64,000 bases of DNA from Xiphophorus maculatus. Taxonomy: Eukaryota; Chordata; Actinopteri; Cyprinodontiformes; Poeciliidae. Under the pieces are notes generated by a model, which saw nothing but the letters and a program-made list of their open reading frames with translations, did not search any database and was not told the origin of the DNA. The translations under genes and the position numbers were made by a program. Positions 1 to 64,000 of the stretch are shown here, piece by piece (position 1 is the first letter of the stretch; every line of letters starts with the position of its first letter). The stretch lies in the NCBI RefSeq assembly GCF_002775205.1, contig NC_036464.1, positions 9,355,291 through 9,419,290 of the forward strand, written 5' to 3'.

Positions 1-420
1 TCCAAAAAACCTACAGATGCAAAAAAAGTGGCTTAAAGACAACAAAGTTAATATTTTGGTGTGGCCATCACAAAGCCCTGATTTCAGTCCAATGAAGAAG
101 TTGTGAGTAGGGGTGAAAATGTGTGTGTGAGTGAGACAGCCTACAAACCTGACTGAGTTACGCCAATCCTGTCAGGAGGAATGGACCGAAACTCCAACAA
201 ACTATTGTGCGAAGCCAAAATAGCAGCAAAACAGCTCCACAGCATGTTTCTAGTTTCTATGTGGAAAGTAGCAACTGGCCGTTTATGACAAACCCGAGAC
301 TTGGTGTCTTCATTGTTGTTGAAAATCCCAACCAATTTCCCTTCATCTGTTAACAATTTGGAAAACTCAAGAAAAGTAGTTGTTCCAATTAAAGAATGAC
401 GCCAAACACATACCTAAGCT
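1..420 (+). mobile_element. 3' end of a decayed Tc1-like transposon
   Basis: Positions 1-230 read like the last part of a Tc1-like transposase gene, with GTGTGGCCATCACAAAGCCC, TGATTTCAGTCCAATG and TGTCAGGAGGAATGGACC. Several frame breaks and stops are present. The element continues off the left edge, and its exact right boundary is not visible. Confidence 0.6.
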
Positions 421-1387
421 GTGTTTTTGAATGGATAAAGCTAATTAACATTATGCTTCTGCAACCAAACAGGGTTAAGTTCATCAGATTTTGCCTAAAA
501 TCAGAGCTGAGACTGGAAACCAATCAGTTTGAATGAACATGATCAGCCCATGTATACAATTCTGAAACTTTGTGGATTTCAAAAAATCAGTCTGTTTCAA
601 CTTGTGCATTCCAATATATTGTTTTTAAAATTATCTTAAGTTTTATTACTTATTACTTTAACTTAAAATTGTAGAAAACAGTTCCAAAATTATTCACAAA
701 TAGAAACTACTTTAGCTGTTCCATTAAGGGGCATTAAAAAAGTCTTTTGAGGTTCAGGGACCATGAAGAATCTCTAAACTGATGGGTTTTATTTGAACTA
801 GCACAAAATAATTGGGGTAGCAGAACATGGTGCTCCAATAGTGAATTCACAGAAATGATCCAACTTAAAACAGTGATTTGCATGGCAGCTAATTTGTCTA
901 AAACATGTTTCCACCTGGTTGTATTTAGCATCTCTCTTTACTTAAAGTGCAAGCTCTGAATCTTTTCATTCGTATTGTGCTGTTTGTGGCTTTAACTGAA
1001 TCTCTATCATTTGCTGAATGAGGCTTGATTGTGTGTTGCATCTCAAACATTGGAAAGCACATCTTCCCATTGCCATTTGCTGTGGTTATTTCTGGCTCCC
1101 CCTCTCAAAGCGTTTATATAATGCTGAAGGAGATGCCAGCAATTTAGGTAAGCTGTTACTTGAGAAAAGTTCATTAATTATTAAAAGAAGAAAAGCATCT
1201 TTAATGTCTCCCTTTGCATGTCTCTTCTGTACATGCCGAAAATGTGTTTAATTTCACAGAGCCTATGTTGGAACATGGCAGGATATTTGATTGCTATACA
1301 CACATTTAAACAAACCTTCATATCCCATATAAAGAACTCCAGACTATTAATCAATGATCTTTTACACTGTAATATATGCATTTCTGC

Positions 1388-1645
1388 ACAGTGCTTTGTA
1401 AAAGTATTTTTTACCCTTTGAGATTTTCCACATTTTGACACATCATAACCACAAAGTTTTGTGGGAATTTTTTTTTATTGGATTTAAATCAGCACAAAAA
1501 AAGCACGTAGCTAAGAGGAAGGAAAAGGGTTCAATAATGAGATTTTTTTCTTTTTCAAAATAAAGACTTGTAAAATGTGGCATGCATTTATATTCAGTCC
1601 ATTTTGCTGCAATAACAGCAGCAAGTATTGTGGGCCAATTATCTC
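1388..1645. mobile_element. Tc1-like terminal repeat fragment or MITE
   Basis: Contains CCACATTTTGACACATCATA, ACCACAAAGTTTTGTGG and CATTTATATTCAGTCC, which resemble the terminal inverted repeats of a widespread fish Tc1-like family. It has no coding content. Confidence 0.45.
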
Positions 1646-4600
1646 CCCGCTTTGCACATTTCAAGACTGAAATGTTTGACAATTCCTTTTTGCTGAAAAC
1701 TCAAACTTAAACACTTGTCACAGACATACAATTGAATTTATTATGTGGACTTTGACTAGGCCACACCAACACACGGATATGCTTTTATGTAGTATATTAC
1801 ATACTCCTCCAGGGTTACCATAAGCCTTTTTCACCTCCACTGAAGTGCTGTTTTTATTCCGAGGTTAAAATAAACAGGTTGATTCAATTTAATAAGGTGA
1901 TGCCCTGTAAAAGACAAATGCTTGTACTGCATTTAATTTATGGGTAAATAAATTATAAAGAAAGCTGAATCTGAATTCATTTAACACTTTTTATCTTGGA
2001 AAACATGTTGAAAGCCATGTCTCATTTTCTAATTCATAATTATGCTGTACTTTGTTTTTAGCCTTAAAACTCCCAAATGAGTATGTGGTTGTAATATGAG
2101 AAAATGTTAAAAAGAGTTGAGGTACTATTAATATTTCAACAACACGCTGCATCTATCACAGCAGCACCAATCAATCGACATCCACCAGAACATTAAATAA
2201 GTGCTTTACTTGTGATCACACACAGACAGTGAATATATAATTTTATTTAATATTTAACACCTCTCCCTCTTTAGTGGTTTTCAGTGAGCACAAGTAACTG
2301 AACATGCCGTAAAAAAGCCTGATTACTGTCTTTATGCAGTCACATCCTGATGTGTGAAAAGCACACATTTCTGCTTTCTTGTTGTGGTTTCTAGTCAATC
2401 ATCAAAACAAAAAAAAATGGATAAACAATTTTCTATAAGCTATCCAAGAACACACCTTATATCTATTGTTAAGGTGTTTTACATGGCAGTTTACTTGCTT
2501 TGTTATGGTCACATTCTTTATTGACCGTGTCATTTAAAGTTAATCATCAGTCTGGATTTTGCAGAAAGCATTCGCTGCATAATTCGTCATGCACAGTTTT
2601 CATCAGTGTGGCTGGAACTGTTTGCCTAAAAGACAGAAATTAGCATTGCCATTCAGTAATTGTGTGCAACAGAAGATTTCTTTGCTGCAGAGAGGCCAAC
2701 TTACAACACTAATTAGCTAAAATGAGTCACTGTCTTGACAGCCATTCAAATGAATCCTGGCAGTAGCTTCTGCTTGTGTGATTACCCTAACCACTCTAAG
2801 CAACTCCTTGGCTTCTGGTGCAAGTCACTATGTCCAAAAACAAGAGAAACAACACACACACACAAAAAAAACCTGCTATGAGTTTTTAAAAATTCAACAC
2901 AGATTCTTTCATATCATATAAAATCTTTTGGATAACTGAGCTGGTGTTGATAGCTGACAATGCTGTCATGAATTATTTACCTGTTTATTCTCTTGTTACT
3001 TTCAAGGAACTGATGAGCTTGATTGCTTTTGCATTTCAGTATCTTGCCTGTCAGCCCTGTCTGAGTCTTTAGGGTTCTTCAGTGCTTCAGAGAATTGTTG
3101 CTGTAGCAACAAGTTGTAGAAAGTAAGTCAGTCCAGTGCACACTCAAAGACAGGTGAATGGAGTTTAGCCAAACAATAAAAAGCACTTGGATCTAGCTTA
3201 TCTCCATTTCTGAACAAACTTCTCAAAAAGGTTTAGATGTGGGTGCAGTATTCACACTGATTACATTTAGATTAGAAATCACTTAAGAATTAATGTAAAA
3301 ATGTAGCTGCACCCAGTGTCTCCATTCAGCTGTATCTCTTTTCTGTACAAAGCCACTAAGATATTGTTGCTGTTCCCTCTGTGTATGCTCAGGTATTTTG
3401 GTACCATAGAAACAATTCCTGTACCACTGCATTAGTGTTTAGCTGTGTTTCAGCAGAGCTGTTAGTGATGCTAACTGTGTACGCTTTGACATTTGTTCAC
3501 ACTGAAATTACTAATGGCCCAGAGCTGCTGTGTTTTTTTTCTGTCCTCTCAACCCTTAGCTGACCGTGGCAAATGGCCGCTCATTCTGAGCCTCGTTGCG
3601 ACAAAGGTTTCTCCAGTTAAAAGTTAGTCATTCTTTTCCACTGTCACCACATGCTTGGCCAGGATGATGGATTGCAATTCATGACTGCATGCAATCAGTT
3701 GGGACATTTTACATAGAAACCTTTTTATCACTTGACATTATAAGATCAGTTATGTTTACTGTGATATTTGGAGTGAATGTAATGATTCCGGACTGAACTG
3801 ATAACTGGATAGTATCACGTTTTCACAGTAAATATTAACATTTTTGATTAAAAAAAATACATTGAAAAATATATTTTTTGTATGGGACAAAATTTCAACC
3901 ATTTTCAATTTTAATTTCTTGTCCCTGTAAGATTGGTTTTAGCCTAACCATAAGATCTATTCCTTCGTAATATGTCCAAATCAATTAAGAAATTTGAATT
4001 AAGGGGATTTTATCAGTAAATGTATCTATTGGAGAGAATTATTTCACAACTTGTTTTTTTTGTTAGTCAAAAAAATATTCGGTCTTGAGTTGTTTAGGTT
4101 CCCTTTTCTTTCTGTAACTCTCCTCTGTATTATACTATTGACTTCACCTTCATTCCTCAAGAAAAGTAACAATAAGAAACTGCAATATGCATAGATAGTG
4201 TGACCCATGCTCTAGCGCGCACTGTATGTGTATTTATTGATTCACAGCTAAGGGTGGATACCACTGTTCCTTCCCACCAGGATTCATTATTTTCTGTTCC
4301 GAACTCCTGCTGGTTATGGTAATGTATCCTGAATTTCCATAACAAAATAGGCATCAAGGTAGGCAGAAAAATCACTTGAGCACAGCATGCAATTTAAATG
4401 TGCCATTTTGCCACCAATCATTCAGCACTGAAGTGCGGATGGTTACAGACAGGCATTCTCGTCATCTCTCAAAGGTGCTGCAGGGTAGGTGGTGGTAAGA
4501 AAAACAAAGTGAGGAGATTTGTTTGCATCGACTTGCATTTTAGCTCACATCACTCCTATGTGTTGTCCCTTTAACACCTTATATTCCTCTTGCACTGAAA

Positions 4601-6930
4601 GATTACTTATTCTCTTTGTCAGTAGGGGAAAACAATCCAGAGTGCTAAACTGTGGTGTTGATTTATTCTCCCAATCCAGAGCTATGAACTTCATTAATAA
4701 ATATGATTCATTTAGCATCATTTTTAAATTGCCCAGCCTGCTACAAAGGTGCTAACGGTTCAAACAAGCTGATTAACGTGACAACCAAAGTCACTTTTTA
4801 GGCTTTTCTTGTCACACAAAGCCACGGTTTCTCTGCAAGATCCGACCAACAAACACCTCACGTTGCAACATGCAGGGAGATTTTCTCATTCACTGCTAAT
4901 TGGCTGATTTATTCCTGTGTGTGGAGAGAAATAAAAATAAAGAAGCCGTGGATTAAACAAACTTGGGCAACAAAGTTGCGGAGCACGTCCGCAAGAAGGA
5001 GCTGCCTGGAATGAATCAGGCGTTGACATTAATGGAGGGAAGCCGGAGTGTCTGCAGACAGTCCACGCCACCCGTCTCTCTTGTCACAGAGCTAAACACC
5101 TCTCGTCACTGCTGACAACTTTTGCAATTGATTAAGTCAGTCTAGCTGACAAGAAGACACAAGGTCACAATTATGATGAATGCTCCACTGATTCCTTTGA
5201 TAATAGAGACTCTGGAGAGCGTTTCTTGAACCTCCTCTTATTAAATGGCAGTCAACATGCATTAATGTAGCATATTCACATACATCTTGGGAGAAATTAA
5301 TCTTTTAGAAGATTTGTTTTGATAAATTCCAAACATGCTGACAATTTTTTCCTCCTCGGCTCTTCCAAAGGAATACACTGCAGCAAATCAAACTGCGTGG
5401 ATTAGTTATTTCATTGATTCACACGTTATTTTTGATGACTGGTAAAAATTTAGAATGTAAGACCAAAAAAAGACATGCAAACAGTCACTGACAACCTTCA
5501 CATGGAGGGCACGTGAACAAAAAGATCATTTGGCTAAAAAACCAGTTGCTCACAGAGCGCTGTGTCCGAGCATAGAAATGGAAAGTTGGTTAGAAGGAAA
5601 AAGTAGACCAATGTCCTCTTTGCAGATAAAAGTAAACTTTACATTTCAGTTATGAATCAGGTCCAAGATTTCAGATTAAGAGTGGAGAGGCACAGAATCC
5701 AACCTGGTGAAGATCAGTTGTAAAATTTCCACAGGAAGTGAAGATGTATTCTGGTAATGTGTGTCTACTGTGCTATCAAGTTCAAAGTCAATGCACCTGC
5801 ATACCAGGACATTTTAGAGGACCTACAGTTTCACGGATTTGTTTAATGTCTTCCATATATGTTTATGTTTTGATGCTAGGTTATGTACTTAAGTAAAGAA
5901 TCAAAGTTAACAGGAAGAAAACACCTTTATGTGTCACTAATAAATCTGAGTTCACTTTTTTGACGATTTTCCAATTTACTGAGATGAACCTGATTCTGGG
6001 GTAGAAGTCATTTACTCCATTGTGCATCTAGCAGCTCACCAATCTATTAATGCAGCCTGTCATATATAGGCTCAGGTCCCTCAAACTTTCAGCATCTGCG
6101 CTCCTCTATATCTCCCATCTCTCCAGCTCTTCACGGCTCAATACACCCAGCTCTAATATATATGACCGATCCTTTCAGAAGCCAATTCAAAAGCTAACCA
6201 CCACATTCCGGACTTCTATCAGGCCCTGATAACGTGAGGTTTGACCATCTGTCAGCTCCTAGGCTGTTGGCTATAAACTTCATGCTCCGTCTTTTTATTC
6301 ATCTGTTTCTTGGAGGAGAGATGCAGTCGGCGCCTGAGAGCCCGGGGCAGCATCAGAGATGAGAGAGAAATCAATTACCGCCTTCGCCTCTGCCTAAAAC
6401 AAGCCGTGTCGAGGAGCATCTACAAAAAGGAGGACAAAAAGGGGGCTGGTGGCCCCTCAAACCAAAACCCTCAAGAGACAGGGTAGAGAGCATCCTGTCA
6501 CAAGCTCTGACACATAGCCATCAATGCCTGCAGTGCAAAATAGGCTCCTGTCACACCTCAGAATGGGCCACTTCATGAGCAATCAGGCCAAGATCTGTGA
6601 TTGATGACCAAAAGTGAAACATGAGGCAAGACAGCAGAGAAACAGCAGAGACAGTTTGGTGAAACCAGGCAGAGTTAACAAATACAGTACAATTTTACAG
6701 CAAGAAGCTAAATAAAAACTTATATAGCATATAAAACAAGTTTTAGATTTTGACACAACATCCTTAAAATTCAACATATTTTCTTGGGTTTTTAAGTGAG
6801 AGACCAAAACAAAGAGAATAAATAATAAATTAAGAAATTATATATATATATTTAAACACACTTTACGAATAAAAATACAATGTAGTTTGCCTTTCAATTT
6901 GAACAACTCACGAATGTATTATCTGACAAT
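1646..6930. other. Gene-free stretch with possible conserved non-coding blocks
   Basis: No exon with a convincing splice context or family similarity was found. Two sub-blocks (about 4880-5300 and 6060-6480) are less AT-rich, low in simple repeats and contain homeodomain-like ATTA/TAAT words. They look more like conserved non-coding DNA than decayed repeats. This is only a visual impression. Confidence 0.3.
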
Positions 6931-6939
6931 GAGATATCC

Positions 6940-8140
6940 CACAAGCTCAAACCTACCAAGTCATGGCAATCCATCTAACTGACAGCCCAGTCTAGGACAT
7001 CATTAGAAAATCAACCAAGAGACCCATGAAAACCAATTAGGAGCTACAAAGATCCACAGCTCAGGTGGGAGAATCTGTTCACAGGACAGCAATTTGTCAG
7101 GAATTAACAAATCCAGCCTTAGAAAAACAGTGACTGCAGAGAAAATGCTCTGTTTGCAATTTGCCACCAGCAAATGGTGGTGTAGAGGACCAGCATATGA
7201 AAGAAGGCTTTCTGGTCAGAAAAGATAAGACGTTAACTTTTTGGCTAACATAAACAACATAGTGTGGTGGAAAACCAACAATCTACATTGCCTCCAACAT
7301 ATCATCCCTAGAATAGCTTGGTGGCGGCAGCAGCTTAAGCAGGGACAAGTTTCAGACATCATGGAAAGGTGTATGGTGATATGTCCAGCCTCTCCACACA
7401 TCTTCTGCTTCTGTGTACATTTGCAAACAGGGAAACACCACAAATGCACAAGTTAAATGCACACACAAGGAGAATAAAGCAGAAATCTTCAATATTTCCA
7501 ACTTGTAATGAATTTGGGGAAGAAATGAGATTTGGTTAATCTGCCTGCTGCTATTTTAATCTTTATTTTTTCTATTAATATTGCTTGCATTGTGTAGTAA
7601 TTCTATTTTATTTTTGTTTTGTCATGGTTGTTGTTATTTCTTTCCCCCTCCCCCCAACTCCTTATGTTCTTTCCTTGTAACTCTTTATGAGTGTCTGGCT
7701 TATCAAATCCACCTCTGACACTTCAAGGCAACCAGATTCACCATCCTGTTCGCCTAAGCTGCCAGGACAGGACAAAAGAGGGAGAAATACAGGGCAATCT
7801 TGAAAAACTTGAGAATGGGGCTGTAGTTCACATTCCAGCAGGACATTAACATTGAACATGCAGCCAGACCTAAAATGCATCGGTATAGTTTAGAAAATAT
7901 TTATGCTAGAAGAAGAAAGAAAGAAATCAAAATGAGAACCTGTGGCAAAATGTACAGATACTCTCCTCTTACTAGACTAGGCTAAAGTTATTTTTGGAAA
8001 AAAGAAAGGGGAAATTTTCAGTCTTGAGATGTGCAGAGCTGATAGAGATATACCCCACAAGGCTTGCAGCTCCAGGTGCAGCAGATATTACAATATTAAA
8101 GCAGATGGGCTGAATGCATATTTGTAAAAAAATAAACAAA
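6940..8140 (+). mobile_element. Decayed Tc1-like transposon, plus orientation
   Basis: Successive segments match a Tc1-like element in order: CCACAGCTCAGGTGGGAGAA near 7057, TTCTGGTCAGAAAAGATAAG near 7210, AGTGTGGTGGAAAACCAACA near 7261, ACAGGGCAATCTTGAAAAAC near 7789, then GATGTGCAGAGCTGATAGAG near 8026. Many indels and stops break the transposase frame, and an unrelated insertion sits near 7450-7780. It is inactive. Confidence 0.75.
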
Positions 8141-8370
8141 AATCTATTTCCATCCACCAACAATGTGGCTATTATTCTACGAGAAATATTTGATGAGCAC
8201 ATTGCTACAATCCATCTATTTTCATTCTGAACCAAGAACAGATTGTTTTTGTGACAATTGTTTCTTGTGCGAGTGATAATGACACATATTGTCAAACATG
8301 TTATCAGGGTCTGTCATTTTATTTGTCAGAAAGCAACTTCTTTTTTTTACGTGATATGAAACCTGTCATG

Positions 8371-8391
8371 TCTCTCTCTCTCTCTCTCTCT
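8371..8391. repeat. (TC)n microsatellite
   Basis: About ten TC dinucleotide units. Confidence 0.9.
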
Positions 8392-8399
8392 GAGCTGCA

Positions 8400-11300
8400 G
8401 GTGAGGCAACAGGAGTTAACTGAAAGCTATTAGCATGAAAAATAACTTGAAATCACTAATTATGTTCTGCTGGAAGACTCAAAACGACTTTAGGCTGTCA
8501 CCATGTATTAAAACTGTTTTTCTCCCAAAAAGATAATCCCATGAGACGTAATTTCAAGCAAGTGATTATAAATGCAAAAAAAATAAATAAATCTTGATTT
8601 ACAGAGTAAATCTCCATATTTTATAGTGATTTTACAGAGTAATTATTTACTATATATAATAAGTGACAGGAAGCTTGTGTCAGAGTCCAGCAGAGCTGTC
8701 CTCACAAGAGTCCAGCCACTGAGATACAAACTAAACGGCACACTGCTTTATTTTCTCCAAATTTTTGATTCAAAGCAGCTGGTGTGGCTAGAGACAAAAA
8801 CACAGCATCTGGCAGGGGAGACTGCAGACCTCTTGCTGCTGTGTGCATCTGCCCGACTTACTTTGTATCCATGGAATGGCGTGGAAGTGAGTGCTTTTGG
8901 GGTCCACAGAGAAGAGATGTGTCACAAATCATTGCTTCCACCCACGTGCTGAGGACAGGGTTCCCATCAGCTTAGAGTGATTAAGAGCATGACAGAAGCT
9001 CTGATTTTGGGAAGCCTGAGAATGAAGCCATTGGAGAGGACCAGAGAGGGGACAAGGCAGAGCATAGTGGAGGGGTGGCAGTGCGGAGGAGAAGCCCAGC
9101 TGGCGGCTGCCTCTAATTGGCCTGAGCAGGTTTCCATGGCTGGCCAGACCCATATGCGATGTGGCTTCTAAAGAGAGAGAGGGCCACAAGCAAAGTATCA
9201 GGGCAGGCCGGGCTGTGGGGATGGAAAGTTGGGTAGGCGGGAGAGATTCTGGTCACACACCAGTCATCGCAGCCTCTTTGTGTCTGGGGTCGGGGAGCCA
9301 GCTGTCACCCCTTGACAGCAGCAAAGGCACTCCACCGTGTGCACTGATAACTCGGGCTCAGTGAGAACACAAAACAGAAGCATGACAAAACACTTTGGAA
9401 ACAACTGCTTTAATCAAAGCACTCCGTAAGGGAGTGAATGATTGGGCCAGAACATGAAAGACAGAAAGGGGGCTTGACTAGGAGAACTGAGGGGGTTGAA
9501 TGAGCTGCAGTGTTCCCACTGGATATTTACTGCGTGCCATTGGAAACAATCAAAAGTGATTAAAACGAAGGTGAGCTGACAAGGGGAGTCTGGATTCCCC
9601 ATGCTACCCCCACTCTACCCATACCACTCCTCTACCCCTACGCCCCTGTTATTCGGGAGTGCTAGTGCGTGTCGTGCTCAGGGGGTGAATCGATTCACTT
9701 CACACTGTCGGCAACATTAATTAATGATCTGTTCTCTGTATTGTGAAGCGACTGCTTGTCAAGCTATGGTTCCTGTCTAACTTCACTCCATCTCTACTCA
9801 CATCCCTGTGTATATTTTACAAAGACATAACCACAAAAACAGGACGCACACTTAAACATAAGCGCTGACACAAACAGGCCATGTACCAATAAGGATTATA
9901 TTATTGAAACATAATACATTTATGCAATTGCGGCAAACATAAATTCTCGGAGCGTCATTCATAACCCTTTATTTTTATTTATTTGTTCCCTTTACAACCT
10001 ACCAGATGTCTGGAGGGCAGAGCACAATCCTGTTTACAAGAGGAGAGGAAAAAGAATAGGGAAGTCAGACCTGATCTACAGTATAGCTCACTGCTGCCCC
10101 CTACTGTAATAACAAAGCCTATAGAAATCCAAGAAGCTGAAAAACTGACAAAAAACACAACCATTTAAATACTTTTTAGTGCTGTTAAGACTTCAGGTTT
10201 GCCGTCTTTATGCATAAAATTGCCAAAAATATTTTATCACAGAGAACATAATGTATTGTAGTCCGCAGCCTTTTAATTTAGACCAATTAGTTTTTGGTTC
10301 TGGGTTGTCCACTACTTCGGTGCCACTCCACCATGGGGTGGCTCAAATAAATAAATATGTTTTTCTTTTATTTATTCTAAACGCTAGTAGGGATTTAACT
10401 ACACAAAAACATAGTTTCATAATTAGTGCGTGTAATTTCATAATGGCTTTGTTCAAATGTGTTGAAACTATACTTACAGGGCTGTTACATGCTAAGTTTT
10501 ATTGCAATGAGTATTCAGATTGTTGTGTTTTCACCAGACAGGATGATGTATGTTGTTTTGATTAGCATTACTGTAAAATGCTTTGAGACATTTGCTATTA
10601 AAGTAAATAGAACTGATAATGCAAATCTTTCAGTTTTATTGATTCAATCTACTACGCATTCCTCTGATTTATTTACATTCACGTTGTGCTATGCATCTAA
10701 AAACTGAAAAAAACAGAATGAGGCATTCTTGTCCTGATGTGAAATATGAAATGTCAACCTAATTATGTACTTTAAATTAGCTTACACCATGAAAAATATT
10801 CCCATCAAACAGTAAATTAAGCAGATCAATCTTTTCTTAGTTCTTAATTGATACATGAAAAGTTATAATTAAATGGATTTCATGCCAAAAGTGGTTTATT
10901 TGCAACAATATTGAAGGGATGAGGTACTGGTGGCTAGAGGGCACAATAGGAGAAGCTTCCTAGGTTATAAAATATGAAAATAAATAAATACTGGTTTGTA
11001 TAAAGTCATCTCATTTGACTCAGATATCCGATACTTCTTGATCATATTTATACTTTACTATTCTTTAAAGAATAGAGATTTTTACCTTATAACTATATTT
11101 ACCTCAAAATTATAAGATACCCATGTCAAAGGTAGAAGATATTTCTCAAAATGTTGATTGAATTATCTTGGTGTTACTCATTCTTTTATTTCCATCAGAG
11201 TGGCACAAATGGGTTTCCATATACTTATACTGTCAAATAAATCTTCCAAATTTTTCAAACTATGATTCAAGCTGCTTAATTAAGTATGAAGCAGTTTTAT

Positions 11301-13370
11301 CATATTATATTCATGCCCACTCCCACTGACAGGTTTGGTTAGGAGAGGAGGAAGAAGAATAGAAGTGACTGCAGGGAGTCTCCGGGGGGCTGAAAGAGAC
11401 AGTAAACTAAACCACGAGAAAATCCAGATCACCTTGAATTTGCATAAACAGTCTTCAAACGGCTGCACAGAGGGTATAAGTGTTAGCCGTCTGTGCCTGA
11501 ATATCTTCCCAGCCGTGGATTAGTATCGAGTTCACTCAGGTCATTTAACACTTAAGACAGTCTCCAGGGAACCTATTCATGTTGGACAAATTGTTTTGCC
11601 TTTACGGCAGCTCCGCGCTGCGCCGGGGTGTTAGTGGAGTTCTAAGAAGTAATTTGCCGCCTGCAGTGCGGGACACTTTGCACCCTATTCCTTCTGTTCA
11701 GATGGCCGTGCTATATCAAAAACACAAAAATGGCAGCAGGAGCAATACCCGCGCCAATTACATGAAAACCGTCAGCGGCTGGGTTAAGGTTCCAGTGAGG
11801 GGCTCGAGACACCAGGGAATAATGAGCGAATGCTTTTCCGTTTTCTTCTTTTCACTTTAAGCCAAACAGACATCTCAGAGCACATATGAAAAGTGGAACA
11901 CAGATCTTAATGATCCTGTGAAATATGAAAACTTTGCAGAAGTGGACATACCTTGTCAAGTTGTCAAAGAAATCAGGAACGTATTGGGAAAAAATTGCCT
12001 GTGTATCTTAGGCAACAAAAAGCAATTTCCCCAACTGTATGTCAGTTAAATCTGGCATTGTGACATCGCAGAGAGCAAGAAAAATGAATCTCTACTGCGT
12101 CCTACCAAGAGGGATTCGCTGGGTGCAAACATGCCTCCTGTTTTACACAAAATATAGATCTGCAAAGGATGTCTGCCTGGGTAGAAAACCATTGTTGTTC
12201 TCCCAAGGATCCTTAAATTTGAATTGCATCAGGTGAGCCAACAATACTTCTGATCCAAAGGAGTGATCATTATCCCTGCAGAAAAACATTTGGAACGAAA
12301 TGCATCCCCAACTGACTACAGCATGACTGTAAAATAGATTTGTTGCTAACTAATTATGCATTTCCCATGCAATTTATAACACAGCAATGCCTCCAGTAAC
12401 ACTTAACTTCTGGAGCTTGATTAATGGCACCGTGCTGGAAGCTGGGAGCCCAGAAATAGTAGGTGTGGGGAAGGAGACTCACATTGCCAGCATCAGCACT
12501 CTGGATCGACTCCTTCTGTCACCCGCTCTCCCCACTTCCCATAAAACTAAAATGAGGCAGGTTTGGAAAACAGCCTTGTCCGGTTTGTCAGGGAGTGGGA
12601 CTTGTCGTAAATATCATGTTTGTCGAGCCCCAGAGGAGAAAGCTGTGGTGATAGCGCTCATCATCGCCATAGCACCTCGTCTGCTGGTGCCAGCCACACC
12701 GAGTGCAAATGATTGTTTCAGATAGCGATAATTCGTTGCAGTGTAAGGTGATGGTCTGAAGCTTCAATGAATGACAATGCTGAATCAAATCAGCACAGCT
12801 CTGATAGGGTGAATGATCAATACCATTACCATCAATTATAACTGGAGATTGTTTGGATACAGAATTTCTAATAATTTACCTGTTCGTCATTGGAGGGAAG
12901 TTGCTGCATGAAAAGCATAGGATCCGCTTTTGTGATTCATTATCCCATAACCCATTTCTGTTGGCACTGTAAGTAGCTTACTCATCTCCATTGTTAACAT
13001 GTGCCATTATCATTTGTTTCAATTACAAGCCTTTATGAGCAGTGATTTATCAATGCTGTTGCCATTCGCCGACTGATTATTTGATGACCCTCTTTTCTTC
13101 CCCACAGATCAGTAATGCTTTGTTTTTATCTCACCAAAGCAGGAAGCTGAGGCACAGTGCATTCAAGCCATTTGTAAGTCTTTAGTTAATAATCGTACAA
13201 TTATTAACTAATCATGAGGGACCAGACAGAAAATTAGCCACTTGGCTACAATCTCATTCATTTACATTTCATTAATATGCATTGCATCATTTCTAAACTA
13301 TTGTCAAAACAAATATATAGGCTACTAATTTAAAATGTAATCTGTATATATCTTAGACTTATTTGTTTTT
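8400..13370. other. Gene-free stretch with candidate conserved non-coding elements
   Basis: No exon could be supported. The blocks at about 8960-9360, 11560-12240 and 12340-13230 are balanced in composition. The last is rich in ATTA, TGATTTAT and CAATTA words and contains an imperfection-free 12-bp inverted repeat (13182-13193 with 13200-13211). Such blocks in a gene desert often prove to be developmental enhancers. Nothing here shows that directly. Confidence 0.3.
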
Positions 13371-13625
13371 TGAGATTACAACCACAAACTTCAGTGTATT
13401 TCATTAGGATTTTATGTGATAGATGAAAACAACAAATAAAACCTATAAAATGTTTTGAAAAAGTGTGGTATGTATTTGTATCTAGCCCTTTATAAAATAG
13501 ATTGTTGTGCCCATTCAGGCTGCATGAAGCCTAAACAGTGTCTAAACAGCTATTTTTTAAATTCTTTCCACAGATTCTGAATCGAATTTTGGTCCGACAC
13601 AGAAAAAGAGCAAACCAAAACACCA
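13365..13625. mobile_element. Tc1-like terminal fragment
   Basis: ACAACCACAAACTTCAGTGT followed by ATTTTATGTGATAGATG and GAAAAAGTGTGGTATG matches the end of the same Tc1-like family seen elsewhere in the window. It is short and non-coding. Confidence 0.55.
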
Positions 13626-15047
13626 ACTGAAATTTAAACCAGCAATCCAGCCAATGTGAAACAGCATGCTTCTCCTTTGATGATATCTAACACTGTTGTG
13701 ATTGTTCACTCATGCCATGTTCTACATAGCTGCATCTTAACTTGTTTTTAGATGCCATCATATTCATCAGCGATTATTTGGAAACTATAAAACCGATATG
13801 GGGCTCAAATAACCCATCCTCTAAGTGATAAACGATTAGAAGCCATTAAAGTCTGTGCATCTGCTGCATGTTCACCTGACTGGGCACACAGTGCGGCCGT
13901 TTCTTCACATTTTATGCCATCAGATGTGAACTGGAAAATATGAGGCTTCAGATGAAAGTGAAAGAAGGGACAATTCGGAGTATTCTTCTGGACAATTTAC
14001 TGATTTAACTCAACAGCACTCCAGTGACTTCAGTCCCGACTGAATCAGCATTAACACGGCAACGGCATGATCATTTGATTCATAATGAAGCGAGACGCTG
14101 AAACCCAGCTGCTGCTCCAAGAGTCATGTGCCATCTTCCTAAATGGAAGATATCAACATGAGGCGCATATGAAAACAGCAATGCTTCCGGACTGTCAAGC
14201 ATACTTATCACTCACTAATCTCTCAGTTGGTTTATGCCAAGCTGCCAAGGACATGTTCATTTAGATAACTGAATCAAAGCATGTTTCTCACAGAAAAAGA
14301 AGTCTCAACTCCATGACATGCTTTGGTGGAATAAGAGAAAAGCTTTTCTGTGTAGCCCTAATGGAAAATATTAAAAATTCCAGCACTTTTATTTATCAAA
14401 TTTAACAGATCATGATCACTCTCGTGTGTGACGGACTCCACAGCACTTTCCTTTTCATCCAGGCATAATCAGAAATATTTTAACTCTCAGACTTCAATGC
14501 CACCAACTTGAATAAAAAAGACCTGCTTTGTCAAGGTGGTAGTTGCCACATTTCTAATTTAATTCAATGATTAAAGGAGCTACATAGAAATAGGCCACAA
14601 AGGAAAATTAAGCTGAAACATAATTAGCAGAGTGTCACTGAAACAATCTGTTGCTGTCAGTTTTTATAACAACAAACTAGAAGTCTTGAGCAATAGAAAA
14701 GTTAATATTCACCAAGTCAAAATTTATGTTTTAAATGATCTCAGTTTTGTATCTTTTACTCTAATCTTGTCATCTTTAGTATGTGTATTTAAATTATCTT
14801 AAAATAAAAGTTTAGCTACACTGAAGTAGTTTTATGAATACTTGTATTTTTCACCTAGTATGGAATGACTGTGCAACATACAACTTCAGGGATTTTTAAA
14901 AGTGTGAATTGCACATTTTAAGTTATTGTGGATTTTATCCAATCCACAGGACTGAAATGATACAGAACCTTCTCACATACATCAATCAAAACACTAAAAC
15001 TCAGGCCAATAATTACACAAAAATAGGTTTAATATATGAAATTGTGC

Positions 15048-15291
15048 TTAAAAATATGATGGCGTGGGCATGCCGTGGTGGCGTAGGGGTTAGCGCGACC
15101 CGTATTTGGAGGCCTTGAGTCCTCGACGCGGCCGTCGCGGGTTCGACTCCCGGACCCGACGACATTTGCCGCACGTCTTCTCCCCTCTCCTTCCCCGTTT
15201 CCTGTCAGCCTACTATCATACAAGGGACACTAGAGCCCACAAAAGACCCCCTGAAGGGGTTAAAAATAAAAAATTAAAAATATGATAGCGT
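15048..15291 (+). mobile_element. tRNA-derived SINE, copy 1, with 18-bp target-site duplication
   Basis: The body (about 15066-15273) starts with a tRNA-like head. It has an A-box-like segment (TGGCGTAGGGGTTAGC) and a B-box (GGTTCGACTCC). The unrelated tail ends CCCCCTGAAGGGGT plus A-rich sequence. Flanking direct repeats at 15048-15065 and 15274-15291 differ at one base, so this is a complete insertion. It is about 95% identical by eye to copy 2. RNA polymerase III promoter function is inferred from the boxes. Confidence 0.92.
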
Positions 15292-15347
15292 AATATGCAT
15301 AAATCAAGAATTCATCTTATCATTAAAGATTATTTGGTCTCTGTGAT

Positions 15348-15566
15348 GGAAAATTACATAAAGGTCACATCTGCTAGTCATGTTATATGAATGATTGTGA
15401 ACTCTCACCAGAAGAACTATTTGGGTTACATGTAGAAGGTTGGAAGTTGTTTTCTACAGCTGCATCAGAACCAGACTGTCTCACCCTTTGTTGTGAATTC
15501 TTTATCTTTGGTATAAAACTCATGTGTTGTCTCTGCCTTGACGGAGCTTTTCACCCAGACCTGCAA
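15348..15566 (+). repeat. Dispersed repeat, copy A (also at 45087-45395), LTR-like
   Basis: About 200 bp match 45087-45311 in the same orientation, including ACTATTTGGGTT, GAAGTTGTTTTCTACAGCTG, AGAACCAGACTGTCTC and GGTATAAAACTCATGTGTTG. A TATAAAA box is present. The family is not recognised. A solo-LTR-like origin is suggested by the TATA box here and the polyadenylation hexamer in copy B. Confidence 0.7.
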
Positions 15567-15942
15567 GTTGCAGAGAAATTGTTTAATTTTTTAGCTAAGA
15601 TGTTTCTGTTGGTTTACTGGCCCTTCAGAAATGTATTTTGTCCACAATGAAGCTAGTTCAACATAGACGGAGTGCACCAATTAGGACCCAAAGCTCTGCT
15701 CTGACACAGGGATGTTCAGAATAAACAATGAAAACCATAGCTAGCCCGTCATATTAATTTATGCTTGACAATAAATTATTTCAGAAACATTTGTGATATT
15801 CATTTTGAGACCATTTTCAACTAACATAATGATAATGGCATAATAATGCAAGTACATCCTCTCAAAGATCAATAAATCTGTGATTTCTAATAAATACTTG
15901 ACACTGGAACTGGAAGACTTTAAATATCCAAAATAATTAAGC

Positions 15943-16184
15943 AAAACAACCAAAAACAGGGCGTGCCGTGGTGGCGTAGTGGTTAGCGCGACCCGTATTT
16001 GGAGGCCTTGAGTCCTCGACGCGGCCGTCGCGGGTTCAACTCCCAGACCCGACGACATTTGCCGCATGTCTTCCCCCCTCTCCTTCCCCGTTTCCTGTTA
16101 GCCTACTATCATATAAGGGACACTAGAGCCCACAAAAGACCCCCTGGAGGGGTAAAAAAAAAAAAGAAAAAACAACCAAAAACA
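15943..16184 (+). mobile_element. tRNA-derived SINE, copy 2, with 16-bp target-site duplication
   Basis: Same family as copy 1, with body about 15959-16168. The head carries TGGCGTAGTGGTTAGC and a B-box GGTTCAACTCC (one change from copy 1). The tail ends CCCCCTGGAGGGGT plus an A-rich run. Exact 16-bp direct repeats flank it at 15943-15958 and 16169-16184. Little divergence and an intact duplication point to a recent insertion. Confidence 0.93.
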
Positions 16185-16199
16185 ACAAATTAAATTAAA

Positions 16200-19100
16200 A
16201 TAAAACCTCTGCACAACCAAAACAATGAATAAAATTGAATATGAAGTCTCTTAAACAAAACTTCCCTCCAAAAAATTATCGACAGGAACAGACAGAAAAA
16301 ACAGGAAAAACTGCCATTTCAGACTTCATAAACAAAAAGTGCAAATGAACATGAAAACATGCAATGCTAATGCAAGAGAAACACTCAGCATCTCATTTGC
16401 TACTCCTAGCAGGACTCTCGTGTTATACTGTAGGAGACTATGTGCCTGCCAAGTACCTGACACAAGAGTTCAAGTACCTGATGGCAGAGTTCACTCCTCC
16501 TTCAGCTAAGGAAAAGAGAAGAGGAAGAGCCCGACAAAACTGATACAAAGCGTGAAGGCTTTTGTCATTCAGTGTGATAAAACAAGAGATAGGAAACAAA
16601 CAAGCAAGCATGCAAATGGAAATTATGGAGCTCATTTTAATTTATCATGCAGTTAATTGATTTATTGCTTACTGTGACAGGATTAACTATCAGAACACTA
16701 TACTAACGCTTAAGTGCAGTGATAGAAGAATAATGTTGAGGGTTCGTGTGAGGAGTAACAAAGACAGATCAACATCTTCAAGTCCTTCAACTTTACATAA
16801 AATTAAAGCCTAGATTGATAAAATTGAAAAATTATTGCAATAACTATATGGACTAAGCCAAAAATGTTAAATCTGTGACAAACAGTTCAGCTTTTTAAAA
16901 TTAACTACTTCAGAAAATGAGAAATTTGTTGATGTCTCAAAAAACAAAAAAGTGTGGTGAAACTTAAACTGGTAAAGAGACATTTATCTAAGTATTAAGA
17001 CTATGCATACATTTCGGTCAATGTATAATTTCTATCCTGTGTTGATTAGAGAAAAGTCAAAATGGAAAACTTTTGCACCCACCTCATAAAAGCTACATGT
17101 TGAATGTACCTATTCACTTGAAAATAGGCTAAAAGCATCATCACAAAAAATCCAAAGTGCTATTAGTTCAGTAAGCATGAGTGGACACAAAATTCCAACC
17201 GGAACTATGCAATGAGTAAAAACTTAATACATTGCCCAAAATTAAAAATACTCTGCCAATAAAAACTTAAAACCTAACTTCATGAAGAAAAGTCACAACA
17301 TTGCCAACCCCTTCCCCCAGGCATCTTTGTTTCTCAATGACCAGTGTATTTAACTTGCAAATTAAATTTTTGCATACACCAGCTCTGTTAATGGACTATT
17401 GGTTACTGCAGAAAGCCAGCTACTTATGAAAGTGTTGGGTACAGTCACAATCAACAGATGGTGAGTACTGCCCACCCTTCCGCCCCCCCCAAGGCAACAC
17501 TAAAACTGAGCTTGTGAAATCTGTCACAATCCATGGTGGTAAACGTCTCGCAGTTCCTGCAAATGCTAATGGAGCTCATGTGAGGTCCAGAATTGGACCT
17601 CGCATAAATAGAGTCCAATTTAAAAACTGACACCAACAATTTCTTAATCCTGTGGGGGACAAAGAGATTTCTTTTTTCTGGCCTGCAGACAGAAACTTGC
17701 ACATAAGTAAAGAAGAAACCATTGACATTCAGACTGCCATTGTGTCTGTCCCTTCTGAGAGTCGCTCCCCCAAAACACATTCCATCACAGGCCTGGATAA
17801 CACCTGCCATTGATGGCAAACGTTAGCTCTCATTATACCAGAGTATGTGGATGACGTTAATTATGTTGTCCTGCTATTGAGCAAAATGAATTTAAACACG
17901 TAGGGGTGCTCATATTGGACAACTTAATGACCTCCACTCAGTCGGAATTGAACTTCAAAAGTGGCTTTGAAAGCATTAAGAGGGGAGTAATGATGTGGCT
18001 TTATTTTATTTAACAAGTCAAAAAAAGAAAAAAAAAAACATTGCTTTGCATAAACTACCCAATCTTTGTTTAACCCTGAATGTACTGACAGATGCTGACA
18101 CTACAGCCATGCAGGAGATCATTCACTGCTGGGTTTTTTTGAAGGCCTCAGAGGTTTGTTGGAGAACACTGGTGATTAAGCCACAAATTTCTAGCATACG
18201 TTCACATCGGCCCAGCTTAGTCTGCTTTAATCAAACTGGAGAATTTGGTAAGGTGTGAAAGCCCAATCAAGCTGTACTGTGGACCAGAAAAGCGAACTTT
18301 GGTCCACCTAAAAACCTTGGTCTTGGTTCAGTTGAAGTGAACTCTGGTGCAGTTTGAATGCAGACTTGAATGCCAAGAGGACAGGCGACCGCTCCAAAAG
18401 CAGGTAGTGGATTCCAGCACAAGGCATTCTGGGTAAACACAACCAAAACAAAAATGGAGAAAGAAATGGCTTGTGGTCTTTTGTCAAAAATAAGAGATGG
18501 CGTACAATTGTGAAAATCATATACCACTTAATTTTTGTTTTCATTTCCTTAGAGAGGAAGTTGCGCTCAGGGTTTGTGTTGTTTCCATTTTAATATAAAA
18601 AAAATGTAAACCTTAATCCTCTTTCAACTTCACAATAACCAATGGTGTGGTGTTGGTCTGTCACATAACATTCTATATAATGTCTCATTTTCCCCTATCC
18701 GATCTGGTTAATGTTAGTTTCAGTGAAAAAGTAGAGGATGAAAATCAAACATTTCCTGGCTGTTTAAAAGAAATGCATTTAAATAACAGAACCAAAAACT
18801 TGAGAAGCTCAGAAGCAACTTTTAGCAAGGTCTTTCTCCTTAATTAGCTTACAGAGCTTTGGTCTGTTCACAGACTTCATTAGAGAAGGCAAGGTGCTTT
18901 AATTCTATAAAGCTCAGACTCTTCAAACAATCAGCAGCTACAGGCTCCTCCTAAAGCCCATCGGAGCCGGCTAAAACTAAAATTACTGATGCCCTCAAAG
19001 AAGGATGAGGCTAAAAGAAGATAGGGTTTTTAGGTATCTGTTTCCTCAGTTTGTAATTCAGGCTGATTAAGAAACACCAACTAATAATACCATTGGAAGC

Positions 19101-22100
19101 TCAGCTTTAGAACACCAAGACGTAGTTTTGGATAGAATTGCCTGTAGAATTGCTGGAAAAACCAATTAAAGTAGCAGTTGACTGAGAAAGATTTTCACAA
19201 AGATTTAGCAGGCTGGCAAGTCCTGGGGATTGTCTTACTAATCAAGAGGTTATGACCTTTGTGGAAGAAAAAAAAAAAAAACAATCCAAAAAACTTTCTA
19301 CATCACCACCAAAAGGTCAGACTGAGCACCCCTGATAAAAAAAGTGTTGAAAAACACCTTTTTATATTTTTATTTTAATTGCAGTACCATAATCTCACAC
19401 TGAGAAACAGAAAAATAAAAATGTATTCAGTTGGAGGAAAAAAAAATTCTTTGCACATTGTTGATGCAAATTCCTGGGTTCTCTATGCTCTCTTCTGATT
19501 TTTTTTTACAGATTACAGGAAATTGTGTCAATAATACTCCCACTCGACTAAATAAAAGGTTCTCAAATTAAAGGTTGGGTTTAATTTTTAGTGCAAAATT
19601 TTGCTCCAACAAACATTTTTGTGTTTTTTATACATCTGTGCCAGGGTGCAAATAAATTTGCTTAAGCTTGCATTTTCAACTGAGGAACAGAAGAATGGAG
19701 ACTTGTAAATTACAGCAAAGCAGTTGGAACAAATAGAAGCATAAAAATATATTACTTGTAGAAATGTTGAAGGTGAACATAATCATGATTTCTGCTAGAA
19801 GATAATGAAGCTAAATTTACACTAAAAACCTACAGACAGTAAATGGAACAAGAGACAAGTTTACTCATTAAAGTGGCAGAAACAAGTGCAGATGCAGACT
19901 TTTAATCTGATGTTGTGGAAGAACAGATTAAACTTAAAAGACGTATCGAACATGTGTGAAGGCAAACAGCAGAGAGTTGAGAAACTAAGTGTTAGCCAAG
20001 GTCCTGAGTTGTACCTGTGCTCATAACATGATGCATTATGATAAAAACTGCCTTGATCCTCAACTTTTAATCTATTTTGCCATTTTGGAAGCAAACCGAT
20101 ACAACAAAATGAAAGTTTATTTGATTGCATAGGTCCATCCAATTCAAGACGAAGCACTTCATATGCAGAGTCCGTCCACAGGTGCTTCATATGTTTATGT
20201 TACTAATTAATGGTTTCGAACAGATAATCTCTTCCTATGAAAAGTTACGTGGCATGATAAACAATTAATACATGGCACTGCTGGCTTCTAGCGTTATGCA
20301 GATAAGTGAAGCAGCAGAAGATGTGCAAAAAAGCCATACAAAAGCAAAAGCCTTTTGTCAAAATCGAACAGCAAGCACAACAACAACATGTTGAAAAACC
20401 AAAATATAAGAAATGCTGCTAGCAGCTTCTTTAAAAGGTAAAATGAGCTGATAAACTGACAATGCCAGTACTGTATTAGTAGAAATAAATGCAATAAAGA
20501 GATTTACTAAGCTGGAATTGAAACAACTTTACTGTAGTAAAAATGTGAAGCAGAGCAAACCCACAATTATAAAGCTATACATTTACAGACATTTATTTGA
20601 CATGTAGGAGCTAAAATGTTCACCTAACCCTAGACCTTGCAAGACTGTCTTTGATGCTTGACTCATAAATGCTACGAGTTCATCCTGCAAGTTAGATTTT
20701 AAAAAAAAAGCTAAAAATGTATGCAGTCCTAGGAAAACAATGTGCTTTCACATTCAAGCACATTCTGAGATATCAGGACATAAAGATGTATTTATGAAGT
20801 TTTACAATGATTGAAAACAAACCTCAAATGTAACATGAACAATAGATACAGATCTATCATTTTTTATACAGAGATGAAGGGAAAACCACACACTTGATGC
20901 CAAGCAGCAAATAGCTGGGTGATGATTTCCTCTGATCTTCAGGCCTAAAGCATGTCAACACAATCAATGTTAGGGTGGAAAGACATCAGCAATAAATTTA
21001 AAGAGCTTCTGATTGTGTATAATCAATCTGAAAAGTGTTATAAGGTATAAAGGTTTATGATGATTTTTGCTATATTAGAATTACATTTATATGCATTTAT
21101 AACAAGGACACTGTAAAACAATTTGTAGAACTTAAATAATGTAACACTAAAAGGCATCATTTTACATTGCAGTGGGTCTTTGCTTTATCCAGTGTGCTTC
21201 AAATTTTTGCTGTGATATTATGTTTCTTTTAGTTCTCATTTTGACTGCTTGTATGTTTTCGTGCATTGTCAATCTAAACAGCAACACACCCAAAGCCATA
21301 AACAGAGACTGCAAACAATTGCCTTCTATATCTAGTTTAACATGACTGATGAGATCGTTAGACGGGAAACTCCAGAAACAGCGATCTTTTAGAGTAGCAA
21401 CTAAATGTGCTGTTTTACAAGAAAATGTTCATACTATATTTATTAAAATGCGACTCCCATTTGAATGCAATTTGCTTACTTATTTTCATAGTTCTCCAGC
21501 ATTTCTGAAAGATTTGTAATGCTCCTTGTTTGATTTGAAACCACTCAGATGTTTCTTGAAGCAAATGAAACTACAGAAAACATGGTAGGGTTTCGTTTAT
21601 CAATAAGAAACCAATTTTCAAATAGATTACAACCAAGCTCTGGACCAATTTATCCACCAAAGTAAGCGCTAAGCCTAATTTCAGAACATCGAGAAAACAT
21701 AAGTGAACCATTAATTGAAGCTATACCACAAAGCGGCAGAATGATCCCAGTCAGTTTAAAGATTTACCCCATCAGCAGTTAAGCAACGACACATGTGACC
21801 AGCTCACGTTCAGATGCTTCTGAAGGAGGAGGTAAACAAATTATCCAGTTATGTAGCATCAATGACGAAGTGAATTAGAGTTGGAAGCTCAGTGGGAGGT
21901 CACACAGTAATGATTTAAAGATTGAAGACCGGACAGTGGTGATGCTTCATTATTTGGTGTAAGAACTTCCTTTAACAAAACTGTGTCCAACAAAGGCTTC
22001 TTTCTATTTTTAGTAACACACAAATCAAGTTTCTGAATTCAGCCACCTTAAAATTAACAACTTAACATTGTAGATCAACAGCAAACACATTAAATACAAT

Positions 22101-23100
22101 ACCTGCTTTTACATCCATTACTGCAAGCAGTTGTATAATCACTTCTACCAAAAAAAAAGGAATCATTAAAATCTCAAAATAACCGATGTGGTGAACTAAC
22201 CAGAACTGAGCCGACCCCATGCAGGCACATCAGACAATCACGCTACTTCAAATGTTATCCATTAAATTTTTTCCCCTAATTGTACAATTTATAAAAGTTG
22301 CTCATCTTCTTGGTTTTCACACATTTTACACACAGATGGCAAGAATGCTTACATAATATCCAAGGGAAATTGGGAAACGATTTCACATCTTTTTTTTTCA
22401 TCCCTGCTCAGATTGTACTGCAGCAATATGTGATTTTTTTTCTGATTCAAGGCCAGATCTGCATCCTTCATGCTTGAGCAGCAGACAAGAGGGCTGATTG
22501 CACTGCATTGCTCCTGCAATTTACAATATTTAAGGGGGTCAGCAAGTCAAGGAAAAGAGCAGAATAAACTGGGTCTACTGCATGTTACAAGCACCTGGGT
22601 GTTGTCATTGACAAGTAGACATTCAGTAAAAAAAAATTCAGATTGATGTGCTTTTTTGCTGATGCCAAGATAGAACGTCCTCTGCAAATTAAGTCAATTA
22701 GGTACATGTCAGAACAGAAATTAATTTCTGATTAAAGTCTGAAATGTTCAGTCAAAATTATACCAGAAGCTTGATTACTACAAAATGGGTGTTCAAAGCA
22801 TGACTTTCTAAAATAAAGTTAACCAAATATTAAATGGATGTTTGTGCACATCTGACATAACTGTATAATAAGCCATAACATAAAAAGACTGTCTACTATA
22901 TCAACGGAGATGAGTTCTGTATTATGAGTAGATTACAGATTTGTGATAGGGGACTAAAGAGGAAGCTTAAAAAACCCCAAAACCTTTGACTACCTGCTTC
23001 TGATAATGTGCCAGATGTAGAAGCAAAGCCTGACCGAGTAGATGAGACATCTGAGAAAACTGACTCAATTTTCTTCATTTTCCAAGTTAAAAGCTGAACC
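16200..23100. other. Gene-free stretch downstream of the kinesin gene
   Basis: No supported exon. Composition is AT-rich throughout with A- and T-runs. A MITE-like block lies at 18190-18560. Everything else looks like ordinary intergenic sequence. The short open frame at 22896-23102 is discussed among rejected items. Confidence 0.4.
18190..18560. mobile_element. MITE-like repeat
   Basis: The run CTGTACTGTGGACCAGAAAA, GCGAACTTTGGTCCACC and GTGAACTCTGGTGCAGTTTG resembles a non-autonomous fish DNA transposon with GGTCC-rich ends. Boundaries are unclear and recognition is from memory. Confidence 0.4.
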
Positions 23101-23155
23101 AAGAGCTTATTTCTGATACAAAAGTAAACAAAATAGAGCAGAAATAGGTTTAACT

Positions 23156-23161
23156 TTTATT
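23156..23161 (-). terminator. Candidate polyadenylation signal of the kinesin gene
   Basis: AATAAA on the minus strand, about 365 nt after the kinesin stop codon at 23526. It is the best-placed canonical hexamer downstream. Its use is inferred from distance only. Confidence 0.4.
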
Positions 23162-23525
23162 TCAAATATTCAAAACTTTAAACACAATGCAGTAGCAGAA
23201 CATTAATAATTTCAATTTTAGTAAAAAAAAAAAAAAAATACAAATTACCTGTTAGAAGTTTAATTCTCAATACCAAAATGTGAAACCTTAATTATCTAAA
23301 GCATAACTAAACCAAACAGACCAGTGAAGATTATAAAAAATATTGGGTGTTTTAAAGATAAAATTCAGAGTGAAAAAGGCATGTGACAATATGACAAAAA
23401 TTAAAGCACTGTCATTTAATAGAGAAGTCATCCTTTAAAGTGTCTGGTTAAAATGCACTTTTTGCCACTGCTCCCAGTGAGAGTTTTCAAGCTGGGCTGT
23501 TCATTACAGACTGTTTAGTCCTTGA

Positions 23526-25682
23526 TCAGACATTTGACAAGTGATTAATCAGGCAGGTGGCCTCTGTGGAGCAACTGAAAGTTAATTTCCACACTTCTGT
23601 GTGCGGAGATGAATTGAAAGGATGTTCAGACAGGGTATCTAGCTTCATCATGCTTTCAGGGTGGCCTTTGGCCCTTGCTTTTGCAACGATTACATCCACC
23701 ATGACAGATCCGCCGCTGTCTTCATCGTGCATCAGTACACAGCGCACATCTGAGCAACGACAAAGAGCTAAGACATCAAACTGAGAAAATATTGCTTTTG
23801 GAAACACAACATCCTCCTTTGCCAGACCAAAATGGGTATCTGTGAGAAAGAACTGGGCCATTTGTTCACTATGAATGTGGCAACTCAGGTGCACAGCCAC
23901 ACTGGTGTACATCAATAGCTGCAACTCTCCAAGAGCGACTGTCGCTTGATCAATATTACAGTGAATAAGATAAAGCAGATCAATGAGACTTTTCTGAAAT
24001 CGACAGTAAAGCCTTAAACCAGAGTCCAGCTGCATGTCGGGTACATAGACCTTACAGTCTAGGGACAATTCCATCAAGTTGTCATGAAGCAATTGGTACT
24101 GATGGAGCCTGCTGTCCCCAGAACAGACAGCACTTAGTATGGCCCAGCACAGCTCTTTGGTTTGCTTCTGGCAGTAGGTATAAACACCCAGGATGCTTTC
24201 CTCTGTAGTGCCTATTAAACGTAAACTTTGGCCAGCAAAGCCTATCAGTACATCCCTCAGCTGCAACAAAGGGAGGTGATGGAACAAGACCAGAGCCTCA
24301 GAGTTGGCAGTCAGTGTGTAGAGATCCGTTTTCGTCACAATCAAGAGGCCAGGCTTTGGATCAGGTTGGCTACATTTGGCTACATTCAACCAGTGAAGTG
24401 CTATGATCCTCTGGGAGGAAGGCACTGAACAAGAGACTGACTGTACAACACCCATCAGATCTCCCAGTGGCAGAGTCTGTAGCTTCAGAAGTGGATTAGG
24501 AAATGTTATCAATGTCTGAATGCAATCAACAGTTTCTGCCTGATCTACAGCTTCAGTTGCTTGGATGACATCCGTCTTGCAACCATTGCTGTAAGACAGA
24601 GGGCTTCTTTTTTTTGGCATCAAAGGCTCTGAAATAACTTCATCTTGTTTTATTTGAAAATTATTCCCATCTTGCTTTTCTGGTGACTGCAAATCTCTCT
24701 TGCAGAAATCCCTAGACACTTCCAGCACATCACCTTCCACTTTTTCTGTCACGCTTTGCCTTAGTGTCAGGGTTGAGGGTTGTGTGTTGTTGGAATTATT
24801 GAAGTCCTGAATCATAAGAGCTGTCTCTTTGGGCTGAAGGGGATGAGATGTATCCATTTGGATGTACTGTATCAGGGGCAGAGCTTTCACAACAGAGAAA
24901 ATGGGACTCTTACTGATAAGCGAAAAAGCAAAGCTCCCTCCGACCATGAAGATATGACTGTCCTTCATTATAGACAGAACATGGCTAGACAAGCAGGCAC
25001 CAACAGGTTGTAATTTTGCAGTTGTCAGCTGGTGCAAAAGTGCAGGAGATCTCCAAAGTAGTCTGTGTGCATCACGAACAATACAGGACACTTTTCTAAA
25101 CAAAGAGCCTAGCCCTAATTTTCTAACTTCTGCAACTCCTTTGATCTCCTTCAAACTTCCAGCTTCCTCCATCTCACCACAACTCTGCTGGTGCTGGAAA
25201 GCAGTGTCTTTGAGTGGACAGCAGGCCACCTGCCTACTAAGTGGTTTTCTGTTGAACTGAGAATAAGTGCTGGTCTGTGGGAGGACCAAAAAGGAGCTTC
25301 TTCCTCCACTACTTTGCAGGTGGGACATGCTGCCTAATGAGTTCCCACCAGAGCTGGGTCTCCCCTTATAGGAGTCTGCGTCGACACCTTGGATCTCATT
25401 AGCATTCCCTTCTGGCTTCATGCCACATCCATCACCGGGGCCCAGGACACATGTCTGTTGGAGGCTGCCATCCCCTGATGAAACTTCCTCTGTCTCACAA
25501 CTTGCAATACCAGCTCCACTCCAAGACGTCCTCTGCGGGCTCTCAGACACGAGTCCTGGCCCTGATTTATGACACAAGTCCCTCTCCTGCTCCTGGCCAT
25601 CCCAGATGCTTCCTTGACCCTGAAGTGCATCTCTGCCCGACTGGAAAACTGTTCGAGGGACGGGGTCTCTTTCAGGATTGGC
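23526..25682 (-). CDS. Terminal 719-codon exon of the kinesin gene: long tail with two PH-like modules
   Basis: This exon encodes residues 619-1336 and the stop at 23526-23528. It begins after a pyrimidine-rich acceptor ending in CTAG, with Ala-Asn-Pro-Glu-Arg, in phase with the 85 nt exon at 27535-27619. The first 150 residues are Ser/Gly/Gln-rich and low in complexity. Residues about 800-895 form a hydrophobic block around [10 protein letters not shown] and [14 protein letters not shown]. Residues about 1038-1138 have a PH-like pattern: [12 protein letters not shown], then [17 protein letters not shown], then an amphipathic helix. Residues about 1223-1336 repeat the pattern: [40 protein letters not shown] and a final helix. 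From memory this resembles the PH-like C-termini of STK11IP and Nischarin; that match is inference. No ATG is needed here, because the frame stays open upstream to the acceptor. A minus-strand AATAAA lies downstream at 23156-23161. Confidence 0.85.
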   Translation of the reverse strand, partial: ANPERDPVPRTVFQSGRDALQGQGSIWDGQEQERDLCHKSGPGLVSESPQRTSWSGAGIASCETEEVSSGDGSLQQTCVLGPGDGCGMKPEGNANEIQGVDADSYKGRPSSGGNSLGSMSHLQSSGGRSSFLVLPQTSTYSQFNRKPLSRQVACCPLKDTAFQHQQSCGEMEEAGSLKEIKGVAEVRKLGLGSLFRKVSCIVRDAHRLLWRSPALLHQLTTAKLQPVGACLSSHVLSIMKDSHIFMVGGSFAFSLISKSPIFSVVKALPLIQYIQMDTSHPLQPKETALMIQDFNNSNNTQPSTLTLRQSVTEKVEGDVLEVSRDFCKRDLQSPEKQDGNNFQIKQDEVISEPLMPKKRSPLSYSNGCKTDVIQATEAVDQAETVDCIQTLITFPNPLLKLQTLPLGDLMGVVQSVSCSVPSSQRIIALHWLNVAKCSQPDPKPGLLIVTKTDLYTLTANSEALVLFHHLPLLQLRDVLIGFAGQSLRLIGTTEESILGVYTYCQKQTKELCWAILSAVCSGDSRLHQYQLLHDNLMELSLDCKVYVPDMQLDSGLRLYCRFQKSLIDLLYLIHCNIDQATVALGELQLLMYTSVAVHLSCHIHSEQMAQFFLTDTHFGLAKEDVVFPKAIFSQFDVLALCRCSDVRCVLMHDEDSGGSVMVDVIVAKARAKGHPESMMKLDTLSEHPFNSSPHTEVWKLTFSCSTEATCLINHLSNV

Positions 25683-28600
25683 CTAGTTTATGTAGTGAGG
25701 ATAGAAAGGAGAAATTAAAAGGAAATTAAACTCTTAAAGATAACAAAAACAAAAACCCTGATTTATGTAAATGATTACACATTTCTGGCCCTGCTGAGAA
25801 GAAACTGATTTAATTCAGTTCACTTTGGAAGCTAACTTTTATTTATGCATTCAATTACATTTGGATGCACAAAGACAAAATGAGGGGAAATGAAGAGAGG
25901 AATTACACGGTACATTTATAAAAACAGAAACACTTGTGTGCACTCACTGTGCCTTAACAAACCATAATTTCCTTTAAAGCCCTACAGGAACATGTAGAAG
26001 GGTCTGAATATGTGCATAACAAGCAATGGGAGAAAGTGCTTCATGGCTCATAAATCTGCATTGGGCCTTGATGGAGATGGGCAAGCCTTTGAAACTCAGT
26101 TTTGCCAAGACAAATTAAACTAAAACACCAGTAATGGAGATTCACTTTTAGAGCCAATTCTTATACCTTTAATAACTACGCATTGGCAGTATGAGATTCT
26201 CAATGTACAATGAATGAGTAAACTGTTTATTTTTACTCAAATATGTAACTGAAATCAAATTTTCTGGTTATTTTTTATAGCCATTATAATTAAAGTTTTG
26301 TTGTAGTTTCAATGGTCTCGGTTGATCAGTACAAATTTGCTAATCTGCTCATTATAAATGGTAAAAGGACTGAACTTGTATAACACTTTTCCAGTCATTT
26401 TGACCCCTCAAAGTGGTTTACACTAGAGTCACATTCACCCACTCTCACACAAACATGCACGCATCTATACACTGATACGCAGATCAGTAGGCAATTTATA
26501 TAGACCAACACAAGTACAACAAAACTTATATTAGGCTGGCTAAGCTAATTTAACCATCTAAATATTTAGTGACTGAAATTAATTCATCAACAGTCTAGTC
26601 TAAGGACCGTTGCTGAAGGTTGTAAATTCAAATATCCTTGGGCTAAATTAGCCTTCTAAAAAATTCAGTTCATCATTTAAGAGAAATTACAAACAGCTGC
26701 ATTATTTTTTAAATTTATAAGGAGGTCCAATATTTATCCCATTAAGCATAAGGAGACACAACACAAATTAAATTATACTGCACAACAGTCTATTGATGCA
26801 GTTTATCATGGGGTTTTTATTGTGAAAGATAAAATTGTATGCACACAAACAGATCACTTGATCAAATATGAACAAGTATATAGAAAATGCAAGTTCCGCT
26901 AAAAAGATGCTTAAGTAAAAATATGAAGACATTTCGACTCCCACTTAAATACACAAAACTCAAACACTCCTGCAGACAAGTTGTGATCAGTACAATGTCA
27001 CAGTAACATTGATATTTGCTTCACTATTGCCAGATGCTAGGTGCAGTTTTTCCAATTTCAAGAACTTTATCTTAAATTTAGCAAATAGTGATGGATGGTG
27101 CTCCTGTAGGAGCCATCATGTTTGATCTGTTGCTTCCTCTGCCACTGTCCATGAGGACATTTTGCACATAGGGCTTATTTTATTTATTTATTTATTTATT
27201 TATTTTTGCTTTGGGGACTTGCTTAAACTTCCAGAACTAGTAATTTTAAATGTGTGCAAATGTTTGTGTTTTTAAACAGTGACTTTTTCATATCTCGCTA
27301 TAACTTGAAACCGGTAACCAGCCCACAACTAGTCACTACTTATTTCATGGAAAGTCCCTAAAACAAACATCTTCACTTAAATATACATAAAGGGTGGATT
27401 TTCAGGTTAATTTAAAATGTACTAGTTTTAAAAACACAACGATTTAAACTTTGCTGTACTTTGATTAGCCCATTCCTTACAATAACTTTACCTAGAGTGC
27501 AGTTTGTTTAAAGTGAAAGAAAAAAAATACATACTGTAATTTGGATCTTTGTTGGAGTAGATCCAAGACAAATTCTCAGGTCTTTGAACTTGCTTTCGAG
27601 ACCCAGCACATCCATCTGACTGCAGTCAAGATAAAATGAGAGAAATACATTTTACACTCTTTCACAGGACTAAAAACTACATTCTGATTAGATGAGAGCA
27701 TTATACTTCTGAAGTCCCATTCTTATGTTGCTATGCTCTTTGTTTAAGAGCAAATTTAATTATTTGCTATAGTGTTGACACCAGAGAACAGTTGGAAAAA
27801 GAAAGCACCAATAACCCCCATCACCACCACACAAACAAAAAAATATTCATTAGATTTGAAAAGCAAACACCCCAAATGGCCGGATGAGATTAGAGACACT
27901 CTACTAGCTATGAAATTAAATAGAATCTGTGCATGATGATTTGAGGATTTACATACAATGCGCAGAACTCCAGAGGGAGGGTGCAGGAACCAAGTATATA
28001 GCCCAGAATGATTTTTGACAGTAAACCACAGCTTTAGCAGGGCTTTGTGTGTGTATCAGCAGATTGCCAAAGTGTGAAAGCAGCAGAAGTAAAGCATTGG
28101 CAGCATCAACAAGCGGGACACAGTTCACGTTCTAGTAACGATTAAAGGATTTTTGCAAATCCTAAGGATCAGCTCGGAGGATGTCCTGTACGCATCGATG
28201 CTTATCATCTCACAGAGAAAGGAAGTGTTTCAAATGTCCAAATTCTGAGGCTTAGATGCAAAGGTTTGCAGTGTTTTCCCTTCAGGTCCAACAGTGCAAC
28301 AACTACTCATTCCCCAACAGCATCACAGAACATTTTTCCCCCAGCTGGCTTCACTTTTATCTGGATGCTACAGTTGCATCTGGTTAGGCAGACATTGCTC
28401 AACTGTTTCTTTTTTTCCTTTTTTTAATCAGAAGCTCCCTTTCAAAATTCAGTGGGGTTGAAAAAGTTAATATATTTGTAATGTATGCCTCTGTCTCATT
28501 TAATACATTTCCATAATAGTTGATTCAGGAAGATGAGCTTACAGCCAACCCAAAAAAGGTGAAAGCCAAGCACAACCATTTAAAAGCCTAAATCTCAAAA

Positions 28601-31600
28601 AGTCACAGCAGTGACATACAAGACCAGAAAATGTAGAATGAACTTTCAACTATGCTACAAAATTTCTCTTAATCACCCTGAAAGTAATGCCAGCTTTATT
28701 TAAAAGAACAAGTTACAGTTCGAGTTATCCAAAGGTTTTGCAATTGGTCTCACTTAGAAGGCTAATCAGCACCAGGCATTTTAAAAGTGACCAATTTCCT
28801 ATATACCTCACCTACAGAGAACCAAAGTGGACTTTTAGAACACAACAGCCTATGTGAGTGTTCCAAAGACTCATTTGAGAGATTTATCTGAATTCAAAAT
28901 AAAATACTGATCGGTGCTCACAATCCAGAAAGAATGTAGACTAGAATGCACACTTTCCAAATAGGCACCGTTGCACATCCCTAGCTAGCCTCATGTCACT
29001 CTCAGCACGAGGGTCCGTCTTAAAGATGCATCTTTGTACATACAAAGATACATCACTACAAAGAAGCATTTGTAGTGTCCACTATCAGACACTACAAATG
29101 GTTGTTGGTTTCCCTCAAGCAAGTCTTGACTTACAAATTGAGGGATGGACCAAGCCCTGAATTTTGTGCACTTTTAGATGCACGGCAAGAAATCATTTCC
29201 AACTTTTTTGGCACACAAAAAAAATTGTTCTAAAGATTAGCTTCACATTAGTTCAAATATTGCAGGAAATTTAGATATTTTTGTACTTTGCCATCTGTCA
29301 AGGTGAGCGTAAAGCTTTAATGTCAACACTACAAGCCAAACCTGAATCACATCATTAGCAGGACTCTGAATGACCTCTTCATACAATCTGTCCTTTGATT
29401 CAGGTGTGTCCATGTTACAGATCAAAAAATTGTAGATCCTAGAGTTTAAAACTCCTGTTGTAAACATTCCTGAACATTGTGAAACGTCCAAGAGTCTATT
29501 ATTCTACCCTAAGATCTCTGCATAAATCTGATAACCTGTTTCTTCTAGACCAAAAACTCATCTGTTGTAACATTTTACCGTATACTGGACGAAAGTTTTT
29601 GCCGCCTCATACCAAGCAACATCACTGGCATTACTTTGATTTAAATTGATTTTTGTGCAATAAATATAACTTCTCCCAAGTATGTAGACAATTTAAATTT
29701 GGGTCATTTGCAACATTTGGTCCATTATTGGGTATTAGCCAACAGGATGTAAATACATGTCTGGTAATTTTACCAATTCATTACAAAAGAAAAACCACTA
29801 CTTTACTAAACAGAATTTTGCTTTAAACTGACAAAAGGAATTAAATTATATGAATTAAAAATGAATATTTTTTTTGTAGAGCTGCTTAAGGTGTTTAAGA
29901 TTTTTGACCAAATACTTGAGGTTTTGATTACGTCAGTCAGCCCTAAAAGCATAATAAGGTGTGTAAATCTATGCTGAATTTCTGCTTAACCTTCAACTGA
30001 GGGATATCAGGAATTCAAGTGATGTGGTCAATACTCATCAGGCTGCTTTTGTTGCAAAGGAGCACTTTCCTTGAGCATCTGCGGGTCAGTTCATTGATAT
30101 CTTGTGTCGCTCCCAGAGTGCAACATATCCACAGCTGGCGTTTGAATTCAAATTTGCTCTTACTGCTGAGGGTCATTTCCAAGATTATTGAGATCAATTT
30201 TGCCCTTGCTGCAAGAGAGTTTATGCCAAGTGAGGCAAGAAGAGGAACAAGAATAGAATATATATTTGAGCTCACGGCTAGTCTTGAGAGCCTAAATAGA
30301 TGTTGGACGCTAGAGAAGGAAAAGTAAATAAGTGCAATAGTTTAAAATTGAATGTTGCATGCTCAGTACAAATTGACACCACTGGAATACTCCTTTCTTT
30401 AAGATTATATCATATTTTTCAAATTGAAAAGCTGAGCCAATAGTGCTGATGCTGAGCTGTTAAACATCCTCAATCTGCTACAAATGGGTTGACTTCCTTC
30501 ATCAATATAAATACAATGACTTAAGTATTCACACCCATTGAAATTTTTCCCCAGACATTACCACTAACATATTGGGATTTGATACAAGACTAACACAAAG
30601 TACAGCCTAATTGGGAAATTGAAGGAAGAACAGGTTCAACACATTACAATTTAATGTAAAAAAAACCCCATTGTTTTCAGCTACCTTTCCTCTGACACCC
30701 TGAAATGAAATGAGGGGATTTCAGTCACTAGAATTGCAATGCCTGTAGATTTCTGCAGCTGTAACAGCATGGAAGGGTGGTTCTATAAAGTAATGACTCT
30801 TTATAGAACCACCTTTGGTTTGGTATGAACAGAAATGCATCGAGATTTCTCCCTCCCACCTCACTTCAATAACATGCAGCACTTTGTGCTGGTCCAATGT
30901 ATAAAATCCAAATAAAATACATTGCCATGATAAAAGCAGTTCAAAAGGTATGAATACTTTTGGATAGCATTACAACAGCCTTGTAGTAACAATGTGTAAA
31001 TTAACCATTTCACATCTAAATCAAAGAGCAGTAGATCTCAGAGAGCTGCAGGTGTCAAAGTGAAAGCTATATTAATCACACCAGCAGAAGGTTAACTTTT
31101 TTGTAGGGTTTCTACAGTGTGAAGGAAATTACACGTCAAACTTCCCCATGTGCTGTAAAACATCAGGCCTAGCAGATCAAGAGAGACAAGGGGAGGTGTC
31201 TCAAATTGCTCGCTACCTCAGGCAGTGGTGAATCACTGATGGGAGAATTGGATTGTGGACACTAATTCAGCGAACACTGAGACAGTGACAGATCAATGAA
31301 CTGTCACACAATGCCAAGGCCGTGGCAGGGCATAAAGATGTCACAGAATGCCTCAGACTTGTGGCTGGTATAGTGTGTAGAAATAACAGTCAACTCAAAC
31401 TCTGATAAATGTGTTTTTGACAGTTTTTACTAAAGCTCAAGGGACAGGCTGGACGCTCAATTATTCTGATATTTTTAGAACTAAGAACTAATTATGTACA
31501 AAGATGACCTTTTACAGCAAAAAGATATGCCAAATTCAAATTTGCATCTCCAGATATTTGAACCTTGACACGCCATTTCACAACTGCTATGGTGTGACAA

Positions 31601-34600
31601 ATTAATCACACATTAAAAAGGTTTGGGTCACATTTTTACAGCGCTTTTATCTGTCTCAGTCATTTTATTTCTGATTTATTATTTTATTATCAAGAATATA
31701 AACGGGAGATGTGAGAACAAACAATCCTTAAACATTAACCACAATCCAAGGTGATGAAAAGATTTAAACTGCTGAATGTCATTGTTGCAACCATAAAAAT
31801 AGAGCAATGAAGTTTGTCCATTTCTTCAGGGTCTAAGATGCTATTAAGAGTCAGACAAAATGCAAAGTTAACACACTTAATGTAATGACAATGAAAATTC
31901 ATAAAAATCTGCAAACAGAATGACTGCTTTTAAAAGGAACCAGTCCCTGAAAGCTTTCTTCAGTCAACTATTGTTACCACAAAGGAAATCGAAGAAAGAC
32001 CACTTCTTTCAAAGCATATCCAAATCAACAATTTCACATATACAACTTCAATAACAATTCCAAAGGAAATGAACAAATGGGTTGCCACAACTGCAGAGCT
32101 TGCTTGAAGATGGTAGCAGGTATACAAGATATTTCTTAACTCATTGTAGGACAGAGGTCTTAGAATGCATGTCTGATGTAAAGGAGGACAGAAAACCACT
32201 TCTGTCCTAGAAAAGCATAGAAAACAAAATTACTTTCTGCAGAAAGTACAAGAATTGGACAACAGAGGCCTGAGATTTTTTCTGAAGACACCACTTCAGG
32301 AAGAACCAATATCCAGCATGATTTGCATTGGTCTTGAAATATTAAGATCTAAACTGTAAATAAGTATGCTTGATAAACTTCAGGCACTTCAGGTTTTACA
32401 AACAATTTAATATAGAACTTTAATTTACTATCCAACTTTCTGATACGTTTTTGAAGTAAAGTTGAACTACAAAATGTCTTAAAACTTGTGGTCTCAGGTA
32501 TAAACAATGACTCTTGACAGAAGTAATTTCACCTTCAAAGCTGCAGTATGAAACTTTTATAAACAACATTTTTATACAACTTGAAAATTACTCTCTGTAA
32601 TGGAGCCTGCCACAAATGCACAGGCTAATTACCATGCCCACCAATGAAAATCATGCTAATCTATGATCCAATTTTGGGTTTCTGCCAATGAATCAATCCC
32701 ACCCTTACCAAGCAATCCTAGAGAGTTAGCAGCTTATGTTAAAAAACACTGGCTCAGATCAGAATGTTCTGACCATCTGAAGTCCTCTCCAGATAGCTAG
32801 ACAAATTATTTGTTTCAGCTCTAGTCAAGTAGTTTTTTGTTTTTTTAAAGGTACTGCTCCTTTACAGAACAGTTTATATGGCGAGCCACACCAGTAGCAA
32901 CCCATTCAACTATTCTACACAAAGTTCAGAGTAAATACTTTATTAATGGTGAAGAAAGGAATATCTCCAAGGCATTTTGGTAGGTCAGTTGTTTGTCGTC
33001 CACTATTTTACTTTAGGTCCTGGCAACTACTAGCGAGATTTTATAATAGTCAAAAGTATAAATACTGTATCTTGGGACCTTGTTAGAGATTTGAATGAAG
33101 AGGCAATTCTGGAAAGGTCACATTTGGCTTTTCACTTAAAAAAAAAAAACAAAAAAAACAGGAACGATTGGAACTTGGTTGATTCCCACTCAGCATAGAG
33201 CACTGAACAAATACTTTTTGCATGTTCTCTCCTCTTACAATAATACCACCTTGATTTATGGCTTTGATTTGATCCACATACCTGATGAATGGTGCTCTGT
33301 GAGTAGGTATTGTGCAGACTGAGAAGGAAAGAGTGAGGAGAATTTTACAAGATGCCAGCATACTGCATGTTTTACCCAGAGTTTTGCAGCTTCACTTTGG
33401 ATAGATTCTCTGCAGATTTGGACAAGTCAGTCAAAGACCGGGAAGAGGAAGACAGCAGCCCGCTCTGCAGATAAAAGAGGGAGAAACAACTAGAATAAAA
33501 ACCTGTCTCAGAGTTTGAAATGACTGACAACTGTCTATGGTGGATTTAAATTATACAATGCCTTGCTTTTGGTATATACTGTATATCATCAGTATTCCTG
33601 ACAGTTTCACAGAAGAATGTAGCTGAAATAACGAACATTTAGAAAAATGTCAAAAAATATAGTTTAAGCCCCTCTACACCTGTTAATATAAATTATTTTT
33701 TTTGGTCATGTGCTTTTCCCACATTTAGACAGTAACATGATTGGTCAAAATTCAGAAAAACCTTTGGTTACAGAAAAGATTACTAAAATATGACAGCTTG
33801 GGTGTTTAAGATAATCTTAAAGAGTAATTATTGAACTCTTGCAAATCTATTTAGAGCAAATGTTAAATACCAACAATTGATTGGAACCACGAGAAGCAAA
33901 ATAAAGATCCTACTAGCACAATCATGCCTGCGTATTCACTGCTCATTCCTTTCCCCTCACTCTGCTCCGCTGCAGCTGGTAGTGTTGCAGAGGAGCTAAA
34001 TTTTTTTCTTCAAATCATATCTCATACCATCATGACATAGCAAGTTTTAATGGGGTTTTTTTAAGTTACATACTACAGCTTTCAGCACCTGAAAACTACT
34101 GCAACGTACAGAGGTACATGTATAAAAAAAAAATGCATAAATTCAGTATTTTGTGTCAGTCCTTTTAGGAGCAATAGGAATATAATTACTGTTTTGTATG
34201 GAAGCAGTCATATTATGCTATATGCCTTTCCTTTAAAATTATTGCATCAATACAGTGAAACTATTGCCTTTTTACTCTAGGCCATTATACTCTGCAAAAC
34301 TCATACCGACCCATGCTCTGTAGTGATTCATTTCAAGCGATTTCATTTTCCTTTCTTACAAAGTCAAACTCCTCTGTTTTGTGGAAATGAATGCTGAAAA
34401 ATAAACACTTATAAAGTTTCTTAAAAATTTACTGTTCTGTGTTGGATAAGGAGCTGCAGGTGAGGAAATTATATTAAACTGTTTAATTCTGCTGCACCAA
34501 TTCAATCCTACAACACCTCGATATAATTGAAAGATTGGAGGAGTAAAAACGGCTTTTGAGTCTTCTGCAGCTGGGTCCTTTTATAGAAAACATCTGTACT

Positions 34601-37600
34601 TTTTTATAATATGCAAAATCAGTTCCACAATAGCATGATTTTGCAATTGTGATGTTAAACAGTAATGATTAAAACAAATCACTACAAGGAAATAAGTATA
34701 TCTATACTGATGGATATACAGAGTTTACAGTGTCAATATTCACTGCAGGTTGCAGGCTTTCAGCTTTTAGTCATGGCAATACAGCACAGGACGCTGACTT
34801 GCTTTGTAGAAATTAAGATTAGACAATGCAGATGACACAGCAATGTTTCTTTTGGGTACCGACTGTACCTGCTGTTTCTCTTTCAGTTGTGAAGCTTTAG
34901 CTGGGTGGTTAAACCGCAGTATGGATCCTCCTCCTAGCTGTATAATTGCACCTAAAGGGAACCAAATAAGTAAAGCGTAAAAAGTCAGAAGAAATGATAG
35001 TCGAAAAGCAGCAGGAATCCCTCACAGCGCAGACTTACGATCTTAAACCTTGTAATTCATTATAAATGCAGCTCTAAATGCTGAAATAAGCATTGCTAAT
35101 AAGATTCTCCTAAACTGGAGAAAAGGAGTTCCATCTCTAGTATCTATTATGCATAGAAACAGCAGGGATCTGGCCCAGGGGAAGCATGGAAAACTTTCAG
35201 TCATGGAAGCATGGAAAACTTTCCATGCTTCCATGACTGATACAGTAACTTATTGTCTACACACCAAACTATGAAAACTCACTTGACATTTGTTGAGTTT
35301 TTCCTTGAGTGAATTCACTGCTGAAGAAAATGAATCAGTTGTCATGAGGAACATAATCTCTCCAATATGATTGACAGTGGCCTTGACCAGGAGGATCAGT
35401 TGTCAGAGGAAATGGTCCAAGGAAGCTTCCAAGTCTTGTGAAGCTGAAGAATTTCGGTGATATGGGGGTTTATATATCGGACCTGAATTCATACAACCGT
35501 ATCCACAGATTTTCTCTGGGTCTTTTCTCTTCCTCTTCCACAGCAAATACTAATCCTCCAACTACTAATGACTTCTGACGAGTGACAAAGCACCAGAGAA
35601 CAACCTGTGATAGATTCTACTTGCTGTTGGACTGAAAATTACTATCATTTGTGAAAAAAAGAAAAAAGCTTCAGATGCAGCTGTTTTTGACAAGAATACT
35701 GGATAAATTGAAAACCTTACAAAAATAACGACTACTATAGACAGGCTGCACTCTGGCTGGTTCTGTGTGCAGCTTTTATCTCTTGAAAACCAAAGCAATA
35801 TGGATGAGGAGTCAGAAAGTACTTCAAGCTTCCAACCTCAACAAACAGGGGCCGCTCAGGGGGCCAGAGTTTCAACTAGACTCTCTTCTATCCTTTGAAA
35901 GGTTAATGCTCTGGCCCACTTCAAAACCTGTTGCCCCTATCAACTCCATCTGCCAATTAAATTGAGGGCTTCAAGCTTTGTCTAGAGCTTTGTCCAGGGC
36001 CCCTCGCCCTTAAAAATGTTTAGCAAGAGAAATGGCATCTGCCCTGTGAAGAGCAGCGTTCACAATCCACTCATGACTTAAGTGTGTTTCCATGGGGAAG
36101 CCAGCAACAAAGTGGATTTCATTTGCAGATGAGATCCAGTGATGTCATTTCACCTCACTCAAAATGGATAAAAGGGTTATTGACTCCAACAAGCCAAATA
36201 ATTGTGAATCTAGGAGAGAAATCATTATTATAGTCATGTCTTGCACCATCCCTTCCCCATATTTATGCAAGAATATCAGGAGGAAAATTAGATTTAGCTG
36301 AAATGCTTACCCTGAGTCAGCTGGCAGGGATGTGTAACCGCAGAGCCGTTAACTGAACACAGTGCGCCATCCTGAGGGAAGAGTGTAACAATCCCACCAC
36401 AGTTCTCAAGCAGACAACGTTCACGGGGGAGCTCAGGTCCAGAAAGCACTAGAAGACAGTTTAGAAAGCTTTGATACCCCAGCAGCAGAAGATGTAACAT
36501 GAAGATTTAAGTGTAGTGACCTTTTTCCTCACCAGTTTCCTGACAACATGAGGCTTCATTTTGAATCCAGGTTTTGCCCTCCTATGGTGAAGGGGAAAAA
36601 AATGAAAGCCTAAGTTTTCAAATGCGCATAGTAGAAAGGGTGCATATTGTTTTTAGTGCCATAAAACCTAATATCATTAAAAAGTAGAACAGATCCATTT
36701 TGGTTCTTTCAATACAGTAATTATGAAACTTTTCTAACAAAAGCCTATGGAGTCATGCCTCAAACAGAAAGATGCTACTGCTGCTTTTTTTTCCTAGGTG
36801 ACCAATGTGTTATGTTGTGCGTAACGTCAATTATCAGGAAGTTTATACTTCCTGCTTATCTATCCAATTTATGGTTTGTTTTATGGTTATTTAAATATTT
36901 ATCCACTCTAACACAAAAATTAATATGACCATCATAAGCTACAAGCCTGAACTCAGTTTATATATAAAAGAAGAAAAATTATGCAACAATTTGAGAACAT
37001 AAATTAATCCATTTACTTTCAAATAATACAAGAGGATTCCTGTTGTGAGGCAGTCTTCATTGAGGCCTATCAGATGAGGTAACTGGCAGTTCAAGATGAC
37101 CCTACTCCCCTCCTTTCTCAGAGCAATGCTTTCTTCCTGTGGGAACACACCCAAAGAAAAACAAATTCATTTAGTAGCCTTTAATTGAATGATGCACAAT
37201 AAAAATGCTGACAGACATTTAAAGGCAGCTAGCAGAAAACAGAATTCTTTATGGCTGCTCTTGGACGCCTGAAGGCCACGAAGAATATCATGGTTCCAGC
37301 CATGTGTCACCATGAAACAGCAGAGAGGCCAACGGCAAAAGAGACAACATAAATCATTCAGATTATGGTGGCGAAAGTCAAACTGTATTTTGTGTTCAGT
37401 GAGTGAGACTGACGCATTTCCACTGACTGTTATCACACACCATGCACCATTGCTTTTATTGGTATATTGAAGTTGACTTACTTTTAAAACTATGGTATTT
37501 TAATAACATGCAAACTACAGCAAACTTTAGATTCATTATTTATACAGTGAAGAGCATCATATTGAAGGTCAAAGTGAATAAAATTTATGTTCTAGTAAGT

Positions 37601-40600
37601 AAGACGGAAAGCCACATATATTTTAAATGATCCTCCTTTCAATTTCAATGCCAAGTCAGGCTTTACCTGTATAGCACCCAAAGTATTTCAAATGGTTGTA
37701 CTGGTATAAAAAAAAAGAAATAAAAACATTTACAATTCAGCCTGAAAGTATTCAACTCCCCCAGGCAGATTTTGTCTTTCAACAAATGTTGGTGTTTTGG
37801 AGTGGTTCAGCCAGAATCCTGACTTAAATTTGATAGAAAAATCAGTACAAGAAGGTAAAGATTAGAGTAATGGCAAAGAGGCCTTCCAATTCCGAAGACT
37901 TTGATCTCTTCACTAAAGATCAAACTACCAATGGAAACATGCAAAACAAGTCTAATTATAGGAAAGGTTTGATTACTGGATTGCCAATGTAGCTTAATTA
38001 AGCCTGTAAATTGAACATTAGACATTCAAAATGTTACAAATACAGTGTTTCCCCCAGTGTATTATAATCCTGGCAGGCCTCTAGGCGTAGCATTTCTTAT
38101 TTAAGATTTTTTTTTTAAATGTCTGCATTTTTTAAGACTTTACAGTTGGTGTTCAGATAATTTTCCAATAACACATAATCATCAAGTGATATTTTCAAAT
38201 TTAACGTCAACTTTAAACATTTAACTTAAAAACATAGCGGGCCACTGGATGAATGACTGCTGAGCGCCCCAACCACCGGGCTTAGCAAGTTTTCTGGGGG
38301 AAGCATTGAAATATTTGAAAGTTTTGATCAATTTTGTAGCAAAGCAACTTGAAAATTACTTAAAATAAACCCACATTTGCTTGAAATCCCTTCTAAACTT
38401 GTATTTAATGGTGTTACATGTCCTCACCAGACAGAAGTGATGGTGTAGACTTATTTAATCCCTGAAAGTCTTTTGTGAAGAACTGGAAAGCCATACTTAA
38501 AACGTCTGATCTGCTTCTTAGACCATTTCACTCCGTCTAGCAATGGCTTCTGTGGAAATCTGATGGCATGAGTCATAAAGCATGTGGTTGAGAAAAAGCC
38601 GTATTAATTTTCAAATCATGTTTAAATACTTTTGTAATAATCAAAAGACCAAATATGCTCCACACTGAAACATTTTTATGATTGCTAATATGGAATTAAG
38701 ACAAAATACATAACCCAGAGGTGACCTGCAGGTTCAAACAATACAAACCATAAGAGAAATCTCCAACCAAGTGTTTAGGCACCGATAACCTTTACACAAA
38801 ACATGTGCTGCTGCTGTTCAATAATCGAAAGTCTTGCAATGTGCTACTACCAGAAGTATCCCTCCGTTAAGCTGATGGAGTAATGCCTCGCATCAATATG
38901 GATTTTAAAAAGACACTTCAACAAGGCAAAGCAGAAAAATCTCATGGTGAATACAGAAAATGTGCTTTGCATGAACTGATCGCCCCTGCTTTTAACCCTT
39001 CCACCAGCTCTGTTGTATAGATTGGACTGTACAGAGAGAGACATGTCCACCACTATCACCTCATTCATTGGCAGTTGCGAGATGGGAGAAATCCTTTTTT
39101 CTAATGAAGAGGGAGAGGCATCGACCAGAGCTCCCTGTACTTAATTAAAAGGGATTTTTCACCGACTTCATTAGAGGTGAGGAGCAGCCCGGCAGTTTAA
39201 TGCAGTATGTCACTTTCCTTTAGACCCTTGCAACAGATGAGATCTACCGTATTTTCTGGACTACAAGTTGCAGTTTTTTTCATAGTTTGGCCGGGGGTGC
39301 AACTTATACTCTGGAGCGACTTATGTGTGAAATTATTAACACATAATAAAAATGGCACCAAAAAGAAAATCATATTCTGTGGATTACAAGCTGCAAGTAG
39401 TAAAATATGCAGCCGAAAACGGTAATCGAGCAGCAGAAAGAAAGTTTGGAGTTAGCAAGAAACTTGTAAGGGACTGGCGAAAAGCGGAGGTTACCCTTAC
39501 TGAAATGAAGAAAACAAAAAAAGCCAATCGCGGGCTAAAAGCTAGGTGGCCCCAGCTAGAGGAACGAGTTCGCACATGGGTGCTTGAACAACTTGCTGCT
39601 TGTCAACAGTGCAGTTGCATCTCTACGCCCAGGTATTTGCCAAGGAGATGAATATAAATGACTTTGCAGGAAGACCTTCTTGGTGTTATCGCTTCATGCA
39701 ACGCAATCGCCTCTCTATCAGAGCAAGGACAACAATGTCCCAAAAATTGCCAGCAGACTTCCAAGTCAAGGTCAACAGTTTCCGTGAGTTTCCCCCAAAA
39801 ATGCCACTTATACTCCAGTGCGACTTATAATATGTCTTTTCCTTCTTTATTATGCATTTTATGGCTGGTGCGACTTATAATCCAAAAAATACGGTACTTA
39901 TATTAATTCCCAAATGCTATAAAAGTTTACTCAATATAGCAAAAGCAGTGTTATCAAAAACATAGGCAAAAAAATGTTTGCTTTCAGACTGAAGCAGCTG
40001 GTGAGCATACTGTAATTAAATGTGGCCTAGACCAGCAGCCAAGCTCAGGAAGTGCTTAGGCTTCCATTAAAAGCAATCATTTTGTAGTTGGCTAGAATTT
40101 TAATTAATTTCTTTTTTAACCTTTTGGAGCTGCAGCATGCATTTCAAAACAGCACTGCACTAAGCTGGCTAAATCTCCTGACTATCAACTTTGTCAAGTA
40201 GAACAATCTGCCAAAAGAACAGAATAATACAGAATTCAGAACAATGGAAACACCTTCATGCTTAAATTGCTGTGTCACATTAAAAGGTTAATTTTCCTAA
40301 ATGAATTGCATTAATATCCCAGATTGCTTGTCTTTAAAGAAGTTAAAACAGCTTCTACATAAAGGAGAGAGCAATTACGTGACCAGCTTTCAAAGTGACT
40401 CGGCCTTTTGCTTGGAGTGATTGATTATATACTTCTGTTAAAGAACTGTCACCTTGTTAACAGCCATTCCTTTTTCATGCTCCTTTTCATTAGTTTGTTA
40501 CATTCAAGAGCAGAATTTTAACCAGAAACCCATTTGATAGTAAAATAAACCATCAAATTAGCCTGAAAATTCATTCCAGCCACCAGAATGCAATTAAACT

Positions 40601-43600
40601 TGGACTAAAATCTAGGAGCACATTTCTGGGATTATTTTGGTTGGCCCAAATCTTTCTGCTACACGGCCAACATTATGGGCACAAATCATTTTGTGCTTGT
40701 AAATTCAGTTTAGCAAACTGGCTTTTACAAAGCACTGAGATTTTAGCAGCTGGAGAAGAGATTACACCTCAGTTTTATACAATCAGCAAGCCGATCAGCT
40801 TGCAGATTGTATAAATGATATCTTTAAGTCTATAAATTAAATATATAGATTTATATCTTTAAATTAAGATATAAAGCTAACCTTTGCATGTACCTTTTGA
40901 GTTGCATATGGGAATTTTGACAGGCTGTAAAACCCCAAAATGCTTAATCAAAAGATTTATTTGAAGCAAGTTAAACATTTCTGTATCTCCTGATTCACAG
41001 CCTGATGCAACAGAATGATCTTCAACTTAAGATGGACACGTTGAGGGCAGAAGAGCTCAACATGTAGATTTCCCCCGTCTGATCATTTTTTCAAATCCTT
41101 CATTTCCTCAATATTAGAGTTCTGTGTAAGATGTTATAGTTGTCAGTATTCATGAATAGTGAAAACTATTCTAACAATAGTTTCCATAATAAAACTGTTC
41201 AATAATTTAAAGAATGACTGAAATGCAAAGTTTGGTTGTACTTTGAGGTCCGGCAAAATGATGTTTCAAGTGCTTGCAGTGCTTGATATGTTTTATAAGT
41301 AACCAATTCTCTTTGATGCAATTAAAAGAGCCAATTCAATTTTTGGCTAGACTAATCTCCCATAAGGAGGAAACACTAGTCTTTATAAAATGTGAGAATA
41401 TGCAAAGGTTATAAAATGTTATAAAGACCATGACGTAAATTTGCTGACTATGTGGTTCAAACTAACAAACCAGAGCAAGGCTCAGAGCATGCAGAGTTTA
41501 AGTTGTGCTGATTATAGCATGTTTTGAAAATGCAACGAACATCAGGATCAAAGAAAGGTTTTGGTTCATTTATCTCACAGAAACGGAGAATCCTCCCACA
41601 CTGCGTCGCATGGGGACCTGAAAGTATCGCTGGGAGAACTGGATGCAACTCCACTCAACATAAAACTGCCTCAGTATAAGAATGTGTATCTCTATATTAC
41701 AAATACATAAGCCTGCAGTAGAACATGATTTCACTTTATCCTGTTCCTTTTTTATTCTCCCAATCTGTTACTGCCTCAGACTTGTAAGAGGCTGCTCTGA
41801 AATCTCTCATATTAATTACTTTCTCTTTGCCACATGCCCTGTAACCAATCTTCGGAAGCTGGCACTGCATAACTTTGCATTCTAAATCTCCTTTGAATAT
41901 AGAATCCAAAACCCAGTTTACAACGCTCTCGGTCAACTTTTCTTGTGTAAGTGCTCAGAAATTTTCATTTTGCTTTTGCCAACAGCATCACCTGAATTAA
42001 ACACGAAATGGCTAGAAACTAGGATGTACACATCATATGGAGAACATAAACTTTGCATAAGATAAGACAAACATGCAGGCTAGAGTGGAATATTTTAAAA
42101 CATATCAAAGGCCATCTTTGAATTTAGACAAGAGCTCCAGGTAAAGGTATATAAAAAGCCTCAAAAACATTTTTTAATCGCAGTACAGTCCATTTTAGCT
42201 AAGAGGATACTACTTCGTGTACCAACCTTGTAAAAATGTTACTGAATACCAAGAGATCTTTGACTTTTTCTTCTTTTTTTTTTTAAACACACAATCCCTC
42301 TAGATTGTCCAGAGTCCTGGTTCTCACTTATGCTCTTCTCTTCAGCACCCCCTGTAAATTTTTAGCAGGATTTGTACCTCGTTTCCACTGAGTGGTATGG
42401 GTCGCAATGGTTAGGTACGCCACTTTCTGTTTGCAATGTAAAAGCGGACCATACAACCAACCTCTACTGCACCATACCTGGATCCCCTTCACTTATTCGT
42501 CCACAGGACAACGTTACGGAAAAGTTGAGCTTCTGGCACTAACCAGTCCAAGAAGGCGAAAAAAAACCCCACAACAAGTCACTTGCTAGTGCATTATGTT
42601 TGTCACACTATTATGAAGCAACATTTAGGAACCCTGTCTGTCCAGAGAGACCAACTGGCAGTGGGAATGCTCTGAATACATCAGATCACAAAAATAGAGA
42701 ACTGAACCAACGCATGCTGCTCTGTCGAAGTGACATGAGTTTGCTTTGGAAGGAGGATGATTCTTTTAGGGGCAAAAAGTTTGTGTTGCCTTGGCCTTAA
42801 GCTTTGGATCCAATGCTGCAAAACGTCACAAGTTGCGACATAAAATACCATGCACTCTAAAGACCCCTGGACTTTTGGAAGAAAGAGCATCACAGATCCT
42901 TCAACATCTCATATCCAAAATTAAGATTGGAAATGAAATGTTTTTCCAAATATTTCTGCTTTCACACCAAAGACATCTGGAGATCTTTTAACTAAAAAGC
43001 TTGATCCAATTCTCAGTCCAAATCAATTCAGATAAAAGCCCCAGTAAGGTTTGACAAACACCACATATCTATTAAGACACCTACTCCAGATCTGGTTCCC
43101 AAGGAATGCCATGAAATAGTGGTACTTTCACTCATGGCTAACATACCATAAAAAATGTCAGCCAATGTCCACATAACACTTAAAAGTTGTCATTTTAATA
43201 GCACATTTTAAGCTTATATGCATCTCAGTAGAAGCCTTCTACGTCAGCAATGCCATTTATTTTTTCCTCCTTGGCAGAATGCAAATCCACCTGAAGACAA
43301 ATGTCAAATCCATAAAGTCATTCATTAAACACTTAGAGATCCAGCAATATCAGTGGGCCCACCAGTCATCAGCACAGTGGCATTTTCGCCTGGATGTTAA
43401 ATTGAATCATGTATAATAAAAGATGCGGATACATGAATGGATAGATTCAAATATAACATATCTGTCAAGCTCTGAGTGGAAATGGACCAGCCTTCCCTCT
43501 GAGCAAAAATAAACTGCAAGATTACGCAGACACTTACAGCGCTTTAATTTATATGCAAGACATTCAGCGACCAAAGTGCCATGTGTCAATATTCAAGATC

Positions 43601-46600
43601 TCTTAATTAGGTGCAGTGACAGCAGCTAATGAGTCCAGGGCTGTCAAGCTACTAAAAGTCACCTGCTAATTATCCAACACCCACATGCAGACCTTGGCAC
43701 ACAAAATATCCCCCCCTCCCCAAATGTGAACCTAAAAAGTAGCAGGGCCCTAAAATCTGTTGCTGAACCCTTTTCAAAGACTTTAGCTTAATTTCAACTT
43801 TAGCTTCAGGACTTTCACAATAGTTTCAAATTTGATAAAGAATTTACAATGAAGCATGTATGATGGAAAAGTCCCTCTACATTTTTCACAGAGTTACTGG
43901 TACACTTCTGTTTGATAAATAATGCAAGACGCGACACGGCCAAATACAGCGAGCTCCAAAAAGTGACATTTGGTGTTAGTTCAAGAATTAGGCACAAATT
44001 TAGCTGAAGAAAGGGGATGTTCAGTATAAACTCTGAGCTCGCAGCAGTGGCTCTGTTGAAACATTGGGTGGTTTCAGGATGATACCATTCTGTCCCTGCC
44101 ACAAGAAAAGACATGCAGTTTGCTTAAAAATCTTCATACAAGCTTCCCAAACACACCATCTCCAACAACTGACTCAAAAAGTTAGCTTTTGGATGCTGTT
44201 TAAATCCAGATAGTTAGAAAATCAGACTGAATGCTCAGCTGACCCCTCTATAAGGAAGTTATTCACAAGGCTCGCAGTGACACCAGCTGGCAGGAGCTGG
44301 TTACTATAAGCATCATTATTAAAGTAGAAAGGGGATCTGAGGCATCATTTATGCATTTATGGAGCCGTTTCCAGAAATAAAATGCAAATCTTTTATTTCA
44401 CAGGACAAAATTCAAAAATATTCACCCATTTTATATGCATTCTTGTTTTCAAAATGTTTTAACTTTCTTTTTTTCATTTCTAATTAGTTATTTTATTAAT
44501 ATAGTTAGTTTGGACATAAGCTACAATTCTATGCTTTATCTTGATTTATGGATAAATAATTTTTCTGCTGTTAAAATGAGCTGCACTGTTGTACCAGCAG
44601 TCCCCTGTAGGTCTGAGGATGTCTCAAGAATGAATCTAAGAACATTCATACATACAAACATATAGAGATGCTTACACAAGTAATATTTTGTGTATGGTTT
44701 GTTTCAATTAAAAAAAATAAAATAAAAAAATAGTAGTGCAATTTTTCCTCATTGTTCCTCATTTTGGAACATTTTATCCTAGTCTTATTTTTGAATGCTT
44801 TTTCTTTGACATCTTGTTACATTTGACTTAAAGATCACCCCCTTTCTCTGTTCAAAAATCCATCCAAATGTAATCAATGCAGGTCAAAATTGCACTCTAC
44901 ATACACACACACAGAGATCCAGCACAAACACACACATATATATATGTATAAATAAACAGGAATTAAGTAATCTTTGTACCTCCAGAATGCTCTGAGCACC
45001 CCTCCACTTAGTGTTCCACCGTTTGGCAAGTGTTTTGACCTGATGGAAAAAGCAAAAATATCCTGTATGATATCTAAAAGGAAATTGTGGTGGAAAATTA
45101 CTACAAGTTCACATCTGCTGATCATGTTATATGAAATGCTTGTAAACTCTGCGTAAAATAACTATTTGGGTTTCATGTACAAAGTTGGAAGTTGTTTTCT
45201 GCAGCTGCATCAGAACCAGTCTGTCTCGCCCCTTGTTGTTAATTCTTTATCCTTGGTATAAAACTCATGTGTTGTCTCTGCCTGGCAGAGCTTTTCATCC
45301 AGACCTGCTTCATTATTGATTGTCCTACAACCTCTCTGTATTGTGCACAATATATTAATAAACCTGATTGAGTGATTTCACCTGACAGTGCTTGGTAAAA
45401 TAGTTTTTTCCACAACCGAAATCTTGAGTGTGTCTCTAATGTTTGACTTGCCTTTTCTTCATTGTATTGCAACTTCTCCCTTTGCTTTACAGAAGTAGCC
45501 CAATCCACATCAATAACCTGCATTGTTGGAGAAAACCATATAAAAGAATCAGCACACTGTTGTCATTTTGGATGGCATTTTGTATTCCTGACAGATTGCA
45601 GAACCTGAGCGGCTTCAGCTAGAAGTGTTCGAAGCCTGGTGACCTCAGCCTGCAGCTCTCTGAGCACTTTGGTGCTGCCGTCTGCATTCACTGTTGGGGT
45701 GTTTATTATGTTTTTAGCCCGGCTGGCAAAGCGCAGAGTGGTTAGGGTCTCCTCGTAGTTCACATCAGCAGGAGAAATGGCTGCCAAGAGAGGTCATCAT
45801 GCAAGAATGACGATTCGTCAGTCAAATTAAAGGTGGTGAACAAAGATTACTTTACTGCATTTCCAATAAGATAAAAAAATAGAATCCAAATAAATACAGT
45901 GGAAATGTCTTCATAACACATACTTGCTATAATTGTAGTTCTGGTGTTTCCACCAAGACTGTCTTTCAGTAGCCATGTCAGCACAGAGTTTCTGTAAGGA
46001 ATGAAGATCTGCTTCTTTTTTGCTGACTGTCCACTCACTGCAAGGTCAGCTACTGGTCAAATTGAAGAAAAAAAAAAAAACAATAATTAAGGGAAAGAAA
46101 AGTTTAATCTTTTGGCTCTAGAGATAAAATTTAGGAACCTAAAGGACTTTGCAATTAATTTTTCTATTGACCAGTCTGGTCAAAGTTTTGTTCTGATTTT
46201 GTCATTTCCAATAAAAATAAAATGTTTGCATCACTGCTTTTTAATAGTATCCATAACCCTAAAACCATCTACAATTTATCATGCTAAAACCACAAACTTC
46301 AGTGTTTTTCACAGAAGATTGTGTGACAAACACCATGTAGCACATAAATAAGTCTGGCATTTTTAATTCACCCCTCTTCATTCCCACACCCCTTGACCTG
46401 ATTTGATAATTGCACAGTCATCATCAAATCATCTGTAAATAATCTTATGTTAGTAAAAATTCAGTTCTGTGAAGGCCAGGCAAGAGAAAGTCGTGGAGAA
46501 GTTTAGAGGGTTACATTATAAAACAATAGAACAGCAAAGAATTTCATACATTATTGCATGCTTTGTAGTTGTAATAAAAGTGCTAAAATACTTAACTTTG

Positions 46601-49600
46601 TTCAGAATGAACTAACAATAATATACTGCTAACCAGCACGAGATGAAGCTAATTTATTAATCAAGCTGAATTTACCAAGAGCTGAGATCACACTGCTCAA
46701 GGTGACCAGGGATTTGTTGATGTTTGCACTTTCCTTCAGCCTGGTGCCCATGGCTTGCATCCCATCAGCTCTCTCACTGCCAGCCAGGTCCACCAGTTGG
46801 ATCTTACTGTGCCTCTCATGGGGCAACTCACCATCAAACCATCCCTGAAAAAGGAGGATCAAAGATCATTTCATACAGCTATGCATACACTTTAAACTGA
46901 ACAAAAATATTGCTTTAGATTTTGGAAGAAAAAAAAGATGTAATAAGTGTTTAATAAGCAGTGATATAATTTGAAGTAGGACTTTAAACAGTTTTCAAAT
47001 AAATGTTTCCAGAAACCACAGAAGGCAAGCAACTCGGCTTGCTTTCTGAGTTGCCTGCTCACATGTCACACCTGGGTAAAGATGATGGTGAAGATTGTGT
47101 GTGAACGGCTGCTGAAGTCATTCATGCCGGTGCTGGCGATAGTGCGGGTGGCATTCCCAAGCGTGATGAGGCTCTCCACATTACTCTGACTGAGCACCAC
47201 ATGTTTTGATAGATCTACACAGGCATTAGAGAGAAGAAAATTCTGAATGACATTTGAAACACTTTATGTAAGACTCAGATTAACAATTAAAATTGCGCAT
47301 TACTCTCAACATAAGGTCCATCCGTAGGGTGTTCTCTCACTTTCAAGACCCCTCCTTCTGAGCATGGCAGCTTCTTCCTTAGGAGGTCCTGTACACGCTC
47401 ATTGTAAATCTCCAGATAACTGGTGAGGGAAAAAAAAATGTTTCACAAAAAATTAAAGAAATTAGTGATTTAATTATCTGACTTTTTTTGCAGCAGCAGA
47501 AAGCAGGTAATGTAGTCTCCAAGTACTCAAGGCAACCAGAAGACATTTATCCTTCTACCCATACAAGTAAACTTGTTCAGGGGCCAAGTGACATTTTATT
47601 TTCCAGTTCTCCTGTGATGCAAATGTGGGACTGTCTTTTGTTGTGGAAATCTTTCATATTTCACTGTGTTCATCACTCACCATGTTGAGCCAGTAACGCA
47701 CAGTTGTGTACTAGATAACCCTCCTCAGAGAAGAGGCTTTTAGGTCAGAATACATAGTTTGACTAATCTTCATTTTGTAATATTAATGCATTCAAATTTT
47801 CAGATTACCGTAATTGTTTGCGTTAGCAGCCCTAAAACATTGAGTATTTTTATGTAACATGTTAACTATCTAACCAGTTTTCTGTATTTATTTCAGATTA
47901 ATAGGTAGAAGTCGTGACTTCTAATATGCCTATTCCCAGATACACAGTGGCCCTACCATTGATGGAATTAACTTTTCATGAGGTCCAGCAGATTTTTCAG
48001 CCGAGTTAAGGTCAGGTCATGAATTCTTCTCATTTTACTTCCCAAGACAAAGGAAATAGTGATTCTTTGTGTACAACAGAATGAAGCAATGATCAGCACA
48101 AAAATCTCCCACCAGATGAGTTTACATATTTTTACAAACCAGGAAAAGAAATGATTAGCTCAAGCTACACTCAAGTTAAAAAGTGTAAAATTATCACCCT
48201 TCTCTTTGCTGATTTTGCATCTTTTCACAGGCTAAATATTTAACCACCATCCAATGCAGCACAGGATGAATTAAACATTATAAAATTAGACCGTTTGTAT
48301 TTGAGTCCACTGCAATCATTTCAGTCTAAATGGATTCTCAACACGCAGACCCCTGGAGAGTCCTTGTTCCAAACATTCTTGGAATGTTAATTGCCAAGAA
48401 GCTGTTATTCATTTCCCCCCCTTTACATCCAGTTTTAATCAGTTAATTAAAACTGGATGTTTTGGATAATAGGCCTTAACCAATAAATCATGATCATATA
48501 ATATTTTCTGGGCTCCTATCAAGTTCCGTCATTGCTCAGTAAAATTGCCTAGTTATCGATTTTCTGCTTCCTTCAAGATGAGGAACAATTGAGGAGTCTC
48601 TTCCCTACACAAAATATTGGAGGATTTTAATACATTTCTTTCAAGATCAGGTTGCAAATCAATTCAAGTTTGTAAACTGTTCTGTAAAAAGTTTAAAGGT
48701 CAGGTTCATTTTTGGCTTTTTATTTTTGCAGTGAAGTTATACAACTTAATTTATTTTTAAATAAGAATCCACAAGGTCAACATGCATAGACATCAATATT
48801 TGTTTAAAAGTTAGTCACCTCCAGCTCTTTTGTAACCATCTTAAGACTTGTGGGATAATTCTAGTTAGATATTTGACTGCTTTCATTGCCAGAAGCTCGT
48901 TTAATTTGTTTTCTGCCACAGAACTTGCTTTTTGGTAAACTAGATAGTTTTGAATTGGGTTGAAGTCAAATAATTGATCACCCGATTTAACCTTTACAGA
49001 ACAAACTGCTCTTTGTGGCCACACCTGATTAAAACTTTAGGAGCAAAAATACTGAAGCTCAAAGAGTCTTGTGCGGACACTGTATAATTGTAGGGTAAGG
49101 AAAGAGGCATAAAAATGTGGGTTAACTAAACAAATGGAAAATAGCCTGTACTTGTTTAACACTTTATCAAGTCCAGAGGACACCACAGAGTTTTACACTA
49201 CATTCAAATGCTGAAGGATTTGAACGTGGCTATATTGTAGCTACAGATGCCCTGGGACAGACCAATAGAAGTGATCAAAGTTGTATTACAAATTTCAATC
49301 AAAATAATCACTATTTCCCTGCAAAAATGGCAATACCATCAAACTACAATGGACCCCGTCCCTGCAAATCAGTCTTTGAGGATTTAACAATTCACAGATT
49401 GTGGATCGTTACTCCAAATTACCCACAAAAAAAAGATTTCTCATTCAGATTTCTTCAATGAGCATGTAAAATATTTTTAAAAAGTGCTTTAAAAAATATT
49501 TCATAAAGCTAAAACATCAAGGTATTTTAGCTTCCTATGTTGCCATTAGCTTGTGTTTGCAGAGAAGCTAATCAAGGAGCTGCACTCATTCTCCTTACTG

Positions 49601-52600
49601 CTGATTGGCTGTACCCCCAACAGCAGATATGAGACTGTGGATATTAGCTTTTGTACTATTCCCAAGACAGTTTCCACTGTATGTATTAATGTATATTAAG
49701 GCAACACCTGAATCAAAAGGCTAAAATAACTCCTTGGCATGTTAGCAAATGTTGTAAAGCCCTGGTTATTACCAATTCATTTGATAGGTTTCTTGAAAGA
49801 GTGATGCATCCAAAAATTGAAGGACAGCGGCACTCAAGGACTGGACTTGCACTCAAAAAAACAAAAGGCACTGAAATTGCACGTTGCATGATTACTTCAC
49901 ACAGGAAAAAACTTTAATTAAAGACAAACTAAATGTTCATAACTCATAAATGTTGACATCTGCCTGGAACTGTAAGCAGCAGTATCTATGAAGACTTGAT
50001 GCATTTAACAAGAACTGCAACTGTACAATTGCTTACCTGACCTCCATTTGAAATGACATGCTGTCGCTCCTGCTGGATATCTCCAGGAACAACTCCTCAC
50101 AGATCCGTGGGATTAAACCTTTATCCACCTTTAATTGAGAAAATGTTGACAGAATCAAAACACCAATTTTAATCTCACATTAAAATTAGCTACATTTTGA
50201 TCCTATGACATAATCCAAGTGTTTACACGTTGCTGCAAACACAACTCAGCACATGCAAAGACTGCTGAACAACACAATCACCGCATCTAATATGGAGTCA
50301 TTGATGCATAAAAGCAATTTCAGTCCGAGCTGCTTGCCCTCTTGTTTTTAATTACAAAGTAACAGACAGTAGGCATTAAGAGCCATATATAATTATCCGA
50401 CGTTGACAGCAACTCTGCTGATGACCTTGCATGAGTCCCTTCAGCAGGTGACTAGAATCCTCCATCATAATGTAAGAATCTCATTGTGGTGAAAGGAATG
50501 GAGGTTTTACTACACTCATCACATTTTCTGATTAATGCAAAGTGAGAAGTCAGTATAATGAGGCTGCAGACTGTCAGTTTAGCAGGCAAGAGGTCAATGC
50601 ATGCTAACCCAGCTGCATTAGTTGGTGCATTTAAAAATGCATTTTTCAGCCTCCTGTGTGACTAAGAATTGTAGCTATAAACTAGTGCTAAATTAATTCA
50701 CATTTTTTATTGGAAGTCTGTGCCAACACAACCAGCTGTGATATCTGAATGAACAGATGACAATTATCTTTCAGCCAACAGTGCTTTTAACTCTTCAGAG
50801 TACTTTTTTTGTGAAGTGCCTTGAAACATGTTGTGAATTGGCCCTAGAAATTGGACTGAAATCAAATGAGGGATTTTATGTGATGGATCAACACAAAGTA
50901 GTGCATAGTTCTGGGGTGGATGGATACTTGTACACGGTTTTCATCTTTTCTTTTTTTTACAAATAAGTTTGAAACATTCGTAATGCATTAGCATTTAAGC
51001 TTCTTTATTGCAAATTCTCCAAATAAAATCCAGGGCAATGTATTGCTTTCAAAAGTGATCTAATTAGTAAATAAAGGTCACTTGTTTTTAATTTGATCTC
51101 GGTACAAGAACCAATGTTCTGTGAACATTTCAGACGTTGGTTAAACCACTTTAGTGAACAAACCGCAACATGAAAATGACTAACCGCTCAAGGATAACAT
51201 TGCGGACAAATTAGGGATAGGTTATAAAACAATAACTTCACCTTAAACATACCAATATAAAACACTAATCAAGCTGTCACAGAAGAGGGAAAAAAATGAC
51301 AACTATAAATCTACCAAGAGATGGCCACTTACCAAAACTGAAAAGCTGAACAAAGAGCATTAAGCAGCAAAGCTTTTATTAGTAACTCTGAACAAGCTGC
51401 ACAGTTATGGTGGGATAACTGATAACTACCAGTCACCAACTAAATAATCTTTATGTACAGAAACCATTTTTTGTTTAAAAAAAAAAAGTTCCAACACTAT
51501 CTCATTGTGAAACATGGTGGTGGCAACATCATGCTGTAGGGAAAAGGAAGCTGGCTTTGAGTAGATGGACAGATGAATGCAGTCATATAAGGAGAAATCC
51601 TGCAAGAAAACAAGTTTGAGGCTGCTTTTTCTGACAAAGCTAAAGCCAATTATTAAAAACTTACAAAAATGACACTACATGTGCAAAGACAGCAGAGACA
51701 GATACTGATAAATTTGCAACAGTAATTGCAAAGAAATGTGGTCAACTCTTTATGTTTTTACTCACAATATAAATGAGAGTAAAAATACATACACACATAT
51801 TTAAAGAATCGAAACTAAAACTATGCATTTGTTTCCTTCCAGTTCACATTAACGCACTGTCTGGTGTCGATCCAATACAAACTTCCAATATATAAAAAGA
51901 AAAAAGAAAAAACAGAAAATCTAAATTTAAGGTTTTAATGTGACAGAATGTGAGAGCTAAAAACCGATCTAGATATTGTTAGAAGGCGTTGTATTCAGCA
52001 GCAAAACATTTTTTTGCTGTAAAACAAAATGTAGAAATGATTCTTACTTTATTTCCCATCATGGTGTAAGATTTCCCTGAGCCCGTTTGGCCATATGCAA
52101 ACACACAAGCATTGTAACCATAAAATGCTGCTTTCAAAACGTCTGAGCCCAAGTTCTTGAAAATCTGAGAGATGAAAAGTTCATTTTTAAAATAAAAAGT
52201 TATTTCACTTCTGTACAACGCAAAATAAGAAATTTATAAATAAAATTCACCTTCTCCTGTGATGAAAATGTGGGACTGTCTGCATCAATTGAATCAAAGG
52301 AGTAGTCGTATGAAAACATTTTCCCTCTGTCCTTCAGTTTCTCCCCTCGACCAGCTAAAGGCTGGAATGTAAAGTGAATAGTCCACTTTAGGTAATAACT
52401 TAATTAAACCCATTCTAAACCTCGCTCATTTTTTGATAACGTACCTTATGAATAGATGTTGTGTTCCCCCTCATGTGAATTATCACCTTCGAGGATAACA
52501 ACTTTTCTCTGTCGGAAATAAATGGGCGTGATGTGACGTTCAATTTTAAAACGTTAAGATAAAAACAAAAGAAGAAATTCCATTGGACCCACCTTTTATT

Positions 52601-52642
52601 CAAAGGACGGACTCGGACCGCTACTTTCATCACCGAAGACAT
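23526..52642 (-). CDS. Kinesin-3 family motor protein, KIF16B/STARD9-like, 19 coding exons
   Basis: Predicted plus-end-directed microtubule motor for membrane cargo. Coding exons in transcript order: 52593-52642, 52445-52508, 52251-52361, 52048-52164, 50037-50128, 47304-47419, 47072-47214, 46676-46844, 45924-46049, 45605-45780, 45452-45517, 44980-45039, 37017-37136, 36533-36581, 36311-36448, 34869-34951, 33376-33464, 27535-27619, 23526-25682. All phases agree; the sum is 4011 nt (1336 aa plus stop). The start [16 protein letters not shown] is the usual kinesin N-terminus. Visible motifs: P-loop GQTGSGKS (100-107), switch I NDFSSRSH (215-222), switch II DLAGSE (250-255), a KKK run after ADL (K-loop region), and neck AKNIIN. 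A degenerate FHA domain spans about 431-585, followed by SGLLSS and [12 protein letters not shown], which match KIF16B closely. All introns are GT-AG except intron 11, which is GC-AG. The tail lacks the KIF16B coiled coil and PX domain. Exon joins are inferred from splice sites, phase and family alignment; orthology is unresolved. Confidence 0.9.
26355..26530 (+). repeat. Teleost dispersed repeat in kinesin intron 18
   Basis: Matches from memory the widespread fish repeat that reads as a block with TATATAGCGC-like and TTTACACTA-like words followed by CACATTCACCCA. A second degraded copy lies at about 49134-49210. Confidence 0.5.
27176..27206. repeat. (TTTA)n microsatellite
   Basis: Seven or so TTTA units within kinesin intron 18. 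Confidence 0.9.
29067..29100. repeat. Perfect 13-bp inverted repeat, 8-nt loop
   Basis: Arms 29067-29079 (CATTTGTAGTGTC) and 29088-29100 are exact reverse complements. Confidence 0.9.
30510..30965. mobile_element. Decayed Tc1-like relic containing a perfect hairpin
   Basis: Both ends carry Tc1-like terminal words: AAGTATTCACACCCATTG at about 30515 and AAAGGTATGAATACTTTTGG at about 30945 in inverted orientation. GGTGGTTCTATAAAG at 30776-30790 matches the tail of the family. No coding frame survives. Confidence 0.65.
30776..30813. repeat. Perfect 15-bp inverted repeat, 8-nt loop
   Basis: Arms 30776-30790 (GGTGGTTCTATAAAG) and 30799-30813 are exact reverse complements. They lie inside the Tc1-like relic. 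Confidence 0.93.
35197..35240. repeat. Perfect 20-bp inverted repeat with 4-nt loop
   Basis: Arms 35197-35216 and 35221-35240 are exact reverse complements. A partial direct copy of the left arm lies immediately upstream (35180-35196, GAAGCATGGAAAACTTT). It is located in kinesin intron 15 (34952-36310). Confidence 0.95.
37730..37990 (+). mobile_element. Decayed Tc1-like transposase fragment
   Basis: GTTTTGGAGTGGTTCAGCCA, GAATCCTGACTTAAATTTGA and GTAATGGCAAAGAGGCCTTC resemble the DDE-proximal end of a Tc1-like transposase gene. Stops and indels break it. Confidence 0.6.
39245..39896 (+). mobile_element. Internally deleted pogo-like DNA transposon with TA target site
   Basis: About 650 bp with terminal inverted repeats: left end TACCGTATTTTCTGGACTAC; right end, read on the minus strand, TACCGTATTTTTTGGATTAT. 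TA sits at both edges. The interior keeps the 5' part of a transposase gene and lacks the DDE catalytic region, so the copy is non-autonomous. Confidence 0.8.
39352..39830 (+). pseudogene. Truncated pogo-like transposase: helix-turn-helix DNA-binding part only
   Basis: The first frame (39352-39600) starts [20 protein letters not shown] and continues [20 protein letters not shown], a Psq/CENP-B-type helix-turn-helix as in pogo/Tigger and JRK/POGK proteins. A frameshift near 39600 moves the reading to a second frame with [20 protein letters not shown] and [12 protein letters not shown], the second CENP-B-like DNA-binding motif. The sequence then runs into the right terminal repeat at about 39790, and no DDE catalytic domain is present. 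It lies in kinesin intron 12, antisense to the gene. It is interpreted as a relic. Confidence 0.8.
40774..40815. repeat. 18-bp inverted repeat with one mismatch, 6-nt loop
   Basis: Arms 40774-40791 and 40798-40815 pair with a single A-A mismatch. They lie in kinesin intron 12. Confidence 0.88.
45040..45451 (-). other. GC-AG intron 11 of the kinesin gene
   Basis: The donor reads GCAAGT (plus-strand positions 45446-45451) after GAAGAAAAG, and the acceptor is CCATCAG at 45040. Splicing here joins EEK to [20 protein letters not shown]. That fits the KIF16B pattern of KEWTNKW followed by ILK, with both phases zero. No GT donor in range preserves frame. The intron is 412 nt, and most of it is the dispersed repeat copy B. 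Confidence 0.85.
45087..45395 (+). repeat. Dispersed repeat, copy B, LTR-like, inside kinesin intron 11
   Basis: The first ~225 bp match copy A at 15348-15566. It continues with CATTATTGATTGTCCTACAA and an AATAAA hexamer (about 45355-45361). TATAAAA is at about 45258. The arrangement of TATA and polyadenylation signals resembles an LTR, but terminal dinucleotides and target duplications were not found. Confidence 0.65.
46230..46540. mobile_element. Tc1-like relic in kinesin intron 8
   Basis: ACCACAAACTTCAGTGTTTT at about 46288, then TCTGTGAAGGCCAGGCA and GTCGTGGAGAAGTTTAGAGG match the Tc1-like family's 5' region. It is non-coding. Confidence 0.6.
47420..50036 (-). other. Kinesin intron 5
   Basis: 2.6 kb with no supported exon. 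It holds a perfect 15-bp hairpin at 48425-48460 and a degraded copy of the teleost dispersed repeat at about 49134-49210. Confidence 0.6.
48425..48460. repeat. Perfect 15-bp inverted repeat, 6-nt loop
   Basis: Arms 48425-48439 (ACATCCAGTTTTAAT) and 48446-48460 are exact reverse complements. They lie in kinesin intron 5. Confidence 0.93.
50830..51640 (+). mobile_element. Decayed Tc1-like transposon in kinesin intron 4
   Basis: Ordered matches to the Tc1-like family: GGATTTTATGTGATGGATCA at about 50871, AAATAAAATCCAGGGCAATG at about 51021, TCTACCAAGAGATGGCCACT at about 51311, and AAACATGGTGGTGGCAACAT at about 51510. It is antisense to the kinesin. The transposase frame is destroyed. Confidence 0.8.
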
Positions 52643-53570
52643 TACCAACCAAACAAATGCCTCTTCCTCCTTTCTTGTTTGGTAAAACCTTTGGCTTTCC
52701 TAATTATTCACACCTGGGCTTTCTTTATTCCCTCATGTGATCTAGAAATTAGCCACTAGAGGGTGGCAAAGCACGTCCTACTTTTTATGTAAATTGCCTT
52801 TCCTAGAGAAAAAGTATACACATTTTTAGAAGTTTTACTACACCTTACTTTTATGAAGTATAGCTAGGCTTACTTCAGTACTTGCCGACCTGTCGTCCGA
52901 CAAAATCAGTAACTTTACTGATTGAAAAAAACAGGCGTTTACCCAGAAATGCACCAGAGACGCGCCGAAAGTTTAAGTTTAAGTGAGACTTCTTGCTTTT
53001 ACACAAGCTTTGTTGTTTTAATGTTATTTCAACCTGCTGAGGTTCTTGTGCCATTTCGAGGTCAAGTGGAGGTACAGTAAACAATATATTGTCACTTGGA
53101 AGTACTTTGTACTGTTCTAACAAAGGTAGCCCATATAAGCAAGTATTATGTTCAAAAGTTTGATGTTAGAATTAGAAAAGGGTTTCTCCTGCCTGAATTT
53201 ATATTGGTGCAATGTTCTTTTTTATAACATTTTTGTTGTAGTCTATAAAACACTCGAATTTGTTTTGTTTTTTTTGTAAAATTACATAATTTCAAAATGT
53301 TTCAAAATATATTACATTAATTATTCAGTTAAATTAAATTAATTAATAATTAATCAAAACATGATGTAGATTTAATGAACACTATTAGCATACCTAAGAC
53401 TGTCAATTCCATAAAATATGTGAAAAACCCTTTTTAAAATATCTCACAAATTGCATTATTGCGAGGAATGCTATTTTCCCAATGTGTCCGCTTAACGTGA
53501 ACGCAACATTCGGTGGATTTCCCATGATTCCGAGCGGTAAGAACGAACCAGGCGCGGACGTTCAAAAATA
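52643..53570. promoter_or_regulatory. Divergent promoter interval between the kinesin gene and mad2l1bp
   Basis: The two start codons point away from each other across 928 bp, so both promoters must lie in this interval or in unseen 5' UTR exons. No convincing TATA box sits close to either start. A short AT-rich stretch runs from about 53210 to 53350. The sequence just before mad2l1bp (53460-53570) is richer in CG dinucleotides, as expected for a housekeeping promoter. Transcription starts cannot be placed from sequence alone. Confidence 0.5.
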
Positions 53571-55483
53571 ATGGCGGAGCAGTGTGACGCTTTACGACCA
53601 ATATTGAACTCAGATGAGACAGAGGGTTCGTCCATTGTCCACAGCAAAGACGGCAGAATAAAGCGGAGACTCTCCTTTGCCTCAGAGAGGAACAGCAGAA
53701 CCGCCGAGGAGCCCAGTACGACATGTAGACTACTTAGCTTACAGAGTGTGTCCGACGATTCAAATTCATACCGACTCTCGTCGGAAATAGACGAAGAACG
53801 CCGAAGAGACTCGATCAAAATAACTTTAGAAACAAATAATGGCACTGATGTTAAAGGAGTGCCTCTGGAAGAGCACAGTGTACCTAACACAGAAGAAAAG
53901 GAAAACTCTTCTGAGCTTTCAGATATTATTCAAGGTACGCCTTTAAACTCCATGTCTATTCTGTTAATTTTAGAATTTTCTTTAGTACCAGCTATATACA
54001 GGGTGATTCAGTATTTAGGAAAGTAAACTAAACCCTGCTAAGCACTACAGGCCTATTTGTTTCTGTAAGGAAACAGAAATTAATTTATATCAATTCATTG
54101 ATCAAACGACTAAAATATTTTTTTCTTAAACATCCCCTACTTCTAGGGTTTCTACACTGCTTATTATACAGTACTTTTATGGTGAAGCTGCACAATATGT
54201 TGAATTGCAGTATAATTTCTTTGCAATATTACAGGCTGGCATTTTGATATTTAATTTGCGTGCAAATTCTTCAGGCCAGTAATATAAACACCCTGTTAAA
54301 TTCCCTTTATTGTCCTAGATAGCCAACCTTATTGTATATTTTTTAAGGCTCAATATATTATGGGCAGGTTGAGGTTTCTCTGTAGCCATTTTATGAGCTT
54401 AAATTATCATCAAATACAGTAGGACTATTGGAATGTCATTCTCCATTGTATTTCCCATTTTGAAGAGTGGTGACCACTAAAGGACCTTTGTGCTATGATT
54501 TTTATACCCTGGGCTAACAAGAACTCACAGAAACTCATTAATATTTTGAGGCAGAGCCACTTAAAATGGGAAGTTGCAAAAAATACTATTTCACTGTAAG
54601 GATGATATTCTGGTTCTGTTCAGACAAAACGGAAACAGAAGAGACTTCTGGTACAGATGTCAGAAAGGACACCAACACTGAGAAACAAGATGCTGAGGTG
54701 GTGAGAAAAGCTCAGGAAGAAGGCTGCGTGGACGTGGTCTTCCCCGGCGCCGTGACCCAGGACGGCTGCTACCGTTTCGTCAGCGAGATCCTCAAGTGCA
54801 TCCTCTATCAGAGACAGCAGCTGCCCATGACGTATGACCAGCTGGTTTACTCCCAGAAAAAGCTGCAAACTTCAAAGCAGGTTTGAAGGAAGCCGTCTTA
54901 GAGCCGTTTTCCTTTCAAAGTATTGTTGATTTTAAAGAAACTCATTGCTTGGAAACATTTCGCTTTTCAGGAAAGAGGCGCAGTGACTCGAAGGCCATTG
55001 CATTCTGCGGATCTGGATCTGCGCAAATGTCACCAGACTCTTCAGGAGCTGGAGGAACTTCTGCAGCAGCTGGAGGTGCTGTTTTCTTTGAGCAGAGTAC
55101 CCAGAGTTTTACTGTTGATGGGCGGCTCACTCATTCTACCTAAAGAAATGTATGAGGTCAACATGGAGGCCCTGGCCCTGGCTGCCGGGGATCAGTCTCT
55201 CAGGGCCTCCTCCTGCTTGAGGCAGCTCTTCCGCACTCTCTTCGTTGCCGACCTGTTGTCCGACAACAATCCTGTTCGCCTGATGCCCACCACGGTCCTG
55301 GCGCTGGCTCACAGGGAATGTGGCATCGGTTGGTTCAGACCTAAACTACAGTTTAAAGTCCCGACTCGAGTGAAAAATAAAATCATTAATCTGTCTACGG
55401 AGGGGCATGGAGCCGAGGGGGCAGACTGGCAGGATTATGTGTGGTTTCAGGCACCCACGGCTATTAAGGGCTTCACCAACTGA
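53571..55483 (+). CDS. mad2l1bp: MAD2L1-binding protein (p31comet), three exons
   Basis: p31comet is a HORMA-like adaptor that binds closed MAD2 and, with the TRIP13 ATPase, disassembles the mitotic checkpoint complex. Exons are 53571-53934, 54624-54880 and 54971-55483, with clean GT-AG borders and matching phases; the total is 1134 nt (377 aa). The ATG at 53571 has A at -3 and G at +4. Residues 1-121 are a Ser/Glu/Asp-rich, probably disordered region (for example KRRLSFASERNS), longer than I recall for the human protein. The family core starts in exon 2 with VDVVFPGAVTQDGCYRF and LYQRQQLPMTYDQL. Exon 3 carries LRKCHQTLQELEELL, PRVLLLMGG, QSLRASSCLRQLFRTLF, and the C-terminal blocks GWFRPKLQFKVPTR and DYVWFQAPTAIKGF, which align end to end with human MAD2L1BP. 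It is divergent from the kinesin and convergent with ephx1. Confidence 0.95.
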
Positions 55484-55499
55484 CCCAGTTGGTGAAGCC
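55469..55499 (+). repeat. Perfect 14-bp inverted repeat with 3-nt loop over the mad2l1bp stop codon
   Basis: Arms at 55469-55482 and 55486-55499 are exact reverse complements, with loop ACC at 55483-55485. The stop codon TGA is 55481-55483, so the last coding codons form the left arm and the first 3' UTR bases form the right arm. The transcript would fold into a very stable GC-containing hairpin. Confidence 0.9.
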
Positions 55500-55730
55500 A
55501 AATTTAGAATTTTACATATTTTAAAATGTTCTGTTTTGATTTGCTTAAATGTGCAAAGGGATCTTTTTAAAGTAAAGTCTTTAATTTAGTTAATATTTCA
55601 TCAAGAGACATTATTGCAGTTTTGAGAGCATCTGAATTATTGTTTATATTTATAAAGCATTTTCTTTCATACACAGTGACACACTCGACTCATTAGTGCA
55701 ATATACTTTTACTGAACATAACTTGAAAGG

Positions 55731-55736
55731 TTTATT
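55731..55736 (-). terminator. Candidate polyadenylation signal of ephx1
   Basis: Minus-strand AATAAA, 194 nt after the ephx1 stop codon, at a normal 3' UTR distance. Its position lies inside the longer inferred 3' UTR of mad2l1bp. Confidence 0.45.
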
Positions 55737-55889
55737 GCTTTCTTTACATTCTGAGGGAAATCTGAATGTGTGTAAACATGTTTACATGTACTGAACCATT
55801 AGCAATTTTAATTGTAACAAGCAAATTGTTGTATGGACGGAAAAAAAAAATCAGTCTTCTGTATTTGTGGAGGTTAATATGTTGATTGT

Positions 55890-55895
55890 AATAAA
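55890..55895 (+). terminator. Candidate polyadenylation signal of mad2l1bp
   Basis: Plus-strand AATAAA about 407 nt after the mad2l1bp stop. If used, the mRNA end would reach close to the ephx1 stop codon at 55930 on the other strand. An earlier weak AGTAAA-like site near 55570 is an alternative. Confidence 0.35.
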
Positions 55896-55929
55896 AACCA
55901 TACAACTGTTTTAGAATACATTCAGCGGT

Positions 55930-58900
55930 TCAGAGATTTTCTATTGCTTTGGCAAACTGGATGACATCATTGGCCAGGAGCCGGGGCTCCTCCAAGGCGG
56001 GGAAATGTCCGCCTTCGGGCATGAAGGTGTAGGAGACGATGTTCTGGTACCGGATCTGTGCCCAGGATTTGGGGCAGTGCAGGATCTCCTGGGGGAAAGC
56101 AGCCAGTCCAGTGGGCACAAATATCCCTGTCCTAAAATGTGATTATTACACTTATTAGAGACAATTCTGGTCACATTTGGATAATAGCAAAAAAAAAAAA
56201 AACTCTTACTTAGCGTCAATCCTGTTATTAGGGTTGCTGCTAAAGTTCTCTTTGTAGAACCGCATGGAGGAGATGATTGAGCCTGTGGTCCAGTAGATCA
56301 TGACATTCGTCAAAAGATCATCCAGGCTGAATTTTCTGTTCAAAAGCCACAAACTGATTAGCTAGACACTGAGATGATGCATGGGATTAAAAATCTGAAG
56401 TGTGAAACACACTTGCAATTAGTTCCATCCAATTAAATATGCTGTAAAACCACTTCTATAATGACACTTCTCTCACATTTTGTTTGAAAATAGCTCAAGC
56501 TCAGGCAGATTGGATTGAAAGCATCTCTGCACACAAAGTTTACCACAGATTCTCAGATGTCTTTAGCTCTGGGCTTTGACGAGGCATTTTTAATCCATGA
56601 AATGGTTTAAAATACATGTATAATCAACCTGCTTGATAATACCTATTATAGATTTGTGTTGGTCTATTATAAAAACTGTTAGAATTTATGATGCTAATAT
56701 GGCAAATGTTTTTGGGGTATGAATATTGTTGCCAGACATTGCAAATGCACAGCAATTTTAATAAAATCAGCAAATAATACAAATAAATCCCAGGTGTGAC
56801 TGTCTTAGATTTTGAAACTGTTCTGATTGAAGTTGGTTTAAATGCCAAAATAGAACCAATTACCCTTTGCCACACTGTCAATAAAAGCTAATTTGCGGAA
56901 AAATTAGCTTTAGTAAAACCCGACTCATTACATGTTTAGTTATCAGAGGTCCATAATTTTATTACAGTAGTTGGGAATGTCAGTAATTTTTTTAGTAAGC
57001 TTGAAGGAAAGTAGAGCCAAGGAATGAGTGTCATTAAAAACAAAACACATTTCGCTGTTTTACCTCTCCAGCCCACCATCCTCCAGATCTCTGTTCTTCA
57101 TGTGAGTCCAGCTGGAGAACTTTTCCAAAATGTAGGCCGCCAGGCCTACAGGCGAGTCATTCAGTCCACGTCCTGCACAAGCATACGATTGTAATGAGAG
57201 GTAATGGGAAAAACTATTTAAACAGCAGGCTGCACTCTCCAGTACCTTTAACCTGTCTTTATGGTATTAAGCTAGATATTTTTGTACGTTCTCACCGGCT
57301 GTGTCAGGTTTAGTTGCCTGAATGTGAAGGTAGCCAGATTCCTCCAGCATCTGCCACACATTCTTCTGAAAGAAAGGGAACAACCTGCGAACGTCTTCCT
57401 GGCTAAAGCCGACCAGGAAGGGAAGGTAAGGGCCGATGATTATGGAGAGTAACACTTTGAAACCCCTATTTGACATGCACATGTTTAGGTGGAGCCCTTT
57501 AACACAGCTGAAACAGAAAAAACAAACATAAGTTAGTGTCACCCCAAGACAATCACGCCTATTGTCCCAATGTCCTGGAAAAATCTATGTGCAGAGGACA
57601 AGCTTCATTTCACAGCCAAATGACACAATGTCTGCTGTGAAAATTCCACTAAAATGATGATGTGCTTTTTCTGATGGACTGTTTTTAACTTACTCAGGCC
57701 TCATCTGAGCCATGTTAGTGGTGATGAGCGAGCCCCAGTCTCCTCCTTGTAGGTAGAACTGGGAGAAGCCCAGGCGCTCCATGAGTGTGAGGAAAATCCG
57801 AGCAGCAGCCAGACTGTTAAATCCTTTAACAAGTACAACACAAAATTATTCAACCTTTTAAGGTTTTTCACATTTTGTCATGTTAGATCTACAAACTTTG
57901 TTTTTGGGGAGGGGGTTTCAAAACATGCAAAAACACAGCGAGAAGAAAAGCATTATGCTGTGAGGAGAGGAGACAGGCAAGCTTATTGAAGTTGAAGGAC
58001 AATGGATAGAACTCAATATAAGGCAATATTGGAACAAAACCTGTTACAGTAGCCCAAACAACTTTTCTTCTTTAATTTATTAAAAACTAAAGAGAAAAAC
58101 TCCTGTCGAGTACATAAAACAAGAACAATCCAAAGACAGGAAATAAACCATATAAAGAAAGACAAGGTTAGCTACAACTCCAAAACAAAAACAGGAAATA
58201 AGTCATAATAAAGATAAAGTTAGATACAACACCAGAACAAAGAGGATAGTTTCCCCAAACATCACTGACTATCTGCAAGTATCCACCATTTCCACCCTCT
58301 CGAATACCCAGAAACAACTAAGCCGAAAACCCCAGCACCTCAGTTTCAACCACTACATATGACATACAAACATCTACCAAGGCCTTACAACTATCCTCAG
58401 CCTGTGCTCTCAGATAGGGATTCAGATACCTCAATCATTCATATCTTCAACTGGTGTGTTCTGAGTCAAGGATGTCAGTTTCAGAAACAGCTGAGGCCGA
58501 GTTTACAGGAATCCTCTTTGATAAAGGTCATGACCATCAGAAGAGAAAGAATATCTAGATTGTATAAACACAATTTAATGTTACACTTCAGTGCCATTTC
58601 ATGTAAAAAGACAAAGTCAACCCAGTAAATAAAGGAAAGAAAAAATACTTCTTAAGCAGTAATTTTACTCTTAAACGCAATCTTAATTTTCTACAATTAA
58701 TTCAAACTAGGGAAGGCCAAGATAGCAAGAATTATATATCTGATAGAAACTACTCATGACCTGGAATCCACAACCTTAATGTCGGCCCACAGGTTTTTAT
58801 AAAGGATTTTAGTTGTGTTACACCTAACATACTGCAGACAGTAAATACTTCCTTCCATCTTCACTTCACAGTAAATACTTCCTCCCATCTTCACTTCACA

Positions 58901-60744
58901 GATCCAGAGGTAAACCTCAGAAATTCCTTCTCCTGGGGACAATAACATTCTCTGGGCTCTGAAGTTGTACCCAGGCCAGAAATGATTCATCCCTCCAGTG
59001 AGTTCTCAGTCTTTACCAAAATGCCCTAACAGTGGGCTGTGCTTGAAAGACTTATAAGGGAACAACATCAAATGCCCAAACCAACTAAACTGACTCATTT
59101 CGATTAGAAGGAGCAATGACTCTACTGTCAGCTCCCCCTGGATGATGGAGATCCTCACCCTATCTCTAAGAGTCCAACCAAACTATGGTTGGCAGTACTA
59201 AAGAAATGTAGTTTGGCAGTCTGGATTAAATAGGGCACCGAAAAACTGGGGCATGCTTTATTTTTATTAGACTAGATTATTCTAATTGGCTTTGCAGCAC
59301 GTCAAAAAATGCTGGTACCAGATACCAGACAAGCACCAGTACAATACATTTCCTTACTCCTAAAGTATGGGCATAAAGTCCTGAATTAGTCTCAGAATTG
59401 CTCGTCAGGAATGCTGAAAGCCCTTATCTTACCAGAAACCAGCAAACTCAAGGGACCAGAGCTAAAGAGATCCTAAATTTAGTTTCTGTGCTCCTCCGCA
59501 CTGGAACAAACTCCCTTAAAATCTGAAATGTGCAGAAACTACTGGTAGTATTAAAGCAGGACTTTTCTGTTACATTCCACTTTAGCATGTTATCACCACT
59601 TATTTGTTCCAAATTAGAATTTGCAGTTCATTTGTATAGATTGTATTTGTGACAGCTTTCTTTTTGCTTTTCCTAAAGTAATGGAATTGGTCTGTGGATG
59701 AATGGTGGAACACAAATAAACTTGCTTTTCCTAAAATTATCTACCTTTCTTATGAGGGGCTTCTGAGAAGCCGTAGCCAGGTATGGAGGGGATTACAACC
59801 TCAAATGTAAATCCGTTGTGGTTCTGTGTGAGAAGTGGAAGAATCTTGTAGAACTCATAGAAGGAGCCAGGCCAGCCGTGAACAAGCATGAGCGGCAGAG
59901 CCCTCTCGTCCCCCCTCTGCAGTGGGCGCACATGGATGAAGTGCACGTCCAGTCCTGCACCACAACAAAAGACATAAAACAGATTTTACCAGATAGAAAG
60001 TTAAGCCAGCTGCTGTTCATTCTGTAGCGGTGCATACCTTCTATTTTGGTTTTGAAGTGCGGATACTTGTTCAGCATTGCCACTTGCTTTTTCCAGTCGA
60101 ACGTATTTCTCCAATAAGAAACCACCTTCTTAAGATAAGTGGAATTGAAGCCATACTGGAAGCCACTATCCTCTAAAGGGTCAGTGAACCGGGTTTTGTC
60201 AATGCGTTCATGGAGATCCTGGTAAACAAAATCATAACTGAGCCCTGTACATAAAACAATGCCTTGCAAAAGTGTTCTCACCCCATGAACTTTCTCCCAT
60301 TCTCTCATTTTATCTCCACATTTTATTAGGATTTTGTGATGGATAGTAGTGTAAAATTGTGAGGAAGGAAAGTATTACACGTTTTCTAAAAGTTGATGTG
60401 AGCCAAGCTACCTCAATCTCTTCATCCGACGTTTCCACTGTAAAGGGGTATATTTTTTGATCCTCTAAGAGTGGTTTTTCGCCTTCTCCCCACCATCCCT
60501 CACCAACAGGGATAGTTCTCATTTTGCTCCTTCTCTGCATTGCATAGGTCAGGATTCCACCTGCTACAGCTGCTGCCACAGCACACCCAATAATAAGCTG
60601 CTGTTGCGCAACATCCAGCCCAAAGAACGTGTCCCTGCGAAGTTTGAGAGAAAAATTGTTGAAATGCAGGTAAAAGTAAGCACACTTATACTTTGTCAAT
60701 TTGTGATTTTAGAGCGCTTACTTCAAAAGTTGCAGTCTCTGCAT
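55930..60744 (-). CDS. ephx1: Microsomal epoxide hydrolase 1, nine coding exons
   Basis: Epoxide hydrolase of the alpha/beta-hydrolase fold, anchored in the ER membrane, converting arene and alkene epoxides to diols. Exons in transcript order: 60722-60744, 60412-60634, 60038-60218, 59745-59954, 57694-57823, 57296-57507, 57064-57172, 56210-56335, 55930-56131. They total 1416 nt (471 aa), close to human EPHX1 (455). Exon 1 supplies only MQRLQLL plus two bases; its GTAAGC donor and phase 2 fit exon 2 across an 87-nt intron. A membrane anchor lies at about 14-32. Visible motifs: [15 protein letters not shown], oxyanion-hole HGWPG (168-172), nucleophile D241 in [13 protein letters not shown] and SMRFYKEN with the two epoxide-binding tyrosines, E420 in AFPQEILH, and H447 in [10 protein letters not shown]. 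The catalytic triad is intact. The exon 1 choice is inferred (about 0.7); the other exons are clear. Confidence 0.93.
57824..59744 (-). other. ephx1 intron 4
   Basis: 1.9 kb, non-coding. A 27-bp unit around 58849-58903 (ACTTCCTTCCATCTTCACTT) is present twice in tandem. Text at about 59110-59180 (GGAGATCCTCACCCTATCTC) matches a common fish retrotransposon-derived repeat. Confidence 0.5.
57846..57910. mobile_element. Tc1-like terminal fragment in ephx1 intron 4
   Basis: TTTTTCACATTTTGTCATGT followed by CTACAAACTTTG matches the Tc1-like terminal repeat. It begins 23 bp upstream of the 59745-57823 intron's acceptor side. Confidence 0.5.
60245..60405. mobile_element. Tc1-like/MITE fragment filling ephx1 intron 2
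   Basis: The 193-nt intron (60219-60411) is mostly text like TGCCTTGCAAAAGTGTTCTC, CACATTTTATTAGGATTTTG and GTGATGGATAGTAGTG, matching the terminal region of the Tc1-like family. Confidence 0.55.
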
Positions 60745-61185
60745 TGTGCAGCTCAAAACGTGAACACTCGCACGGGTTGCTTTATTCTAATGGGTAAAGG
60801 TCGAGAACGTTTAATTTCCAGTGCAACAGCTTTAAAGTCTATACCTCCACTCCCTGTGTGCTTTGACAAAACCTTGTTTATCGTGGTTTTTCCACCTCCT
60901 GGTGAGATGGTGTTCGCGCTCCTAACGTCAGAAAGCCAAAACAAACCTTGGGAGATTATCCGTTTATCCAAAGACCTCGACGAGCTCCTGGAAAGAAGGA
61001 AACACAAGTCGGGTTGGTCCTGCAGAGATTGTTTATTGTTAGCGTGGTGCGTCACTCCTCTACTAATCTGTGAGCGATATCGTCACTTTTGCTTTATAAA
61101 GAGCACAAACGCTATACACAATCAAACAGCGTCCAAGTTGGACTTTTCTCCCTCCGAGTAAGCAGTTTAACCTTAAAGAAGGAAG
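60745..61185. promoter_or_regulatory. Divergent promoter interval between ephx1 and the first cystatin
   Basis: Only 441 bp separate the ephx1 start (minus strand) from the cystatin start (plus strand). A TATA box for the cystatin side is at 61095-61100. No equally clear TATA is seen for ephx1. The interval is open in one plus-strand frame, but that reading has no family match. Confidence 0.5.
61095..61100 (+). promoter_or_regulatory. TATA box of the first cystatin gene
   Basis: TATAAA at 91 bp before the ATG at 61186. This spacing allows a short 5' UTR of about 60 nt. The second cystatin has a TATAAA at nearly the same distance from its ATG, which supports both. Confidence 0.6.
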
Positions 61186-61402
61186 ATGTGGAAGACTGTT
61201 GTTCCAATTCTTGCGACTATTTTCGCCGCTGGGCAGTGCGGCATGCCTGGGGGATGGCAAGACGCCGACATCCACAGTGAGGCTGTCCTAAGTGCGTTGA
61301 ATTACGCCGTCGCCCAACACAACAGAGACAACCAAGCAGATGCATCCCTCCACAAGGTGGTTCAAATCGTCTCCGCACAGACTCAGGTGAGTGTCGCAAA
61401 CT

Positions 61403-61481
<79 letters not shown>

Positions 61482-62349
61482 CACACCTCCCAACCCCACC
61501 AACGACAAGGGTGTACAGAAAATGGATGGATAATATCTTTTTGTATAGTTAGATTAAGTATAGTTTTAATCTGACAAAAGAGCGTATTTTAACTTATTCA
61601 ATATTTTATGTATTCGAATAAATTTAACTCTAGATGTAAGCATTTTGGCGACCTCCTGTCTTTACACTCCATGTAAATACTTTTCTGACAATAAAAAGTG
61701 CACAATGGTTTACATTATACTAGAATTAAATGGAAATAGGAATTTAGAACTGGCAATTTCTTGGTAAACTGAATTATAGCTTTAGTATTTAGCTTTTCAA
61801 GTACATTATGTATGTGTGCTGTATGACTGCAACCATATATGATATGCTTTTAATAATCTGGACCTATGTGATTCCTCTTCTTCTCCATAATAGGTGGTCG
61901 CAGGAATTAACTACGAGATTGTTGTGAAATTGGGACGGACAAACTGCCAGAAAGGCGAAGCAAACACAGATTGTACTGTCTACATAGATCCAGCTAAGGC
62001 TCGGGTAATTATATGACATTATTAAAAAGATGTTGTAAACTTTAGAGATGAAAATGTTAATTCTATTCCCATTTTCCTCTCAGACATAACAAATACAATG
62101 AAGTATTGTATATAAAAACTGTGACATGATATCATTTGATTGTGTGAAAAAAATAACACTCTTTGGAACCAAATGCATTTTATGTTTGTCTGCATAAATT
62201 ATTGTATAATGGCATGCTACTGTAACTGTATTCTGGTCTTTCTTTTTCAGATTTACCAGTGCACATTCAGAGTGTGGAGCTGCCCATGGCTCAATGACAT
62301 TCATGTCACGAAGAAGAAGTGCTTGAAACCTTCACTTAACTCACCGTGA
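61186..62349 (+). CDS. cst3: Secreted type-2 cystatin (cystatin C-like), three exons
   Basis: Inhibitor of papain-like cysteine proteases (cathepsins B, L, S), secreted. Exons 61186-61386, 61894-62004 and 62251-62349, all phase 0, give 136 aa, the normal three-exon type-2 layout. Residues 1-18 form a signal peptide (MWKTVVPILATIFAAGQC). The mature N-terminus has the conserved glycine (MPGGW). The first inhibitory loop is QVVAG (67-71), spanning the exon 1/2 junction. The second loop is Pro-Trp (116-117) in SCPWLN. Cysteines C85-C94 and C108-C128 match the two family disulfides. C115, directly before Pro-Trp, is an extra fifth cysteine. Intron 1 carries a long (TA)n tract. A second cystatin follows 1.36 kb downstream in the same orientation. 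The cst3 symbol is by similarity; teleost cystatin orthology is not settled here. Confidence 0.9.
61406..61480. repeat. (TA)n microsatellite in cystatin intron 1
   Basis: About 75 bp of almost pure TA dinucleotide repeat, beginning 20 bp after the exon 1 donor site. It is likely length-polymorphic and prone to assembly error. Confidence 0.97.
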
Positions 62350-62495
62350 AATATGTGCTACTTTTAACAGTGTAAACATCTTTCCATCCTCTGTGTAATG
62401 AAGTCTGCTGTTTTCACAACTATGAATGCTGTAATGCAACATAAAGTTGATAAGTTACCAGGAAAAAATTGTTTAATGACTTGGTAAAAAATACA

Positions 62496-62501
62496 AATAA
62501 A
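62496..62501 (+). terminator. Polyadenylation signal of the first cystatin gene
   Basis: AATAAA within an A-rich run, 147 nt after the stop codon at 62347-62349. A second overlapping hexamer follows within 12 bp. Confidence 0.55.
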
Positions 62502-62669
62502 AAAAAATAAAGTAAATTTCACTTCTCAGAATCTGTCCTTGTGATTAATAATCATTTTTGTTTGTCTCCCTCTGTGAGGTGAGCAAGATATAGAACATAT
62601 TTTTTGGCTGCTGATTCATCTGCATGAAGCAAGTTGTGGTAATTGGTCCAGCTAGGTGTTCTATTCAAT

Positions 62670-62765
62670 TTTTTTGAAGTGTGGATGCTTGTTGGAGCAC
62701 TGTTGCCTTGCAGCAAGAAGGTTCTGGATTCAAATCCTGGTCTGCACACAGTTTCATTTTCTGAG
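62670..62765 (+). repeat. Fragment of a dispersed tRNA-like fish repeat
   Basis: The stretch with GCACTGTTGCCTTGCAGCAA, then GAAGGTTCTGG and TTCAAATCC, matches a very common teleost repeat with a tRNA-like B-box. Recognition is from memory. Only a fragment is present. Confidence 0.45.
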
Positions 62766-62849
62766 TGAACAGATGTCTCTTGGGCAGTATTGCCTTAATC
62801 ATAAGTTTGAAGTAAAACAGTTGATAATAATTGTATCATGATTTCAGGC

Positions 62850-63150
62850 CCCGTAGTCATTCTTTGTAGAACGACCTTTCACTGCAATTACGTCTCTAAG
62901 GCATTAGGTGGCATGCTTCTACTAAATTTCCTATTAATTCATGTCCTTGTGCTTGGGTTCATATCAATGAATATGCTTTGATTTAAATGAGTCCATGTAA
63001 CTACGGTTGGCTGATCAAATCAGGATATTTGTCCTGCTATAAGTTTAAACTTGGACCCGGTCGCAAGTCTTGTGAAATCTGTAGTTCTGATGAATACTGT
63101 CTTCAAGACTACAGGCATGCCTTGAAGAAATAAAACTCTAGATGAAATTA
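62850..63150 (-). mobile_element. Decayed Tc1-like or MITE fragment between the two cystatin genes
   Basis: Text such as TTTGTAGAACGACCTTTCAC and GCAATTACG resembles the end of common fish Tc1-like elements. It is short and diverged, and no ORF survives. The rest of 62350-63613 shows nothing coding. Confidence 0.35.
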
Positions 63151-63613
63151 CATTTTCTGTTTTTACATTCAGAAAAGAGTGAAGTGGTCATTTTTGGACC
63201 AGAGCATTAAGAAAAAAAACGAGATGCTCAGTCAACCACTTACTTGTGACAGAGGACAGAGCAAGTGATTAATAAAGTAAAGATAAATGTTCTTTGAAGA
63301 AAATGCATTTATTCCCATTTGTGGTCACCTCCACAAAGGTAAGAAACTATAACAGTATTGCCAGGCCCAATGTAACTTGAATAAAGGGAACTAAAATGGA
63401 GACAACGTAAACATAATAGCAACAATGATAGCAGGTATACGCAGGACAGTAGAGACTTCTTTCTGGGTACTTCCACATCTGAAAAACATGTTAGTTGACT
63501 GCAAAGTCCAGACTGTCTGTTAGTCCTTAGAGACTTTTGACCACTGGAGATAAGCTCTGGCCTCAATGCTTGACAGCTGATTAATTATCGATTGGATGAT
63601 TCCTCTGTTAAAA

Positions 63614-63619
63614 TATAAA
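63614..63619 (+). promoter_or_regulatory. TATA box of the second cystatin gene
   Basis: TATAAA at 94 bp before the ATG at 63708, nearly the same spacing as in the upstream cystatin gene. Confidence 0.6.
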
Positions 63620-63707
63620 TAGTCCCGTCACTTCTGCTTTCAAAGAGCAGGCAGACAGCATCAAAGCTTCTTGTTCTGAGCTTTTTGGCAGTTTCACCTA
63701 CGGAACA

Positions 63708-63917
63708 ATGATGTGGAAGGTTATTGTTCCTTTTTTTGCCGCGTTTTTGGCCTTTGGCTTTTGTCAGATGATGGCTGGAGGTTTGCATAAGATAAAAAAT
63801 GCAGATAATGATGAGGGGTTCCAAAGAGCATTGCAGTTTGCTGTTGTCCAACACAACAACGGGACCAATGACACGGTCCTCTACCAGGTCCTTAAGGTGG
63901 TCTCGGCTGAGAGTCAG
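63708..63917 (+). CDS. Second type-2 cystatin, exon 1 only (gene continues past the window edge)
   Basis: Exon 1 encodes 70 residues and ends at a GTCAGT donor in phase 0, exactly as in the upstream cystatin. It begins MMWK, so the start may be 63708 or 63711; the second would match the neighbour. The signal peptide runs to about residue 19 (FLAFGFC). The conserved N-terminal glycines follow (MMAGGL). The block ALQFAVVQHNNGTNDTVLYQ aligns with the first cystatin. The exon ends with the glutamine expected to start the Q-x-V-x-G loop. Two overlapping N-glycosylation sequons (N51-G-T and N54-D-T) are absent from the first copy. It is probably a tandem duplicate with altered N-terminal properties. 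The inhibitory Pro-Trp loop cannot be assessed. Confidence 0.85.
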
Positions 63918-64000
63918 GTCAGTAATGTTATACAAATTTAAGTGTTCACTATTCACTCAAGACCTGCTGTTAGCAGCAAATGTAGATACTTGACTCAGTT

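Follow-up and report, generated by a model that had tools for sequence, protein, structure and literature searches.

The described systems closest to this locus are the kinesins KIF16B (SNX23) and STARD9 (KIF16A), together with the motorless proteins Nischarin and STK11IP and the adaptor SKIP (PLEKHM2). Nischarin carries a PX domain and leucine-rich repeats and is also reported to bind Rab14; STK11IP carries leucine-rich repeats. KIF16B is said to be inhibited by its own stalk, which is reportedly the subject, going by its title, of a 2015 paper by Farkhondeh, and a 2011 paper by Ueno is reportedly the source cited for what its C-terminus binds. According to PMC10494930 the KIF16B C-terminus binds PI3P through the PX domain, and Rab14. 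PMC3240744 describes SKIP as a RUN- and PH-domain adaptor of the kinesin-1 light chain, to which it binds, and reports a distant relationship between the C-terminus of STK11IP and the regions on either side of the PH domain of SKIP.

The locus examined here lies in a 64,000-nucleotide stretch of the Xiphophorus maculatus genome (C22:9355291-9419290), referred to below as the window. Comparison of its sequence with the rest of the assembly suggests that it quite probably holds a third KIF16-type kinesin-3 paralogue, beside KIF16B on contig C5 and STARD9 on contig C19, whose sole tail would be a tandem PH-like module of SKIP/Nischarin type and for which no coil or PX exons were found.

Structure of the kinesin gene

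A single kinesin gene was modelled on the minus strand of the window from homology, consensus splice sites and phase, and its 19 exons encode 1336 residues (Table 1). All junctions are in phase and have consensus splice sites. The introns are GT-AG with the exception of a GC-AG intron (AAG/GCAAGT, position 45452, minus strand) after exon 11. An earlier sequence-only reading had proposed a 718-codon terminal exon and the joins at 33376, 27619-27535 and 25682; the exon, its coordinates, its residue numbers and the joins were all reproduced in the model. Exon 18 is the least certain exon; it was part of a motor query, and nothing matching it came up in the C5, C19 and C11 stretches. The C5 counterpart of the exon 17 motif is at 528458-528517.

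Table 1. Features of the kinesin gene, with positions in the window unless protein residues are given.
Feature	Position	Strand	Basis
Exons 1-12, motor domain and start of neck region	44980..52642	-	Exon model, Pfam Kinesin
Exons 1-4	52593-52642, 52445-52508, 52251-52361, 52048-52164	-	
Exons 5-8	50037-50128, 47304-47419, 47072-47214, 46676-46844	-	
Exons 9-12	45924-46049, 45605-45780, 45452-45517, 44980-45039	-	
Exons 13-16, kinesin-associated and FHA region	34869..37136	-	Kinesin_assoc, weak FHA
Exons 13-16 singly	37017-37136, 36533-36581, 36311-36448, 34869-34951	-	
Exon 17, SGLLSS..TDLSKSxENLS motif in common with KIF16B	33376..33464	-	
Exon 18, short linker (about 28 residues; phase 2 to 0)	27535..27619	-	Splice sites and frame only
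Exon 19, 718 codons and stop, tail residues 619-1336	23526..25682	-	Open frame, exon model
Conserved C-terminal part of tail, residues 993-1333	23538..24560	-	In common with C5 exon
Predicted PH-like module 1	Protein about 1065-1145	-	PF23142
Predicted PH-like module 2 (range of the sequence-only reading)	Protein about 1223-1336	-	PF25625 via paralogue
AATAAA polyadenylation-like signal downstream of stop	23156..23161	-	

The motor domain matches Pfam Kinesin with an E-value of 8.2e-106 and its nucleotide motifs are intact (P-loop, SSRSH and DLAGSE, at residues 100, 218 and 250). The best PDB match of a 318-residue part of it is KIF1A (E 4.9e-93). It is followed by Kinesin_assoc (E 2.9e-7, 31.2 bits, cut-off 29.5) and by a weak FHA match (E 0.031, 15.1 bits) which is under the cut-off of 20.7. 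The blocks of the FHA region, exons 13-16, align with C5 KIF16B at 44-60% identity. The assignment to KIF16B/STARD9-type kinesin-3 proteins made in the sequence-only reading thus holds for the motor and Kinesin_assoc, with the FHA domain itself remaining below cut-off.

The same reading saw no coiled coil, PX or START domain, and none was detected. When the coil exon of C5 KIF16B was compared with the window by tblastn the best match had an E-value of 2.6, and for the PX exons the best was 1.9, on the opposite strand. Taken together, the C5 coil, PX and small pre-tail exons gave nothing under E 1.7 in the window and no piece longer than 28 residues. Past residue 560 the window protein has no run free of proline and glycine longer than 33 residues, whereas part of the C5 coil has one of 185. 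Pfam found no PX in the tail, and when the whole last exon was scanned against Pfam-A at E<=10 the one family to appear was PH_PLEKHM2, with no START match. That the gene is devoid of coil and PX exons within the window is well supported by these sequence comparisons.

Other features were noted along the window. A p31comet (MAD2L1BP) gene at 54542-55480 on the plus strand (E 1.5e-50) adjoins the start of the kinesin, and an EPHX1-like epoxide hydrolase lies at 55900-60700 on the minus strand (EHN E 4.7e-17 and abhydrolase, in two of the three pieces scanned). A tandem pair of cystatin-domain exons is found at 61177-61530 and 63612-63938 on the plus strand, the frame of the former passing into a simple repeat of TA type. 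Within intron 12 of the kinesin, which is long, lies a transposon helix-turn-helix at 39340-39648 on the plus strand (BrkDBD E 1.2e-9), which we take to be Tigger/pogo-like.

The tail and its relatives

The 718 tail residues were searched against the 704-Mb assembly of 101 contigs. The matches listed at E<=0.001 were the window itself and C5:535651-536652 only (39% identity, E 3.6e-52). Residues 993-1333 are identical to the C5 tail at 126 of 331 aligned positions. The N-terminal halves of these exons have no likeness above chance, since 192 of 200 shuffles score as high.

On C5 the motor exons are at 522.0-525.3 kb, with a weak first-exon match at 518.9 kb, followed by the neck and FHA region at 527.2-528.5 kb and the coil at 530.75-532.3 kb. 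Between the coil and the tail exon is a small exon (532.8 kb) whose ...RLKYE end is in phase 0. The tail exon is open for 968 residues from 533755 to a stop after 536658. This exon lies between the coil and the PX exons, the latter being downstream at 537055-538982. The locus is KIF16B on the evidence of its motor, coil and PX, compared with a presumed human KIF16B sequence, and of a nearby ESF1 gene (RRM_ESF1 E 9.2e-12): the motor region is identical to the presumed human sequence at 470 of 549 residues (86%), the coil and PX also match it, and in human ESF1 is a neighbour of KIF16B on 20p12. The 968-residue exon has a phase-0 acceptor after CTCACAG and closes with a stop of its own; an AATAAA follows at 536907, upstream of the first PX match at 537055. 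Given these signals, it is likely to be an alternative last exon, so that KIF16B would end in either the tandem tail or PX. The sequence-only reading had called the tail of the window gene unlike that of KIF16B, but a homologous exon inside the KIF16B locus itself speaks against this. The C5 exon also contains three WDYxxKVRxQTLHPW-like repeats (residues 359, 423 and 473), possibly a binding motif, which were not seen in the window protein.

In a human KIF16B isoform, presumably genuine, PX would likewise be replaced by a tail of this kind. The presumed sequence of its end matches the C5 tail (E 1.6e-35) and the window tail (E 5.2e-23), and scores 35.4 bits with PF25625, over its cut-off of 27. 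If the isoform is right, the alternative tail has been kept from fish to human and is already in sequence databases. The idea that this C-terminus was instead that of PLEKHM2 was dropped, as a search of the PLEKHM2-like part of C1 found no match for it at E<=1.

The sequence-only reading placed two PH-like modules in the tail. For the putative module 1, PF23142 (PH_PLEKHM2, cut-off 22 bits) matched tail residues 447-527 with an E-value of 0.0089 and 16.4 bits in the whole tail, 18.3 bits (E 0.0023) in its C-terminal 324 residues and 19.3 bits in a genome-wide scan, always below the cut-off. For the putative module 2 Pfam gives nothing on the window sequence itself, PF25625 (PH_NISCH_C, cut-off 27 bits) not matching it, and the module is seen only through the paralogue. 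A 333-residue piece of the C5 tail gave 22.3 bits with PF23142 (E 1.3e-4), above the cut-off, and 25.4 bits with PF25625 (E 1.3e-5), under it. In a longer 836-residue piece both were below their cut-offs (20.2 and 24.1 bits) and in genome-wide scans both were over (22.7 and 27.1 bits), thus the verdict for C5 shifts with the length of the piece or the type of search. Ten shuffled or reversed control tails were made and none of the seven scanned matched any family at E<=10. The two modules are a prediction of fold, one below cut-off and the other made via the paralogue.

Genome-wide, PF23142 has eight matches, of which four lie on C1 and two on C24, with one each on C5 and in the window, and PF25625 has three, two of them on C20 (110.7 and 61.6 bits) and the third on C5. 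From Pfam scores alone, C1 would be PLEKHM2 and C20 Nischarin. The two C24 exons exceed the PF23142 cut-off (24.6 and 24.8 bits) and the locus is one we suspect to be STK11IP. Six pieces of C24 and C1 were scanned; three were over the PF23142 cut-off, one gave a weak DUF and two gave nothing. The plain protein search with the 718-residue tail did not return the C1, C20 or C24 loci, which makes any kinship with them remote. Given these results, the last ~340 residues of the tail appear remotely related to PH_PLEKHM2 of SKIP and, via the paralogue, to PH_NISCH_C of Nischarin.

The likeness to STK11IP and Nischarin, suggested in the sequence-only reading, stands in this remote form for Nischarin, by way of the paralogue, and for STK11IP it comes from PMC3240744; that paper indicates that the suggestion points to a real module family. 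Searches further afield returned little. No PDB relative of the tail was found by phmmer up to E 10, NCBIfam gave no match, the sole match of a two-sequence tail profile was dynein light chain at E 2, and 247 pattern matches in viral contigs contained no relative. A single-sequence AlphaFold prediction of window 23529-24536 had a pLDDT of 34 and no fold was inferred from it.

Age of the gene and alternative readings

Three KIF16-type loci were found in the assembly, namely the window gene, KIF16B and STARD9, the last being identical to a presumed human STARD9 sequence at 291 of 394 residues. The motor region of the window gene is 60% identical to that of C5 (327/541) and 61% identical to the presumed human KIF16B sequence (337/557). 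As the gene is equally far from these two, which are 86% alike, the comparison favours a split before the divergence of fish and mammals. The trees disagree over the age and sister group of the gene. In a four-taxon FastTree analysis of 229 columns, with KIF1A as outgroup (present only as two stretches) and without the presumed human sequences, STARD9 joined KIF16B in 88 of 100 replicates and the window gene joined KIF16B in 12. In a six-taxon tree that included the two presumed human sequences, the window gene grouped with KIF16B in 57 of 100 replicates and fell outside both in 41. The three fish genes have 394 columns in common. If the window gene does lie outside KIF16B and STARD9, the tail would be the older ending, lost in STARD9.

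FHA-like exons close to the KIF16 type at C11:20058093-20060790 were rejected as a kinesin because no motor exon was found in the surrounding 40 kb; the locus is presumably PHLDB1. At C1:5194503, C19:25628019 and C15:774112, motor segments with 47-50% identity to the window gene lie in single open frames of 495-509 residues, with few or no introns there.

The gene could instead be a fast-evolving, lineage-specific duplicate of KIF16B, arising from the teleost genome duplication and having shed its coil and PX, with no ancient third paralogue. The only other tail match listed at E<=0.001 is in KIF16B, the 57 replicates above point the same way and zebrafish has two KIF16B copies by name. A fish-specific copy should however lean towards C5, and the equal distance of the window motor from C5 and the presumed human KIF16B makes this origin unlikely. 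It is far less probable still that exon 19 forms a gene of its own or is part of a neighbouring one, the kinesin ending elsewhere. The 7.7 kb between exons 17 and 19 and a short exon 18 with no relative found would suit such an arrangement, but the tail exon is on the same strand and in phase through exon 18, no KIF16B-type continuation into coil and PX was found in the window, and the homologous C5 exon likewise lies 3' of a kinesin-3 motor.

The tail might also be a C-terminus already known from a KIF16B isoform, in which case the gene would be an ordinary KIF16B-like gene, perhaps already annotated. The presumed human isoform argues for this, matching as it does both fish tails and PF25625. 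Its sequence is however only a presumed one, and a motor with this tail alone, lacking coil and PX, would still be a variant. Nor was a SKIP/Nischarin-like tail on a kinesin described in the available parts of the full-text literature found, mostly papers outside subscription (including PMC11006876, PMC5951578, PMC4071412, PMC12222028, PMC3240744 and PMC10494930). The name KIF16C did not occur in the full-text literature found with KIF16A/KIF16B. We regard the ordinary-gene explanation as somewhat unlikely and prefer the third paralogue.

Possible function and comparison with known systems

If the window gene is a third paralogue, its intact motor would be expected to walk to microtubule plus ends with the tail as its cargo end. 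The coil-less motor would probably be monomeric until clustered by cargo, and loss of the stalk should lift the stalk inhibition known for KIF16B. The tandem PH-like tail, which KIF16B seems to keep as an alternative last exon, would here replace PX and PI3P binding and dock the motor on endosome-type membranes. As a motor without PX cannot use PI3P through PX, it is likely to be anchored by a small GTPase of the Rab14 class or by a partner protein; Rab14 itself is a first guess and Arl8 or others are possible. The role of the tail is probably to bring the motor to endosomal membranes or to GTPases.

A broader proposal can be made only tentatively. Vertebrates may have had a third KIF16 paralogue, since lost in mammals, which united a motor and a SKIP/Nischarin-type adaptor in one chain, while KIF16B would splice either a PI3P-reading PX tail or a GTPase-reading tail. 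If so, the two tails of KIF16B would allow a single motor to reach different endosomes. Tail exchange, PX for PI3P versus the SKIP/Nischarin-like module, would decide which cargo a motor of the KIF16 family takes, and a gene with the second tail alone would be a natural experiment on the role of that tail.

STARD9 resembles the window gene in having a kinesin-3 motor of the same family and a giant exon (1998 residues on C19). It differs in that the motor and FHA blocks are 53% identical (208/394), and the C-terminal tails show no likeness above shuffles to the STARD9 exon. The N-terminal half of the C5 tail exon, compared with that exon, was equalled by 4 of 60 shuffles, a score which looks like the product of acidic low-complexity sequence. 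KIF16B has a motor and FHA region 60% identical in the C5 copy, the SGLLSS motif and a homologous tail exon within its gene, and is set apart by its long coil and PX exons, neither of which was found for the window gene. STK11IP has no motor and is likened to the tail through the description in PMC3240744. Nischarin has in its C-terminus the PH family PF25625 that is matched by the tail of the paralogue. SKIP has the PH-like region PF23142, but it is a separate adaptor that links cargo to a kinesin, whereas the window gene would have the module within the motor chain. This would place a module of the SKIP kind, SKIP being the lysosome adaptor of kinesin-1, inside the chain of a kinesin-3.
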